Assembly: GCA_012976225.1 (NCBI GenBank)
Contig: JAAVVG010000019.1
Location: 1-64,000 of the forward strand
Direction of reading: 5' to 3'
Source: Golubevia sp. BC0850
Taxonomy: Eukaryota > Basidiomycota > Exobasidiomycetes > Golubeviales > Golubeviaceae
Length of the DNA: 64,000 nucleotides
How positions within the stretch are numbered: the stretch's first letter is position 1; each line of letters starts with the position of its first letter. Position numbers and translations under genes: made by a program. Shown piece by piece: positions 1 to 64,000 of this stretch. The notes under the pieces are model-generated. The model saw only the letters and a program-made list of their open reading frames with translations. It was not told the origin of the DNA and made no database searches.

Positions 1-179
1 CTGAGGCATTAGGCCTGCCTTAGAACCTACATGAGAAAGAAAGAAATCAAATTGAGAGGGGAGAGTCAAACGTGAGCCAGGAAAAGACCCAATGGGAAAA
101 CCTAGACGCAGAGAGGGGCAGGGGATTCTACATGGGAAGCCCATTGAGAATGGGGAGGGGAGAGAAGATGCCGCAAAAG
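1..179. repeat. Left arm of a long terminal inverted repeat
   Basis: Bases 1-179 match, as reverse complement, bases 6131-6305. The outer 111 bases are identical; the inner part matches imperfectly with small length differences. The arms face inward and enclose about 6 kb of transposon-derived sequence. Because base 1 of the window is also the last matching base, the true outer end may lie further left. The inner edge is followed by two copies of CCCTAA, probably by chance. Confidence 0.95.
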
Positions 180-214
180 TAACCCTAACCCTATCATCAT
201 TATTCTTATGTTGG

Positions 215-804
215 ATCACACGATCAAGTGAAGTGGAGGCCTTCATCGAGGCTGAACTGAAAAAGTTTGAGGCTTCTGCTTCCGCTTCTGCTTCAACTTC
301 TTCCTCTCTTCCTCAAGCTTCCTCAACCACCAACTGAGGAATCCAAATGGACAATGGCGACGACAATGACGACAACATTCCATCCTACTGCAGGTTCAAC
401 AAGCAAGCAGTGGGGTCGTCTGAGTGGGATCGGTACAAGAATCGTGACGATCTGGCTGAACAAGGCACTTCTGCTCAGTACTGGAAGAACCAGACTGGAT
501 CTCCTGGTATACAAAGGTTGCTCGAAAGTTCCTAGCAGTGGTAGCCTCTTCATCAATGGTGGAATGTCTCTTCTCTAGTGCTGGCCATGTCTACGGCGAC
601 CGCCGAGGGTCCTTGAACGAGTCAAGTCTCATCACTCAGGTCACAGTTTACCAGTGGCTTCTAGAAGGATTTGAACCTGTTCCAGCTGATCAAGAGGATT
701 CTTGGAAAGGGCAAGGGAAAGGGCAAGGGAAAGGGAAGGGGAAAGGCTTGAGGAGAAGAGAGGAGAGAGCGGGAGAGAAACAGAGGGAACTCCAAACTTA
801 TTGA
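215..804 (+). pseudogene. hAT-family transposase, C-terminal dimerisation region, broken
   Basis: The reading that starts near 484 contains W-I-S-W-Y, then FLAVVASSSMVECLFSSAG and a following R..L segment. This is the classic hAT C-terminal dimerisation block (WW, LA..FLA, ASS..ER.FSSAG). A preceding acidic stretch with EWDRYKNRDDLAEQG lies in another frame (from about 347), so at least one frameshift separates them near 490-520. Everything N-terminal (BED zinc finger, catalytic RNase H-like core) is absent. The fragment sits just inside the left arm and reads inward, so it is not an intact element. The last part (704-746) is a GGGAAAGGGCAA-type minisatellite encoding a Gly/Lys-rich tail. Confidence 0.75.
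704..746 (+). repeat. Short purine-rich minisatellite
   Basis: Tandem GGGAAA and GGGCAA hexamers with drift, lying within the 3' end of the hAT remnant and giving a Gly/Lys-rich tail in translation. Confidence 0.85.
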
Positions 805-3010
805 GCTTGTAGTTACTTTTGCCTGAGGATTTTTGTTTCACCATTCTCTTTCGACGTGTTTTTAGTGTTTGAATCTGTATTCCAAGCTTTTGAAGGAATC
901 TGATGCTGTTTGGAGGAAAAATTGAGCACTCCGGCGTTTCTCAGTGTAGAGATACATCGTTGGATTATAGCTTCGCTGTAACGTGGAGCCCATTCAGCTT
1001 TCCTAGCTTATCCTCCTTGTCATAACATCTGCTTCAGATAGTTTTCCTTGCCTTTGGTGATTTTCAATCAGAACAATTGGAACAAAAGATGACAGTGGCT
1101 TGTTTGATATCTTTCTGACTCTTTGTTCTTTCCTCAGGTGTGGCTCAATAGTTATCGTAGGACTGAGATCGGATCAGGTTCTGACTAATTCCTAGGGCTT
1201 GTTCTGTTTGCTTTGCTGATGGATGACACCTGAAAATTGAAAGCGGAATGCGAAATGATATGAAGAAACAATGTGTCAAACCAAACTTCATCTGCAGAAA
1301 TGGGCCAAGAGCGATCACTCACCATGGGTTGCCTTTTGAGGATGGACGCCATCCCAATGGAACTGTTGGAAGTGGCTGCTACTGAGCCCTGGAAGCACGT
1401 GGAGGAGGGGTAGTGATGGTCAGCAACTGAGAAGATGACATCATCATGGAGTTGAATTAGGGTTGAACTATGGCATGACCAATAGTAGATTGCCTACTGG
1501 AGCATTCTTCTAGCAGAAGAATTTTGGGGTGTTTGACTTGAAGCCCCAAAGCTTACTCTTTTTGACATCGTGAACTCGGCTAAATGTTACTTCGCTTGTA
1601 TGGTTAAGAATTGAGGTTACTGAATCAAGATGGTGAGCAGAGAGAGTTTGAAGAATGACGCTGAGACCCTTCCCAGGTTTTGAAGACGAGATTGCAAATT
1701 TGCTATCATGTGCAAAGACAATAATTAATCAAACTTTGATCAGAGGCTTGTCTAGCCAAATGCCTTCTCCACTTAGATTCACCTTCTTTTTTCTGATGCT
1801 AATGCTGGTCCTAGAAACTCGAATAATAAGAAAGATTAAGAGCCATGAGGAATAAACAGAAAGATGAGAATGTGGACAGTTGCCTTGGCTGCAAAGTCTG
1901 ATTGTGGAAGACATAATCATCCACATGAAGTGTTTGTTTGATCACAACTCTTTCAACAGTGTTTGAGGGAAAGAAATGGAAGGGTTAGGGGAGGGGCAAG
2001 GTTAATTCGTGGAACTGTCACAATCGTCAATCATAACTAGCCGTAATAGACTTGGTTGCCTTCTGAAGTCCTCAAAATGACACCGAGACGTCGGTCGTCC
2101 CTGGGACACTTCTATCTCACTCTGTACCTTACATGTTTCCCCGAGTAACATGTGACATGCCTCCGTCCTTATTTGGAGAACTCATTACGCGTGGTCTCCT
2201 AAAATCAGAAGTTTCCCCTTTGAACACTCATGCTCAGTTGATTCATTTCATATGCATAAAAACCTCAACCTTCGCAAATCCTTTTCCTACTTTCTCATTG
2301 ATTGATTGACAGATCATCTTCTTCTTAGAAAGTCCTTCGTCTGCCTGCTGCCATCTTGATTTCCAGTTTTCAGCCTACCTCAATGACCCCCTAACAAATT
2401 CTTCATATTCTTGTTAGAGAAATTGAGGTTTTATCAAGTGTCTCTATAAACCACAGTCTTGTTTCTCAGGCAATCTTTTCTAATTTGTCTCTCTGTTCTC
2501 TGAGATTCTCCTTCTATTCAGCCTCAAATCAGACAAGAGAGCTGCTTACAAAATGGAAAGAAGTGCATTCATGTTCAGACGGGTTGTTCCTGACCACCGT
2601 TCTTGATCTTTTTCTGACCTCGGTCACGAGAAGAGGAAGCAAAAGGTCAAGAAGTTGGGAACAATGTCATCTTGAAGAGCTCAAAACGTTGGCTTTAGGT
2701 AGATATTAGCAGCACGTCTACTGATTTTCAGCTCGACTCTCGAGCTGGTTGGGACATCAACCACTTGCAACAACAACAAGAAGAATTCTTCTAATTCAGA
2801 GGAGGGGAGGAGACAGTGAAATTACATGAAGGAAATTGACTGGCTTCCAGGGTGAAATGAGCTTCAAGACTTTTAGCTAAGCCAACATCCTAGCCAAATG
2901 TTTCTCTCATTCAATCTTGAATAGAAGCATGGTCAGCAGTAATCCACTCCTAGAGTCGATCAACCAGATTGAGATGAGCCTGTATGTTTTCAGGAAGGTG
3001 AGAACTCCAC
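805..3010. other. Non-coding stretch inside the nest
   Basis: I see no convincing coding sequence on either strand. A segment around 2050-2480 has a promoter-like look (ATAAAAA near 2257, CTATAAA near 2442, pyrimidine-rich downstream) but no partner gene. It could be decayed transposon or captured promoter DNA. Confidence 0.5.
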
Positions 3011-3419
3011 CCTCACCAAGTATTAAGGAGTGGTAGAGTGACTGCTTCAGCTTCAGCAGCAGTAAATCTTTTTCCAACCTCGACCTCTGGAACTTCCACC
3101 ACCCCATCTGTTCCCACCATAATTTTGTTGTTGAGGTAGTGAGAATGAGCAGTAGATTGAGCACAGAAGATGTGTCTAGTGAATTTTCTACCCTCACTCA
3201 TGACTGAAACCCTGCTCTGATTCTTAGACAGAATATCATTCTTGCGTAGATCTTGTTGCTGAAGACAGGCAGCTTGATGGGTTTGAAAAGAGTGAGATGA
3301 TTGTTTGGACGATCTAGGTATGCTTCCGCCGGTGTTAGATGAAGTGGCTTCATGAGTGGAGTTCGACAACAACACCATGAGTAGTGATGCCTTTCTCTGG
3401 TAGAAGAATTGAGAAAATG

Positions 3420-4260
3420 GTCGAAGAAACAGAAAGAGGGATGATTAAAAGGGGTAAAACTCAAATTGTGAATCATAAATAAGGTGGAGAAGGAATGACT
3501 CACTGACAACAACTCTTCTCTTAACTCATCCCAATCAAATCTTGACCCTACTTGCTTATTTCTTATTAAGAGAGATCTGATCACTTCTGCTAGTTGAGAG
3601 ATAGGTTCTATCTCATCTTTTCTGATTAGTTCTCGTATCTTCCCCTCCCTTGTCATACTGTTGACTTTCTTTACTGTATCATCATAGACCTTCTCAGACA
3701 TTAAGATAGATACTAGTGCTTCGTTCCCTTCTCCTCTACCAGCTCTCTCTTCAACCTTTGAGTCAGAGACATCAAACAAATTCTTAGGTTTTCCAATTTA
3801 AACAAATATCTTGACATCTAAAATTAATCTCATCTCCTAGAACTTCCGTAGTAAACAGTATCTTAAGTTCTCCTTCTTTACACTCTTCAGAAAATTGATT
3901 GATAGACCTGATTATCGTATTCTTTGAATGATCTTCTATGATTGAGTAGATAGAGGCATCTCCTCCATTAGCCTTTTGAAGTACTTCTGTGCGGACCAGG
4001 CTGGATCTTGGTGTTGATAGAATACTATCACTTTCCCACTTGATCCTTCACGTGGTAGAATCTGCAGAAGATCTGCCTTCTTTGGCAGGAGTCTTCCCAT
4101 GAAGAATGAGTTCAAGTTGAAGATTTCTGGGGAGAACAACTTCACCAGAGACTGGTAGAGAACCATCGTCTCCAACAGCACGAAGTCAGAACCTTGTTGG
4201 CGAGCAGTCTTGAAGAATTGGGACTGGACGAAAGAGAATGAATCAGGAAGGAAGTCAAGG
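3420..4260 (-). pseudogene. RecQ-type DNA helicase fragment, broken
   Basis: Three minus-strand segments read as the second RecA lobe of a RecQ-family helicase. One contains KVIVFYQHQ (strand leading to motif IV). The next, around 3780-3960, contains KILFTTEVLGDEINFRCQDI, matching the ILIATEAFGMGIN..DVR pattern of motif V. The third contains ERAGRGEGNEAL, matching motif VI (GRAGRDG). A frame change separates segments 1 and 2 near 3965, and a stop separates 2 and 3 near 3785. Motifs I-III (ATP binding) are not visible. RecQ-like genes are known as repeated telomere-linked helicases in some basidiomycetes, so this may derive from one. That origin is an inference. Confidence 0.65.
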
Positions 4261-4804
4261 GTGATGCGAATGCGGGTGAGTGTTCAAATTTCAAGATTCT
4301 CCCTCGTTATCATGCTCACCTCACTGATTTTAGCTATTGAAAAATTAGGAGGAATCCGCTTTACGATAGTTTCCCAAAGCCCAGCCTTTGAAGAAATTGA
4401 AGAAGGAAACAGGTTACGGCTAAGATTCTTCAGCTTGGTTCCAACTCTTTCCCTCTCGATTGCTCCAGGGGAGTGGAGAATCGTAATCTACTCATGAGAT
4501 TGAAGTCTCTGTCTCTCTAATGACAGGCAAGAAGCTCCTAGACCCGGTGAGTGTGAATTGAAAGGGTAATTGGGAAATGCAGAGGAGAGTCATTAGCCAG
4601 AGGATGATAATCTTCATCGGCTTGGGTTGCAGAGTATGAATGAAGAGCTTTGAAGTCTGTCTGGGTCTCTATGAGAACAAATGGGGAAGTGAAGGGGAAC
4701 CCTTGTTTGGAATCTTTCTCCTCTTGAATATTTAGTACTCAATTCTCTATCTTTCAAATGAATTCTACATATTGTTGAAATACACCAGCTCTTTTATCTT
4801 CTGT

Positions 4805-6105
4805 TTACATTTTGAGCCAGAATCTCGTGTCGTTTGGACTTTCATCGATTTCATCCCAAGGGTGGACTCTTTCTACTACCAGCTGCTCAAGAAGCCTACC
4901 ACACCCTCTTGGAGTTTGCCAACAGCAACGGACTCAATCCAGCCTTGACTTTCACCCAACACGTCGCAAAGATGGCTCAACAAGAGTCGTCTTCCCCATG
5001 AAGATGCTCAGCAACACCATCCGAGGTCTGACGTCTTCCCAAGCCAGGATGATCTTTGTAGGAGCGGTCCAGCCAATCATGTACTACGGTGCATCGGTGT
5101 GGTGGTCAGGACTGTATAGGACAGAATGGAAGAGGAATGGTGGATCGAAACAGTTGATGAACAAAGGTCAAAAGCCTCTGGCGGCCAAGCTGGGGAAAGC
5201 CCATCGGGAAGGCCTCCGCAATGTCATCCCATGCTATCGGACAACAGCAACTGAAGCTCTCGAAAGAGAAGCAGCCATCGCTCCAGTGATAGTGCAGCTG
5301 GACTACATCCGAAGAAGAGAAAGCATTCGGCTGACCAGACTCCACACATCTCACCCTCTCCTAGCAAGAGCCTACTCCTCGCAGATGTCACAGTATTCTC
5401 GACCCCAGAATCAAGCAGCAACACCACCCATCCGCTTTGGTCCAGCAGCCAGAGCCAACAAGAGACCTAGGTTCACCACCCCACTCCAAAACCTCGCGAT
5501 CCACTTGGATTGGGTCCCTGGACACACTGACATTGAAGGAAACGAGAAGGCGGATCAACAGGCCAAGGATGGGGCCAAAGGGCAAGCAACCTTTGGGAGC
5601 ACAAGTACGAGACCAACAAACGCGTTTGCAAAGAGGGAATCAAAGAGGAGGAGAGAACTGGATTGGAGAAAGATGTGGGAGAGCAACACAAAAGAGATCA
5701 GAGAAGACTCGTACAGGAAATATGCCATCCAACCGCCATCCGGCATGCCTCAAGTGGCAAAGAAAGTACTACAGTCGGTTGGTCCAAGCAAGAACTGGCC
5801 ACGGAGACTTTGCAGTCTACCATGACAAGTATAAACACAAAGAAGCGAGAAGAACCTGCCCTCACTGCCTCTCTTCTCCCACCTCCAACACTCACCCTTT
5901 CCATTGTGCCTCCCTGTCTGACAGTGCGAGCCTCAGGGTTAAACAATAAAGGAGAATGACTGTCTGTGCAGGAGATCCTGGGACTCGAAGAAAGGAGAAT
6001 TGGCATTCTGAATTTCATCAAAGCCACCAATGCCTTCCACCAACTGAAAACGCCTAAGAATGAAAAAAGCGATGGACCAGGCCGGAACTGGAGCTGAAAG
6101 TGCAA
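4805..6105 (+). mobile_element. LINE (non-LTR retrotransposon), 3' part with RNase H
   Basis: Plus-strand readings in several frames match the end of a fungal LINE ORF2 with an RNase H domain (Tad1/I-like). Near 4940 there is ALTFTQHVAKMAQ and near 5020 RGLTSSQARMIF..AVQPIMYYG..VWW, the thumb region after reverse transcriptase. At about 5508-5575 DWVPGHTDIEGNEKADQQAK is the C-terminal RNase H motif (W.PGH..I.GNE.AD..AK). A CPHC...H..C zinc-knuckle follows near 5858-5910. The terminal block IGILNFIKATNAF lies at about 6000-6035. The catalytic reverse transcriptase core and ORF1 are missing, and frame changes occur within the rest. It ends about 25 bases before the right arm; I see no poly-A tail. 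Confidence 0.85.
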
Positions 6106-6130
6106 GCAACAAGATCTGCCCTGGGACCTT

Positions 6131-6305
6131 CCTTTTACGGCATCTTCTCTCCCTTCCCCTTCTCAATGGTTTTCCTATGTAGAATCCCCCTTTGCTGCGT
6201 CTAGGTTTTCCCATTGGGTCTTTTCCTGGCTCACGTTTGACTCTCCCCTCTCAATTTGATTTCTTTCTTTCTCATGTAGGTTCTAAGGCAGGCCTAATGC
6301 CTCAG
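6131..6305. repeat. Right arm of the long terminal inverted repeat
   Basis: Reverse complement of 1-179, perfect for the outer 111 bases and looser inside, including small indels around 6185-6195. Sequence immediately beyond it (from 6306) has no visible counterpart at the left, where the window stops. Confidence 0.95.
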
Positions 6306-6320
6306 ACCAGTTTTTCTCGT

Positions 6321-6764
6321 TGTCATATCTGCCCCCCCTCCTTTTCCTTTTCTGGGACTCCTCCTTGGAGGTGCCTGTCACAGATCCTTGGTACCCAGGA
6401 CCCCTTTGTTCTTCCTTTTGTCCCCATGTCTCTTTGTCCTTTGTTCCCTTGCCCCTGTTCCTGTGCTACATTGTTCCAACCTTTGTTCCTAAATCCCTTT
6501 GTTCTTAACTCTCAAACATATATAAAGCACTCCCCAATTGTACATAGATAGTTCCTCATCTGATATTGAATTCCTACGTCCTTTCTACCTGCTCAAGTTC
6601 CTTAGTCCCCTAAGTCAAGTCTCGACCTCAAGTCTTTGCCACTCCACCCTTAGCCTTTGCCACCAAGTTCCCAACGCTGATTCCCAACTGCCCTCAGCCT
6701 TTGTCAAGTCTCAAGCCTACCTCCTTAGCACTCTACCTATCTTCTACTAGTTAACCCCGTTACA
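6321..6764. mobile_element. Possible solo LTR
   Basis: A 444-base segment begins TGTCATATCTG and ends CCCCGTTACA, the TGT...ACA ends usual for LTRs. It contains a U3-like stretch with repeated CTTTGTTCC words, then TATATAAAG near 6520 and a C/T-rich R-U5-like part. The reverse complement begins TGTAACGGGG, common in fungal Ty3/gypsy-type LTRs, so orientation is undecided. No five-base target duplication is obvious and no internal domain is present, so at most this is a solo relic. Confidence 0.35.
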
Positions 6765-7087
6765 GTGCCCCACATCTGTATGTCTACACCAAGACGCCAT
6801 TCAGATGTCAATCAATAATAATAATAATCAGTGTCTCTCCCTGCCCCCTTAGCAGCATTCGAAAAAATATATCACGATTGGAGAAGGTAGAGAGAGGGCT
6901 GGAGAACAGGTGTCGGTTTGGGAACAGAGATGACAATTCATTCACCAGGACTTGGAGCCCCCCCCCCCCAAGAACCAAAGACTCGGAACTCGTTCCATAC
7001 TGCACTCCTTTTGGCTCTTTTCTGAGTGAGGTCGCAGAAAAAAAATGCATTTGAAGAATATGTATCTTTCCTGTTAGAATCTCTCTA
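6765..7087. other. Intergenic, with AAT and poly-C simple repeats
   Basis: This stretch lies downstream of the aspartyl-tRNA synthetase gene, which is on the minus strand. It holds a short AAT repeat (6823-6837) and a run of twelve C (6958-6969). No gene is seen. Confidence 0.6.
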
Positions 7088-10000
7088 CTACAATCTCCGC
7101 AGACCGTAGTTCTTCAGTATCTCATTTGCTCTGTCCACCTTCTTGTCTCCCCGCCTATCTCGATCCCCTTCCAAGAGCTCTCCAAGACTGTTAGGAGATT
7201 TGAAAACCTCATCCCTTCCAGCCCCATTTTTCGGGAAAGCAATCACATCCCTGATACTCGGAGTGCCGAGCAGTATACTCAAGAAACGATCAAAACCAAT
7301 TGCCAGACCTCCATGAGGGGGCGCGCCACAACGAAGAGCTTGGAGAAGGTGAGAGAACTTTGAAGTCATATGAGGTGGTAGCTGGAAGAAGAAGGAGACA
7401 CGAAAGAAGGAAGAAGGAAATCAGTCCGGTCAGTTGGAAAGGGAATTGAATTGAAAGAGTTACCTGCTCTTCTGGTCCCCTAGTTTCTCTTCTTGACTCA
7501 CCTTCAGAACCTTACTCAGAACCAACTCTTGTAAATCAGCATCGTGAATTCTAACACTTCCGCCAGCGATTTCCATTCCATTAAGGACTAAATCATAATG
7601 TTGACCTCTAATCTTGCTTAACTTTTCGTCATCCAATCTACCATTCTCGGCACCTACCGAAGATCGCAGAAGTTCGAGATCTTCAAACATAGGAGAAGTG
7701 AAAGGGTGATGAGTCGAAGACCAATTGCCAGCCAGGTTCAGATGTTTTGAATCTGGATCATCTTTAGTGAAGAGAGGGAACTCGGTGATCCACAAGAAAT
7801 GAGGATCCGGTGAAATCTTGAGAGCCCCTGGGAAGATGCAAGAAGGAAAAGAGGAATAGATACAGACATTGTTAAAGAGAAAGGAGGCGGAGTTCAGTGA
7901 TGTTCATCAAAAATGAGAGGCATCAACTTCAAATGATACAGAACGAGAGGTTGGAGTTCTCTTCCTCTTCCAAACACCACTCACCTTTCTCAAGCAGCTT
8001 GTCAGACAATCTCAACCTTAAGTCTCCAATCTTCGTGCTTCCACCATTCGGAGGATTCTCTCGTCTGCCGACAAAGACATACGAGACATCCAAGTCTTCA
8101 GCTGCCTGGCTTTTCTGGATCTTTTGATCTTGAGCTTGAATTAAGGAGCTTCTTCCATCTTCTCCCATCATGAGTGAGCTTTCTCTCAAAGCTTCAACGA
8201 TCCCAGAGTTCAAACTTTCAACTTCAATCTCGCTGTTTGACGTATCTTGATCTATCGATTGCAGGATGGAGCGGAAATTGTGTGATTTCTTGAGGAGAAG
8301 AGAGGTCAAAACGTGAGGATTTGAGGTGGAAGATTTGAATTTCTCGAGCTTTTGATTCGAGAAAGGAGTAGAAGGATCAAAGGGTCAGCTGTAAAGACCT
8401 TTGATCTTCCGTTGCGCTTTCAAGCTTCTGTTTCCAAACTCACACCCGAAGGTTTCCCATCTTTTCCAATCAACAAGGTTTCCAACTCCTTGTTGGTAAG
8501 TAAACCTTCTTGACTCGTAGGATTGTAAACCAGAAGCTCAAGCGATTCTGAAGGTGAAGAATCCAATTGCGAGCTTGAAGAAAGAGAGCTGAGAATATGG
8601 GGTGTTAGATCGAAAATCTAGTAGGAAAGGAAAGCGAAGAAAGAAGGTCAGAGAGCAATGAAGAGTGAAGGATAGATGGTGAGCAATTCGATAAGAACGG
8701 GAACTCACTTTCAGACCGAATCGAGTATCTGGTTTATCAGATCCATACTATGAGGAAACGAAACAGAGCCAAAATATCAAGTAAGTCAAACCCATCATGA
8801 ATCATGGTCTGCTCAACCAAATCCTAAACTCACAATCTTCATCGCCTTTTCATAACTCATAACTCTGAATTCCTTCTCCAAAATTTCTCTCCCATTCATC
8901 CCAGTTTCCCACAAAGTCTTAATCAATCCTTCGACAGTTCTTCTAATTTCTGAACCTCCGATTCTCCAATCTCCTTCTTTGCCCTTTGCGGGTTCAGAAG
9001 GTCCGCCACTAACGAAACCAACTTCCAAATCGATCTGGGTGAATTCAGGTTGTCTATCTTTCCTTAAATCTTCATCTCTGAAACACTTCGCGAATTGAAA
9101 GTATTTGGAGACGCATCCCGAGGAGATGAGTAATTGTTTTGGTTGTTGAGGAGATTGTTGAAGTGCGTAGAATTGAGGTTGAGCTGTCGATTCAATTTGA
9201 GTGGAAGAATTGTTGATCCGAGTAGGGACCAAAAATTCTCTAGCACCTTCAGGAGTGGAAGCTAAGAGAATTGGTGTTTCTACTTCTGTAAAGCCTGAGA
9301 GAGAAGGGCAAGGGAAAGGGAAATGATGGCTGATCAGTATTGGCCAAGCCTCTGAGAAAGAAAGGGGGGTCCACTCCTCTTTTGCTTGACATGGAAAAAC
9401 ATCTTGCACGTTCTTCATGTTCGTGGTCAGGCTCAGTGCTCCGCCTGAAGTTGTCGACCTTTTCACCTTACCAACAAGAGGAAATGAAACTCACCTAAAC
9501 CATTCAAATAACTCCTAGCAGCAAAAGAGACTTTAGATCTGACCTTCAAATTCCTGCTCAATTCCTGCCTTCTCAGATCTAGATATCGATATTTAGATCT
9601 CAAATCTTCATTTGGCTGAGAAGATATCAAAGATAGCAGATGAGGATTTGAATCGACCGAGGAGATGAATCAGAAAAAGTTTGGAATTCCGAATTCAGGG
9701 AGATCCAGAGAAAAGCAGTCCAAGTCCAAGCAAGGGATTTGGCAAGAGATGAAAGAAGGAAAGGTCAGGAAAGAACAAACACAAGGTGAAGAAGGTAGGA
9801 AGGTAAGCGACGTCAAAGAAACCCACCAGACCAAACTTTTCACTGGGTTGGAAAGGTAATTCCATAGAAACCGGATTGAGACATTTGTAATCTTGGATCT
9901 GGATTTCTAGAGAACCTGAAGGACCGAGATCCTGAGAGAGAAAGAGAGAGAGAGAAAGAAAGAGAAAGAGGAGTTGAAGAAGGCGGGAATGCGGGTGCAT

Positions 10001-10990
10001 GGTTTGCAAAAGATGGGGAGAAATGAGAGATAGGTCCGGAGAGAGGTATGGTTTGGGAAGGTGGGGAAGAAAGGGAAAGAGAAAGAGAGTGGAATGGCCG
10101 AGGGGAAGAAATGGGAAAGGGGGGTGAATTAAAATAGAAGTGAAGAAGAAGAAAAGTAAGGTGAGGTGAGGTGTCAGTAGACATTTCGGAAAAGAGCTCC
10201 AGATAGGAAGAAACCTAAAATGATCAATCCAGGTCGAGTGAGTACAAAACCAAGCGGATTTAGCAACAATTCGTCTACTTTTCTTAAGAAAGACGTTTGA
10301 AGTATCGTCCTCAATAACTAGATCGAAGAAGCATGTCATTGAGTTCTTCATGAAATTAAAAACTGACTCGAAAGAAGGCTTTGGTAAGATCCATACTTAC
10401 CATATTCCAATCACCTTTAGGTCTTTCCTTCACGATCCCTTTAATCCAAACCACACTTTCAGCTTTCAAACTCATGATCTCTTCTTGAATCTTTTCTAAC
10501 TTTTGATTCTCATTCACATCTTGATTCTTGCTTCTGATAAATAGCTGAACCACACCAGTTTCATCTCTCAAAGGAAAGAAAATTAGAGTTTTGGAAATCT
10601 TTCGAGGTGGTAGGATCCAACCTGTTAGAATTACCTCTTGGTTCAACAGTGAAAGAGATAGGGAAGATGACAGATGAGTTGGAGTTGGAAAGGCGCCTAA
10701 GAGGAAAGAGAGGAGAGGAAGAGAAAATGAGGATGAGAAGAAAAGAACGAAGAAATGAGAAGAGATTGGAACGGGAAACGAAAATGGAACTGGAACTGAC
10801 CATGATGAGGTTTGAGTTTGAAGAAGGAAGAAGTTGAGTTGAACCGATAGTTTACACGATTGAAATTCTTGAAACAGGAGATGGAAATCCAAGGTAGATG
10901 TTCGGATTGAAAGTTGAAATTTGAGATCCAGGTGGATGATGTTCTTCTGCTGGTGAATCGAGTGGCTTGAGAGAAAGTCGTACGTCTCAT
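7088..10990 (-). CDS. MSD1: Aspartyl-tRNA synthetase, mitochondrial type
   Basis: It charges tRNA-Asp with aspartate, most likely in mitochondria. Ten exons close in phase: 10990-10801, 10696-10401, 9931-9827, 9615-9495, 9294-8834, 8749-8711, 8617-8444, 8348-7985, 7827-7502 and 7381-7088, giving about 789 residues. The start is followed by an Arg/Ser/Thr-rich, acid-poor leader ([19 protein letters not shown]) typical of a mitochondrial presequence. Next come the OB-fold anticodon domain ([12 protein letters not shown]), class II core blocks [19 protein letters not shown] and motif 2 [21 protein letters not shown], then [11 protein letters not shown] and motif 3 [15 protein letters not shown]. 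The protein is longer than yeast Msd1 (about 658) because of polar stretches in the insertion domain. The acceptor at 8348 is unusual (AAAG) and is the least certain junction. It may share a promoter with the divergent gene starting at 11312. Confidence 0.93.
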
Positions 10991-11311
10991 TTATAGTCGA
11001 GTGGAAGGCAAGGAGAGGAGAGTACCCAAAGATAGGATCAAATCCTGCACTCTGAAATAGAATAGAATAAGAATAAAGGAGGAGAAAGGAAGGGGAGAAG
11101 AAGAAGATGGACTACATAACAGGATTCTGGAATTCCAATCTCGATCTTCTAAGTTCTCGCACAGCACACCCACTCCTCAATAATTCTCATTTTCCTAACG
11201 AGTCTCGCCTATAATCCTCTCAACAAAAGTCGACTATCATCTACGGGACAGAGTAGCAAGGAGAGTCCAACGTAGGCGAGAAGAGATAGCCACTAGCGAG
11301 CGTATAGAGAG
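10991..11311. promoter_or_regulatory. Divergent intergenic region MSD1 / TRS65-like
   Basis: About 320 bases between two opposite start codons, presumably holding both promoters. It is A/G-rich on the plus strand near 11050-11120. No clear TATA box or known site stands out. Confidence 0.4.
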
Positions 11312-14300
11312 ATGCAATCTCAATCTCATCCAGCAACTTCTCTATTAGATCATCTCTTCTCAAATTCACATCTCCAACTTCTGTTAGATGACCAACGAGG
11401 TAATCGGAAGGAAGTAGCATTCTACGATGAGACCCTAAGACCCAAGTTAGAGTTATCACTCCCAGTTTCATCAGCTCTGCCTTCTCCTTTACCTTCTGCA
11501 ACTTCAATCTCAGCTTCAATTACTTTTCCATTCCCAATCGAAACTTCAATTCATTCAAATTCAGAATATGAAGATGAAGATGATCCATCAGCATCAGCAT
11601 CACCCAAGATAAAGATTCCAAGGATTCTCTCGGTCTTACTCTCCAATCTACAATTATTACTAGAAGCTTCTTATATTTCAAATCAACCTATCCCATCACC
11701 ATATCCCCTGAACAAACCATCATCATCTGGAAACAAGATTCAGTTTCCAATTCCAACTGCTTCAGTCTCTGAAACAGGCTATCAATTCCAACCCTCAAGT
11801 TCTGGTGTCTTTCAGAATTCGAATCCTCCTTCCAATCTCAATCCTTTAGGAATGCAAGTCTATCAAAATTCGTTCCCTGTGACTTTTGGGGCGTTTAGTT
11901 GGGCTGGGAATAAGGAGCCTCATGGGAAAGAGAAGGAGAAGGGAAGAGAACTGTTGGAATTCTCCGAGCAGAGTCATGTCTCTTGGGTTGCAGATAAGAG
12001 TGGCAATGGGAAAGGTAGATGGAAGGTAGTTTGGGAATGTTCAGTTCCGATTGGTGAGTCAGAAGTTGAAGGATCTTGCACAGTAGTGGCCCGCGGTGAA
12101 AGTCGTATGGCTCAGCAGATTAGGAACGATGACAGAGTAATTATCTCACTTCCACCTCGTCTTTTACCTTGGAAAGAACGCCATTACTGAAACCGAGAGC
12201 CTCCTTTCATTCCCATCTCCTCCTCCCACCCACCCAACAGTCTACCTCCGATCCCGTCACACCTCACCTCTAATAATCCTCACAGCTTCCCTTTCACTAC
12301 GACTTTCTTCTCATCTCCTCTCGATCCTCCTGCCAACTTCAAATCCAACTTCAGAACTTTCAACTCCATTTTCCAATCACGATCTCCTGACCAACCTATC
12401 GTCAGGTCCTATTTATCCAGATGAATCTCCTATAGACAAATCGAGGGTGAATAAAAACTCTACGAATCTCAGTCATTTACCCTTAGATAAGATCGGAAAG
12501 GAGTACTTGGGAACCAATTTAATCACTTTAGAAAACGGTAGAAGGAATTTAATGGAATTGACCAGGAATAAGAAGGAGATTCCATTTCCACACGAAGATG
12601 GCGATGGCGAAGGAGATGGAGATTTAGCTGCTTTTGGATCTCAGTCGATGGGTAAAGAAATCAAGATTGGAAATCGAGGGAAGAAAGACGGGAATGGAAT
12701 TGAGGAATTTGATCTAGCTGAAAGCTCTGGAAGTGGCAAGTTGAGTTTAACTAAAGATAGATTGGATTCACTGAATCGAGATCAAGAAACCAGTCTCAAA
12801 GAAGGAACGATAGGCTCTAATGTAAAGGTTCTAAAGAGAAGTTGTAGAAGGACTTTGGATGTTAGGTCTGCTATTGCTGTTAGGATGAGGACTCTATTGG
12901 CTCCTCCTCTGACAAATTTCCAGAAAAGGTCTCTTCGATCTGCTCTTTCTAGAGATCAAAATAGTCAAGATCTGAATCAAATTCAAGACACTCAAATGGA
13001 AGAACACAGTGAAGAGGATAGATCAGACGAAGAGTTCGACGAAGAAACAGAATTAGAACTTATAGCCACCAGAGATTCTTCTCTAGAAAGAGCTTTAGTA
13101 CTCTGCGTTGAATTGGAGAATCCGTCCGATAGTGGGGTCGATTTTCAAGTTCAAGGCTGTTCAGTTAGAATCGAAGCTTTGGAAAATCAGAAGACTTCGA
13201 GTGAAAAGTCTGGTTCACAACCAAGATTGAAGGCTACCTTATTAGAAGATGAGAATTCTAGATTTCCGATGATACTCAAGCAAGGCCAACAAGTTAATGC
13301 ACTCTATTATGTTGAATTGAATTTAGGCGATGATGGAATTGAAAGCTTTGAAAAGAATTTGATGGGAAGTGAAGATGGAAAGGGAGGTCAAAGACATGCT
13401 ACTATTGTTGTTGATGGTAGACCTTTACTTCTCGAGGAAGCTGGAGACACTGAAGCTAGAGGTTATGATGTTGAAGCTTCTGGAAAAAAGGATTTAGATC
13501 CACAAGAAACATCATCGAAATCAGTCTCTTCCGAGGGCTCTGACTTTTCTTCAACTTGGAATTGCCACATCGATACTACGGTACTTCAAAATGCTCTGAA
13601 CAGAAGGAAAGCAGCCTCTTCGAGAACTTTCTCGAATCATAATCAAGCGTTCTCTAATCTTCAAGGTCTTCCTAACAACACCAATTCTTCTGCACCAATC
13701 ATCGCTGGAGATCATCAACATTCAGCTTCAGCTTTGGCTCAATTGACAGCCGAGGAATCTGCCCGGTCCAGAACTCTTTCTTCGCCTCAAGTCGGCACCC
13801 CTCAAAGTAGAAAGACCAGCGCGTCTCCAATTCCTGCCAAAAGCCCGACTGGTCCTCCACCTCTCATCAACTCGCTTCAAGGAAGCTCTGCTATCTTGAC
13901 TCAAAGAAGAGATACATTAACAGTTGATTCCTCTTTGGGTATGACTCCAAACAGGAGTAGAATGGCATCTTTGAATGGTGGACCTTTCTCTCCCACTTCA
14001 TCGACTCCAAGGAACAGTTCATTTGGTTTAGGAGCTCCTCCGGTTTTGAGAGAAGAAGCCACTTCAAATATGGCCTCTGGTGTTCCATCTTCAGCTCGAA
14101 CTCCGAGCGGTGGAGTCGGTCTGGGATTGTTAGCTCAAGCTAGAAACCGAGCAACAAGTGCTCAGGAAAATTTCAAAGCAAACTCTGGTCATATTGATGG
14201 AAGTCAACTGAATCCTACTTCAAATTCTTCTTCCACTCCAATTCCTACAGCTGTAGCTCAACAACGACCTCTTTTAGAAAGATTAACCAGCCTGAATTCT

Positions 14301-15165
14301 CCTAACTCAAACGCTCCTCTCACTCCTGGACCAACCAGTAGCCTCTCTCCTTCGTGGCCTCGCTCGAACCACGGAAGTGGTTGGAGAAAAGATGTTTTAC
14401 CTTGGACAGCAAGCTCTGGTCCTTCAGCAGCCAGTCTCTCAAGAGGCGTCGATCATCAAGCTCCACTTCTCATCTCTACCAAAGTAGAAGTCAAGAATAA
14501 AATCGGATTCGAAAGCTCAATTCCTACTGTAGAAGTGACGGAAAGCTTTTCGTTGGTGGTTTTGATCTTCAATCGAGAGGTTGAAAGTCGAAATTTTATA
14601 ATCTCTTGGCCGAGAGTTGAATTGGATGAGCAAGGAGAAGTTGGAAAAGAAACTCAACCGGCTTTAGTGAAAGGTCCTAGGAATTCTCTGGTTCCGAATC
14701 CTCTTTGGAGCAAGAATCGATTGCTGGATGATGAGAGTGAGTTTGGAGTTAGGAGACAACTAGAGAAGAGTCTCACTTGACTGACCATATTTCTCATTTC
14801 GACACCTCTTACTTTACCCGGCTTCTAGGTACTAGGACGGCCCATTCTAATCTTCAAGCGACTAGAGCTCGTTCAGCTCTATTGCCAGAGGAGAATTATT
14901 TCATGATAGGGTGAGTCCTGTTTCAGCGGTTCCTTTCCCTCCCCTCTTGATTCCATCCCTCTCATCCTCTTTCACTTTCTCCCTGGGCGCTCCCCTTCCT
15001 CCCATCAGTCCCATTCTCCCAGGTTTCTCCGAATCGATTCATCTCCCAATCCGAGCTCTCACTCCTGGAATTCATCAAGTTGCTTCAGCTGGTCTGATAA
15101 TCAGTGATCTCGAAACTGGAGAAGAGAGAAGACTTCTCGATTGTGGAAACATTGTAGTTGTTTGA
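11312..15165 (+). CDS. TRS65: Trs65-like subunit of the TRAPPII complex
   Basis: Trs65 is a fungus-specific TRAPPII subunit that helps activate Ypt31/32-type Rabs at the late Golgi. The gene has an N-terminal exon from 11312, a large exon 12241-14736, and small exons 14829-14910 and 15009-15165, whose phases agree. The join between the first two exons is uncertain (donor somewhere in 12090-12170). After the acceptor at 12240 the sequence YLRSRHTSPLIILTASLSLR matches the middle Trs65 block. The C-terminus, ENYFMIGPILPGFSESIHL then ALTPGIHQVASAGLIISD, ends in a beta-rich NIVVV, typical of the terminal Ig-like domain (GPL.PG...PG.H.I). A long Ser/Asn/Pro-rich stretch (about 13600-14450) interrupts the conserved parts and is probably disordered. 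Assignment rests mainly on the C-terminal block; another TRAPP Ig-fold subunit is less likely. Confidence 0.75.
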
Positions 15166-15336
15166 AGAAAAAAGAGTGTCTCTGGCTTTTTTCGTATCAT
15201 CATTGTCTTCCCACTATTTCATCAAATGTTACCCTTTCTGTGATTGGAACTTCGTAACTCGAGCTTGACGAACGAAAATCAGAAGACTCGAGACTTGCAG
15301 AAGAGTCCGTTGAGTTTTCTTGATTGGAAAGATAAC

Positions 15337-17053
15337 TTAAGTAGGAAACGGAGCGATCCAATCGATAACTGAAAGACAATTTTCTCCTTTTGAAACATCT
15401 CCGACTGAGAACAGAGATTTTGGGGAAAAGATTCATGTCAGAGATGGAAATGGGCCAAAAAAAACCAAAGAGTGAAGCTTGAAGTGAAGCTTGAACTCAC
15501 CAATTTCTCCCAGCTTCCAAGTCTTCAACTTGACGATTCCACTTTTGACCCTTTCATTCTCTCTTAATTCTTTGCCTGCTTCCACCCAAACTTTGAGAGC
15601 TTGACTCGGCAACGCTATGACACTCCCACTGGCACCTAAAGGTTGTGCGGGAACGTAGATTTCTCTTATATTCTTGAAGGCAGGGGTGTTGAGGAGTACG
15701 GAAATCCGACTTTCCTCTTTCATGTAACCATTTGGTCCCCTCGGTTCAGAGCTACGATAGACATAGAAAAGTAATTGCAGGACTTCAATAGTGGATGGTA
15801 TTTCATCTACTACCCCCATCTCAAACCATAGAATGGAAGAGCTATCTAGACCTAAGGTTTTGAGAGCCTTGAAAACAGAAAGATCCATCTTGGCATGCTC
15901 TTTTTTGTTCCACACAGCGATGAGACGTAAATGTTTGATCGAAGAGAAAGAGTTGAAAAGACTAGAGATTACCTCTAGACCAACTTTTGATTCTACGTTG
16001 GCTCCGGATCTAGTATATGCTGATCCTCCCACTATTTCTAGAGAATCGAGGTTATTGGTGACTTGTAGGAAAGTTGAGTAAGCTAAGGTTTCTAAATCTC
16101 TTCCTGTACCTTGTAGTTCCTCTTTCCTTCCGTTAGGCACTTGATTCCAACCAGCATCCTCGGACGATACATAATCCCATACTATCGCCGGTCTGATTGC
16201 TAGTTGCTTAAGGTGAGACAGTCCTCTAAATGTGTTAACGTGGTCTTGAAGAAATAGAAACGAAGATCGATCGATGGTAAAACAAAGAGATGCTTGAGAT
16301 AAATGAGGAGAAAAGACCAAGATCCAGATCATGTTTTGAGCGGTCATACCAGATTGAAGATCGATGAATGGACAGATGCGTAACCTTTTCAGAGAGCTCG
16401 TTAAAAAGTTGAATGGGATCCTTTGGCATGTTCCTACAGTCTCAACCAATGGGAAGAAGAAAAGTCCATCTGCTAAATGTAAAAGTTGTAAATTTGGAGA
16501 TCTTGATAGAATGAAACCTATGATCTCACTTTGAGCTTCCTTTTGAGAGAGTTGAGGAGATTGAGAGAGTGAATTTCGGAGATTGTTGAAAGCGGCTGCT
16601 TCCTCCGGAGTGGGATCTTTTGATAACCGATTGATTCGAATCGATCTGATATGCTGACCGAGTTGAGGTTGCCTCTCTAGTAAGGAATAGAGAGAATGGA
16701 TGTTTCGGAGATCCAAAGTGATGTCTCGGAGGAGGTAGGGAACCCATAGAATGCGAGTCCTTCTCGATGTCCTGGCCACTGACGAAAGAGTGGTATCTCG
16801 AAGTCTGAATAGGGAAGGAATCATTTCTGTATCAGCGAAAAGGAAAGAGGTGACAAGATGGAATTGAGTGGAAGCTCAGGCCCACTCACCTTCTTCCGAC
16901 CCCCCTTTTCTCTTCCCAATCCATTCCTGTCCACTTGACTTCTGACCAGCCTCGGATACAATCCACTACCAGAGGTATAAGATCATCTGGAAGCCACGTA
17001 GAGATAGCTAGATCTCGTCCTGAGCTCTGTGAAGGTATTGTCGGATCATCCAT
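15337..17053 (-). CDS. F-box/LRR-like protein, intact paralog
   Basis: Exon 1 (17053-16890) starts MDDPTIPSQSS and carries LPDDLIPLVVDCI, an F-box-like first helix. Exon 2 (16804-15501) completes it with LRDTTLSSVARTSRRTRILW and then has irregular leucine-rich repeats such as LKRLRICPFIDL, LKQLAIRPAIVWD and IKHLRLIAVW. A phase-consistent third exon (15404-15337) gives a total near 511 residues. If the last intron is retained, the protein ends about 15433. F-box proteins recruit substrates to SCF ubiquitin ligases; the substrate here is unknown. The pseudogene at 27.7-29.0 kb is clearly related (shared WILVF, LKQLAIRP/VKKLAIRP and IKHLRL/LKHLRL segments). The gene is divergent from the Rab gene to its right. 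Confidence 0.75.
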
Positions 17054-17798
17054 CGAACGAAGCTGATGTCGAAGCTATCGATCCTCCTGCTGCCTGCTGA
17101 CTAGATAAGCTGGATACGAGAGAGAGCCCCGAGAAAGAATAAGTGGCAGATCAGAACGGGGTCTGGAAAAGATTAAAAGAATGAAAGGAAGAGAGATGAA
17201 GGAGTGAGCTTTGGCAGGAACGAAGGTTAAGACGTTAAGATGTCTGGCATCTGGCATACCGCCTTCCTTCCTTTGTCTCCTTGAGCAAAACGTTTGACTG
17301 AGTCAACTCACTCGATGTTACCTCCAAGAAAGTTCTTTAATGAGAAGGATTAGAATGATGGGTGATGGTCGGGAACAAAGCAGTGGTTGTGTTATGGCGT
17401 CCAGCAGCTCACCACGTTGCCCTCATCCTCACCCTCCTCACATCATCTTTCTGGTTTCTGTTTGCTCTCTCAGTCCCTTTGAATTAGTCAAGCCAATCTA
17501 CACTCGCATTCTTCAAACATTCTTTTGGGAGAAAGAGAGGCATTCTACTCACTCCTGTGGTCTCAATCATCCATCCCATCACATCATCTGCATCTGGATC
17601 AAGACTCATCAGCGTATCAGCATCACTCCTCCTCTCCTCTCCTAACTATCCTACTCAATTCTAGAACCCTTTGAGCTCAAACGACGTCATCTCAAATCAA
17701 AAAAGATAGAAGCAGACAATCCCAAGTCTCAACCAACCAACCTCCAAATAGAACAACACCATCATCATTCAAGCTTTTCTCTTCTCCCCTAAAGTTGA
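17054..17798. promoter_or_regulatory. Divergent intergenic region F-box / Rab
   Basis: About 745 bases between two opposite start codons. The part next to the Rab start (17640-17798) is rich in CAA, TCA and CCA and looks like a 5' leader. I see no gene and no recognisable binding site. Confidence 0.4.
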
Positions 17799-19886
17799 AT
17801 GGCGAATCCTATTCCTACAACTGAAGAGTTCCCATCTACTTCAACTCATCAAAGGAGATCAAAGAGTACTGCTACCTCGAGTGGGAACACAACCGGTGGG
17901 AATGGCAAAAACCTGTTAGAAGCCAAGGTAGTGATCTTGGGTACACAAGGTGAGTAGAAAGTCATGCCTTTCTTAGATCGGCTCAAGTATGAGAGAAGTG
18001 GGTTTTAGTTGAGGAAAGACTGAGATTGATGGGCGTCAGAGAGGCAGGGAGAGCCTGAAGCATGATGTGAATGATACACAGTAAAGAGAGGGGTAATCTC
18101 AAGAAAGAGAGCGGAAAGATAGCTCCGCTCTTTCAACGATCAGTTTCTCTGTCGGAATCAGCGATATTTGGTTTTTGAGGTTTTTGGATGATCTCGCAAA
18201 CGTAGAAGGTACTAGTTGTCAAGTTGGGAGAGGTTGAGGCCACCCCCTGTCTCCTCTTGGCTCTCTTGACTACGACGTTCTCTTCCATCGATAGTCAAAC
18301 TGCTACGATGGAGATGTAAATACCAGTCAGAGAAGAAACGGAAGCAGCGCTTCGGGAGGCAAAGATTGAGGGGAGGGGGAAAGAGTGGATAGGGGGTCGG
18401 CTCAGATCTGAAGCTGGAAGTTCATCGCCTATGATCAGTCAAATTGCCTATGGGAATCTCACTTGAAACAGCTCAGTATCTCGAGAACTGTCCATGGAAG
18501 ACTTGGTGTGAATAGGGGGGGGAGTGAGGGGTCAAAGAGGTTGTGAGAGTTTCAACTTGGATTGCTTCTTGAAGATTCATTCGAACCTTTCAAACTAATC
18601 AACGAACGGTTTACGCTTCTTCCCATATGTTTGGTAGAGTGGTAAATGGAGCTAGCTTTAGATCTTCAAGACACTCTCCTATGTGAACTTCTGAGAATCG
18701 AGCGTGCATTCTGATCAATTGTTCTTCTTTCCTCTCCCTCTCTACTTCATCTACTTTCTCTTCTTCTCAAACTTTCTCTATATGTTCTTCTCTATATCGC
18801 TTCAGGTGTTGGCAAAACCTCATTAGTCCATCGATACACTTCCGGACACTTCAACCCTTCTTCCATCCCGTCAACTATTGGTGCCTCATTCCTCGTGAAG
18901 AAACTAGTGGTAGATGGTGTTAAAGTCAGGCTACAGATTTGGGATACTGCTGGTCAGGAAAGTGAGTAGAGCCATTTCACCTTTGCTTATCTGTGAAAGC
19001 TTCATTTCACCTTAATTTCCTCTCCACTGACCTTTCTAACTCGTTCCCTACTCCAGGATTCAGATCAATGGCGCCAATGTACTACAGAGGTTCTTCAGCG
19101 GCTCTGATAGTATATGACATCACTTCCCTTCAATCTTTCTTGGACGTCAAAACTTGGATTGAAGAATTAAGACGTAACATGAAGGATGATTTAATTATGA
19201 TGATTGTAGGAGCCAAAAGTGATTTAGAGGAGAAGAGAGAGATCAGTTTGGAAGATGCTAGGCGACAAGTCGGAGAGTGGATTTGGGGAGAGAGGAACAG
19301 TGGGGAAGATGATAAGGCAGATGGTACTGCAACTACAAATGGAAGAGACGGGAGAGGTACCTCGAGATTAACGAATACTCTGAGTGGTTTGGGAAGTCTG
19401 AAAAGAAGTACTAATCATAAGGATGAAACTTTAGGAGGTCCAAATTCTCCAACACGGAATAAAGATTCAATGGTCGAAAATTCTACAAACTCAAGATCCA
19501 TTCCAAGCACTTTTCTTTCTTCAAATCAAATTTCTTCTAACTCTTCAAACAACATGACATCTTCTTCAGCTTCTGCTCACTTCAACAATTTAGATTTCAT
19601 TCCTCCTAACAATGCTAGCGATTTATCTTCTCAAATGGTTCAAATCTCTGAAGTCTCTTCAAAAGAATCTGTAGAGAGTATTGAAAATATCTTTTTGAAC
19701 TTGACCACTAAGTTGGTTGAGAGGAAGACTGAGATCGAAAGAGAAAGGAGAAGGAAGGAAAGAGAAAGCATTTTAGTTGGCGATGATGGTTATGAAGGTG
19801 GAAGAGATAGAGATGGCAATGCGGCTGGAGATGGAAATGGTGGCGAGGGAAATAGCAAAGATGGGAGAGGTTGGAGCTGCTGTTAA
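17799..19886 (+). CDS. Rab-family small GTPase (Rab5/22-like) with a large insert
   Basis: Three exons close exactly in phase (17799-17949, 18806-18961, 19057-19886), giving 378 residues. A polar N-terminal extension of about 40 residues precedes the P-loop GTQGVGKT (48-55), which is split by the first intron. TIGASF (74-79) is switch I, WDTAGQER (96-103) is switch II, and MAPMYYRGSSAALIVYD is Rab5/Rab22-like. The nucleotide-specificity motif reads AKSD (155-158) instead of NKxD. The G5 motif (VSSKES, 302-307) comes only after an insert of about 120 Ser/Asn-rich residues. The C-terminus ends WSCC, a typical double-Cys geranylgeranylation site, so the protein should associate with endomembranes. 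Rabs are normally 200-220 residues. The first intron (856 nt) is far longer than others in this window. Confidence 0.9.
17950..18805 (+). other. Unusually long (856-nt) first intron of the Rab gene
   Basis: The intron begins GTGAGT and ends TTCAG, and interrupts the P-loop after GTQ. I found no open frame or clear structured RNA in it. It could hold regulatory sequence or a small RNA that cannot be seen by eye. Confidence 0.8.
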
Positions 19887-21040
19887 GTGTGGGAAAGTCA
19901 AGAGGGTGGGCCAACCGAGTTTATTCTTCTGATTTACATCTACCCTTTTCAGGATCCTCTCTCTGCAAGACTGCCTTTCCTCTTTCCATTTCATTTCTTT
20001 CAAGCCCTCCAATTTGAAAGGAAACTTCTGTAAAAGTTTCCCCTTCGCTCTTTCTCGTCGCAAGATCTTTTCAACATCTCAACTTCAATCTACAATGTCT
20101 CGATGCTTCAACCTTCTTTCCCTTCACCTCCTACCTCTCAAGACCTGTATTTCAAGAGATTCATGCGGGTCATGCTCCTCTTTTCTTTCCAACTTAACGA
20201 CCTTTTTGATGCCTTGACGACTCCATTTCTTCCCTCTGTAATCTACCAAAACCCACTTTTCGTTCACCCCTCTTTTACTTTCTTCTGAACATGTTTTCGT
20301 CTCATTTTTTCGCTCCTTGTTCCTCATGTTTCTATCGCTACAGCTACAATCTTCCTAGATCTCTCTCAGACTTGCTAATTGAAAATCAGCTTTCACATTG
20401 TCACTGCTTTTTGGGAGATTCTTCGTCGTGTCTTCATGATTGTGACTTCCTCAAATCCGACCTTATTCGATCTCATCTTTTGGAAGTAAGCTTGGATGAA
20501 CGTTAGAGAAGATGGAGCATCGAGCATCGCGAGCATAGAGAATTCGATCAAAAATTCCACTCCCTTTGACCAATCACCAAACAGCCTTTTTCATTCCCTC
20601 CTTCTTGGCCTTTCCACGGATCAGAAAGATTTCAGATTACACTTCAGATTGCAAGTCTTCCCCTAAAAGTAAGTAAGAAGACATGGTGAGATGATGAGAT
20701 TGACGACTTGACGAGTCACGAGGCTTCGTGATCTACATCACTCATTAAGTTTCTGCTCTGCCCACCAAGACTTTCTCTAACGCTCTAACCCTGCCACTTC
20801 TCATTTCTTCTTCTTTCCGATAGATCATGTAGAATCTGACTCGCATTGAGAAGAGAAGAAAGAAGCCGCTCTCCGAAATAGGGGTCAGCGGCCCTCTTTC
20901 GCTTTCGCGATCCTATCTCTGACTGCTTCTTTATTCTCTATCGGCAACGTGAGTATGAGCTGCTTAATCTTGTTCAAACCTTGATCATATTGAGACTCGA
21001 ACATGTGCTGACCTGTAGCATGTCCATTCTTTTCTTTAGA
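19887..21040. other. Intergenic stretch without a recognised gene
   Basis: Pyrimidine-rich downstream of the Rab gene. A likely donor at about 20948 (GTGAGTATG), a branch-like CTGAC near 21009 and an acceptor near 21040 suggest a 5' exon and intron of the following F-box-like gene, but I find no in-frame start codon in it. Confidence 0.4.
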
Positions 21041-21838
21041 GTCCAGCAGCCATCAGTTCAAGAAGAGATGCATTAACGATTCAGAAACTCTTCTCTCCGT
21101 GTTCAAAAATCCGAGGTCAAGAGAGGTGGTCAAAGTTAGAGAAGTCTGCAAGGAAGGGTCGAAGCTGGTGGACGACAATAGGATCTTTTGGAGGATCTTT
21201 TGGAGGATCTTGGACTTGGAACCTTCAATCTGGAGGCGGAATGAAGTGGAGGAGATCTTGCGATTCCAACGACTTCCAGCGAGGAGGAGTCTACAACAGA
21301 CTCAGTCCATCATCGAACAATTTGATAACAAGAGAGGGTCGACTTTGGAAAAGGTTATGATAGAGTTGAAGCCTAAGGAATACAACGCAGAGATAACTCA
21401 AATCAGCCAAGTACTTCGCAAATCTAAGCAGACGCTCCTACTAGTAGAGATCAGGGGGACCAGTGCTGGAACTTTGGGGTTTAGAAATCTAGTAACCTCA
21501 CTACTGACGGGCCTCTCGAATTTGGTCGACTTTAGATTGACCGACGGGACCTCGAGAATTAAGTTTTCCATCAAAAACCCAGAGAGATTCAGAAGTCTTC
21601 AGGTTCTCTGGCTTCCGCGTCTTTCCGTTCTCCCAGCCCAATAGCGCTCTTCTCTTCAAGACTCTCACTTCCTTCAGACTGGAAAGGGATGCTGAGGAGT
21701 TTACTTGTGGAGAAACTCAAGGAACTGGTCATCCACTTCGAATACTTCTCCGATGAGATATTAGAAGAATTGAGAGAGCTGGTAGAAGACGTCGTCGATT
21801 GGAGTTCAGAGCCAGAGCTTTGGGAAGTTGAGATTTGA
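21041..21838 (+). CDS. F-box/LRR-like gene, possibly degenerate
   Basis: Reads SETLLSVFKNPRSREVVKV, then REVCKEGSKLVDDNRIFWR, the usual form of an F-box (E.LL.VF....V.KV..VCK.W..L..D..FW). LRR-like segments follow (QTLLLVEIRGTSAG, LSNLVDFRLTDG). The frame stops at 21644. The sequence 21690-21838 continues in another frame with coding character (LRSLLVEKLKELVIHFEYF). A weak intron, donor near 21619 and acceptor near 21680, would join them in phase; otherwise there is a frameshift. No start codon is visible in frame, so the 5' end is unresolved and the locus may be a fragment. Substrate and function unknown. Confidence 0.5.
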
Positions 21839-21871
21839 ATTTTCTTTTCGGTGAGTTTATAGGATTCGAAC

Positions 21872-21915
<44 letters not shown>

Positions 21916-23094
21916 GCACACACATTCTTTCTATCAAACTCAACACCTCACGTCGATTTCGTTAAAAGCCTTTTCTTCGTACTATCTCCTCAGGTCTTCT
22001 TAACCTTCCAGCGAAAAGGAGGAGCAAGTGGAACAACTATAAGGGACTCGGGACTCTCTTGCGTCCAAGTGTCTCTCTTAAGGGAATGTAACCAATCACT
22101 TTCCAGATTCAGATTGGAGTTTCTACATAACTTCAATACAACTGTTCTCTAGCTTGATTATGGACTCTCCGAGACTCTTCTTCCAGGGAAGCTTTACCTT
22201 CTGTTTCACACTGTTTGCTCTTTCCTGTGACTCTCAGCTTCGTGTTTTGTCTCTTTTCCTCTCTCATGTCATCTCCTCTGACCCTCCCCATCAATAGCCC
22301 GAACTTCTAGACCCGCAAAATGATTGAACGTGGTCTCCCATTAGACGACCGAAATAAAAGTACAACAAATACTTGAGAAACAAGAAAAAGTCTCGAGAAC
22401 CCTTATAATCAAGATTCTCGAGCAACTATGTAAATAACCTCGAGAATTTCCAAATACGACCTTCCCCACTTAAAGTTTCGTGGCAGCTTCTTAATCTTCT
22501 CGTTCAGGGGGTGGACCACAAGGTTGAAGCATTTTCTGATAGTTTGAAGATTGTTTTGAGAAGAGTTCGGAGCGACGGAAGGAAGAGTTGAAGTAGAAGA
22601 GAGTTTTGAATGGAGGTTTGAAGGGAGTGGATTTAAACGTTGCGATTAAAGGGTTTGTGAGGTGGTCGAAGAAGGAGGTTTTGAGAAGAGATTGAAGAAG
22701 AGATGATTTTGAGGAGGTTGAGAAAAAGAGTTTTGAGGTAGAAGAGGAGAACAGATGAAGAATGGATAGAGAAAGAAAGGGTAGAAGGAAAGTAGAAGAG
22801 GTAGAAGAGAAGAAGAGAAAAGGAAAAGAGGTAGTAAGAGGAAAAACATGGTTGGTAAGGAAAAGGAGAGAGTGGGAGAGAGAAAATCACAAAGGTCAGT
22901 AAAGTTTCAAAGGGGCTGGAAATTCCTTAAACAGAGAACATTGCTTTCATTCAAGTACTTGATTCTCATTTAGGAGATGCTTAAGTGACCAGGGATTCGA
23001 ATGGAAAGAGCTGAAAGAGCTCAGCCTTTGACTCTTGCAATATGGAAGGTCAAATCCGTGAGTCTGTCCCCCATGACAGAGCTTCTTTTCACTG
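21839..23094. other. Intergenic, low-complexity stretch
   Basis: Contains a CT dinucleotide run (21876-21913) followed by CACACA. A cluster of CTCGAGAA-like words lies at 22390-22450, and a long purine-rich tract at 22560-22880 gives spurious Phe/Leu/Ser readings on the minus strand. No gene is recognised. Confidence 0.6.
21876..21913 (+). repeat. CT microsatellite
   Basis: About 19 CT dinucleotides in a row, followed by CACGCACACACA. Confidence 0.95.
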
Positions 23095-23567
23095 TTAAGA
23101 TCCACTCATGACCACCTGTTAAAGAATTTGCACCTGATATCTTGCCCTTAGCTTTGAATCCTCTCTCTGTCTCTCTCTTCTCCAATCATCCATCCTCTCT
23201 CTTATCTTTTCTCTCTATCTCTCCTTCTCTCTACCTCATGCTTTGCTATTCATCGTCCGGCTACTTTACTCACCTCACAAACTTCGAACCTGACCCTCTC
23301 CTTACATTCTCCATCGCTCAAAGCTAGATAACTGTGTAAAGAAGAATTGCCGATGATTGAAGCTGAAGTGTCTCTATGCTGATGAGTTAACCATTCATGT
23401 TTTGTGATATCTGGATGGATTGTACCAACGTATCTTGAATGAAGATGTTCTAATTGAGAATTGGCTGTGTATCGAAGTTCTGACTGAGGATGAGAAGATG
23501 GAGGTGAGTAGATGTGAGCTGTAAGGGAAGCCAAGGGAAGGCATAAGTGGAAGATAAAAGCTTACCA
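23095..23567 (-). CDS. Splicing factor SF3b small subunit (SF3B5/Ysf3-like)
   Basis: SF3B5 is a protein of about 86 residues in the SF3b complex of U2 snRNP, which recognises the intron branch site in the nucleus. Exon 1 supplies only the ATG (23567-23565), directly followed by a GTAAGC donor. Exon 2 (23483-23274) encodes SELRYTANSQLEHLHSRYVG, then HPDITKHEWLTHQHRDTSAS and ERVRFEVCE, matching the family pattern (QLEHLQSKY.GTGHADTTK.EW..NQHRDS...RVRF). A short third exon is needed; a phase-compatible candidate is 23115-23095, but its six residues do not match the family, so the 3' end is provisional. The gene is missed by simple open-frame searches because of its size. It is divergent from the ASI-like gene with about 280 bases between starts. 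Confidence 0.85.
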
Positions 23568-23850
23568 TTGTTATTGAAGGATGTTAGACCAAGGTTTGGA
23601 GAGAAGACTAGAGGAATTAGAGGAATAGAAGATAGATTGGGATGCGATGGTGAGCCTTAAGGCAACTTGAAGAGTACCAACTACCACCCACCCTTCTCGT
23701 ACATCCTACCAGTACTGGTCTTCACATCACGCGATACATCAAAGATTAACCAAGCACAGAAGAAAAAAGAAGCAACAGCTACTCCAGCCCATCGCCAGTC
23801 TCAAGTCAGAGAGAGGGAGAGCAGAGAGCAAGAGAGAGTCAAGAGGAGCG
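23568..23850. promoter_or_regulatory. Divergent promoter region SF3B5-like / ASI-like
   Basis: 283 bases between two opposite start codons, with CA- and GA-rich leader-like sequence close to the plus-strand start. No specific site recognised. Confidence 0.4.
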
Positions 23851-26800
23851 ATGAGTAGCCAATCTCTGTTGACTCACTTGAGACAAGCCTCTCAACAGTA
23901 CCTGAACCCATCAACTTGGTTTGAAGGTCTCAATTTACAATTGAACTTTGGGGATACCTTCGGATCATTAACCGATGGCGTAGAAGATGGTGCCTCTTCA
24001 TCAGCAGATCCTTCCATCTCCAGCAACACTCTCGACTCATCCTCCTCCCCTGAGAATGCACCTTCAACTCGTCATGTCACTCTGGCAGACACTTTCTTCC
24101 CTTTCATGACTTCAAAGTACTCGGCTGTATTGATACTGGTGGCTTTCATCGTTAACAGAATTCAGGTGAGTGATAGGGAAGGAGAAGAGGCGGGGGAAAG
24201 ATGCAAGGCGGAGATAATGATTAAAGGCAGAGTACGAAAGCGGCTGGATTTGGAATAGCGGATAGAGAGATATAGTATTGATTAGTCCAAAATCCGGATG
24301 AGGGGAGCCAGTTTCAAAGAGGACTTGGGAGAGAGAATTGAGGGGAGCATTCTCGATGAGCCGTATCGGAGGCCAAGCTCAGTTGGAGCTATCAAATTGA
24401 TCTAGACGCTCTTCAGATTCTCCTTCGGGTCATGGGAAGCAGTTGCGCAGCATCGAAAGAGTGTCACTGAAGTCTCAGACCCAATCTCCTTTCACTCAGT
24501 TCTAACTCCGTCTCTCCCCTCTCTCCCTCCCTTCTCCAGCACATCTGCAGACCAACAGGCAGAGCAACAACAATCAAAGGTTTAAAAAGAACTTTCATCC
24601 TCTTGCCTTCAATCCTACTCCTCCTTTACGTCTTTCTTCAATTCTCTTATCATCTAATCTTGGCCATCAGGTTCAGATCTTTAGATCTATCAAACAAAGA
24701 ACATCTCTTCGACACTTCTAACACTAATGGAGTCACTTCTCTAGAAAGGAATTTACAGGATTTAGTGGGTGGAGGTGGGAGAAATGAGGGGAATGGAAAA
24801 GATGATTCGATGATGTTCTTCGTCGGATTGATGGCTGTGAGCGTTAGTGTGGTTAGTGAGAGTTTGTTGAGGAATTTGGAGGCTAGGTGAGTTTCCTGAT
24901 GAGAGTTGATAGAGGTTAAGAGTGTAAGAAGACGATGAGGATAGGAACAAGGAGGTTGTGACGGTCTCTCAGCTATCCCTCGAACAAACTTTGTCCATAC
25001 TTCGCTCTCTCCTGTTAGCCTCCCGAGCTCACTTATTTTTACTCTCTCATCATCTTCTCCCCATTCTCTGCCAGCCGCCTAGAACCTCCCTCCTTCAATC
25101 TCTTATTCTGGGCTCTCTTACTTCATCAAAACATTCGAACCACTGCTTATTCCTCAATCTCAATCGAACAAACTCCTAAATTTCAACAACTGGCTGTTCA
25201 AGAATCTCGTACTACCTATCTTGTAGCAGAACCTCAACCTGAACACATCATCAAAGAGATCAACAAACTCTTATCTCATCGAATCCAACTCTTCCTTTCT
25301 TTAATCCTAATCGTTGGAGAAGTCTTAGGTCTAAACATAGCTGATCTATTTAGAAAGCGAAATTCAAACACCAAATTACCTATCACCTCTTTCTTCTCAC
25401 TCTTGGCTGTCGGTCAATACCTTTGGGGATTCGCAACTAGAGCTGAAGATTATCTACCTTTCGCTTGGTCTTTGAATAGGTTACCCGATGTTTTACTATT
25501 GGGTCTAATCACCTTGACTGCCTTTCTGAACCTTTTGACTCAGTTCATTCTGATTAGGACAAGGGAAAGAGGCGGTGGTTTGAGAGGTCAACTGGTGGAG
25601 AGGTTTCAAAAGTTGGATTTCTCGAGAATCTTTTTCCATTCCTCAAACTTTCCGGATATGAATGATGATTTCAGTTCAGCTTTACTTAAGTTAGGGATCA
25701 ATTGTCTTAAAATTTCTAGGATGAATGGGATGTTGAATGAAGTTCCTTTGGAGGTTAGAATCGGAGAGACTAGTTGGGTTGAAGTGATTGATGGAGGTGA
25801 GGTTCAAGTCAAAGAACAAGCTGGAAGGAGGATAATTGGAAACGGTTTACAGAATGAAATCAAAAGGATTCGAGGCATTGGAATTGAAGCTTATGATCCA
25901 AATGATAAATCTGCTCAACGTCAAAATAATGGAGCTTCTATCCTTCAAACTTTGATTCTTTCACCTTCAAGATCGAGACACATTAAAAATCTCTTCATCA
26001 CTATTTACGATCTCTTCAAGTTCGTTATCTTGACCAGCTACGAATGGTTCTTGAACTTGAGCTTTGTTAAAAAGGTGTTGGTTTCGAGAACGTGGGTCAT
26101 CATGATGAGAGCACTAGGGAGAGGTGCTAAATGGGTTAGACTTGCTTGGCACGGAACAAAAGGTGAAGATGCTAGGGACGAAAGAATGAGAGCTCAGCGG
26201 ACGTTGGCTCTTGAGAGAGAGAAGAGAGATTTAGAACAGAGGATACAGCAACAAAGAATACAAGATGAAGCTAGACTCAGGAGAAACCAAGCTCCAATTA
26301 ACAGTATCAAGGATCACATTGAAGGTGATGAAGACTATAATGAAGATGAAGATGAGGATTGGGATGAAGAGGGAAGTGAGGATGAACTTGAAGATGACGG
26401 ACTAGAGGACAGAAGAGAAAGAATGTTCTCTCCAACTCCCGGACCTGAAGAATTCGAAGAAGAACCGGATTATAATTCTTTAGTCGAGCTAGCTAGATCA
26501 GATTTCAATAGAATGATGAGTAATGGAGAACTTGGCGGAAATGATTCCAGTGAAGGATTGAGAAACAGGTTCATTACTTCTGATCAAGGCTCTTCTTGTA
26601 GCACCAGCCAAAACCAAAACTTTTCTGAAATCTTCTTGGCTCATTTCTCAAATCCAATTGGAAATCCTTTGACTAGAAGAAATTATCAACAAAGGATCTC
26701 TCAAGGCTCGAATTTCAATCCAATTTCTTTTTCCTCGGCTCTGGTACGCAATTCAGCTTCTTCTTCTGCTAGTACCAGTTCTGCTGCTTCTACCTCAAAT

Positions 26801-27298
26801 ATGATGGAAACATTATCGATTGGAGGTGCTGGCAATCTTTTCTCTTCTCATCAACTTCAAGAGAGAAATCAAAGGATGATTGAAGAAGAGAATAGGAGGA
26901 ATCTGATTGAAGTTATGAGAGCTAGAAGAATCCCCTTGGGTAGTAACGATGCCGCTGGAGGAATGGATTATGAAAAGGAAAGAATGAGAACTTGTGTGGT
27001 TTGTTGTACTGATGAGAGGTGAGTTTGAAAGTAAAGTTCTCGGGCCATGAATTCAGTCTATGTTTGCTGACTTTTCATGGATTTTCCGATCTCTCTACTT
27101 TCTAATCGCCTTTCTAGAACTATCCTTCTCTGGCCATGCAAGTGTTTAGCTTTATGTGAAATTTGTAGAGATGCGTTGGCTTCAAGACCTTCTCAGAGTG
27201 GATTCATGTATCAAAGCAATGATACTGGTGGAGCTTCCATTCTATGTCCTTGCTGTAGAACTGAGGTTAAGGGCTATAGTAGGCTATTCATGCCTTAG
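23851..27298 (+). CDS. Asi1/Asi3-like membrane RING ubiquitin ligase
   Basis: Four exons close in phase (23851-24165, 24540-24886, 25075-27018, 27118-27298), giving 928 residues. The N-terminal half has about six or seven hydrophobic segments, for example AVLILVAFIVN, LLPSILLLLYVFLQF, LFLSLILIVGEVLGL and LLLGLITLTAFLNLL. These suggest a polytopic ER or inner nuclear membrane protein. The middle has charged helices and a very acidic stretch near 26320-26410. The extreme C-terminus is a RING of the Asi1/Asi3 type: CVVCCTDER, then ILLWPCKCLALCEICRD, then CPCCRTEV and GYSRLFMP. In yeast, Asi1 and Asi3 form an inner nuclear membrane ligase that degrades misplaced membrane proteins and SPS-pathway factors. 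A role here in membrane protein quality control is an inference from the family. The last intron splits the RING. Confidence 0.82.
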
Positions 27299-27680
27299 TG
27301 GATGGACCGAAAGAGAGAGTCGACGCAACTGCTGTTTTCAAACGTGGCTAGAGGTCAATCTTTAGCGATTTGACGCCATTTGAAATCAATCACCTCCTCC
27401 TTCGTTTTCGTTTTCGTTCACTTTCGATTTCATTTTTACTCGTGTTCTTTGGCATTCTCTCAGTATCTGTCTTGTACATTTTGTTCATCGTCCAATCAAT
27501 ATCATCGTTCTTCATCTTTCTCTTCCTTTTCTGTGATTCGTAGGAACCCTTCTAACTCCCTCTTCTCTAACATCTGCATCTTGAGTCTTGAGGCTAGATG
27601 GGGAAAGGAGAGATCCATCCAATTAGTGAGAGACGAACCTCTCCATCTGAGGCATCGCCGACTGAGGGGAGGAATTGATG
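27299..27680. other. Intergenic 3' region
   Basis: Pyrimidine-rich sequence after the ASI-like stop codon, lying between convergent transcription units. Nothing else recognised. Confidence 0.5.
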
Positions 27681-29060
27681 TCAGGGAGAGAGAGCAAAAG
27701 ACGAGTCAGTAGTCAGTTCGACGAATTCTCTGAACTCATCAAAGTCCTCTGACCCTGTACTGTCTTCCAAGCCGTCTCGATACGCTGCCAGGGAGAGTCC
27801 AGCTCGAAACTCACCACCTTCTCCTCGTTTCAAAAGTCTCAATTTGACCGTTCCATCTTTAAAGACCTCATGTTCTGACAAAAGTTTTCTTGCAGATGAC
27901 CAAAGTTCCAATTGTTCATCTGTGTATTCAAGAGAACCACCGAGATTTATGATCTGACTTGGAACCACCACTTCTTTCAAGCTTACGGGAGCTCTTTTCT
28001 TGAGGAGGGTGGCTAAAGCACGTTCTTCATGAAACTCTTGGTATCGATCACCTAAACTGGGTGGAGAGTAATCAAGCAAACATAGGATTTGAAGATTCAG
28101 TGGCATTGAAGATTCAGTGGCGTCAAAAACGAATCTACCTCCAGTACAGCCCCCAAGGTTTTCCAATCGACAGATAAAATCTTAAGTGATTTGAAAACTT
28201 CAAACTCATTTATGATTAACTGATGACGGTCAGAGTAACTTTCAGCTAGACGAAGGTGTTTGAGTGAACCGAATGAAGACTTCAAGCTAGAAAGACACGT
28301 CACGTTAACCAGGCTTTCATCACCCTCTCTGCGAGTGAACGTTAACTCGAGGGAGTCAAGTTGGTTCGTCACTTCCAGGAACAATGAAACTGCTGTTGAC
28401 TTTTGAGATTCGACGGCCATCCAGTCAATTTGGCCATCGTCTTCAAGATCCCACCAAGTGTCGGGGATGAAATCGTTCCAAAGAAAGATGGGTCTTATAG
28501 CCAATTTCTTGACATTGGACTTGCCTTTGAAGGTGTCACTGTACTCTAATAGGAACATCAAGTCATCTATGACGGTGACTTTAAACCCTATGACTGCGGA
28601 GTGAATTTGAGGGTAGAAGAAGACAAGAATCCAAATTGTAGTCCTAGCTGACACCAGATTATCAACATGATCGAGATCACCTGTAGTTGGATGCAATTTC
28701 TTAATCGTGTTGAAGAAAGGAAGTGGCACTCTTGTCCCATTGAGATCTGCCTCCTCAAAGGTGGAATAAGAACCTCGTTCTCTCGACCTAGTCTTTGTGA
28801 GACCATCTCCAAGAGTGAAGGGCATTCAGCAGCCAAATAAACCAAACTCATTCCCATGCCACTTCCTTGATGAGCAGCTGAAAGACTTCTCAAAGTCCGT
28901 TTGGAACGTAAGATGGATTTGTTGAGGTTCGCTTGAGCTGCATGTTGCTCTGTCCGTTATTCTCAGCTTAATCTCTTGGATTGATTCTCACATCTGTTCC
29001 CAAATAGTTCAATTCCCTTTGAAATACTCTCAGCTCTACCTTCCATTTCGAAAGTCTGGA
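27681..29060 (-). pseudogene. F-box/LRR paralog broken by a 17-base duplication
   Basis: The minus strand shares many segments with the F-box/LRR gene at 15.3-17.1 kb: TIWILVFFYPQ, VKKLAIRPIFLW, EVTNQLDSLEL, LKHLRLAE and TVKLRLL. The frame is interrupted where GCCACTGAATCTTCAA occurs twice (plus positions 28089-28104 and 28106-28121), a 17-base insertion. Skipping it would join LEVDSFLTPLNLQ to ILCLLDY in one frame, as in the paralog. A second frame change lies near 28760-28820, where LVYLAAECPSLLEM is out of frame with the rest. A stop lies in the poorly conserved 5' part near 28957, and no F-box exon with a start codon is recognisable. It was probably functional until fairly recently, since the LRR part remains well preserved. 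Confidence 0.8.
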
Positions 29061-29086
29061 AAAGAGATGAATCAGAAAGGATTGAA

Positions 29087-29847
29087 TCACTCCAGATTTT
29101 GCAGGTCCCAGAACACGATACTAAAGAAGGGAGCATCGGAGTGATTGAGCATGTTTTTGAAGGATTCCCATGGAATCTTTCTAAAAGGACTGTTTGTTTC
29201 TAGACTACTTGAGAATTCGATAGATTGTCTTAGCTTTTCTAGAATGAAGTTGGCTCCGTTAGGTAAGGGAGCTTCCGTCTCTTCTTGAAGAGCTTTCTGC
29301 TCTGCTAGCTTTGAGTGATGGAGCGCTAGCGCGAGATGAGTGAAGACAGCACTGGTGTGAGTCTGTAGAATGAAGTTATCAGTTGAGAGGTAGCTTCGCC
29401 GTTGCTCGTGCAATTCAATCCGAATGCAAAGAAGATAAGAAGACTCACTTCACGACTTTGATCTTTCGTTAAAGCTGTGTCTATGTCTTCAACTGCAGCC
29501 TTGAATTGGCCACCTCTTCTCAAACTGAGGCTTCTAAACAAAAAGAAAGTTGGCTTGAATGCTTGGAATTGGAAGCAATGAACTGAAGGTGAAGCAGCAT
29601 CGGGATTCGGGAGGTAAGGTTCAAGAGATGAGCTCATGACTTCTAGAAAGGAGGCTTCGAGGTTTTTCAGAGTATCAACTATGATACACTCTAATCCTAA
29701 AGATGCTGGACTCCTTCATTGAATATTGAACAGACTCACCTCCGTACAGATCCGTTCTGCCGTCTTGAAGTCACATCTATCCAATGCAGCCTGAATTCTC
29801 AAAATTGCATCCTTTTCTGCTTCGATCCTTGAGAATTGATTGTCCAT
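29087..29847 (-). CDS. Small TPR-like protein
   Basis: It starts MDNQFSRIEAEKDAILRIQ on the minus strand, with CDFKTAERICTE reading as a helical-repeat helix. The next coding block contains FKPTFFLFRSLSLRRGGQF, then KAAVEDIDTALTKDQS, a clear TPR motif. After an intron (GTGAGT near 29450 to CTACAG near 29364) comes THTSAVFTHLALALHHSKLA, a further TPR-like helix, and the gene ends near 29087. The first intron is ambiguous: the best donor (29739) is out of phase with the acceptors I can see, so either a less usual donor is used or a frame error exists. TPRs bind proteins; the partner is unknown. The start codon lies only about 10-40 bases from that of the sulfite oxidase on the other strand. Confidence 0.55.
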
Positions 29848-29888
29848 TCTGTTCTTATATGAGTAGATCTGGAGTGGGAAATCCAAAG

Positions 29889-31881
29889 ATGGCGAAACGG
29901 ATGCGAGTGGTCGAGAAAGAAGAGGCAAAGAGGAGAATTCAGAAATTCAAGTCGAGAACATCGAACTACACTCAAATCATGGAATTTCATCAAAAGCATC
30001 CTCTAAATGTAGAGACAAAGTTATCATCTCTGACATCTCACTTTATAACTCCGACCAATCTACTCTTTCACCGAAATCACGATGAAGTTCCCTTCGATTC
30101 AACCCTTCGACGTCAAGACTATCAAGACTATCAACTTCAACTCTCATTGCCTTCAGATCTCAAGCATAAGCTAGGATGTATTTGGAATTGGAAACAAGAA
30201 TCAGAACTTGAAAGCAAAGGAGAGCAGATGCCTCAATCTTCTTCCTCAAACAATTCATCCTCCACTTGTGATACCCTCAACTTACCTCTCTCTCAGCTCA
30301 AAGACAGTTATCCTCAACAGAGACTCGCAGCTACCTTGGAATGTGCTGGCAATAGAAGGGCTGAATTCAATCAGAACGAAGGCACTGAGGAAGACGATGA
30401 TCTCAAAGCAGAGGGAATAGAATGGGGTCCAGGTGTGTTGGGCTGCTGTGTCTGGCAAGGTGAGACTCCAAATCACATCACTCTCTTTATGATCGAGATC
30501 TAAATAAAACTGGGAATGTAAAACAGGAGAAGGGATAGAACAATGGGGAGAGGTAGCCTAAGTCGATGCTATTGACCTCTTGACCAGCCTAGACTTTAGC
30601 TTTTCTTTTTCTTCTCAACGTATGCGCAATCTCAACTTCCAATCTTTCAGGAATCTCACTTCGATCACTTCTTCTAGATCTAGGACTTCCAGATCCGTAC
30701 TCTGCATCTCCTCCAACTTCAGCTGATCTTTCAACAACGAGGACTTGCTCTTCATGGGCTTCAAAACTTCATGTTCATTTCTTTTCCTCTCAAGAGTCTT
30801 CTGAAGGAAAAGAACTTTTAGGAAGGGAAGGTGAATCTCCAGAAGCCTCACAATGCAATGATCAAATCTCAATCGAGAACTTCGAACTTTCTCATTTTGG
30901 AGCTTCTCTTCCTCTATCGGTAGTTCTGCATCCTCTTTGCAACATCACCTTAGCATTTGGAATGAATGGTCAATCGATAACTAAAGAACATGGTTATCCA
31001 TTAAGAGTCGTAGCACCTGGTTTCGTGGGTGCTAGATGGGTGAAATGGTTGAATCGAATCGAAATTAGAGAAGATGAGAGTGAAAGTTTTGGAATGGCTT
31101 TGGATTATAAGGTTTTGGAACCTCCTCAAGGAGAGGAAGAAAAGAGAGAGACTTGGATAGAGAGAGTCATGGGAAAAGGCAAGAGTGGCGGGAAAGATAA
31201 AGCATTTAGAGAGAAGTTGATGAAGCGACATGGACCGATTATGAGGATGGGAGTTGGGAGTTATGTGGTTTCACCGCAGGAGAATGAAAAAATTGAGAAG
31301 GGAAGTTTGATTAGAGGTTATGCTACTGGGACTGATGGTGAGTGTTTACGTTCTCCTCGACTCGGATTCTCTTACGAAAGTTTCATCTATTTCCGTCTGT
31401 CTTTTGTTTCGATTTAGGTCATCCAATCTCTACAGTATCATACCTTCTAATCTCTACTTCATCTTTCAAAGGGGAAACTCCAACTGAAACTGAAATTAGA
31501 AGCTTTGCCAGGAATCAACCTTTAACATCTTGGAGATCAGCAAACGTCTTACCTCCTGAAAGAAACGCTGCTTCTAAAGCTTGTGGAATCACGAAAGATG
31601 ATGCTGAAGATGAGAGTTCAGGATATAGATGGGCATGGAGATTATGGGACAGAAGAATCCTGGGAGAAGCGGGAAGTGGCAGCTTTCATTTGGTCGTCAA
31701 AGCTGGTGAGTTCTATCTTCACAGAGTCAAGGTAATCTTCATTTTAAATCAACTCCTTCTTTCCATTACTTCGAAAACAGAGACCGAATCTGGGATTGAA
31801 CAAGAATGTGAAACTCCATTCAATGTGAGAGGATTTCATCAGAGAAGTTGGCCGGTCGTCAAAAATCTGAGATACCAATGA
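29889..31881 (+). CDS. Sulfite oxidase-type molybdenum enzyme
   Basis: Oxidises sulfite to sulfate using molybdopterin cofactor, detoxifying sulfite from sulfur amino acid breakdown. Four exons close in phase (29889-30459, 30651-31337, 31418-31705, 31781-31881), giving 548 residues. An in-frame ATG at 29859 would add ten. Family signatures are HFITPTNLLFHRNHDEVP near the N-terminus and LECAGNRR with the cofactor-binding Cys. HGYPLRVVAPGFVGARWVKW ends the molybdopterin domain, and GSLIRGYATGTDG starts the C-terminal dimerisation domain. There is no N-terminal cytochrome b5 domain, so it resembles the stand-alone plant and fungal forms. The C-terminus (LRYQ) has no peroxisomal SKL-like signal, so the location is open. 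A nitrate reductase fragment is unlikely, as no haem or FAD domain follows. Confidence 0.9.
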
Positions 31882-33002
31882 ACAGTAAGCGAGTCAGTGA
31901 GCCTTTTTATGTGTACAACACTTAACTTTCTATGCCTACACGCAAAACACCAGTGTCTATCAACTCTTTGCGATTGAAAAGAAGCTCGACTTCCATCGAA
32001 GAATAGGTAGTTACGTTCACAGCTTCAACCTCGATTGAAATATTCTGACAGAGGCAGATTCGAAACAAAGAAGAAATTCAAGAAAGAATCTCGCTTTGAA
32101 TTGGGGGTTCAGATTTGGATTTTGAAACCTGTTTCTCCGGTCCCAGCGAGAGAGTGGCCCAGAAGATAGAAGGCTGAGATTGGGAATGCAGCAGTTGGAC
32201 AAGCCGATGACAACTCCCGAACGATCTGCAGGCAAATTATCGTTATCGTTTCTGAAAGGGATTTCCTAGAGAGCGTTATCGATTATCACTATAGGTTCTG
32301 GAGTTGTGTTGGAGAAGGAGGGCGGCAAGTTCCGAAGTCATCGTTTCATTTCTTTTGCGTGTCTAAAACCAGACAAACTCTATCTGCTTGGTAGTTTTTC
32401 ATGTCTTTCAGAGCTGGAGGCTGGAGATGAGCACATGTCGGAATCGTGGCGACGAAAGAGAACCAACAGATAGTGTTGTTCCATCCTCTCTTTCGTCACT
32501 CCAAGAAACTGTGGACTCAGATCAGCAAGTTTAGCCCCTTGATCCCCGACAGGGCGGGGTTTCATGATCCCTTTCAAAGCGATCTTGGAACCTTCGAAAG
32601 GAATAAGCTTGAAAAAGGGTGTGGTTCTGACTTCTTTCATCTTTGAAGAAGAGAACGTTGCCACCCATTTGTCTTTGACGTGTCTCCCACGAACCGACGG
32701 CGGTAACACGTCGCCGGCTGGTCACGGTTCCTGTTCTGAACTGGTTTGTCTCTTCGGAAGCGAGTCGGAATCTCGAGGAAAGAGGGAAGGGGGGTGGCTG
32801 GGGGAGAAGGTTCAAAGAGTCTCTGGACACGTTCGGCGCTAGGGACCACATTGTCCTCAGGGTCGTGATGTTCGGTACCCTCTGCCGTGCTCCCAATCAG
32901 ATGGTTCTTAAAACCAAGCATTTGTCGTTCTCTCCTTTCTTCCGTCCCTATCCATCCTAGTTCCCACTTCTCTCTCTCCCGTACCCCTCCCATCCCTTCC
33001 TC
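31882..33002. other. Intergenic, presumed phospholipase promoter
   Basis: 1.1 kb between co-directional genes. The last 70 bases before 33003 are C/T-rich (CTCTCTCTCCCGTACCCC), like fungal core promoters and leaders. Open frames here overlap on both strands without family resemblance. Confidence 0.5.
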
Positions 33003-35623
33003 ATGCCTTTCGGTAACGTTCTTTTCGCTTTGGCCCCAGTCGCCATGACAATTGCTGGCGTTATGGCTGCTCCTCCAACCAGCCCACGAGCTACTGACTC
33101 TTTGGTAAGTTCGACTCTTTGGGAAACATTCCTCGAAGAGCTTGATTCTGACCCCTATTCGCCACCACTCATTTCCTCTCAGGCTGCTATCAAGCACATC
33201 GTCTTGTTGTGAGTCTCATTGACTTTCGAGTGAACCAAGACTCATTACTGACTCTTCCATGCTTTCTTTCTCGTTCTTCAAGCATGCAAGAGAACAGATC
33301 CTTCGACCATTACTTCGGAACCATGGCTGGTGTCCGTGGATTCGCAGACCCGAACGTTGTCATCTCAAGCGACACCAAGAAACCATCGTTCTACAGTCCA
33401 GTCGACGCACTAAAGATGAAGCCAGGTCAAGGTCCACCTTCTGGAGTCACTACGCTACTACCTTGGTATTGGAATAACGCCGGAGGAGATGCTAACGATC
33501 GTTATCAATGTGCTCTTTCTGGATCAAATGGATGGCAAGAGAACCATGCCGCTTACGCTAACGGAAAGGTCAATCAGTGGGCTATCGAAAACACACCTTA
33601 CTCCTTAGGTCACTACAAGAAGAACGACATTCCGCTTCACTTCGCTCTAGCTGAAGAATGGGCCACCTCTGATAGTTATCACGAATCCGTCATTGCATCG
33701 ACCAACCCTAACAGAGTTTCTTGGTTCTCAGGTACTTTGGGAGTCACTCAGCACGAGCAAGGCTTAGGCGGTGTGAGTAGTTCACTCTAGAGTCGGTAAA
33801 GACAGGGGAAGAGATTCCTCCAGTAAGTTCCAACGCTGACTCGAAGTTCTATTTGTTTCCAAATGTAGCCTGTCGTTGATAATCATGATACTGATGGTTG
33901 TGAAGTCAGCTCAGATGGCTCTACTCATTCGTGCTACCCATTCAAGTGGAAAACAATTCCTGTAAGTAGCAAGAGCTTCCATTCTCGCTGAAGTTCACCT
34001 GCTGACTTCCCTCCCATTCCGCTCACCTTACTCAGGAATACTTCGAAGAGGCTAAGATCTCCTGGCAAGTCTACCAAAACGTTGATAACTTTGGTGAGTC
34101 GGGATTGGAAGAGGCACATCTGGTACTGAGTCAACTCTGTTTTCTCGTTCAATCTTTCTGACTCTTGACTCTCTCTCTCGAAATTTCTGGCTCACTCTGT
34201 TAGGTGATAACGCTTTGGCTCACTTCGAGAAATACCAAGACGCAAAGAACGGATCTGCTTTGGCGGACAAAGGAATGGCTTTTGTCGGTCTTCAGAAGTT
34301 CTATGACGATGCTAAAAACGGAAATCTTCCAGAGGTTTCTTACATCGTTGGGCCTGCGGATTTGAGTGAGCATCCACCTTATGGCCCTCTAGATGGAGCC
34401 TGGCTTCAACAACAAGTCGTCAACGCTGTCACCGATGGAAAGAATTGGGAAGAGACCGCTTTGTTGATCTCCTACGATGAGGTGAGTAAAAGAGTTCAGC
34501 TCTCCTAGAGGTGTCTCTCGACTTTGCTATTCGGTGATGACTGAAACTATCCTTCTACTATCGCCAATCTCTGAAAACAGACGGGAGGATTTGGAGACCA
34601 TGTCATGAGCCCTTTGCCACCTGCAGGAACTGCTGGAGAATTCTTGAACGATCCTTTCAATCCAAATTTGGGTGTTCAACCAGTTGGACCAGGTTTCAGA
34701 CTTCCTTTCACTGGTTTGTATCATTAATCTTTTTCGTTTTGTCTCTTCCACGCTCAACTTGCCCTTCTTTCATCCCTTCCCTTCCTCTCGACAGTCGTCT
34801 CTCCTTGGACTCGTAATGGAGGAGTCTTCGCCGAGCCTTCTTCTCACGAGTCTCAGACCCTTTTCCTAGAGAAGTGGGCCGCTGCTGTCGGAAAGCCTTT
34901 CCTATCTCAAGAGGTCACTCAATGGAGACGTGAGCAAATGAGTGACCTGACGAAGATGTTCGACTTTGCCAACAAGGACAGCAGTGTTCCAGCTTTGCCT
35001 CAAATCAGAGCTGCTTCTCAAGACAAGAATGGCGATTACAATGGAGCTGCTATCTGTACTGCCAAGTATGGCGGAAAGGAGCCTCCTATCCCTTACGGAA
35101 ACCAGACCAACGCCTTGGTTACCGAGACCGGTTTCAAAGGTACGTCCGTCCATGATCGCTGCCATCCATCTTCATCTCACCAACTTCTTAAGTTGACCAC
35201 TTTCACTTCTTCCTTCTCCAATAAGCTCTTCGCGGAAATCCATCTGAAGGTCGTTATTTGACGTTCGAATCAGCCTCCTCAGCTTTGAGTTATTCCGGCA
35301 GCAGTCTCTCGGTTTCCAAGTCGACTTCTGACCACTCTGCTGCATCTCAACGATTTGTCCTCCACAAGCAAGATGATGCTCCTAAGAACCAGCTTTTCTC
35401 CATCTCCACCGCTGGTTCTCCTTCCAACTATCTCACTTCTTCCTTGACTCTCACTACTGACGCTTCCAAAGCTGGCGTCTTCAAGTTCGAAGATCTCTCT
35501 TTCGGAAAGGGTTACAGTATCACGGAATCAAAGACTGGGAAGAGTCTGGTTCTTAAAGGAAAGGAAGCTATGCTCAAGAAGAAGAGTAAAGACACATTCA
35601 AGATCTTCTCCGTCACCTATTAA
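33003..35623 (+). CDS. Secreted phospholipase C / phosphoesterase
   Basis: Member of the phosphoesterase family that includes non-haemolytic phospholipase C and acid phosphatase AcpA, which cleave phosphate esters outside the cell. Nine exons close in phase: 33003-33104, 33183-33208, 33283-33772, 33869-33961, 34036-34093, 34204-34481, 34581-34713, 34795-35139 and 35226-35623, giving 640 residues. Exon 2 is only 26 nt. A hydrophobic N-terminus (NVLFALAPVAMTIAGVMA) then AP looks like a signal peptide. KHIVLFMQENRSFDHYFG (38-55) carries the Glu-Asn metal ligands. YDETGGFGDHV holds the paired Asp/Glu-type ligand region (in AcpA, Asp386/387). A C-terminal beta-rich domain after the catalytic part (from GRYLTFESA) is typical of fungal and bacterial PLCs. 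Regulation by phosphate starvation is common in the family but not shown here. Confidence 0.92.
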
Positions 35624-35917
35624 GTTTTCGTTACACGTTTTCTTCTTTTCGTTCTTCCTACCTCGTCATTTTATTTTGGATGCCATTTGTCTAGATCTTT
35701 CCTTATTAACGAATCAACGCTTTACCATTTTCTCTCTTTCTAATGCCAATGTGAGTCGACTGACCCTTGTCTTCTCGCGGTCTTTCACGCTGGGCAAAAT
35801 TCGGTTTCCTTGATAGTCGCGAACTGTAGTGATCCATTAAAGTTCAATTGGAGCGTTTGGATTGAAAGGCGAATGTATGAAGTGGATCTGAATTTACAAG
35901 GTAGGACTAGAGGTGAT

Positions 35918-37881
35918 CTAGCGCTGAGCGGGCGCTGTCCGAAGTTCTGATGGTAAAGTCAGAAAGGGGTTGAAATTGGTCAGACCGGTTTTGTCGTTCA
36001 CTAAGGTAGAAACGCGAGCAGTCGACTTGCTTTTCAACTCACCTTTAGCCATCTGAGCTTCCTTCCCAGTGATTTCACCTCTTTCTTCTGCTCTCTCTTC
36101 AGTCAACAAAGCTTCACCTTCACCATCTTCAACTTCATCTCCTTCTCCATCTTGAGTAACATCTCCCTCAGCGGCTGAAGGCTCATCGATCACGAAATGA
36201 CTTCTTTCTTGAATAGCAGCAGCAGCAGCTCTCAAACTTTCGGCCGCGCCAGCTGGTCCAGAACTTGAAAGGTCCAAACCTCTGAGCGAATTCCTTTTAG
36301 CTTGAGCTTGAGCTTGAGCTTGAGATTGTAGAGTTGTGACTCTTTGAGCAGGTCTACCTCTCGGAGCAGGTGAATTTGGATTTGAAGTGGTCGACGAAGC
36401 AGTACCAGTTTGACCTCTAACAGCGTCGGCTAATCTAGCACCTAATCCCCATCTAGTCAAACCAGAAATCCCTCCATTCCTTCTTGCATCATCTTCTTCT
36501 TTCATTTTGATTTCATCCGTATCAATTCGATTCCCATCTAAAGTGGTTTTGTTGTTCCCAAAAGAAGGTTTCGGTCCAACGACCGTCGTAGTTTGTAATC
36601 TTTGCCCAACATTATCTACTATTTGATTCATCCTCATTTTCCCTTCTTCACCTAATAGGCCACCAAGGAAACCCAAAGCTTTCCCCCTAGCTCCCGGAGT
36701 CACATCTTTAGAATAAGCATAATTCCCAGATCCAACCCCTAATTCTGAAGATAGGTCCGAAGAAAAGGTTTTAGAATTCAGAGCTTCTTTTGAACCTGGA
36801 ACTAATCGATTAGCACCTGGTGCAGCAGAATGCCAAGCGAAAACACCCCCAGTTTCAGATCTTTCTGGTTCCGTTAAGATGAATGAAGAGGCTAGATCTC
36901 TTTCGAAGAAGGTTTCCAGGACTGGGGACGAAAGGACCAGCATTCTGAAAGTGGCTAGAGATAGGAAAGGTACGTCTTGACCGACTGCAACAGGAGGTGC
37001 TTTAGTTTCGGAGGTTGGTGAAGAAGTCGTGATGGTGGCTGCAGGTTCAGGGAATCTCAATTCTCCAGATGTAATTTTAGAAGCCCTTTCTCCTGCTATC
37101 GTCCAGAAGCTTTCGAAATTCCTTTCCATTTCCGCTTCGTATTCCGGACTGCTTTGCGATAAGACATCGGAAGTAGGGAGAGTTGGTGTGCTGCTATCGG
37201 TTGCTAGAGCTGAGATGGTTGGTCCGAGGATGCTTGAGAGGTCTGAATATAGTGTGGAATTCCATGAGTCCGTAGTTGGAGGAAGGTAGGAGAGTGATGG
37301 GAACCGCTGTTGGTAAAGGGAGGAGAGCTGCGATAGACCTGCATGGGGGAAGCAAGGGATTAGACGCTTCAGCATAAGAGCTGCTATGCTTGACCTCGTT
37401 TGGGCCATAGAATCAGAACCACCGCTCTCTTTAAATCATTCCAGATGGAACATCCCTCTGTCAAAGGAGCTGCATAGAACGTCTGCCTATCTCATTGCTC
37501 GTCCACCTGCTTCCTCCACTGCTGGTACTCACGCTGTAACTCTCCTTCATCCGCATCTTCACCCAGCTGGTGCATCTTTCCAGCTAAGCTCTGACTCTTG
37601 ATCTCCTCTGCCACGCTGGATAGAAGCTTGAGCTTGGTGTCCAGGTCCCAGTGCTCTTGACCTGGCTCCTCTTCTAGACAGAACCTTGCTACGTCTACCA
37701 AACCATCGTATGAGTTAGGTCGAGCGTCCACTGGAAGATCCGATATAGCTTGAGCTGACTGTTGAGACAATCGACTCGAGATTGAAGTTGGTAGAAGAGT
37801 TAGAAGAGTCAAAAGAGGTGTTAACTCTTCAGCTGAAAGTGATGGAATCGTAGAGGCTGATGGGATTGAGCTTGAGGACAT
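35918..37881 (-). CDS. Conserved-looking protein of unknown function
   Basis: Two exons close in phase (37881-37533 and 37428-35918), giving about 619 residues. The N-terminal 110 residues form Leu-rich helices (SLSAEELTPLLTLLTLLP) and a tract ending LAGKMHQLGEDADEGELQ. The middle has ordered-looking segments (FRMLVLSSPVLETFFERDL, GGLLGEEGKMRMNQIVDNVG, GISGLTRWGLGARLADAV). A low-complexity QAQAQAQAK and an acidic run follow near the end, before NPFLTLPSEL. An optional 42-nt intron (36053-36012) would not change the frame. I do not recognise the family. The length, spacing and codon pattern argue for a real gene, convergent with the phospholipase gene about 295 bases away. Confidence 0.65.
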
Positions 37882-38698
37882 GGTGGAGCAATACTGTCTG
37901 ACTAAGATGTAGAGGGTTCAGAAAGCTCTACTTGTAGGGTTAGAAAAATGTAGAAGGTTGCGATTAGCTTCGATCTTGATGTGAGAGGCAATCTCAGTCT
38001 CATTTCTCAAGCTGTCCACAGTCCACCTCTTCTCCACGCTTTCCTTCCACCATCAGATCTCCTTCAAAAGTTCTCGTTTTTCGAGCTGTTCTTAGCAAAA
38101 AGGGGATCAACAGCTTCAAGAATGGATTTTGTCAGCCAGTCTAGCTTTTTGACATTTCCCTTCCCGGCTCCAATCTGGACTGGCCCATGCCAGCATTCCT
38201 CGATGAAACATCTCTTGACAGCTCCCCCTCTCCCTTCAAGCCTGCCAAGCAAACCAGTATAGCTCCTTTCAAAAACCTTATTCCTGGGACTGGACCTTTA
38301 TAAAGGATTGCAAGGGAGACGGTTGAAGTAGCTTCCCCTTCTTCACTCACCGGATCTCAATCCCTTTTCAAGTCAAACATCTTTTGTCTTCTTCATTTCC
38401 AACTACTTCTTCTTCTACTTTGCCTCTTTTCTTTGGGTTTTACTGGTGGGACTCTTTTCTGTTTTTCTTCTCTCCTTCTCCTTCCTCTTCTTCAATCCAA
38501 GGGGATAGAGAACATTTTTCAACTTTCAAGCTTCAACAAGCCTGCCTCAAGACTTCTAAATCTATCTTCTGTTCTTTTCTGCATCTTATTTTATTGATTA
38601 AAGTAAATCACTCAACAACACTTCATCCACTCACAATTCAAACTAGGAGGCAACGTCGAACGACCACTCCCTTCCAGACCTAACAAACACGGATACCA
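37882..38698. promoter_or_regulatory. Intergenic region and long pyrimidine-rich leader
   Basis: Lies between divergent starts. The stretch 38380-38500 is strongly T/C-rich and 38580-38690 is rich in CAA and ACTCA, as expected for a long 5' leader of the plus-strand gene. No small gene recognised. Confidence 0.4.
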
Positions 38699-41600
38699 AT
38701 GTCCTTATCTCTACCTTCGTCTCCTGCCAAGTCTTTCAACCTCAATCACACAATCCATCAAAAATCGAGAGATATCTCAAACACGTACACAGTCATTGAA
38801 CATGATGTTGATAGCTCTTACTTCTCTTCGTCAAGTCTTCTACCTTTCGAAAGTCCGGTCTCTTTCATCGTGACTTCTCCACTCTCAATGGCCAGTGAAT
38901 GGCTCGGCGGATTCATGACTGGAACTAGCACAGCTGGGAACGGAGGAACCTCAACTTCAAAGGGGGAAGACGGTGGCTTGGAAGCCGATGAAAAGCTAGA
39001 CCAACTGCGAGTAAATCAGTCAGAGATAAGACACTCCAATGGCCCAGTACTTCAAACTTTGAGACCTATTAGTAAGCTGGTTATGGATAGTACTCTTCTA
39101 TTTGATAGGACTTGTGGGTTTCCAGAGTGCATAGAGGAGGAACAATCGAATGGTGAATCTCAAAGATCAACTTCAATTTCTTCAAACTCAACCTCAACTT
39201 CCACAACTTCTTCCATTCCATCTGAACTGAAGAGACATAGAAGAAGTCGATCCTGTAGCATCGCTTCTTTTCTGCCAATTCACTATAGGTCTTCTCAATC
39301 ATCCTCCAGATCTCTCTCATCTTCATCTTCGATCCTTTCAAAACCGAGAACTATCTCCAAGCCTTCCACAATCTCAATTACTGGTCTGAAATCTACAGTC
39401 ACTAGTTCCATCACCAGAGCTTCTGCTTCTTGCATTTCAGCTTCTGTAGCAACTGGAGTATCAAATTTCTCGAAGACTCAATCTCCAATTTCTTCTTATC
39501 ATTCAATCATTCCTTCCACTTCCAAGGACAATCAAGGTATCTCTTCAAGTTCAACTTCTTTGAACGTTAAGGCTCCTTTCAGAAACCCATTCTCATCGAT
39601 AGCTGAACAAGAATTAAGGATAGCTCAAGCTCATATCTTCTTGAAGGAAGATGCGGCTAGGAGAAGGGTCGATAGCATGAAAGGAAAGGGTTTCGGAATT
39701 AAGGTCAAAGAAGCCGAGAGAGACGATGGAAACAGGAAGAGAAGTTGGAGCATGGGAGGGGATTCAAATTTAAGACTTTCTCCGTCAATCAGGATAACAT
39801 CTCATAAAGCCATTCCTTCACCCTCTTTTAGACCTTCAAGCAGAGGGAATTCAGGCTTACCAACTGCTCATAGCTTCGAGAATCGTCATAAAAGAAGTGC
39901 TACTACTTCTGACGTTACTTCTTTGGTCGGAATAGCTCCTGCTATGAGGTTCGAAATGAGAGCAAGACTTACCGGATCATGTTTGGGAGTTGAAAAGCCG
40001 CAAAGTAGGAATAGCAGTGCTATGATCTCTCCTAGAAGCGGTCTCAATGGCGAAGGAGAGTTGTTTGGGAAGCAGATCGGAGTGGAATCCAATCGAAGTG
40101 GCAGCCTTTACAATCTGCCTTCAAATCCAAATCTAGTCGATGCAAGGAGTGCAAGTCTTGGAAGATCCAGTTTCGGAAGCACTCATCAGCCCAAAAGTGA
40201 GAAGATGCTTTTGAGACCGAGCCCCTCTCTCTCTGCTCATCTTAGCCAACAAAGCAAGTTCAGTGGAATGAGAGAAGAGTTCCAACCAAAAGTTCTTTCA
40301 ACCATTTCCATCAGAGAAAGGAGAATCGCTAGTGCAAAGCTGAAGAGGGAAAAGGAAATGGCTGAGCATAGAGAGGCAAGTCAGGAAAGGCAACGCACCA
40401 CTACTCAAGCAGCTTCGCAGATTAGACCTCGACTATCCAGTGGGAAAGTAAACGAACAGGTCAAGATCAAGAGCTACAGAAGTACCAGTTTCATTGCACC
40501 TTCAGCCCCAAGTAGTTCGGCTATCCCTCCCTCCCGCTCTTCCAACTTCTCTAGGAGCTCCTACTCTTATGCAACAAAGCCAAGAGAGTTCAGAGAGCCC
40601 CTCCCACCCTCCTCCAGTTCTCCAAACAGGCTGGACAGAGAGTCTCTCAAAAGGTCAAATTCAGCTTCCACTAGTCTGCTCAGAAGCCGCTCAACGCTCC
40701 CTCCTTTGAGCCCGCCTACTTCGCCGATCTATCAACGTGGAGGAAGGAATGGAGAGGAGGATCAAGAGGATGAGCCTCTCACGATTGGAGGTATATTGAA
40801 GAAGAGCCACACCATCAGTAGCGGATTAGCTGGATTCAGGTCCATTCTCAACTCCGGCAGTACTCTGAGTGGTGGAAGTCAAGCTTGGCCAAGCAGAATT
40901 GCTTCAACTCCGGCAAGATGGAGAGATCAAGCAGGTGAACCTCTCACATTGAATACAGATCTTGGTCAACCTTCTCTGAGGGTCTACTCTCACGAGGAGC
41001 TACTTCCTTCGCCGATCTCGCCATTAGCTCCTCTCTCTATCGACACCCACGAGCAAGCCACTCACTTCAAAACCAGTCAAATAGGATTTAGACCTATCGC
41101 GTGCGAAGATTTGGAAACACCCCCTTTGACTGCTACTTCGAACGCTAGTAGTACGCTTCAATATGTTGGTCAATACCTCTCTTCGAAAGCTTCTTCAATT
41201 CCAACCTCTTCCAGCGTCCAAAGTCTACTTTCGTTCAATTTCAACCTGTCTCCTGAAGAGCTAGTCTCAAACGGCCAAGAGGAGAAGAAGATTCCCAAAA
41301 GCCCTTCAGGTTACCTATCTCCCCCTCCTTTGCCATCCTGGAACAGAAAGAGAAGCAAATCGCCAGAGGAAACCGTCAAAACGAGAGTCACTTCTCCTTC
41401 TTGGAATGACCACTCTCCATCTTGTCCTTCCATTCCACTTCCATCTCCAATCTCGATCAACTTAATGTCGTCAAATTCTCCCTCTTCATCTTCTTTTGGA
41501 TCTTCCTCCGGTTCGAGTAGAGATAGAGCAAACATGAGACCCCATCCTCAATCGGATTGGTCGATAAATCAAGTCAATCAAAAAGATCATCGTGACAGAA

Positions 41601-42055
41601 GAGTAGCAAAGAATAGAAGAGAAAGAGAGGTGTCTCAAAGAAGTCTGGTTTCTCTGAAAGAACATCACGGAGAGAACGACCAATCTCATGATTCTCCGAA
41701 GAGGTATGGAAGAGGATTAGAAAGAGACGAAGAGAATGGTCTAGTCCACGCAATTCAATTCTCCTCTTCGAATAAAAGAGCCATTCATTCCCATTCTTCC
41801 ATTGAGATGCCAAATGCCGGACATCAAGAAGACAGTTCTCTGACATCTCATCAACCAAGACGTAGTAAGACATACGAGGATCCAAATTTCAATCGTAAAC
41901 AATCTTTCAGTTCAATTACCTCTACTTCTTCTTCTCCTGCTTCACCTGCTCAATCTCAGAGTCAGTATAGACCAGCTTTCAGATCTCATGCAACATTTTC
42001 AGAACATGATGATGATGAATGGATGACTTGGGAATGTCAGCTCTCTTCATTTTGA
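38699..42055 (+). CDS. Large Ser-rich, mostly disordered protein
   Basis: A single open frame of 1,118 residues without introns, which is rare in this window. Composition is dominated by Ser, Pro, Arg and Asn, with runs such as TSTSTTSSIPS. A charged helical stretch in the middle (ELRIAQAHIFLKEDAARRR, then MKGKGFGIKVKEAERDD) and another (RERRIASAKLKREKEMAEH) may form coiled coils. EEDQEDEPLTIGGILKKSH looks like a short conserved linear motif. The end is DEWMTWECQLSSF. Basic-Ser clusters (KRHRRSRSCS) resemble kinase sites. I recognise no domain. It could be a polarity or cytoskeleton adaptor, but that is only a guess from composition. Confidence 0.7.
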   Translation: MSLSLPSSPAKSFNLNHTIHQKSRDISNTYTVIEHDVDSSYFSSSSLLPFESPVSFIVTSPLSMASEWLGGFMTGTSTAGNGGTSTSKGEDGGLEADEKLDQLRVNQSEIRHSNGPVLQTLRPISKLVMDSTLLFDRTCGFPECIEEEQSNGESQRSTSISSNSTSTSTTSSIPSELKRHRRSRSCSIASFLPIHYRSSQSSSRSLSSSSSILSKPRTISKPSTISITGLKSTVTSSITRASASCISASVATGVSNFSKTQSPISSYHSIIPSTSKDNQGISSSSTSLNVKAPFRNPFSSIAEQELRIAQAHIFLKEDAARRRVDSMKGKGFGIKVKEAERDDGNRKRSWSMGGDSNLRLSPSIRITSHKAIPSPSFRPSSRGNSGLPTAHSFENRHKRSATTSDVTSLVGIAPAMRFEMRARLTGSCLGVEKPQSRNSSAMISPRSGLNGEGELFGKQIGVESNRSGSLYNLPSNPNLVDARSASLGRSSFGSTHQPKSEKMLLRPSPSLSAHLSQQSKFSGMREEFQPKVLSTISIRERRIASAKLKREKEMAEHREASQERQRTTTQAASQIRPRLSSGKVNEQVKIKSYRSTSFIAPSAPSSSAIPPSRSSNFSRSSYSYATKPREFREPLPPSSSSPNRLDRESLKRSNSASTSLLRSRSTLPPLSPPTSPIYQRGGRNGEEDQEDEPLTIGGILKKSHTISSGLAGFRSILNSGSTLSGGSQAWPSRIASTPARWRDQAGEPLTLNTDLGQPSLRVYSHEELLPSPISPLAPLSIDTHEQATHFKTSQIGFRPIACEDLETPPLTATSNASSTLQYVGQYLSSKASSIPTSSSVQSLLSFNFNLSPEELVSNGQEEKKIPKSPSGYLSPPPLPSWNRKRSKSPEETVKTRVTSPSWNDHSPSCPSIPLPSPISINLMSSNSPSSSSFGSSSGSSRDRANMRPHPQSDWSINQVNQKDHRDRRVAKNRREREVSQRSLVSLKEHHGENDQSHDSPKRYGRGLERDEENGLVHAIQFSSSNKRAIHSHSSIEMPNAGHQEDSSLTSHQPRRSKTYEDPNFNRKQSFSSITSTSSSPASPAQSQSQYRPAFRSHATFSEHDDDEWMTWECQLSSF

Positions 42056-42470
42056 GCCACATCCCCCCACTTTTTTCGTATCCGATCCTTTATCTCTTGT
42101 ACTCCTTTTGCTGTCGTCACCGGCACTGCCCTCTGTTGCTTTCTATCGTTTGTCCCTCAACCATACCCGAAGTCGAGTTTTCTGTCTGTTGTTGTTCCAT
42201 CAATTCACCAAAATTCAATCCCCAAGATCACATCTCTTTTCATTTCCTTATCATTCTTTTTTGCTCATTATATACAAACTTGAAATTCAAACAGATTCAC
42301 CCCTTCGATAGTTAGAAAGTACAACAGAAAAGCAAAGTAGCGTAGCAACAGGTATAAGGAAAGGCAAGATGAAATGTAAGGCCAGCATCTTGTACAACAG
42401 GGGTATTAAAAGCAGGAAAACACCATCAAAAGCACAGCAGCGACAACGTCAACATCAGAACCAAGACACC
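42056..42470. other. Convergent 3' regions
   Basis: T-rich terminator-like DNA of the plus-strand Ser-rich gene, then A-rich sequence that is the 3' side of the minus-strand Medusa-like gene. No gene seen. Confidence 0.5.
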
Positions 42471-44037
42471 TCAACTTCTCCACGTCTTGACTACCAACTC
42501 TAGAAAGGGTTGAACATTGATCCACTTCATGATGGCAATCTTCTCCTTCATATGAGTGACTTTTGGTCTTTCGTATCCTGACAAAAGATCATAAAACTCC
42601 ACTTTTTCAGTTCTCGTTCGTTCTTCTTTCCCAATAATGGATTTCTGAATCATTTGAGGTTTGAATCCTAACATCATTCTCCCAATTCTCTGAGTCTCGC
42701 TTCCAGTCAAGGATTTTCCTCCCAGTAAAATCTCAATGATTCGAGTGATATCTTCACAAGTCATGAAACACTCTTGAGTTTCCGGTTCCATAACTAACGA
42801 GATCACCTTGTCGTCGAAATTGAAGTGGGTTGGAGCGACGTTCTGAACGAAAGCTACGACGACTGAACTACTTGAAGAAGCGGTTTGGGGCCAGCACCTG
42901 AGGTGTTTTCTCCTTTCTTTCAGTTCGGAGGAGGACCAGTTTCCAAAGTGTTCCATCAGTGGTCTCTGTAAGTGTAGGATGGGTAGCTCGACTTGAATAT
43001 GGAAAGTCGTTGCCGGTCTGGGTAGATGAGCTCCGCGGATGCTTGGAGAACTACCAGCAGGAGATGAAGCGAAAGAGGGAGATCGTTGAGGTAGGGGTCT
43101 GATTGATCGAAGAGTAGGAGTAGAAAAGGTTGGGCTTCTAACTTCCCACGCTGGACTCCAATTTCGATCGTCAAATCTTGTGGTTGGGAGATGCTCGAAT
43201 TCTCGCTGAGTCCTTTGTGATTGATTGATTTGGCCAAAAGCAACTCGGACTAAAGTGAAGGAAAGGAGATTAGAGTCAGAAAAGCAGGTCATCAACTGAG
43301 AAGTTGAGAAGTTGAGATGCGAAAAAAGCGCTCACCTGAACGCTGAGGAGACCCAGATCTCTTGAGAGCTTGAGATCTATTTCGACCAGTTCCAAAATAA
43401 TCGAAACCAATTCCTAAACCAATGGGAGTGCTTGGCAACTCTGAGGTAGATTCTGAGGTCCAGCCAGTAGAGCTCGAAGTGGGGCTCATTGTTTCTTCTT
43501 GCTTGGCAGACTTGATAGGCTGGGGCAGGGAAGAACGTCTCGAAGTCAGTTTCTATTCACGAAGTAGTAACTATCGCTTGCTCCACTTTCTTACTCACGA
43601 TTTGGACTTTCAACCCCTCTCTTCGAGACCCGTTGGTGTGTTCTTCCTTCCACTCCATTTGAAAGATGGGAGCTGAGAAGTCAAAGGAGATGGTAGTCTC
43701 TCTGGGTCGGGAAGGAATAGACAATTCCCCACTATCCGTGAACGGGTCAGCTGGAAGAGAAAGGAGTGGACATGGTGAGTGAGATGAGCAGCCCCGGGAG
43801 TTGTGCCGACTCCTTTCCTTAACGCTTCTTCAGGTAGCATACTTCTTCCATCAAGATCCTCTCCAGGATAAAATCTCAATCCAATTCGGCTTCACTGTTC
43901 TGCGGGAACTCAAGCTCACCTTCGTGATCCATCTGAAAGGATTCCACATCGAACCCTAGGCCGTGAGGTTGACGACTGGCAGCAAAGACTTGATCATCGC
44001 TGAGATTTGTCTGGGATGCATTCGAGTGAGAGTACAT
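42471..44037 (-). CDS. Medusa-like (DUF7082) developmental regulator
   Basis: Four exons close exactly in phase (44037-43920, 43750-43599, 43519-43336, 43249-42471), giving 410 residues from MYSHSNASQTNLSDD. Exon 2 has a beta-rich block (TTISFDFSAPIFQMEWKEE). The C-terminal 130 residues match the conserved end of MedA/DUF7082 proteins: DITRIIEILLGGKSLTGSET, then QRIGRMMLGFKPQMIQKS and YERPKVTHMKEKIAIMKW. Family pattern: D.I.LLE.L...F...EKNRIRRNLEG..P.TV..., then PKPR.IEKDVKVF.W. MedA in Aspergillus controls conidiation, adhesion and biofilm genes as a nuclear regulator. Homologs occur in other fungi, so a role in morphogenesis is an inference. The protein is shorter than ascomycete Medusa proteins and has no recognisable DNA-binding zinc finger. 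Confidence 0.7.
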
Positions 44038-44667
44038 TCAGAAGAGCTGTAACTAGGATAGTGTGAAATGGGATTGCTTGAAATGACTTGCAGCACCGAG
44101 CCTGAATCAGCTGTCTTCAAGGGAGGGAAAGACTGAGACTGAGAAAAGAATGGACGAGACAGATTGTGTTGAATTGAAGTCGGTTTTTGATGTTGATGTT
44201 GTTGGTGTTGTTGTTGTTGACGTTGTTGATGTTGTTGCTATTGTTGTTGTTTGAGAGAAAGGTTGTGGAACGAACTTCCATTTCTGCTTCCCCTTCTTCT
44301 TCGAGCAAGCACAAGAAAGCTGTGACGTCACTAGCGCGAACAAGCCCGTCACTTGTCACCCACTAAGTTGACAGATAAAGCTGTGTACTGCCAAAGTGAG
44401 TCAGAGGAAGGGAGGCAAGGTGCCGCAAGAATGTCCGTCCCATCCCAGGGAGGCACGACGCATCGATCGACACGTCGACTACTCGCCTCGCACCACCCAC
44501 CACGTGGCTTCTCAGTCACGCCTCCTCTTCTTCCCCCAGTAGCATTTGTAGATATGTAGACGTGAAGAACATGTAGTTGAATTTGAGTGCTTGAGCAGCA
44601 CATGCGCAATACAAGTGATTGAAGAAAGATCGAGGCCGATTCAGGTTGCTGCCTTCTTGATCGTCCA
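44038..44667. other. Intergenic with GTT-type microsatellite
   Basis: Between two minus-strand genes, so it holds the Medusa-like promoter and the ALG1 3' region. A trinucleotide repeat at 44189-44252 (GTT/GAT on plus, CAA/ATC on minus) lies about 150-215 bases upstream of the Medusa-like start codon. Open readings through it are repeat artefacts. Confidence 0.6.
44189..44252 (-). repeat. CAA-type trinucleotide repeat
   Basis: Imperfect GTT repeat on the plus strand with interspersed GAT, GGT and GAC. Confidence 0.9.
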
Positions 44668-47461
44668 TCATCCAGCAGCGGGTGAGACCGAGATCTCTGG
44701 AACAGAACTTCCGGTTCCATGTCTCTTAATACTCCTTCTGTGTCTTAACTTGACTTTGGTAGATTTTCCACCACCCTCTCTACCAGTCGCAGTTTCCGAA
44801 TTCCATCTATCCCTACTCTCATCTCCATCTCCATCTTCATTCTCTTCATCCTCATTCCAATTGTTCAAAATCTCTCCACTAGTCCTAGGTTCATCCACCA
44901 AACTTTCTCCCAAAACCAAAGTCTTAAGAAGTGCAGTTCCACTCGTGATCCTAGAATGGCGAGAGTTAGGGTTTGAATGGAATTTAGAGACCATTGGACT
45001 TGAAGGTACATCTTCAGCTTGTAATAGTGGTCTAACTACCTTTTTCCAATTCCCACTCCAAGTTGAACTTGGATTTCTTGGTCTTGAGATGTCTTTTTGT
45101 GGACTTAGAATGGGACTTGAGAGCAGTGAGAAAGGAGCAGTGGTGGAGATCGGACTGTTAGGAGAAAAATAACTGTTTCCATAATCTAAATCTCTTGAAT
45201 TAAGCCTTGGACTTGCACTCGGTGAATTGTTGTTACTTGAACTTCCATTCCATCCTAAGATATCGAAAGGTTCTTTCATTTCCTTCCCTAGCCAATTCCT
45301 TTCTGGATGAGTCGCTAGTAAACTTTCCAACTGTCTTGCTAGACCTTCAGCATCTCTGAAGATTAAACCATTCTTGCCATCTTGAATCAATTCGTCCAAA
45401 CATGAGAAATCTAGAGCACAGACTGGCAAAGAGCATCCTAGCATATCTACCACCTTCATAGGAAGATCTAAACCTGAAGAAGAAGTATGGAGAGAGATTC
45501 CAACATCTGCTGAACCTAATAAGACCGGGTATTCTTCACTTTCTAACCAAACTGTTCTTATCCTAACCCACTGCCACTTCTCCTCGATCTCTAATCGTTG
45601 AATCTCTCTTTCGTACCTTTCCTTCAACTCTCCCTTTCCAGTGACGATGATGAGCATCTTCGGAAGTTTTGATGCAGGTTCATTCGGTAAGAGAGTTGGA
45701 GTTCTCAAAGCACCGAGTGAAGGTCTTCTTCCTTTGTTCCTCTCCTGCCTTTCCCGAGCCTCCGAAGCGTTCAGTCCTCCGAAAGAAGAGGATGAAGAGT
45801 GTGATGGTGAATGAGAGAATGGGTTGTTGCTATTGTTTGACGTCGTTGGAGAATCCGAGAATGGAGGCGGAGGAGGTGAAGAAGATGGAGGTGGAGCTGA
45901 AATGTGAGGAGAATTGCGATAGGAATTTCTTGAAGACCTTCCATCATTTGGATCTTTATATTCCGGACTCGAATTGGTTCGACTAGGAGAGGAATTGACC
46001 TCTCTTGCTCTTTTCTCGTATAGACCGGCGGCTCTGAGTAGAAGTCCGAAATCTTCATCGGCTGTCCAACTTGTGGAACTGACGACTAAAGCAGGTCTGT
46101 CATCTCTTAGAATGCTGACCAGCTCAGATTTGGAATTGCCATGACCAGCTTGATTGGAAATTGGATTTCTAGGTGAATATCGATTTGAAGGACTCTCAGG
46201 TCTTAATTCCATACTCTCTGAATCTCTTCTAGAACCTCCATCAACTGAACTGTAATTCCAAACCGAGTTTAAAGGTACAATACCAGTAAAGGGAGTCGTA
46301 TTAGGTAATTCAAACTTCTTAAAGAAGCCATCGGAAATTAAATCAGGCTTCAATTTGAAAGCCAGAGTCTTCATTAGATTGTGAGTCTCTTCAATCGTTG
46401 CCTTTCTGAAATGAGTTGGAGGTCGATCATGTAAGACTAACTTCCTTCCTTTCAATTCCCATTTGAGATTTAATCTTGCCATCATTGCATGAGTAACGAA
46501 AAGATGTGCAAAGGCACTTTGACCGGTTTTCTTTTCTAACCATTCTGCTAATCTGACTAGAGGTGATTTGTCTCCCATTCTCAAGGCTAGAATTGTGTAA
46601 CCTAAGTTATGCCAATCGATTATGACTCGAGACCCTAGAAGGATTGAAACCAGTCTGACTACGAAGAGAGTGGGGAGAGCTGGTGGGGTCTGAAAGACGA
46701 AGGGAGGAGAAGATAGAGAATGAGCATTCTAACAGCAGATTTGAATTGTATGTCCAAGCAAGATTCAAATTTCTTTCGCAGCACCCTCTCATTCATCTTC
46801 CGAGCTCGAAAGAAGAGCTACGAGAGGCAGGCTGAAGTATCAGCTCTTGACCAGAGCCATGTCACTCATCCCTATGAAACCAAATTGCTGGGCCATCCAC
46901 TCTGACTATTATTCTACACACTTGAACCAGAATGACCTCAGGAGGTGGCTGAACCAAAGCAGCGAGTTCCCAAAAGAGACCAGCACTTTGAAGTAAAACC
47001 TTGAAGGGGGCTACAATCATGAAAGCAGCTCTTGGCAATCTACCAATGAACTTAGGCGGAGAAGGTAGATGATGAGTTTTGACTGAAGATCTTCTCAATG
47101 GAGAAGGCAGTCTAGTACCTATTGATCACAATCGAGGAGGAGAAGGGAAGCTGCTGTGAGCTCTTTTGCTTGTTTATCCTTTCCTCCTTGATCCTCTCTC
47201 TCTCTCTATTCTAGAAATTCACTCACCTTTATAGCCAACTATAGCTACTTTCCAACCTTCATTTGCCAGACTCTCTACGTGATAGCACATTCTTGGACTC
47301 CTACCTACATCTCCTAGAACTACTACTGCAGCTGATCTTCCTAATGAACTTCTGCTTGTAGTCTCTGGAGCTCGATATAATGCTACCCAGAGACAAAAAA
47401 AGACTACTAATAATGATAAGATCAAGATTGAACATATTCCTAAAATCAGAGGGACCAGCAT
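44668..47461 (-). CDS. ALG1: ALG1 beta-1,4-mannosyltransferase with large insert
   Basis: Adds the first mannose to GlcNAc2-PP-dolichol on the cytosolic face of the ER during N-glycan assembly. Three exons close in phase (47461-47227, 47118-46922, 46689-44668), giving 817 residues against about 450-480 in the family. An N-terminal membrane anchor (LILGICSILILSLLVVFFCL) is followed by VVVLGDVGRSPRMCYHVESL, then PPALPTLFVV and SRVIIDWHNLGY. The donor-site region LPMKVVDMLGCSLPVCALDF with the following LDELIQDGKNGLIF is clear. Between TADEDFGLLLRAAGLYE and the catalytic C-terminal lobe (MLIIVTGKGELKERYE) sits a Ser/Pro/Asn-rich insert of roughly 100 residues. A further Ser-rich tail of about 190 residues follows the normal end. 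The final basic HRRSIKRHG is unusual. Confidence 0.93.
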
Positions 47462-47802
47462 GGTGGAGAGCTGAGGTATTGACTTGAGGAGGACTGAATT
47501 AACTGGCTGGCTCTGTTTTAGTCGAGGATTGAGTCTTGCTTTTATCGTGTGAGCTGAATATCCATTTGAACAGAAAGAAGAAAGAAGAAAGAATAGATAG
47601 GCAGGGTAGGCTGGAGGTGAGGTGAGGAAGATTGAGAGCCGGCGTCAAGAGGAGAGAGAACAAGGTTGGCTCGACGTTGAAACTCAGACCGTTGCAACAG
47701 AGAGACTGATTTAGATTACGCATCTAATCTGATTTCCCTTCTTCTCTCTTTTTCTTTAGGTTTTCGTTTGTCTATCCCTTTCTTTCCTCTCCATCCCATC
47801 CG
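47462..47802. promoter_or_regulatory. Divergent promoter region ALG1 / F-box-like
   Basis: About 340 bases between opposite start codons. The plus-strand side ends in a T/C-rich leader (47735-47790). No specific element recognised. Confidence 0.4.
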
Positions 47803-49446
47803 ATGCCTCGACTTTCGGCCCCGCAATCTCCTTCTCCCTCTCCCTCTTTCTCTCCCTTTGATATTCCAGAGATGCTTCTGCAAATTTCACTTCAAATTTC
47901 AACTTTCAATCTTTCAACTCAATCTTCGTTCTCTCAACTTTCAAGAACGACTCAATTACATCTCAATTGCACTCTCTTAGATCACATCTCCATTCAAGTC
48001 TCTAATCTCTCATCTCTCAATGCTCTCATTTCCAAGCCCAGCAACGCAATCAAACATTGCAAATCAATCCAACTTCTAGATGCAGATGAATCCATTTTTC
48101 AATTTCTAGATTTCACTTCAAGGTCCAAAGAATTTTCAATTCAACTCATGAAAATCTTTGAGAGAATAGGTCGAGCGAATCGAAAGAGGTCAAAACATTC
48201 CTTTGTTTCCAAATGCAGATCAAAGAGTGGAGGTGGTATTAAATCCTTCTCTTGGGCTTCAAATTCAAACAAACATGACTTCAATCCTATCATATCCTTA
48301 TCTCGAGAAGCGTGGAAGAGTTTAGCTATACATCTTTCAAGTACTTTGGAAAGCTTGATTCTGACATTGGGGGAGGACAATCTTAAGTGTTGGAAAATCT
48401 TTCAGTTCACTAAATTCCCTAACCTCGTCAAGCTGAGACTACATTTAAATCCGCCTGAAGATTGGGGAGGATCGGAACTTGAGAACACTTTGAAGAATCT
48501 AAAAGGATTGAGAGAATTAAAGATTCACTTTGCAACCCAGGGTTCATTTGACCTCTCGGGATTGAAGCTGGAAAGTTGTCATACAAAGCTATCTTCTTTA
48601 GACTTACAATTTCCATCTAGTCACATTTCACATTCCTTCATTCGAGACTTCATTAACAGACATCAAACCAGTTTGACTAGACTTAGGTTGGGTCAAGATG
48701 GGGAAGATGTAATCGAGAGATTAGCAGTTGACGCAGTGGCAAATCTAGAAGCTTTGGAACTGTCTGATCTTTTTACTTTCACTCAGCTAGCAACATATCT
48801 AACAAATCTCAAGATTCTCAGGGTTGGGATTGATTTAGAAACCTCATCAGATCTTTTGGCCAATGCAACTCAGCCGCCACCGCTGCTGACGTGCATTCAA
48901 ATTGTTTTAGATCAGTCGACTACTCTTCAAGAAACGATCCTCCAGATTGGTCACCTCATGACTTTGTTTCCATCGCTGATCGAATTGGGCTTGGTTATGC
49001 TCAAGAATCCAAGCCTTCCTTCAAGTTCGATAAACGTCGACAATCCACCACTTTCTACACTCAAGCCATCTCAATATCTTCCCTCCCTTCTACAATCAAC
49101 GAACCGTCTAATCGAACAATCTAATCTCTCATCTTCTCCTTCAAATCTAAAATCTCTTCATGTATTATTGCATTCAAATCAGCAAATCTCAAGTTCATCT
49201 CCAACTTCCGATCTTCATCTTTACAAATCTATCTTCTACAATTCTCTCAATCCCAATCCAACTTCAAGTCAATTCACTCATTTAAAAATTCGATTTCAAG
49301 GTTTCGAAAGATCTCTTTGGATTTCTCCATCTTCACTTTCATCCGAGACTGTTGAAATCGAAGGGTCATTTCAAAAGAGTGAGGTCAATCAGTGTTGGAC
49401 TGAAGACCTTATTGGCTCTCATTTTGGCTCTCATTTTTCAATTTAG
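47803..49446 (+). CDS. F-box-like / LRR protein
   Basis: Single-exon frame of 547 residues. After a Ser/Pro-rich start, FDIPEMLLQISLQIS with following FSQLSRTTQLHLN reads like a degenerate F-box (L..LP.E.L..I....L..LS.....). Downstream are leucine-rich segments with the usual spacing: FPNLVKLRLHL, LKGLRELKIHF, LSSLDLQFPS, LTRLRLGQDG, LEALELSDLF and LKILRVGIDL. The last 120 residues are Ser-rich with STNRLIEQSNLSSS. It belongs to the same broad class as the F-box/LRR genes at 15-17, 21 and 28 kb but is not obviously a close copy. A substrate receptor for an SCF ligase is the likely role; specificity unknown. Confidence 0.6.
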   Translation: MPRLSAPQSPSPSPSFSPFDIPEMLLQISLQISTFNLSTQSSFSQLSRTTQLHLNCTLLDHISIQVSNLSSLNALISKPSNAIKHCKSIQLLDADESIFQFLDFTSRSKEFSIQLMKIFERIGRANRKRSKHSFVSKCRSKSGGGIKSFSWASNSNKHDFNPIISLSREAWKSLAIHLSSTLESLILTLGEDNLKCWKIFQFTKFPNLVKLRLHLNPPEDWGGSELENTLKNLKGLRELKIHFATQGSFDLSGLKLESCHTKLSSLDLQFPSSHISHSFIRDFINRHQTSLTRLRLGQDGEDVIERLAVDAVANLEALELSDLFTFTQLATYLTNLKILRVGIDLETSSDLLANATQPPPLLTCIQIVLDQSTTLQETILQIGHLMTLFPSLIELGLVMLKNPSLPSSSINVDNPPLSTLKPSQYLPSLLQSTNRLIEQSNLSSSPSNLKSLHVLLHSNQQISSSSPTSDLHLYKSIFYNSLNPNPTSSQFTHLKIRFQGFERSLWISPSSLSSETVEIEGSFQKSEVNQCWTEDLIGSHFGSHFSI

Positions 49447-50121
49447 GTGTCCTAATCTCGCTTTCGTTCCGACAATCTCTTTCTGCATTTCGTTAATCTT
49501 TTCTTTTTCTTTGCTTCATTTTAATCTCATCTTTTGCTTTCTGTTATCATCTGCTCTGTACTACTTAATCACTTCCTGTCCCTTGAATCCATATTCGTCT
49601 TTTCTTCATTCGATCTGTTCTATTTTGTTCATCAAACTGCGAACTTCAATGTTGGAAAGAGTAGAAAGACATCCGAAAGGGACGGCTGGAACAAAGACTC
49701 AACATCTAGCTCTTCTCCTCTCTGATTTGACTACTCCAGAGTAGAATAGGATGATTGATAAGAGCTTCAAAGACTACCATTTAAAGTTGAGACTGCATAG
49801 CTAGAATCGATGGGAAGAGAAATGAGGTTTCGGAGCGAGATCAAGACTTAACGGTATTTTGTCCTTCTCACCCACCACCTCTCTCCTCTCATCCTCCTTC
49901 CTTTTCCATTCTTCTTCTCCCTATACATTCTCCCGAATTTCACATCGAGAGATCAACCTCCTCCGACCCTCAAGTTTCTTCCGATCACTCCGATCACCAT
50001 CCAAGGGAAGAGAGAAAGAAGCTTAATCGATTGCGTTCTTGCAAGAAAGATCAGCGATCAGAGACCGAAGGCTTCGGGAACAAGCTAGATTGGGATAGGG
50101 AAGAAGGGGGAAAGAATTTCC

Positions 50122-50156
<35 letters not shown>

Positions 50157-51184
50157 TTGTTTTTGCTGGAATTGGTGAGTCCTGATTCAGGGAGCAGTTG
50201 AGGATCAAGATGTCATGGGGGGTGTAAAGGAGTAGCAGAGGGAAAGAGAAGCAAGCTCTAGCAAGCTGAACGTTACTATCCTCGCCTGAATGATCTGAGT
50301 ATTGTTCAAAGCTCTCATAAAAAGTGTTAGGAATTGGAAGAGGGGGGTGATCAAGGTTTGGAAGCTGAGAAAAAGAAAGAGCTTGCACACAGGGTGTCCT
50401 ACCCTCGTCCCAGCCCCCATTCTCTCACTGCTTTCTCTTCCTTCTATGCCGCATTCGCTGTAAAAATTTGGTAGCAAAGTAGGTGGAGGCATAGCTTTGC
50501 ATCGGTCGGGATGCCGAGCAATCTCTTCTCACATCTTGGGTGTAGCGCATTGGCCTCGATTAGAGGCAGAAGGCAAAATCACTAGGGTCTTTCGCTCTCT
50601 CTTTTCATGTCGAGTCCTACTCACAGAGATCGATTGGGATCGGAAACATATCAAGAGCTATGCTTTCAGACACTCTTTAAATAGGAGAGGAGGTAGATTG
50701 GAGATTCTTTCCTTCCTCCTCTCTACAACTACAACCTCTACCGCTAGTCAAGTCTCTATAGTCAAGTCTTTCTCTCTCTCTCTCGTTGATAATCCCTTCG
50801 TCCTCTCTGACACATCAAATTGGAACAGGCCACTCATATTGAACATCATATTCTCTCCAATACTCCCCTTCCCATCATCCTCTGCTCGAACTCTCCAACG
50901 AAACCTCGGCTTCCCACTTTCATTTAACATTTCACAGTTGGACGATATTAGCTTCATTTGAAAGGTGAGTGACTCAAACATCGTGGAAAGGGAGGTTCTG
51001 CAGACTCCACCGGGATTCGTGAAGGGGGGAAGGGCAAGGCCGACGAGCATGACTTACTTGACTTTCGATCTTCTTTTCTAACTTTCATCATCTCATTCTT
51101 TATTCCTTCAAAAGCGATAATCGTTGATCAATCCCATCTCAAGCTCTTCTTTCAAATCTTTCACTTTCTACCTTTCCACTTTTT
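49447..51184. other. Intergenic with GA repeat and probable 5' UTR intron
   Basis: Contains T-rich 3' sequence of the F-box-like gene and a GA run (50123-50156). A probable 5' leader intron of the scaffold gene has its donor at 50965 (GTGAGT), a branch-like TTCTAAC near 51076 and an acceptor at 51114. Open frames in 50000-50960 show no family resemblance. Confidence 0.5.
50123..50156 (+). repeat. GA microsatellite
   Basis: About 16 GA dinucleotides with one AA interruption. Confidence 0.95.
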
Positions 51185-54100
51185 ATGAATAGTGCACCGA
51201 CCTCGTCTTTCACAGACTCTTCAAAGCAACGCCCCGCCCTTCAAACCGAAGAGGCAGAAGCCCAGTCTTCTCGTCAAGGAAGCAGAAGCAAGAACAATAG
51301 TTTCAGCAATCCTTCTACTGCCAAGAGTAAGCTCTTACGTATCCTGAAAAGAGGAACCTCTAACTCCTCAATCAATTCGGAATCAGAGACTAGACACTTC
51401 AATCCTCCTCCAGCTCCTCCTCCCAAAAGTCAAGGATCCTTCACATCACAAGCTAGTTGGAAGGAAGTCTTAGCAAGTGGACTGACAACTCCAAGTTCTT
51501 CGCACTCGACATCGATACCAAGCTATCCCAATTCGATCCCTCTCGGCGACAACAGTTGGACAAGACCTTTTCAGCAGAGACTCGCATCTACCAATTCGTC
51601 CAGATCGGGAATAGAAGGTTCCGCCTCTTCACCTGGAATTCCCCCTCGTCTTTCATCAGGTCGAGAACCTAACAGACAACGTACTTGGAGTGCTTCTACA
51701 GGATCAACTTCGGATCATCAACATCAAACCAACTCGTATCAAACCACCCATTCCTCTTCCTCCTCATCTGGATTTCAGAATAGCCTAAAGAGATTCAACT
51801 CAAGTCTCTTGAGAAGAAACGGCTCTAGGAACTCAGTTCTTTCTGGTGAAACAGATCTCTCTTCTCTGAAAAGTGGACCTGGAAATCACAACAAGGACAA
51901 GGGCGCTGCAAGTCACAGCAACCACAGTTTGGAGAACAAGGAACGTTACGACTCAAGTTCTCAAAGTTCTCATTTGGAACCTCCAAGATCAGTATCTAGA
52001 AACAAGGAGAGAAGTCCAATACCGGATTACGAACTTCAACAGCAATCCTCTATCTCTTCTTCAGCTTCTTCACCTTCTAGAGCTCAATTTGCAACTCCTT
52101 CAACTACTCCAGAGCCTTGGAACAGAGGAAATAGTCAACCCAATTTGGAAATGGCGAAGGGAAAAGAAGGAGAGAGCTCCAATTCTTCCGGAGGCTGGAA
52201 GATGCCATTCGGATCCTCTTCGAAATCCAAAGGGAACCAATCTTTAGAAGAGACTGCTGCTGACAAGGAGAAGAAAAGGAAGGAACATGAAGCTAGAATC
52301 ATGAGCGGCTTGGACATCCTGATGGGACCTCCAAGACCAAAGACCGGAAAGGACAAGAGTTCTTCTCACTCCAACAGTAGTGGCGATAGAGACAAAGGAA
52401 AAGAGAAAGCCGATTCTCCCTCCAATTCGATTCATGGATTCCCGAACGGTGGATCCAAGTCTCAAGGACTTGGGTTGGAGAACGCTCAAGGATCGATGCC
52501 AGGAGGCAGATCGAAGCTAGAAAGGATGATGGGTGAAGACGTACCTCATCAAGCTGGAGGAAATGGCGCAGGACCTTCCTACTCATCCAAGGCTAGTACT
52601 TCTACCTCAGCGATGGCTGGGCCTTCTGGTACTTCAAGAAGTGGCGTTCACCATTCTCATCAATCCTCAACAGCTCAGTCTCCTACTGATCGTTCCAGAA
52701 CGATATCTCCTTCGAGGTCCGATCCTAGGACCAACCCGAATGGAAATGGACCTCCCTCACCTTCAGCTCCTTTCTCTACTCTCCCTCCGTCGCCATCTCA
52801 ACATCACAACTTCTCGCAATCTCAAGGAAGATCTGGCTCTGGAGGTCAGAGCAAATCTACCCAGAGCAAAGCTCAAATGGACAGCGCTTCTTGCCCCGTC
52901 TGCCTGGAACCTCTCTCTTATCGTCTATCGGGAGAGAGGCCTCACGTCATGCCGGTGTGTGGACATGCTCTTCACAACGCTTGCTTCACTGCCGTTTATG
53001 GTCCTCCAGAGGCTGTCAGAGTCGCTCAGGCGAAAGGTGGACACGGAGATCAGTCGAGTGCTCCTGGGATGTGTGGGGTCTGCAGGAGAGCTATCATTCT
53101 CGGCGATAGCGAAGGAAGGAGACACAACAGTGAGTAGGCCTTGATAAACGTCTCTGAACGACTTCCCCAGCCGAGTCCCGCCTTCTCATCTTCCTTTACC
53201 TCCCTTCATCTTCACCCCTTTCTAGAGCTCACTGGTATGGGTTCTGAAGATGGTCCTTTCCCAAACGATGGACCTTCAAACTTTCAAGATGGACCTCTTC
53301 AAAGCGACGACGAGTTCAGCGAAGGCAACAAAGCTCCTAGTCTCAGCTCTCTCACTCCAAGTGAATCTCCGAACCCTCAGAGTAGATCTCATCTTAACAT
53401 CGTTAGACCAGTCATCAAAGCTCGTCCAGAGTATGGAACCATCTATCGCAAGGACAAAACTGGTCAAAACGGAAAACAGAACGTTGTCTGTGTCGTCTCG
53501 ATCGAGATTCCTAGTCGAAGACCTCCACCTCTTCTTCGCTCTGATGAGCCTGACTACGAGAACGATCTCAATGCCGTCAGTCATCATTTAGGAACGATTC
53601 CGGATCAGGAGGAGAACGAGCTAGCTGAGCAGAAGGAGGAGGAACTCAGACAGCAGCAGATGGCTGAGGAACAGGAAAGAGAAAGAGAGGAGTCAGAGAG
53701 GAGTCAGAGAGAACAGCAGCAGCAAGATCAACAGAATCAGCAGCAGCAAGGTCTGGTCTCGCACGCTCGAGAAGAAAGCGAAGGAGTCGACGAGAGTGGT
53801 CCTCTTCCAAAAGAGGCTGGAGCTGGAGAAGAGCTGCGTTCAGCTGAACGCAGCTCTTCTCCTGTCGACCCTGAAGACGCTGGATTCTCTTTCGGTGCCA
53901 CTCCTGCCGCTTCCAAACCTCAAGGACCTTTCCAATCCATCATGGACGATCTCAAGGCTAGGGTGTCTGATTGGAAAGGACACGCCATGGATCACTTTGG
54001 ACCTCTCATTCTTTACGATTTCTTATCGGTTCGTCAAGACACGGTCGTCAGAGAGTTCTACGTCTACCTTTTCAGAGAGGCCCTTCTCTGTGTCACCGAG

Positions 54101-56713
54101 GAGAAGAAGAGAGGACTGGCTCGCTTCATCACTGGAAGTACGGTCTCTGGAACCAGTGGAAGCAGCACTGCCATGCAAGATACCAATGCTAATTCTGGTC
54201 CCAAACCTGCTCTCAAGCTGAAAGGTAGAATCTATCTCAGACACATCAGGAGAATCATGGATTCTAGCGTGGCCGGAGAGCTGAGTCTCAGTATCAAGAT
54301 GGACGACGACAGTCTAGATCACTTCGTTCTTCGTTTCAAGGAAAGGTCGGAACTCGAAACCTGGCAAACCAAGATGTCGGAGCTGGTTCAAGCAAAGAAA
54401 GATCAGAGGAAAGCTAGTCAATTGGCCAAGCAAGCTGTCAGCGCCAGCGTCTCTGGAAACTCTGCCAACTCTGCTACGTCTACCAACGACTCTGTCCGTG
54501 CCGATCGACCTACGACTGGAACATCTCATACCGATCTCAGCAGCACCGTTGACTCCTCTAACGATGGTAGCAAAGGTCCCAGCCAAGCAATCCCACCTCT
54601 ACCTCCTCAAGCTGCTCAACCGCCCTCGACTTCTAGACCTTTGAGGAGCGCAAGCGGAGCTTCTGTTCAAAGCGGCAAGTCTGGATCTGTTCCACCACCT
54701 CCTCCCGCTCCTTCCACCGCACCACCTTCTCCTGCAGCCTCTATCGCCAAGCGTAATGTCAATCTGGCAAAGCAGAAGATTCTCGGACAGGCTCCTCAAG
54801 TTCAAGCTCAAGTGCCACTTCATCAGCAATGGTCAGCTTCAGGTGGATACGATCCTTCCAAAGCTCCTCCAGAGTTGCTACCTCACACTCCTATCGATCT
54901 GGTCCTCATGATCTCGGTTCCGTCTGTCATCCAACAGGCCAATCTGGGAAACAGCAACGTCCCTGGGAACACTGGCTCTTCAGTCTCCTCTTCAGCTGCT
55001 CTCAAACTCAGATTGATTCGCTCAAGCTTGGAGTTTGTCGTTTCTCACATGGGACCAAGGGACAGGGTCGCTCTCATCGCTTACTCAGTAGGAGTGGACG
55101 GAGAAGTTCGAAGGACGGCTCTACTCAACCCTTCGAAACAGCACAGCAGGAACAAGCTGAGAGATTTCATCGAGGGAATCGGAAAGCCTTGGGATGGTGT
55201 CTCTGAAAATCCTTTCCGTGAAGATCTCGCAAAGCTGGGAGGAGCCAGCGACCGAACCGACACTGTCACAGCCGTGAACGTCGGATTGGACATCGTTCTT
55301 CAACGCAAGAGCAAGAATCCAATCACTGGAATGCTCTTGGTGAACGACACTGCAGATGGTCCAAGAAGAGGTCAAATGGATCTGGTCATGGCTCGAGCTG
55401 AAGCTGCAAACGTTCCAGTCCACTGTTTTGGTTATGGAAAGAGTCATGATCCAAGCTCTTTATGGTTGATCTCCAATCACACCAAAGGAAGCTATACGTG
55501 AGTATCTTCGAAGTGTTCTTCTTTCCTCTCTCGGACTGTTTCTAATCTCTCTCTTCCTTCCTCTCTTCTCTACCCTCTCTTCTCTCATCACAGATTCGTC
55601 AAAGAATGGTACGAGCTCCGTGAATGCTTAGCAGGATGCATGGGTTCTCTCATGTCGGTTGCTTTGACTGACGTCAAGATCCACATCTCAGTTCCCTCCG
55701 ACAACCACTTCCGTGTTCGCAAGGTAGCTGGTCCGATGGGCGCCATCGTATCTGCGACAGGCAAGGACGTCGATATCGAGCTCGGAGAGACCAGGTTCGG
55801 TGAGACTAAGGAGCTCTTCGTTGAGCTTGAACTCGACTTCAACGCTCTCGCTCCTCTGCCTTCCGAGAGAGCCAATGGTCGACCGGCTGGATCCAAACCT
55901 CAACCGGGAGGAGGAGGTATCGAACAAGGCAGCGCAACTGATGACTTCATGCAGCGACTTGGACTTCAGAACCTCAACCTAGCCGATACCGAGCCTTTCG
56001 AAGGAAACGGCTTCGAACAGATGATCGAAGAAGTGGCGGTCTTCGAGATCGATGCCGGATACAGAGACGCAGCAACTGGAATCTCTGTCTCTAGGATGAG
56101 CAATCCGTCGATCTTGACAATGGAAGTGGATCCTGTCTCGAACGATCCAATCTCGGAAGGTGCTCCAGGACAGGCTGCCATGCTGGCCGATCCGGTCGTC
56201 ACGAGAAGGAGACTCCAAATCCTCGTTTCAGACATGATGACTCGTAGTCTCCTTTTGGTCTCAAGAAAGAATCACGCCCAAGCTCTAAAGATCCTAACCG
56301 AGACTCGTCGAATCGTCGACACAGTGGTTCAATCGATTCCAGCTCCAGTCCTTCCTTCAAACTCCTCCGATCCTTCTTCTGCAGCTTCCTCTCGTCGAAA
56401 TTCGATGACTTTACAAGGAAGACTAGGCAGTGGAGGTCCTCGAAAGCAACGCGAAGCTCTCAATCTTCGTACCATCGAGAGTTTGGCTGCGATCATCGAG
56501 GATCTTGATATCTTGACGGATGGTCTTGAACAGAGCAAGACCGCTTTCGACAGGGATCAAAGAAACTTCGGAGCTCAACAGGCTATGGTCTTGAGGGATC
56601 AAAAAGCTTGGACTACTAGGTCTGATACCGAAGCTCTTCATTTCACCTACGATAACGGGTCCGCTTACACCGCCCTATCTGCTGCCTTTGCTTCTTTCAC
56701 CGCTGGAGCTTAA
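51185..56713 (+). CDS. RING-PH-VWA scaffold, Ste5/Far1-like
   Basis: Three exons close exactly in phase (51185-53129, 53226-55497, 55594-56713), giving 1,778 residues. The order is a Ser-rich disordered N-terminus with a basic patch (KSKLLRILKRGTSN) that could touch membranes, then a RING-H2-type finger at 568-635. The ligands are C570, C573, C592, H594, H597, C600, C630 and C633. A Gln/Glu coiled-coil stretch follows, then a PH-like domain at about 905-1040 (GPLILYDFLS...REFYVYLFREALL...HFVLRFKERSELETW). A VWA-like domain spans about 1204-1430 (PIDLVLMISVPSV...MGPRDRVALIAYS...ITGMLLVNDTADG) without the metal-binding DxSxS motif. RING, PH and metal-free VWA in this order characterise Ste5/Far1 pheromone MAPK scaffolds. 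That function here is inferred from architecture. The N-terminal serines offer many SP/TP phosphosites. Confidence 0.8.
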
Positions 56714-58000
56714 TCTTCAACCTCTTCAAGTCCTCCAAGATTGGCAAATTTGATTTATAGGCTCAACTTCCCACTGTATTACGACTTCACTCCTCACGCC
56801 TCCCCCCCCCCTCTCTCTCTCTCATAGGATTCATCCCTTACCACACTTTCTTTTACCCCAAGTCTCAGATCCATTGACCGAAACCCCCAAAATTTTCTTT
56901 CGTATTCGAAGAACCTCTTTCCCAAACTTTCTGTTTCCTTATTGACTCGTGCTTCCTGAACTTACCTCATTCTATATATCTCTCCCTTCACTTTCATTAA
57001 ACGCTTTTTCGCTCTTTCTACTTCTACTTTATAGCTTGATCTTAAAGCCTTTCTCCCTTGGTCTTCGGCTTCATCCTCTCTCCATGATATTCTCTTATTT
57101 TCCCATCTCTGTATGCGTGCGATATGTTCAAACTTGTGAATAAAAATCCATTTCTATGAAAAAATGGACTGAGATCTCGTGCGCTGACTGAAAGAACTCA
57201 TTCTCTTGATTGTTTCCAAGGAAAGGAGGATCGAAAGCAATTTTCGGTTGAATTGATTGATTGATGGTACAAATGCAGTTGAAGGAAACTGAGGAACAGG
57301 AAACGCTGAAACGGGAGAGAGGAGCTGTTGATTGCTATAGACTCTTCTAATTTTCTTTCCATTGATGAGCACATTTTGTGTTGCAACATCGATAGAAGGT
57401 GGTCACTGAGAGACAGAAGAAAGGAAGAGAAGAAGGCGCAAGATTGGAAGAGAGAAGTCAGTTTCTCGTCGCAGATCCTTCTTGTGAGCTCTGGAGGGTC
57501 AATCAAAGCAGAATAGTAGCTTGGTATACCAAGTCTGTTTGCTTGATAATCCGTCTTTGGTGTCGAAAATGAAGAGTTAAGAAAATTATGGAATCCCTGG
57601 AAGAGGGGAGTCCATCCCCCCCTTATCTCTTTCTCGTAGCTGTGTCCACCAACATCAGTACCCTGAAGCGATCCTAAATTTTGTCTGGATCTTGTGTGTC
57701 TCATGCAGAGAGAGTGGTGGACCAAAGTCATTCAGCCCTTCCCTCGAGCCCCACTAGAATGTAACATAAGCTGCCATTTCGGCCTTTTCTTCTCTATGAC
57801 ATTGGCTTGGAGAAAGTCATATTGTCAATCTAAGTAGGACCTCTCATCTTCCTGTTGGACTTCCTTCTGGCCTCTTCTCCCAATCCAAAACTTGTTTAAC
57901 CCTCTCTCTCTCCCTCTCTCCGTTTCATTTGCTCTCTGCCAATGGCTATCATCTATCCCTACTTCCAATTCACTCCAAATACTCTCTCGTCCATCTCTCC
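56714..58000. other. Intergenic with no firm gene
   Basis: Starts with the T/C-rich 3' end of the scaffold gene, including a poly-C/CT run at 56801-56823. A 177-residue minus-strand frame (57731-57198) has no family resemblance and is rated spurious. It could contain the missing last exon of the Pol III subunit gene, but I could not find it. Confidence 0.5.
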
Positions 58001-58040
58001 TGACTACATCCTGCCTCTTCTTCACCTCTTCTAAACTCAC

Positions 58041-58311
58041 TAGGTTCATCAGCGCTTCGAATTTGCAATTGCATGAAGAAAGCTTTCCTCTCATCACATT
58101 TTGGACAATTGGCTTCTGTAGAATCGACATTTTTCCAAGAATCTTCTCCTCCCATGACGTCATCTATCTGTTTCCTCTTGAGTTTCAACCTGGTTGACAT
58201 TTGCTTTTGAATTGGGAATTGATACGGACAGGTTGGACAGGCCCATTGATTTGCTGAAGATTCATCCGTCCCTAGAAGTAGAAGGTTTGAGCAGGTTGGG
58301 CAGAATAACAT
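58041..58311 (-). CDS. RPC11: RNA polymerase III subunit C11 (Rpc11), 3' end not found
   Basis: Rpc11 (POLR3K) is a Pol III subunit of about 110 residues with a TFIIS-like C-terminal ribbon needed for RNA cleavage and termination. The first exon encodes MLFCPTCSNLLLLGTDES, WACPTCPYQFPI and DDVMGGEDSWKNVDSTEA, then NCPKCDERKAFFMQLQIRS and ADEP. These match the family closely, including the N-terminal ribbon (CPTC, CPTC), the first half of the C-terminal ribbon (CPKC) and the acidic tip (RSADEP). The exon ends in phase 1 at a GTGAGT donor (58040). The last piece, with the second Cys pair (FYKC..CGH.W), should follow. I do not find it within about 800 bases. Reading through gives CSQERWTRE, which lacks it. 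Confidence 0.85.
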
Positions 58312-58727
58312 CCTGGAAGCGAGGGGGAAGATCCAAGGAAGAAGAGGGTGATGCGTGGTGGGAGAGAGAAACAGAGAGAGCAAACGTTGTAGTGGATCTT
58401 TTTCTGAAGAAGTCTTTGGACAGGATGTAATCACCTAAGAATCAAACTTTGCAAGAGTTGAATGTGATTGAGAAATTAGAAAGAATATCAGATTAAGGTA
58501 GAAAAGAGGACGTTAGAAGAGTCCGGATACAAAAAAGAGGAGACAGTGCAACAAGCGGAATCAAGAAGGTTCAAAATGGGATATCCAAAGGTTCAACAGA
58601 AGGAGGAAAATGTCATTAGCTTTGTACAAGGTCGTAAACGGGAAGGGATAGGGGGGGCATCATTGAAGGTCGTAAAGAGAAGGGTTCAGGGAGAGACGGA
58701 GCTCGTTTTAGCCATGGCCTGGTCGGT
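58312..58727. other. Intergenic region upstream of the Pol III subunit gene
   Basis: Promoter of the minus-strand RPC11-like gene and 3' side of the neighbouring small gene. Plus-strand open frames here are antisense or chance. Nothing else recognised. Confidence 0.5.
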
Positions 58728-59517
58728 TTACTTCTCAGCAACGACTGGGGCTGAAGTTTCAGCTGGAGCGGATGTGGCTGGTGTGCTTGAAGATTTCCAG
58801 AACCCCCAACCGGTGGAAGTGGAAGGGTCTGCTGGAGCAGGGGCTGGTTCTTCGACTTTAGCTTCTTCTACGACTGGAGTGGTTGAGTCTACTGATTTGT
58901 CGGCTGCTTCTTGGGCGCTGAGAGTGTATGAGAGAGATAAGTGGAGAAGGAAAAGTGAGAACAAGTCAGAAAGATGGGAGTGAAGAGAAGGGGAAAGGAG
59001 GGTCGCAGCTTCTCAAGTGGAGAGGACGAGTTGGATCGCTTCTTTCTGGACGATGGTTGACCAAAGATCTTTTCTGATAGTTCTGAAATTCTTCTAAGAA
59101 TCTTATCCTATCCATCAGAGGCTTTTTGATCTCTTCGTTGCTCTCTCCGAGTTCACTCTCTGACCCTCACCACCTCTAATCTACTCACGCCTTGAACTCT
59201 CTCTCCTTCTTTCTGTTTTCCTTCTCCTGTTTCTTCTCCATCCTTCCCTGAGCAGTGAACAAACTTCTGTTTCCATGTCTTCCGCCAACTCTCTTGTTCA
59301 AAGTGTCATAGGTATAGGTCTCTCTATCTGGTCTTTGAGAGAAAGGGACTCTCCAACAACAAGAGATTGCGGCTAGAATGTCACATAGACCAACTAGGAT
59401 TGCAAAGATACCTCTAACTAAGACTGAAGCGATTTCACCAACGGCTAGGAAGACGTTCTCCAAAACTTCTCCTAAAACCATGAAGGAACCGGCTAGACAT
59501 GAAAATACGCAACCCAT
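58728..59517 (-). CDS. Small N-myristoylated, hydrophobic-helix protein
   Basis: Two exons close exactly in phase (59517-59189 and 58917-58728), giving 172 residues. It begins MGCVFSCLAGSF: Gly2 plus Cys3 is a typical N-myristoylation and palmitoylation site. A long hydrophobic, Cys-rich stretch (VFLAVGEIASVLVRGIFAIL, then LCDILAAISCCW) follows. After this comes a basic region with MEKKQEKENRKKERE helix, and a Pro/Ala/Glu-rich tail (KVEEPAPAPADPSTS, then GWGFW) ending PVVAEK. Small MGC-type membrane proteins with this layout are common in fungi and uncharacterised. It is probably attached to the plasma or another membrane. Function unknown. Confidence 0.75.
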
Positions 59518-60398
59518 TCTGTGGAGGGAGAAGGGTCGATGAGTTAGTGAGTGGGATGGGTTGTACGGATTGAGAACACTTACATTGATTTGTTGAAGTG
59601 AGAGAGAAGAGCTTGGTTAGATTGAGACTTGGGGGGTTTGAGAGGTTGAGGGATTAAAGAATTCAAGTTGGGAGGCTTCGTTAAGATTGATCTGGGTTTC
59701 GTGAAAGTTAATAGAATTCTGTGATAGAAAACTTGTTCGTTAAAAGGGTCGTTAAAAAGTAAGAGTCTGTTGGAAGAAGGGAAAAGAAAGATGGAGGAAA
59801 GGAAGGGAAAGGGGCAGCTGCTACTCTGCTAGCGTATTTGTCTGACGGCAACACGTTTCCGGCATCGACACTTCCATCTTTGGAATCTGCCTGATTTTTC
59901 CCTTTTATGTACAAGATAGAAGTATTTGAATTTATGAGGGTATCAAAGAAAGTTTTAAGCATGAGAACTCTGAGGAGAGAAATGTTACAGTGTAGCTCGA
60001 GTGAGACCAAATACAAAAAGGGGGAGGGAAGGGAAGGGAAGGAAGGGATGGGTTGGATGGCGCGAGATGAGAGTGGATACGGAAGGAGAAGTTGAGAAAG
60101 CGGAAACGGAAGGGGAATAGAGAAGCAGAAGAGAACAAAGTAGGGAAGGGATGGCGGAGGCGGAAGGAGAAGAGCATAGCGTGAAGAGTAGTGGACCAAG
60201 ACGAGGGACTGGTCTGACAAAAACTTCTTAAGATCGCAGAGAAAATAGGAATGAGAAGAAGGGAAGGAGGAGGAGGAGGAGGGACCACTAATGCGAAAGC
60301 GAATACAACAACGACATATGGGGTGCGATTGCAACAAGTCAAAGTTGACGAGCTGAATTAGATTTCCGAGCCTTTGAAACCACTTTTCTTTTCGAGTC
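59518..60398. other. Intergenic region
   Basis: Promoter of the small myristoylated protein and 3' region of the coiled-coil gene. It is purine-rich on the plus strand at 60015-60180 and 60240-60285. The long minus-strand frame across it is low-complexity Ser/Leu/Phe and not credible. Confidence 0.5.
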
Positions 60399-63300
60399 CT
60401 AACGATTTCTGACTGATTCCTTAATACTAGCACTCCTCAACTTACTTCTCAACAATCCCAATCTCTCCTCATACCTTCTAGACATTTCTTCTTTCCTTTT
60501 CGAAATCTCTTTCAACTCCAGTTTCAAGTTTGAAATTTGAGTTTCAATTTCTTCGTCTTCTTTGAAGTTCAGAGAAGTTGAGAATCTAGGATCATGAGAA
60601 TGAGTAGAGGTAATAGAAATTGAAGATGGAGTAGTTGGAGATTTAGTAGAGTCGACAGGAGAATTTAAATTCATTGAACCTCTATAAGAACTTGGAGGAG
60701 GATTTAGAAACAATTTATTTAAGCCATCCTTATTACCGTTTTCAACAGAACCAGAATTTCTTTTCCTACCAAAACTAAATCCCAAAGAGCTTTTTTTATT
60801 GAGTTTCTTATCTTCAATTCCGAAATCATTTTTGATTGGACTTATAACTTGAGTTTCATCAAATTCATAAGCTTTCCTTAATTGATCGAAACTAAGATTA
60901 TATTTCCCTATAGCAGTTTGTTCCAATCCAACGAAATTCTCCAAAAGTCTTTTACCTTCAGCTTCAACGATAGCGATTTCAGCTTTCAATTCGGCACTAC
61001 TAGGATCACCATTTCCAGAGATAGGAATACTCTGATCAACAAGCATTCCATTAGCAGACAGTAAACTTGTTGAAGTTTTTCCTTTTCCAGAATTTCCACT
61101 TGTCATAGTAGCTTGAAGACTTCTAGCACTTCTAGCACCTGAAATATGCTTCTCCATAAGTTCAGCTTTAGCTTTAGAGCTCTCACCATTTTTGAATCTT
61201 GAAAATGAAGAAGTGAAAGATCCAGGTTTTTGATTGCCACTCAAAGAGTCCTTCTCACCAAAAGAAGAAGATCCACCTGGAGTTCTAGATCTTGTCTGAT
61301 AATTTTGAGGAGTCCCATGAAGACTTCCAGTAGTATTTGGTCTTTTTCCAGGAGAAGTTGGATCATTAAATTGATTTCCTCCTTCATCATCATCGACCTC
61401 CACTGAAGATTTAGATACTTTCCCAGTAGCTCTTCTAAAAAGACTAGCCATGTTACTAGTACTTGATCTCATTGATCTAGTAGAACCATCTCTTAATGAA
61501 GAAGCACCTCCTCCTCCTCCAAATGCATCATTCCTAGAACTACCACCCAAAAGATCTGCATGAGAATGTCTCGCTCTTAAAATGGCATCCTTAGTGAAAA
61601 CGTCATCTCTTCCCATGATTCTACCACCTCCACCTCCCTTGATTGCAGATTCAGTTGGAACTTCCTTTTCGCCCTTCTCCAATCTTTCAAATAAAGAAGT
61701 TCTTAACAATCGATATTCTTCATCACTTAATAAACCATCTCCATTGGCTACTGCTAATTCATTCAGTTGTTCTGCTAAACTTCGAGTTGGAGCTGATAAA
61801 ATCCCTTTTCGATTGGGATTGAGGTTGGGTGGGGATTGAGAATAGGAATAAGAACTTGGAGGTGGTAGTGGATTTGGATGGCTTCTAGTAGTTTGATTTG
61901 AGAATTCAGTTCTACCATTAGGTGAACTAGTACCATTACTACTTCCAGATCCTTTTGTTAAAGTTCCAAATCTACCTTTCAAAGTTGAAAAGCTAGATTT
62001 ATGAGTTGCAGAATTTGAGGGGTTTCTTTCTTTGAAAGCTCTAGCTAAATGTTCATTAGATGCAACAGGACTATCGTTTTCACTAGTGAAACTAATTGAG
62101 CTCAAAGGTCTAGAAGAAGGACCTCCAGCTCCTCTGACTTCTGGAGAAAGTTTAGAAGTTGAAGGTCCAAAAGTTGAAGGAGAAGTTGAAATGCTATGTA
62201 AAGTTGAATTGGAAGTTGTTGATTGAATGTTACTATGACTACTCATTCCGGAAGTTGAAGTAGAAGTTGAAGGAGATAAGGTACCATCACCAATTGAAGG
62301 ATGAGTGCTTACTCCAATAGGAGAGTTGATAGTTCTGGAAGAAGGATCAACATGTTCCCTTCGAAGGTCCAGGAGTTGTGGAACTAGTTTCGAACTATCT
62401 CCACTTGAAGGTCGACTTCGAGGTTTGGAAGTGGTGGTCCCAGTACCTCCACCCAGAACCACTAGTGGAGCTCCATTCAAAGCTTCATCTCGGGAATTAG
62501 ATCGAGTTCTCCAGGTTGAAGAGTAGGACGTGGGAGGGTGGGATCCTGTGGTAAGAAGAGAGAAGGGGGGGCAAACGGGATCAACACTTCGACTCTGTTT
62601 TCTCCTGTAAGATCTTTTGGATGTGGAAAATACGATCAAAGAACGCCTTGACTCTCCTGCTCTTGACTCAAAGATCGAAAGCTTTAAGAGCAATGGATGT
62701 CCCAATCAGCCCATCCAACTGTTCTATCTATCTTGCCCTCGCCTTGACCCAGCTCCGACTCTATCTTTGAGTTCACTCACTGCTAACAGGACTTCTGGTA
62801 CCTTTGCCTTCTCTCAACCTATCAGTCCAATCCTCAGGTTGATCCCCCGCACTCGCACTCGCATTGTTCAAAAGTAGATTACTCCCAGTACTACCTCTTC
62901 TAACCACTCCAGCTCCATTCACCAAAGTAGGATAACTCTGATGATCATCTCTATGATGGTGATCCATCGTAGCATTCTGATTCGAGGAAGCAGAAGCAGA
63001 ATCGAATCTCTCTATAGCTTTCTTTCCTTTATTCCTCAAAGAATTGACCAATCCCGTTGAAATAGAAGTCGTTTCAGTCCCACTACTACTACTAGTAGCA
63101 TGGTTGTTCGAATGATTTGAACCTGATGGCATTTCACCTACTCCGTAGTTTGTGGCTGGCTTTGATTTGGATTTGGCTTTTTGATAAGAGAGATAATTTG
63201 AATCATCACTTGATGATAAGGCTTGCGATTTAGAGTACTTTGATAAATCGTTAGAAGATTTTGATAGAGATTTCATTCGATTTCTTACACTTGAAGGATG

Positions 63301-63576
63301 AGGATGACTAGAAGTAGATGGAGATGTAGAAGTAGATGGGGATGGGGATGGGGATGAGGGATACCCATAGGATGATGATGATGATGAGTGGCCAGGCTGA
63401 GGATGTCGGATCGATGAGTTGTTGTTGCTCGAGTTGTTGCTACTGCTGCCATTGCCAAAGAGTGATTTCATCATCTTATCTTGGATGGATCGATTAGAGG
63501 CGAGGCGAGCGGGGTAGTGTGGGTATAGTAGTGTCAAGATGTCGCCTTCTCCATTTCTTCCTTCCGGACTCATCAT
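60399..63576 (-). CDS. Ser-rich protein with C-terminal coiled coil
   Basis: Two exons close in phase (63576-62781 and 62545-60399), giving about 980 residues from MMSPEGRNGEGDILTLLYPH. The N-terminus has a compact conserved-looking block (YPARLASNRSIQDKMMKSLF), then Ser/Asn-rich low complexity. In the middle, LAEQLNELAVANGDGLLSDE with EYRLLRTSLFERLEKGE forms an amphipathic helix resembling a helix-loop motif. The C-terminal 200 residues contain ELKAEIAIVEAEGKRLLENF, then FDQLRKAYEFDE and a long heptad region (EEIETQISNLKLELKEISKR) ending ASIKESVRNR. I do not recognise the family; it looks like a fungal scaffold or polarity protein. The final exon could splice once more at a GTAAGT near 60449. 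Confidence 0.7.
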
Positions 63577-64000
63577 CAGTACCAACCATCAATCCTTTTA
63601 ATTCTTTACAAGCTTCAAACCTGATCCTCATCCTGATCCTCATCCCCTCAACCCTGAAAGTAGAAAGGCAGCGAGTATAGGATACCCATTCATATCCAGT
63701 CTCGATCGATCCACAGCTCGAAACACTGATTAGAGACGTGTGGTATTGGCAGCATCGGATATTCAGTCGAAAGCGTTTAGACGTATAGAAACGGAGAGAG
63801 ACCTTTACGTGTGAGTATAGAATGGAGAGAACAGAGATGAGATGGTCAGGGTAGGTAATGAGGCTCTCTGCCTAGGAAGGAGCGAAGTCGAGAAGTCAAA
63901 AAGTCAAGGGAGTAAATGCGAAAATGAATTCAATTTCTTCGCTGCTATCGAACCATTTCTAAGACGAGCAGGAAGAGAAGGAGGAGAAGGAGGAGGTCGA
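63577..64000. promoter_or_regulatory. Upstream region of the coiled-coil gene
   Basis: Sequence 5' of the minus-strand start codon, running to the window edge. No TATA box or gene recognised. Confidence 0.35.

Follow-up and report, generated by a model that had tools for sequence, protein, structure and literature searches.

The window, i.e. the whole 64,000-nucleotide stretch of DNA that was analysed, holds a three-exon gene on the + strand (Table 1), whose ATG at 51185 and stop codon ending at 56713 were obtained from the frame listing and a splice enumeration. Three open frames of 669, 787 and 403 codons, all on the + strand, underlie it, and the predicted protein has 1,778 residues. The gene model was built from genomic sequence, and seven frame-preserving choices exist for intron 1 (1,745–1,796 aa); 53130–53225 was adopted because its signals are the most usual among the seven. 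Start, stop and protein size agree with the initial annotation. No family was found in an NCBIfam scan of the protein or in a Pfam scan of exon 3 alone, and the window gave no RNA families and no tRNAs.

Table 1. Coordinates of the candidate scaffold gene and its parts (nucleotide positions in the window).
Feature	Position	Residues	Strand	Description	Basis
Exon 1	51185..53129		+	long low-complexity N-terminus, RING-H2 finger	open frame and splice enumeration
RING-H2 finger	52892..53083	570-633	+		ligand pattern; Pfam RING matches below gathering
Intron 1	53130..53225		+	96 bp; GTGAGT...CTAG	
Exon 2	53226..55497		+	Gln/Glu-rich segment, PH domain, most of VWA-like domain	splice enumeration
Gln/Glu-rich segment	53606..53752	about 776-824	+	probably coiled coil	read from translation
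Linker-helix stretch	53939..53989	887-903	+	common to Cdc24	BLASTP alignment begins at 887
PH domain (Pfam PH_10)	53990..54373	904-1031	+		Pfam scan and genome PH_10 search
VWA-like domain	54890..55660	about 1204-1428	+	split by intron 2	Pfam VWA, scanned alone
Intron 2	55498..55593		+	96 bp; GTGAGT...ACAG, internal CTAAT	
Exon 3	55594..56713		+	end of VWA-like domain, C-terminal tail, stop codon included	splice enumeration

All eight ligands of the RING-H2 finger are present in C3H2C3 order with the usual spacing (C570-C573-C592-H594-H597-C600-C630-C633), and shuffling the protein 2,000 times never produced the pattern. Three Pfam RING profiles matched residues 569-634 (E=4.2e-4 to 4.8e-3), each under its gathering score. 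A sequence search of the PDB with the whole protein gave nine matches, all with E>=0.035, eight of which were RING/TRIM-type or similar fingers and the ninth TATA-box-binding protein. No Ste5 chain was among the PDB sequence matches listed, either for the whole protein or for the VWA part.

The PH domain is a strong call from sequence, with PH_10 scoring 92.2 bits in the whole-protein Pfam scan against a gathering cut-off of 27.5 (E=3.8e-26). When the PH_10 profile was run against the genome, two domains were recovered, one in this gene and one in Cdc24 (L001), and BLASTP aligned the two over 156 columns at 79 bits, with 33% of positions identical. A query with the whole protein raised the score against Cdc24 to 80.9 bits (best of 100 shuffles, 20.8 bits), and the aligned region then started at residue 887, 17 residues ahead of PH_10; this preceding stretch maps in Cdc24 to the interval between the RhoGEF domain, which ends at 156, and PH_10, which starts at 185. 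The PH part searched against the genome gave a next match after Cdc24 of E=0.55, and among the 21 loci from a PH search Cdc24 stood at 81.6 bits and the best of the remaining 20 at 21.2 bits. That both PH domains descend from one ancestor is well supported, and the kinship takes in the linker helix before them. Cdc24 itself carries RhoGEF and PB1 domains, and the protein studied here has neither.

Pfam VWA was recorded in the whole-protein scan at 1240-1415 with 18.8 bits (E=0.002), under the cut-off of 23.8. Residues 1204-1494 scanned alone gave 25.2 bits (E=2.2e-5), just over the cut-off, in two stretches, the better of which (1324-1415) spans only profile positions 77-169 of 174, i.e. the second half. 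The VWA profile searched against the whole genome returned no match, the gene itself also being missed. After strand 1 (PIDLVLMI) the DxSxS site, placed by eye, reads S1212-V-P1214-S-V1216, and the sole D-x-[ST]-x-[ST] within residues 1196-1430 sits at 1324. The first metal motif of the domain is, on this reading of the translation, lost, in keeping with the initial annotation, which had described a VWA-like domain without the metal site.

AlphaFold2 models made without an alignment were of low confidence, both for the VWA-like domain with the tail (mean pLDDT 37.2) and for the exon-2 part of the domain (mean pLDDT 44.9). In these low-confidence models strands and helices alternate, which is VWA-like in secondary structure. 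A PDB fold search with the exon-2 model (pLDDT 44.9) gave no match at E<=0.001 among 410, and no Ste5 entry was among the best 50 of the 410 for this low-confidence query. About 42 of these best 50 are proteins with a domain that we take to be of VWA type (Rpn10, inter-alpha-inhibitor, Ku80, integrin I domains and others), which lends weak support to the predicted VWA fold. The VWA part searched by sequence against the PDB matched a flagellar hook protein (E=7.3e-4) and two sigma factors, which were taken for chance.

The order RING-H2, PH, VWA-like, as first annotated, stands on the ligand pattern, on PH_10 and on a VWA match near the Pfam cut-off, the last domain being called from sequence only. 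The Gln-rich coiled coil that had also been noted corresponds to the Gln/Glu-rich segment of Table 1, and the C-terminal extension is present as a tail of about 350 residues past the VWA-like domain. S/T-P sites were not in excess in the N-terminus, with 11 where shuffles averaged 14.4; the counts over four segments were 11, 4, 1 and 1 against shuffled means of 14.4, 3.1, 5.3 and 4.7. Pheromone-response-like motifs in the window showed no excess either (27 against 24.1 expected; 11 against 15.1).

Fmp1 (CNF00230 in Cryptococcus deneoformans, CNAG_07699 in C. neoformans, NCU07565 in Neurospora crassa) has PH, RING and vWA domains and orthologues across Ascomycota and Basidiomycota (PMC9790007). 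Once it was deleted, cells of two Cryptococcus species almost ceased to fuse and N. crassa perithecia were impaired; more than 91% of the genes affected by Fmp1 are also under Cpk1 regulation, and Fmp1 735-1690 pulls down the MAPK Cpk1 (PMC9790007). Compared by architecture only, Fmp1 is like the present protein in having PH, RING and vWA domains arranged like those of Ste5 and a long stretch ahead of them, all three lying within construct 735-1690.

BcFar1 of Botrytis cinerea (1,173 aa; RING, PH and VWA) has the orthologues AN5167 in Aspergillus and NCU07565 in Neurospora; it is the single BlastP match of yeast Far1, which it resembles in the RING only (PMC4010548). NCU07565 is named in both PMC9790007 and PMC4010548, and the two papers therefore treat one family. 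By the published architecture BcFar1 has the same domain order, and the spacing is similar from RING to PH (241 residues, 270 here) and in the tail after the VWA domain (361 residues, the domain ending at 812; about 350 here) (PMC4010548). BcFar1 is, however, shorter (1,173 against 1,778 aa), its RING starts at 134 rather than 570, and its PH-VWA linker measures 65 residues against 172.

Saccharomyces cerevisiae Ste5 holds a RING-H2 (177-229), a PH (388-518) and a VWA-like domain (583-787) in the same order, but with a RING-PH gap of 158 residues against 270 here and a far shorter stretch before the RING (PMC10584130). Its RING and PH domains are implicated in Ste4, Ste11 and Fus3 binding and its VWA domain binds Ste7. 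Fmp1 and Ste5 showed no reciprocal BLAST link, their predicted vWA structures are markedly different, and the two are stated to be remote or not homologous (PMC9790007).

The initial annotation had regarded such scaffolds as long thought restricted to budding yeasts and relatives. This is out of date in view of the RING-PH-VWA proteins of Cryptococcus and Neurospora (PMC9790007) and Botrytis (PMC4010548): such scaffolds are on record from several fungi, among them basidiomycetes, and the present gene adds a further member. Cote et al. 2011, as cited in PMC3718343, reported one or more scaffolds for basidiomycetes and for ascomycetes other than Schizosaccharomyces; C. neoformans is called a species without a Ste5 homologue (PMC3718343), and Ste5 proper is described to this day as a budding-yeast protein only (PMC9790007). 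The proposed Ste5/Far1-type scaffold holds as a likeness of architecture, and Fmp1/Far1-like is the better name than Ste5 since strict Ste5 is described as confined to budding yeasts and is without a reciprocal BLAST link to Fmp1. Membership in this group is assigned by architecture.

The assembly searched comprises 25.77 Mb in 64 contigs, the window lying in contig C10, and its match counts are lower bounds. At E<=1 the VWA part matched solely the two exons of the gene itself, and no second copy was found in the genome with the VWA and PH parts, counts again being lower bounds. One gene of the RING-PH-VWA kind per genome was reportedly given in a 2011 paper as a defining trait. STE3, G-gamma, a Ste11-like N-terminus (SAM and the start of Ras_bdg_2, the Byr2/Ste11 Ras-binding domain) and Cdc24 (RhoGEF, PH_10, PB1) are present in the genome. 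STE2 and the Ste12 domain had no match in the genome, but control genomes gave none either, and these results do not establish absence. The STE3 match and the lack of a STE2 match would fit a Basidiomycota host. No relatives were found in the genome_contigs and viral_contigs collections, which are without a fungal set.

The mating-scaffold reading of the gene is likely, given the domain set and order, the BcFar1-like spacing, the mating role of Fmp1 and the pathway genes present, and from it we infer a mating role in the present species. Pheromone bound to Ste3 would free G-beta/gamma, which would recruit the scaffold through the RING finger; the Cdc24-like PH domain would keep it on the membrane, with a further possible contact to the Ras-binding domain of a Ste11-type kinase; the VWA-like domain would offer a Ste7-type kinase to the MAPK, and the mating MAPK would fire at the location of the partner. 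This gathering of G-beta/gamma, membrane and kinases is proposed by analogy. The need in mating, the shared regulon and MAPK binding are in print for relatives; every other contact in the present species we infer. Taken as a whole, the protein is probably an Fmp1/Far1-like mating scaffold of a basidiomycete-like fungus acting in this way. With it, a family lightly studied for mating signalling outside yeasts gains a long member, of which one copy was found in the genome.

Yeast Far1 has a Ste5-like domain composition and joins G-beta/gamma to the Cdc42 module. A protein with the same task here would link G-beta/gamma to Cdc24 and Cdc42 and orient growth towards the partner without carrying the kinase cascade, a reading favoured by the kinship of the PH domain with that of Cdc24 and by the Far1-like name given to mould members from their RING (PMC4010548). 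We consider it unlikely, as Fmp1 binds Cpk1 and has a common regulon with it (PMC9790007) and the BcFar1 deletion shows no polarity phenotype (PMC4010548); one protein could also do both jobs. The complete set of RING ligands would also suit a ubiquitin ligase whose trimmed target is a mating or polarity protein, with the PH and VWA-like domains selecting membrane and substrate. The RING-VWA core is presumably reminiscent of plant WAV3-type ligases. Such a role is nevertheless quite improbable, given that Fmp1 acts as part of a MAPK pathway (PMC9790007) and that the published passages considered on Fmp1, BcFar1 and Ste5 report no ligase activity.

Loss of mating service in the present species, with the RING-PH-VWA build retained, would agree with the BcFar1 deletion, which has no obvious phenotype (PMC4010548), and with the S/T-P and pheromone-response-like motif counts. 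Three long open exons, the intact RING ligands, the strong PH score and the presence of STE3, the Ste11-like N-terminus and G-gamma argue against this, and we regard it as very improbable. Counted against the mating-scaffold reading were the family assignment by architecture, the null deletion of BcFar1 and its likeness to yeast Far1 in the RING only, HAM-5 (a separate Neurospora scaffold, which serves the same cascade when cells fuse), the differences between Fmp1 and Ste5, the low pLDDT values, the PDB fold search with no match at E<=0.001 and the empty genome search with the VWA profile. The absence of an excess of S/T-P or pheromone-response-like motifs and of a Ste12-domain match was counted likewise.

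The origin of the putative mating scaffold may be approached through its PH domain. We tentatively suggest, as a possible but less than probable history, that a RING-VWA protein once took up the PH domain and the DH-PH linker helix of a Cdc24-type exchange factor, which would make the Far1/Fmp1 scaffold a chimera; that the scaffold was the recipient, and not the reverse, is presumed. If so, the scaffold would dock on the membrane or protein partners of Cdc24, and MAPK firing and Cdc42 activation would be brought to the same place at the mating site. A PH kinship between a Far1-type scaffold and Cdc24 was not found in the literature searched on Far1, Cdc24 and PH domains. The Cdc24-like PH domain offers a concrete idea on the origin of the scaffold and on the joint action of Far1-type proteins with Cdc24.

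Two further observations concern short stretches of the protein. Around residues 40-60 the protein has what looks like a basic amphipathic stretch, noted without a shuffle control. Docking-site-like motifs numbered 8, compared with 3.7 in shuffles, and 25 of 500 shuffles reached 8.

The PH domain of the probable Fmp1/Far1-type mating scaffold, together with the linker-helix stretch preceding it (window 53939-54373), was found to be akin to the corresponding parts of Cdc24 of the same genome (C22:1460249-1463638), a RhoGEF that carries PH_10 and PB1 domains. When 20 other PH loci of this genome were compared with the scaffold PH domain, none came close to the likeness shown by the PH domain of Cdc24. 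For the pheromone receptor of the mating pathway, an STE3 search of the genome returned a sole locus (see table).

Features in the window and the STE3-type locus
Feature	Location	Strand	Remarks
Ras-family GTPase, partial	window 18966-19883	+	E=3.5e-19
Molybdopterin oxidoreductase matches	window 29769-31417	+	2 frames
DUF7082 protein and group 1 glycosyltransferase	window 42474-46728	-	
Aspartyl-tRNA synthetase-like pieces	window 7088-11111	-	OB-fold match in 10359-11111; remainder identified by eye
STE3-type receptor	C62:362016-363056	-	match in 2 pieces

Pheromone-response-like motifs (ACAAAGGGA-like) showed no excess when counted over the whole window. Four of them, one exact, were located within about 100 bases on the reverse strand (6401-6502), downstream of a forward frame (4779-5825) with a weak RNase H match, which may be a retroelement remnant.

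The two molybdopterin oxidoreductase frames perhaps represent a sulfite oxidase-like gene. The pieces on the reverse strand that look like aspartyl-tRNA synthetase are perhaps of the mitochondrial form.
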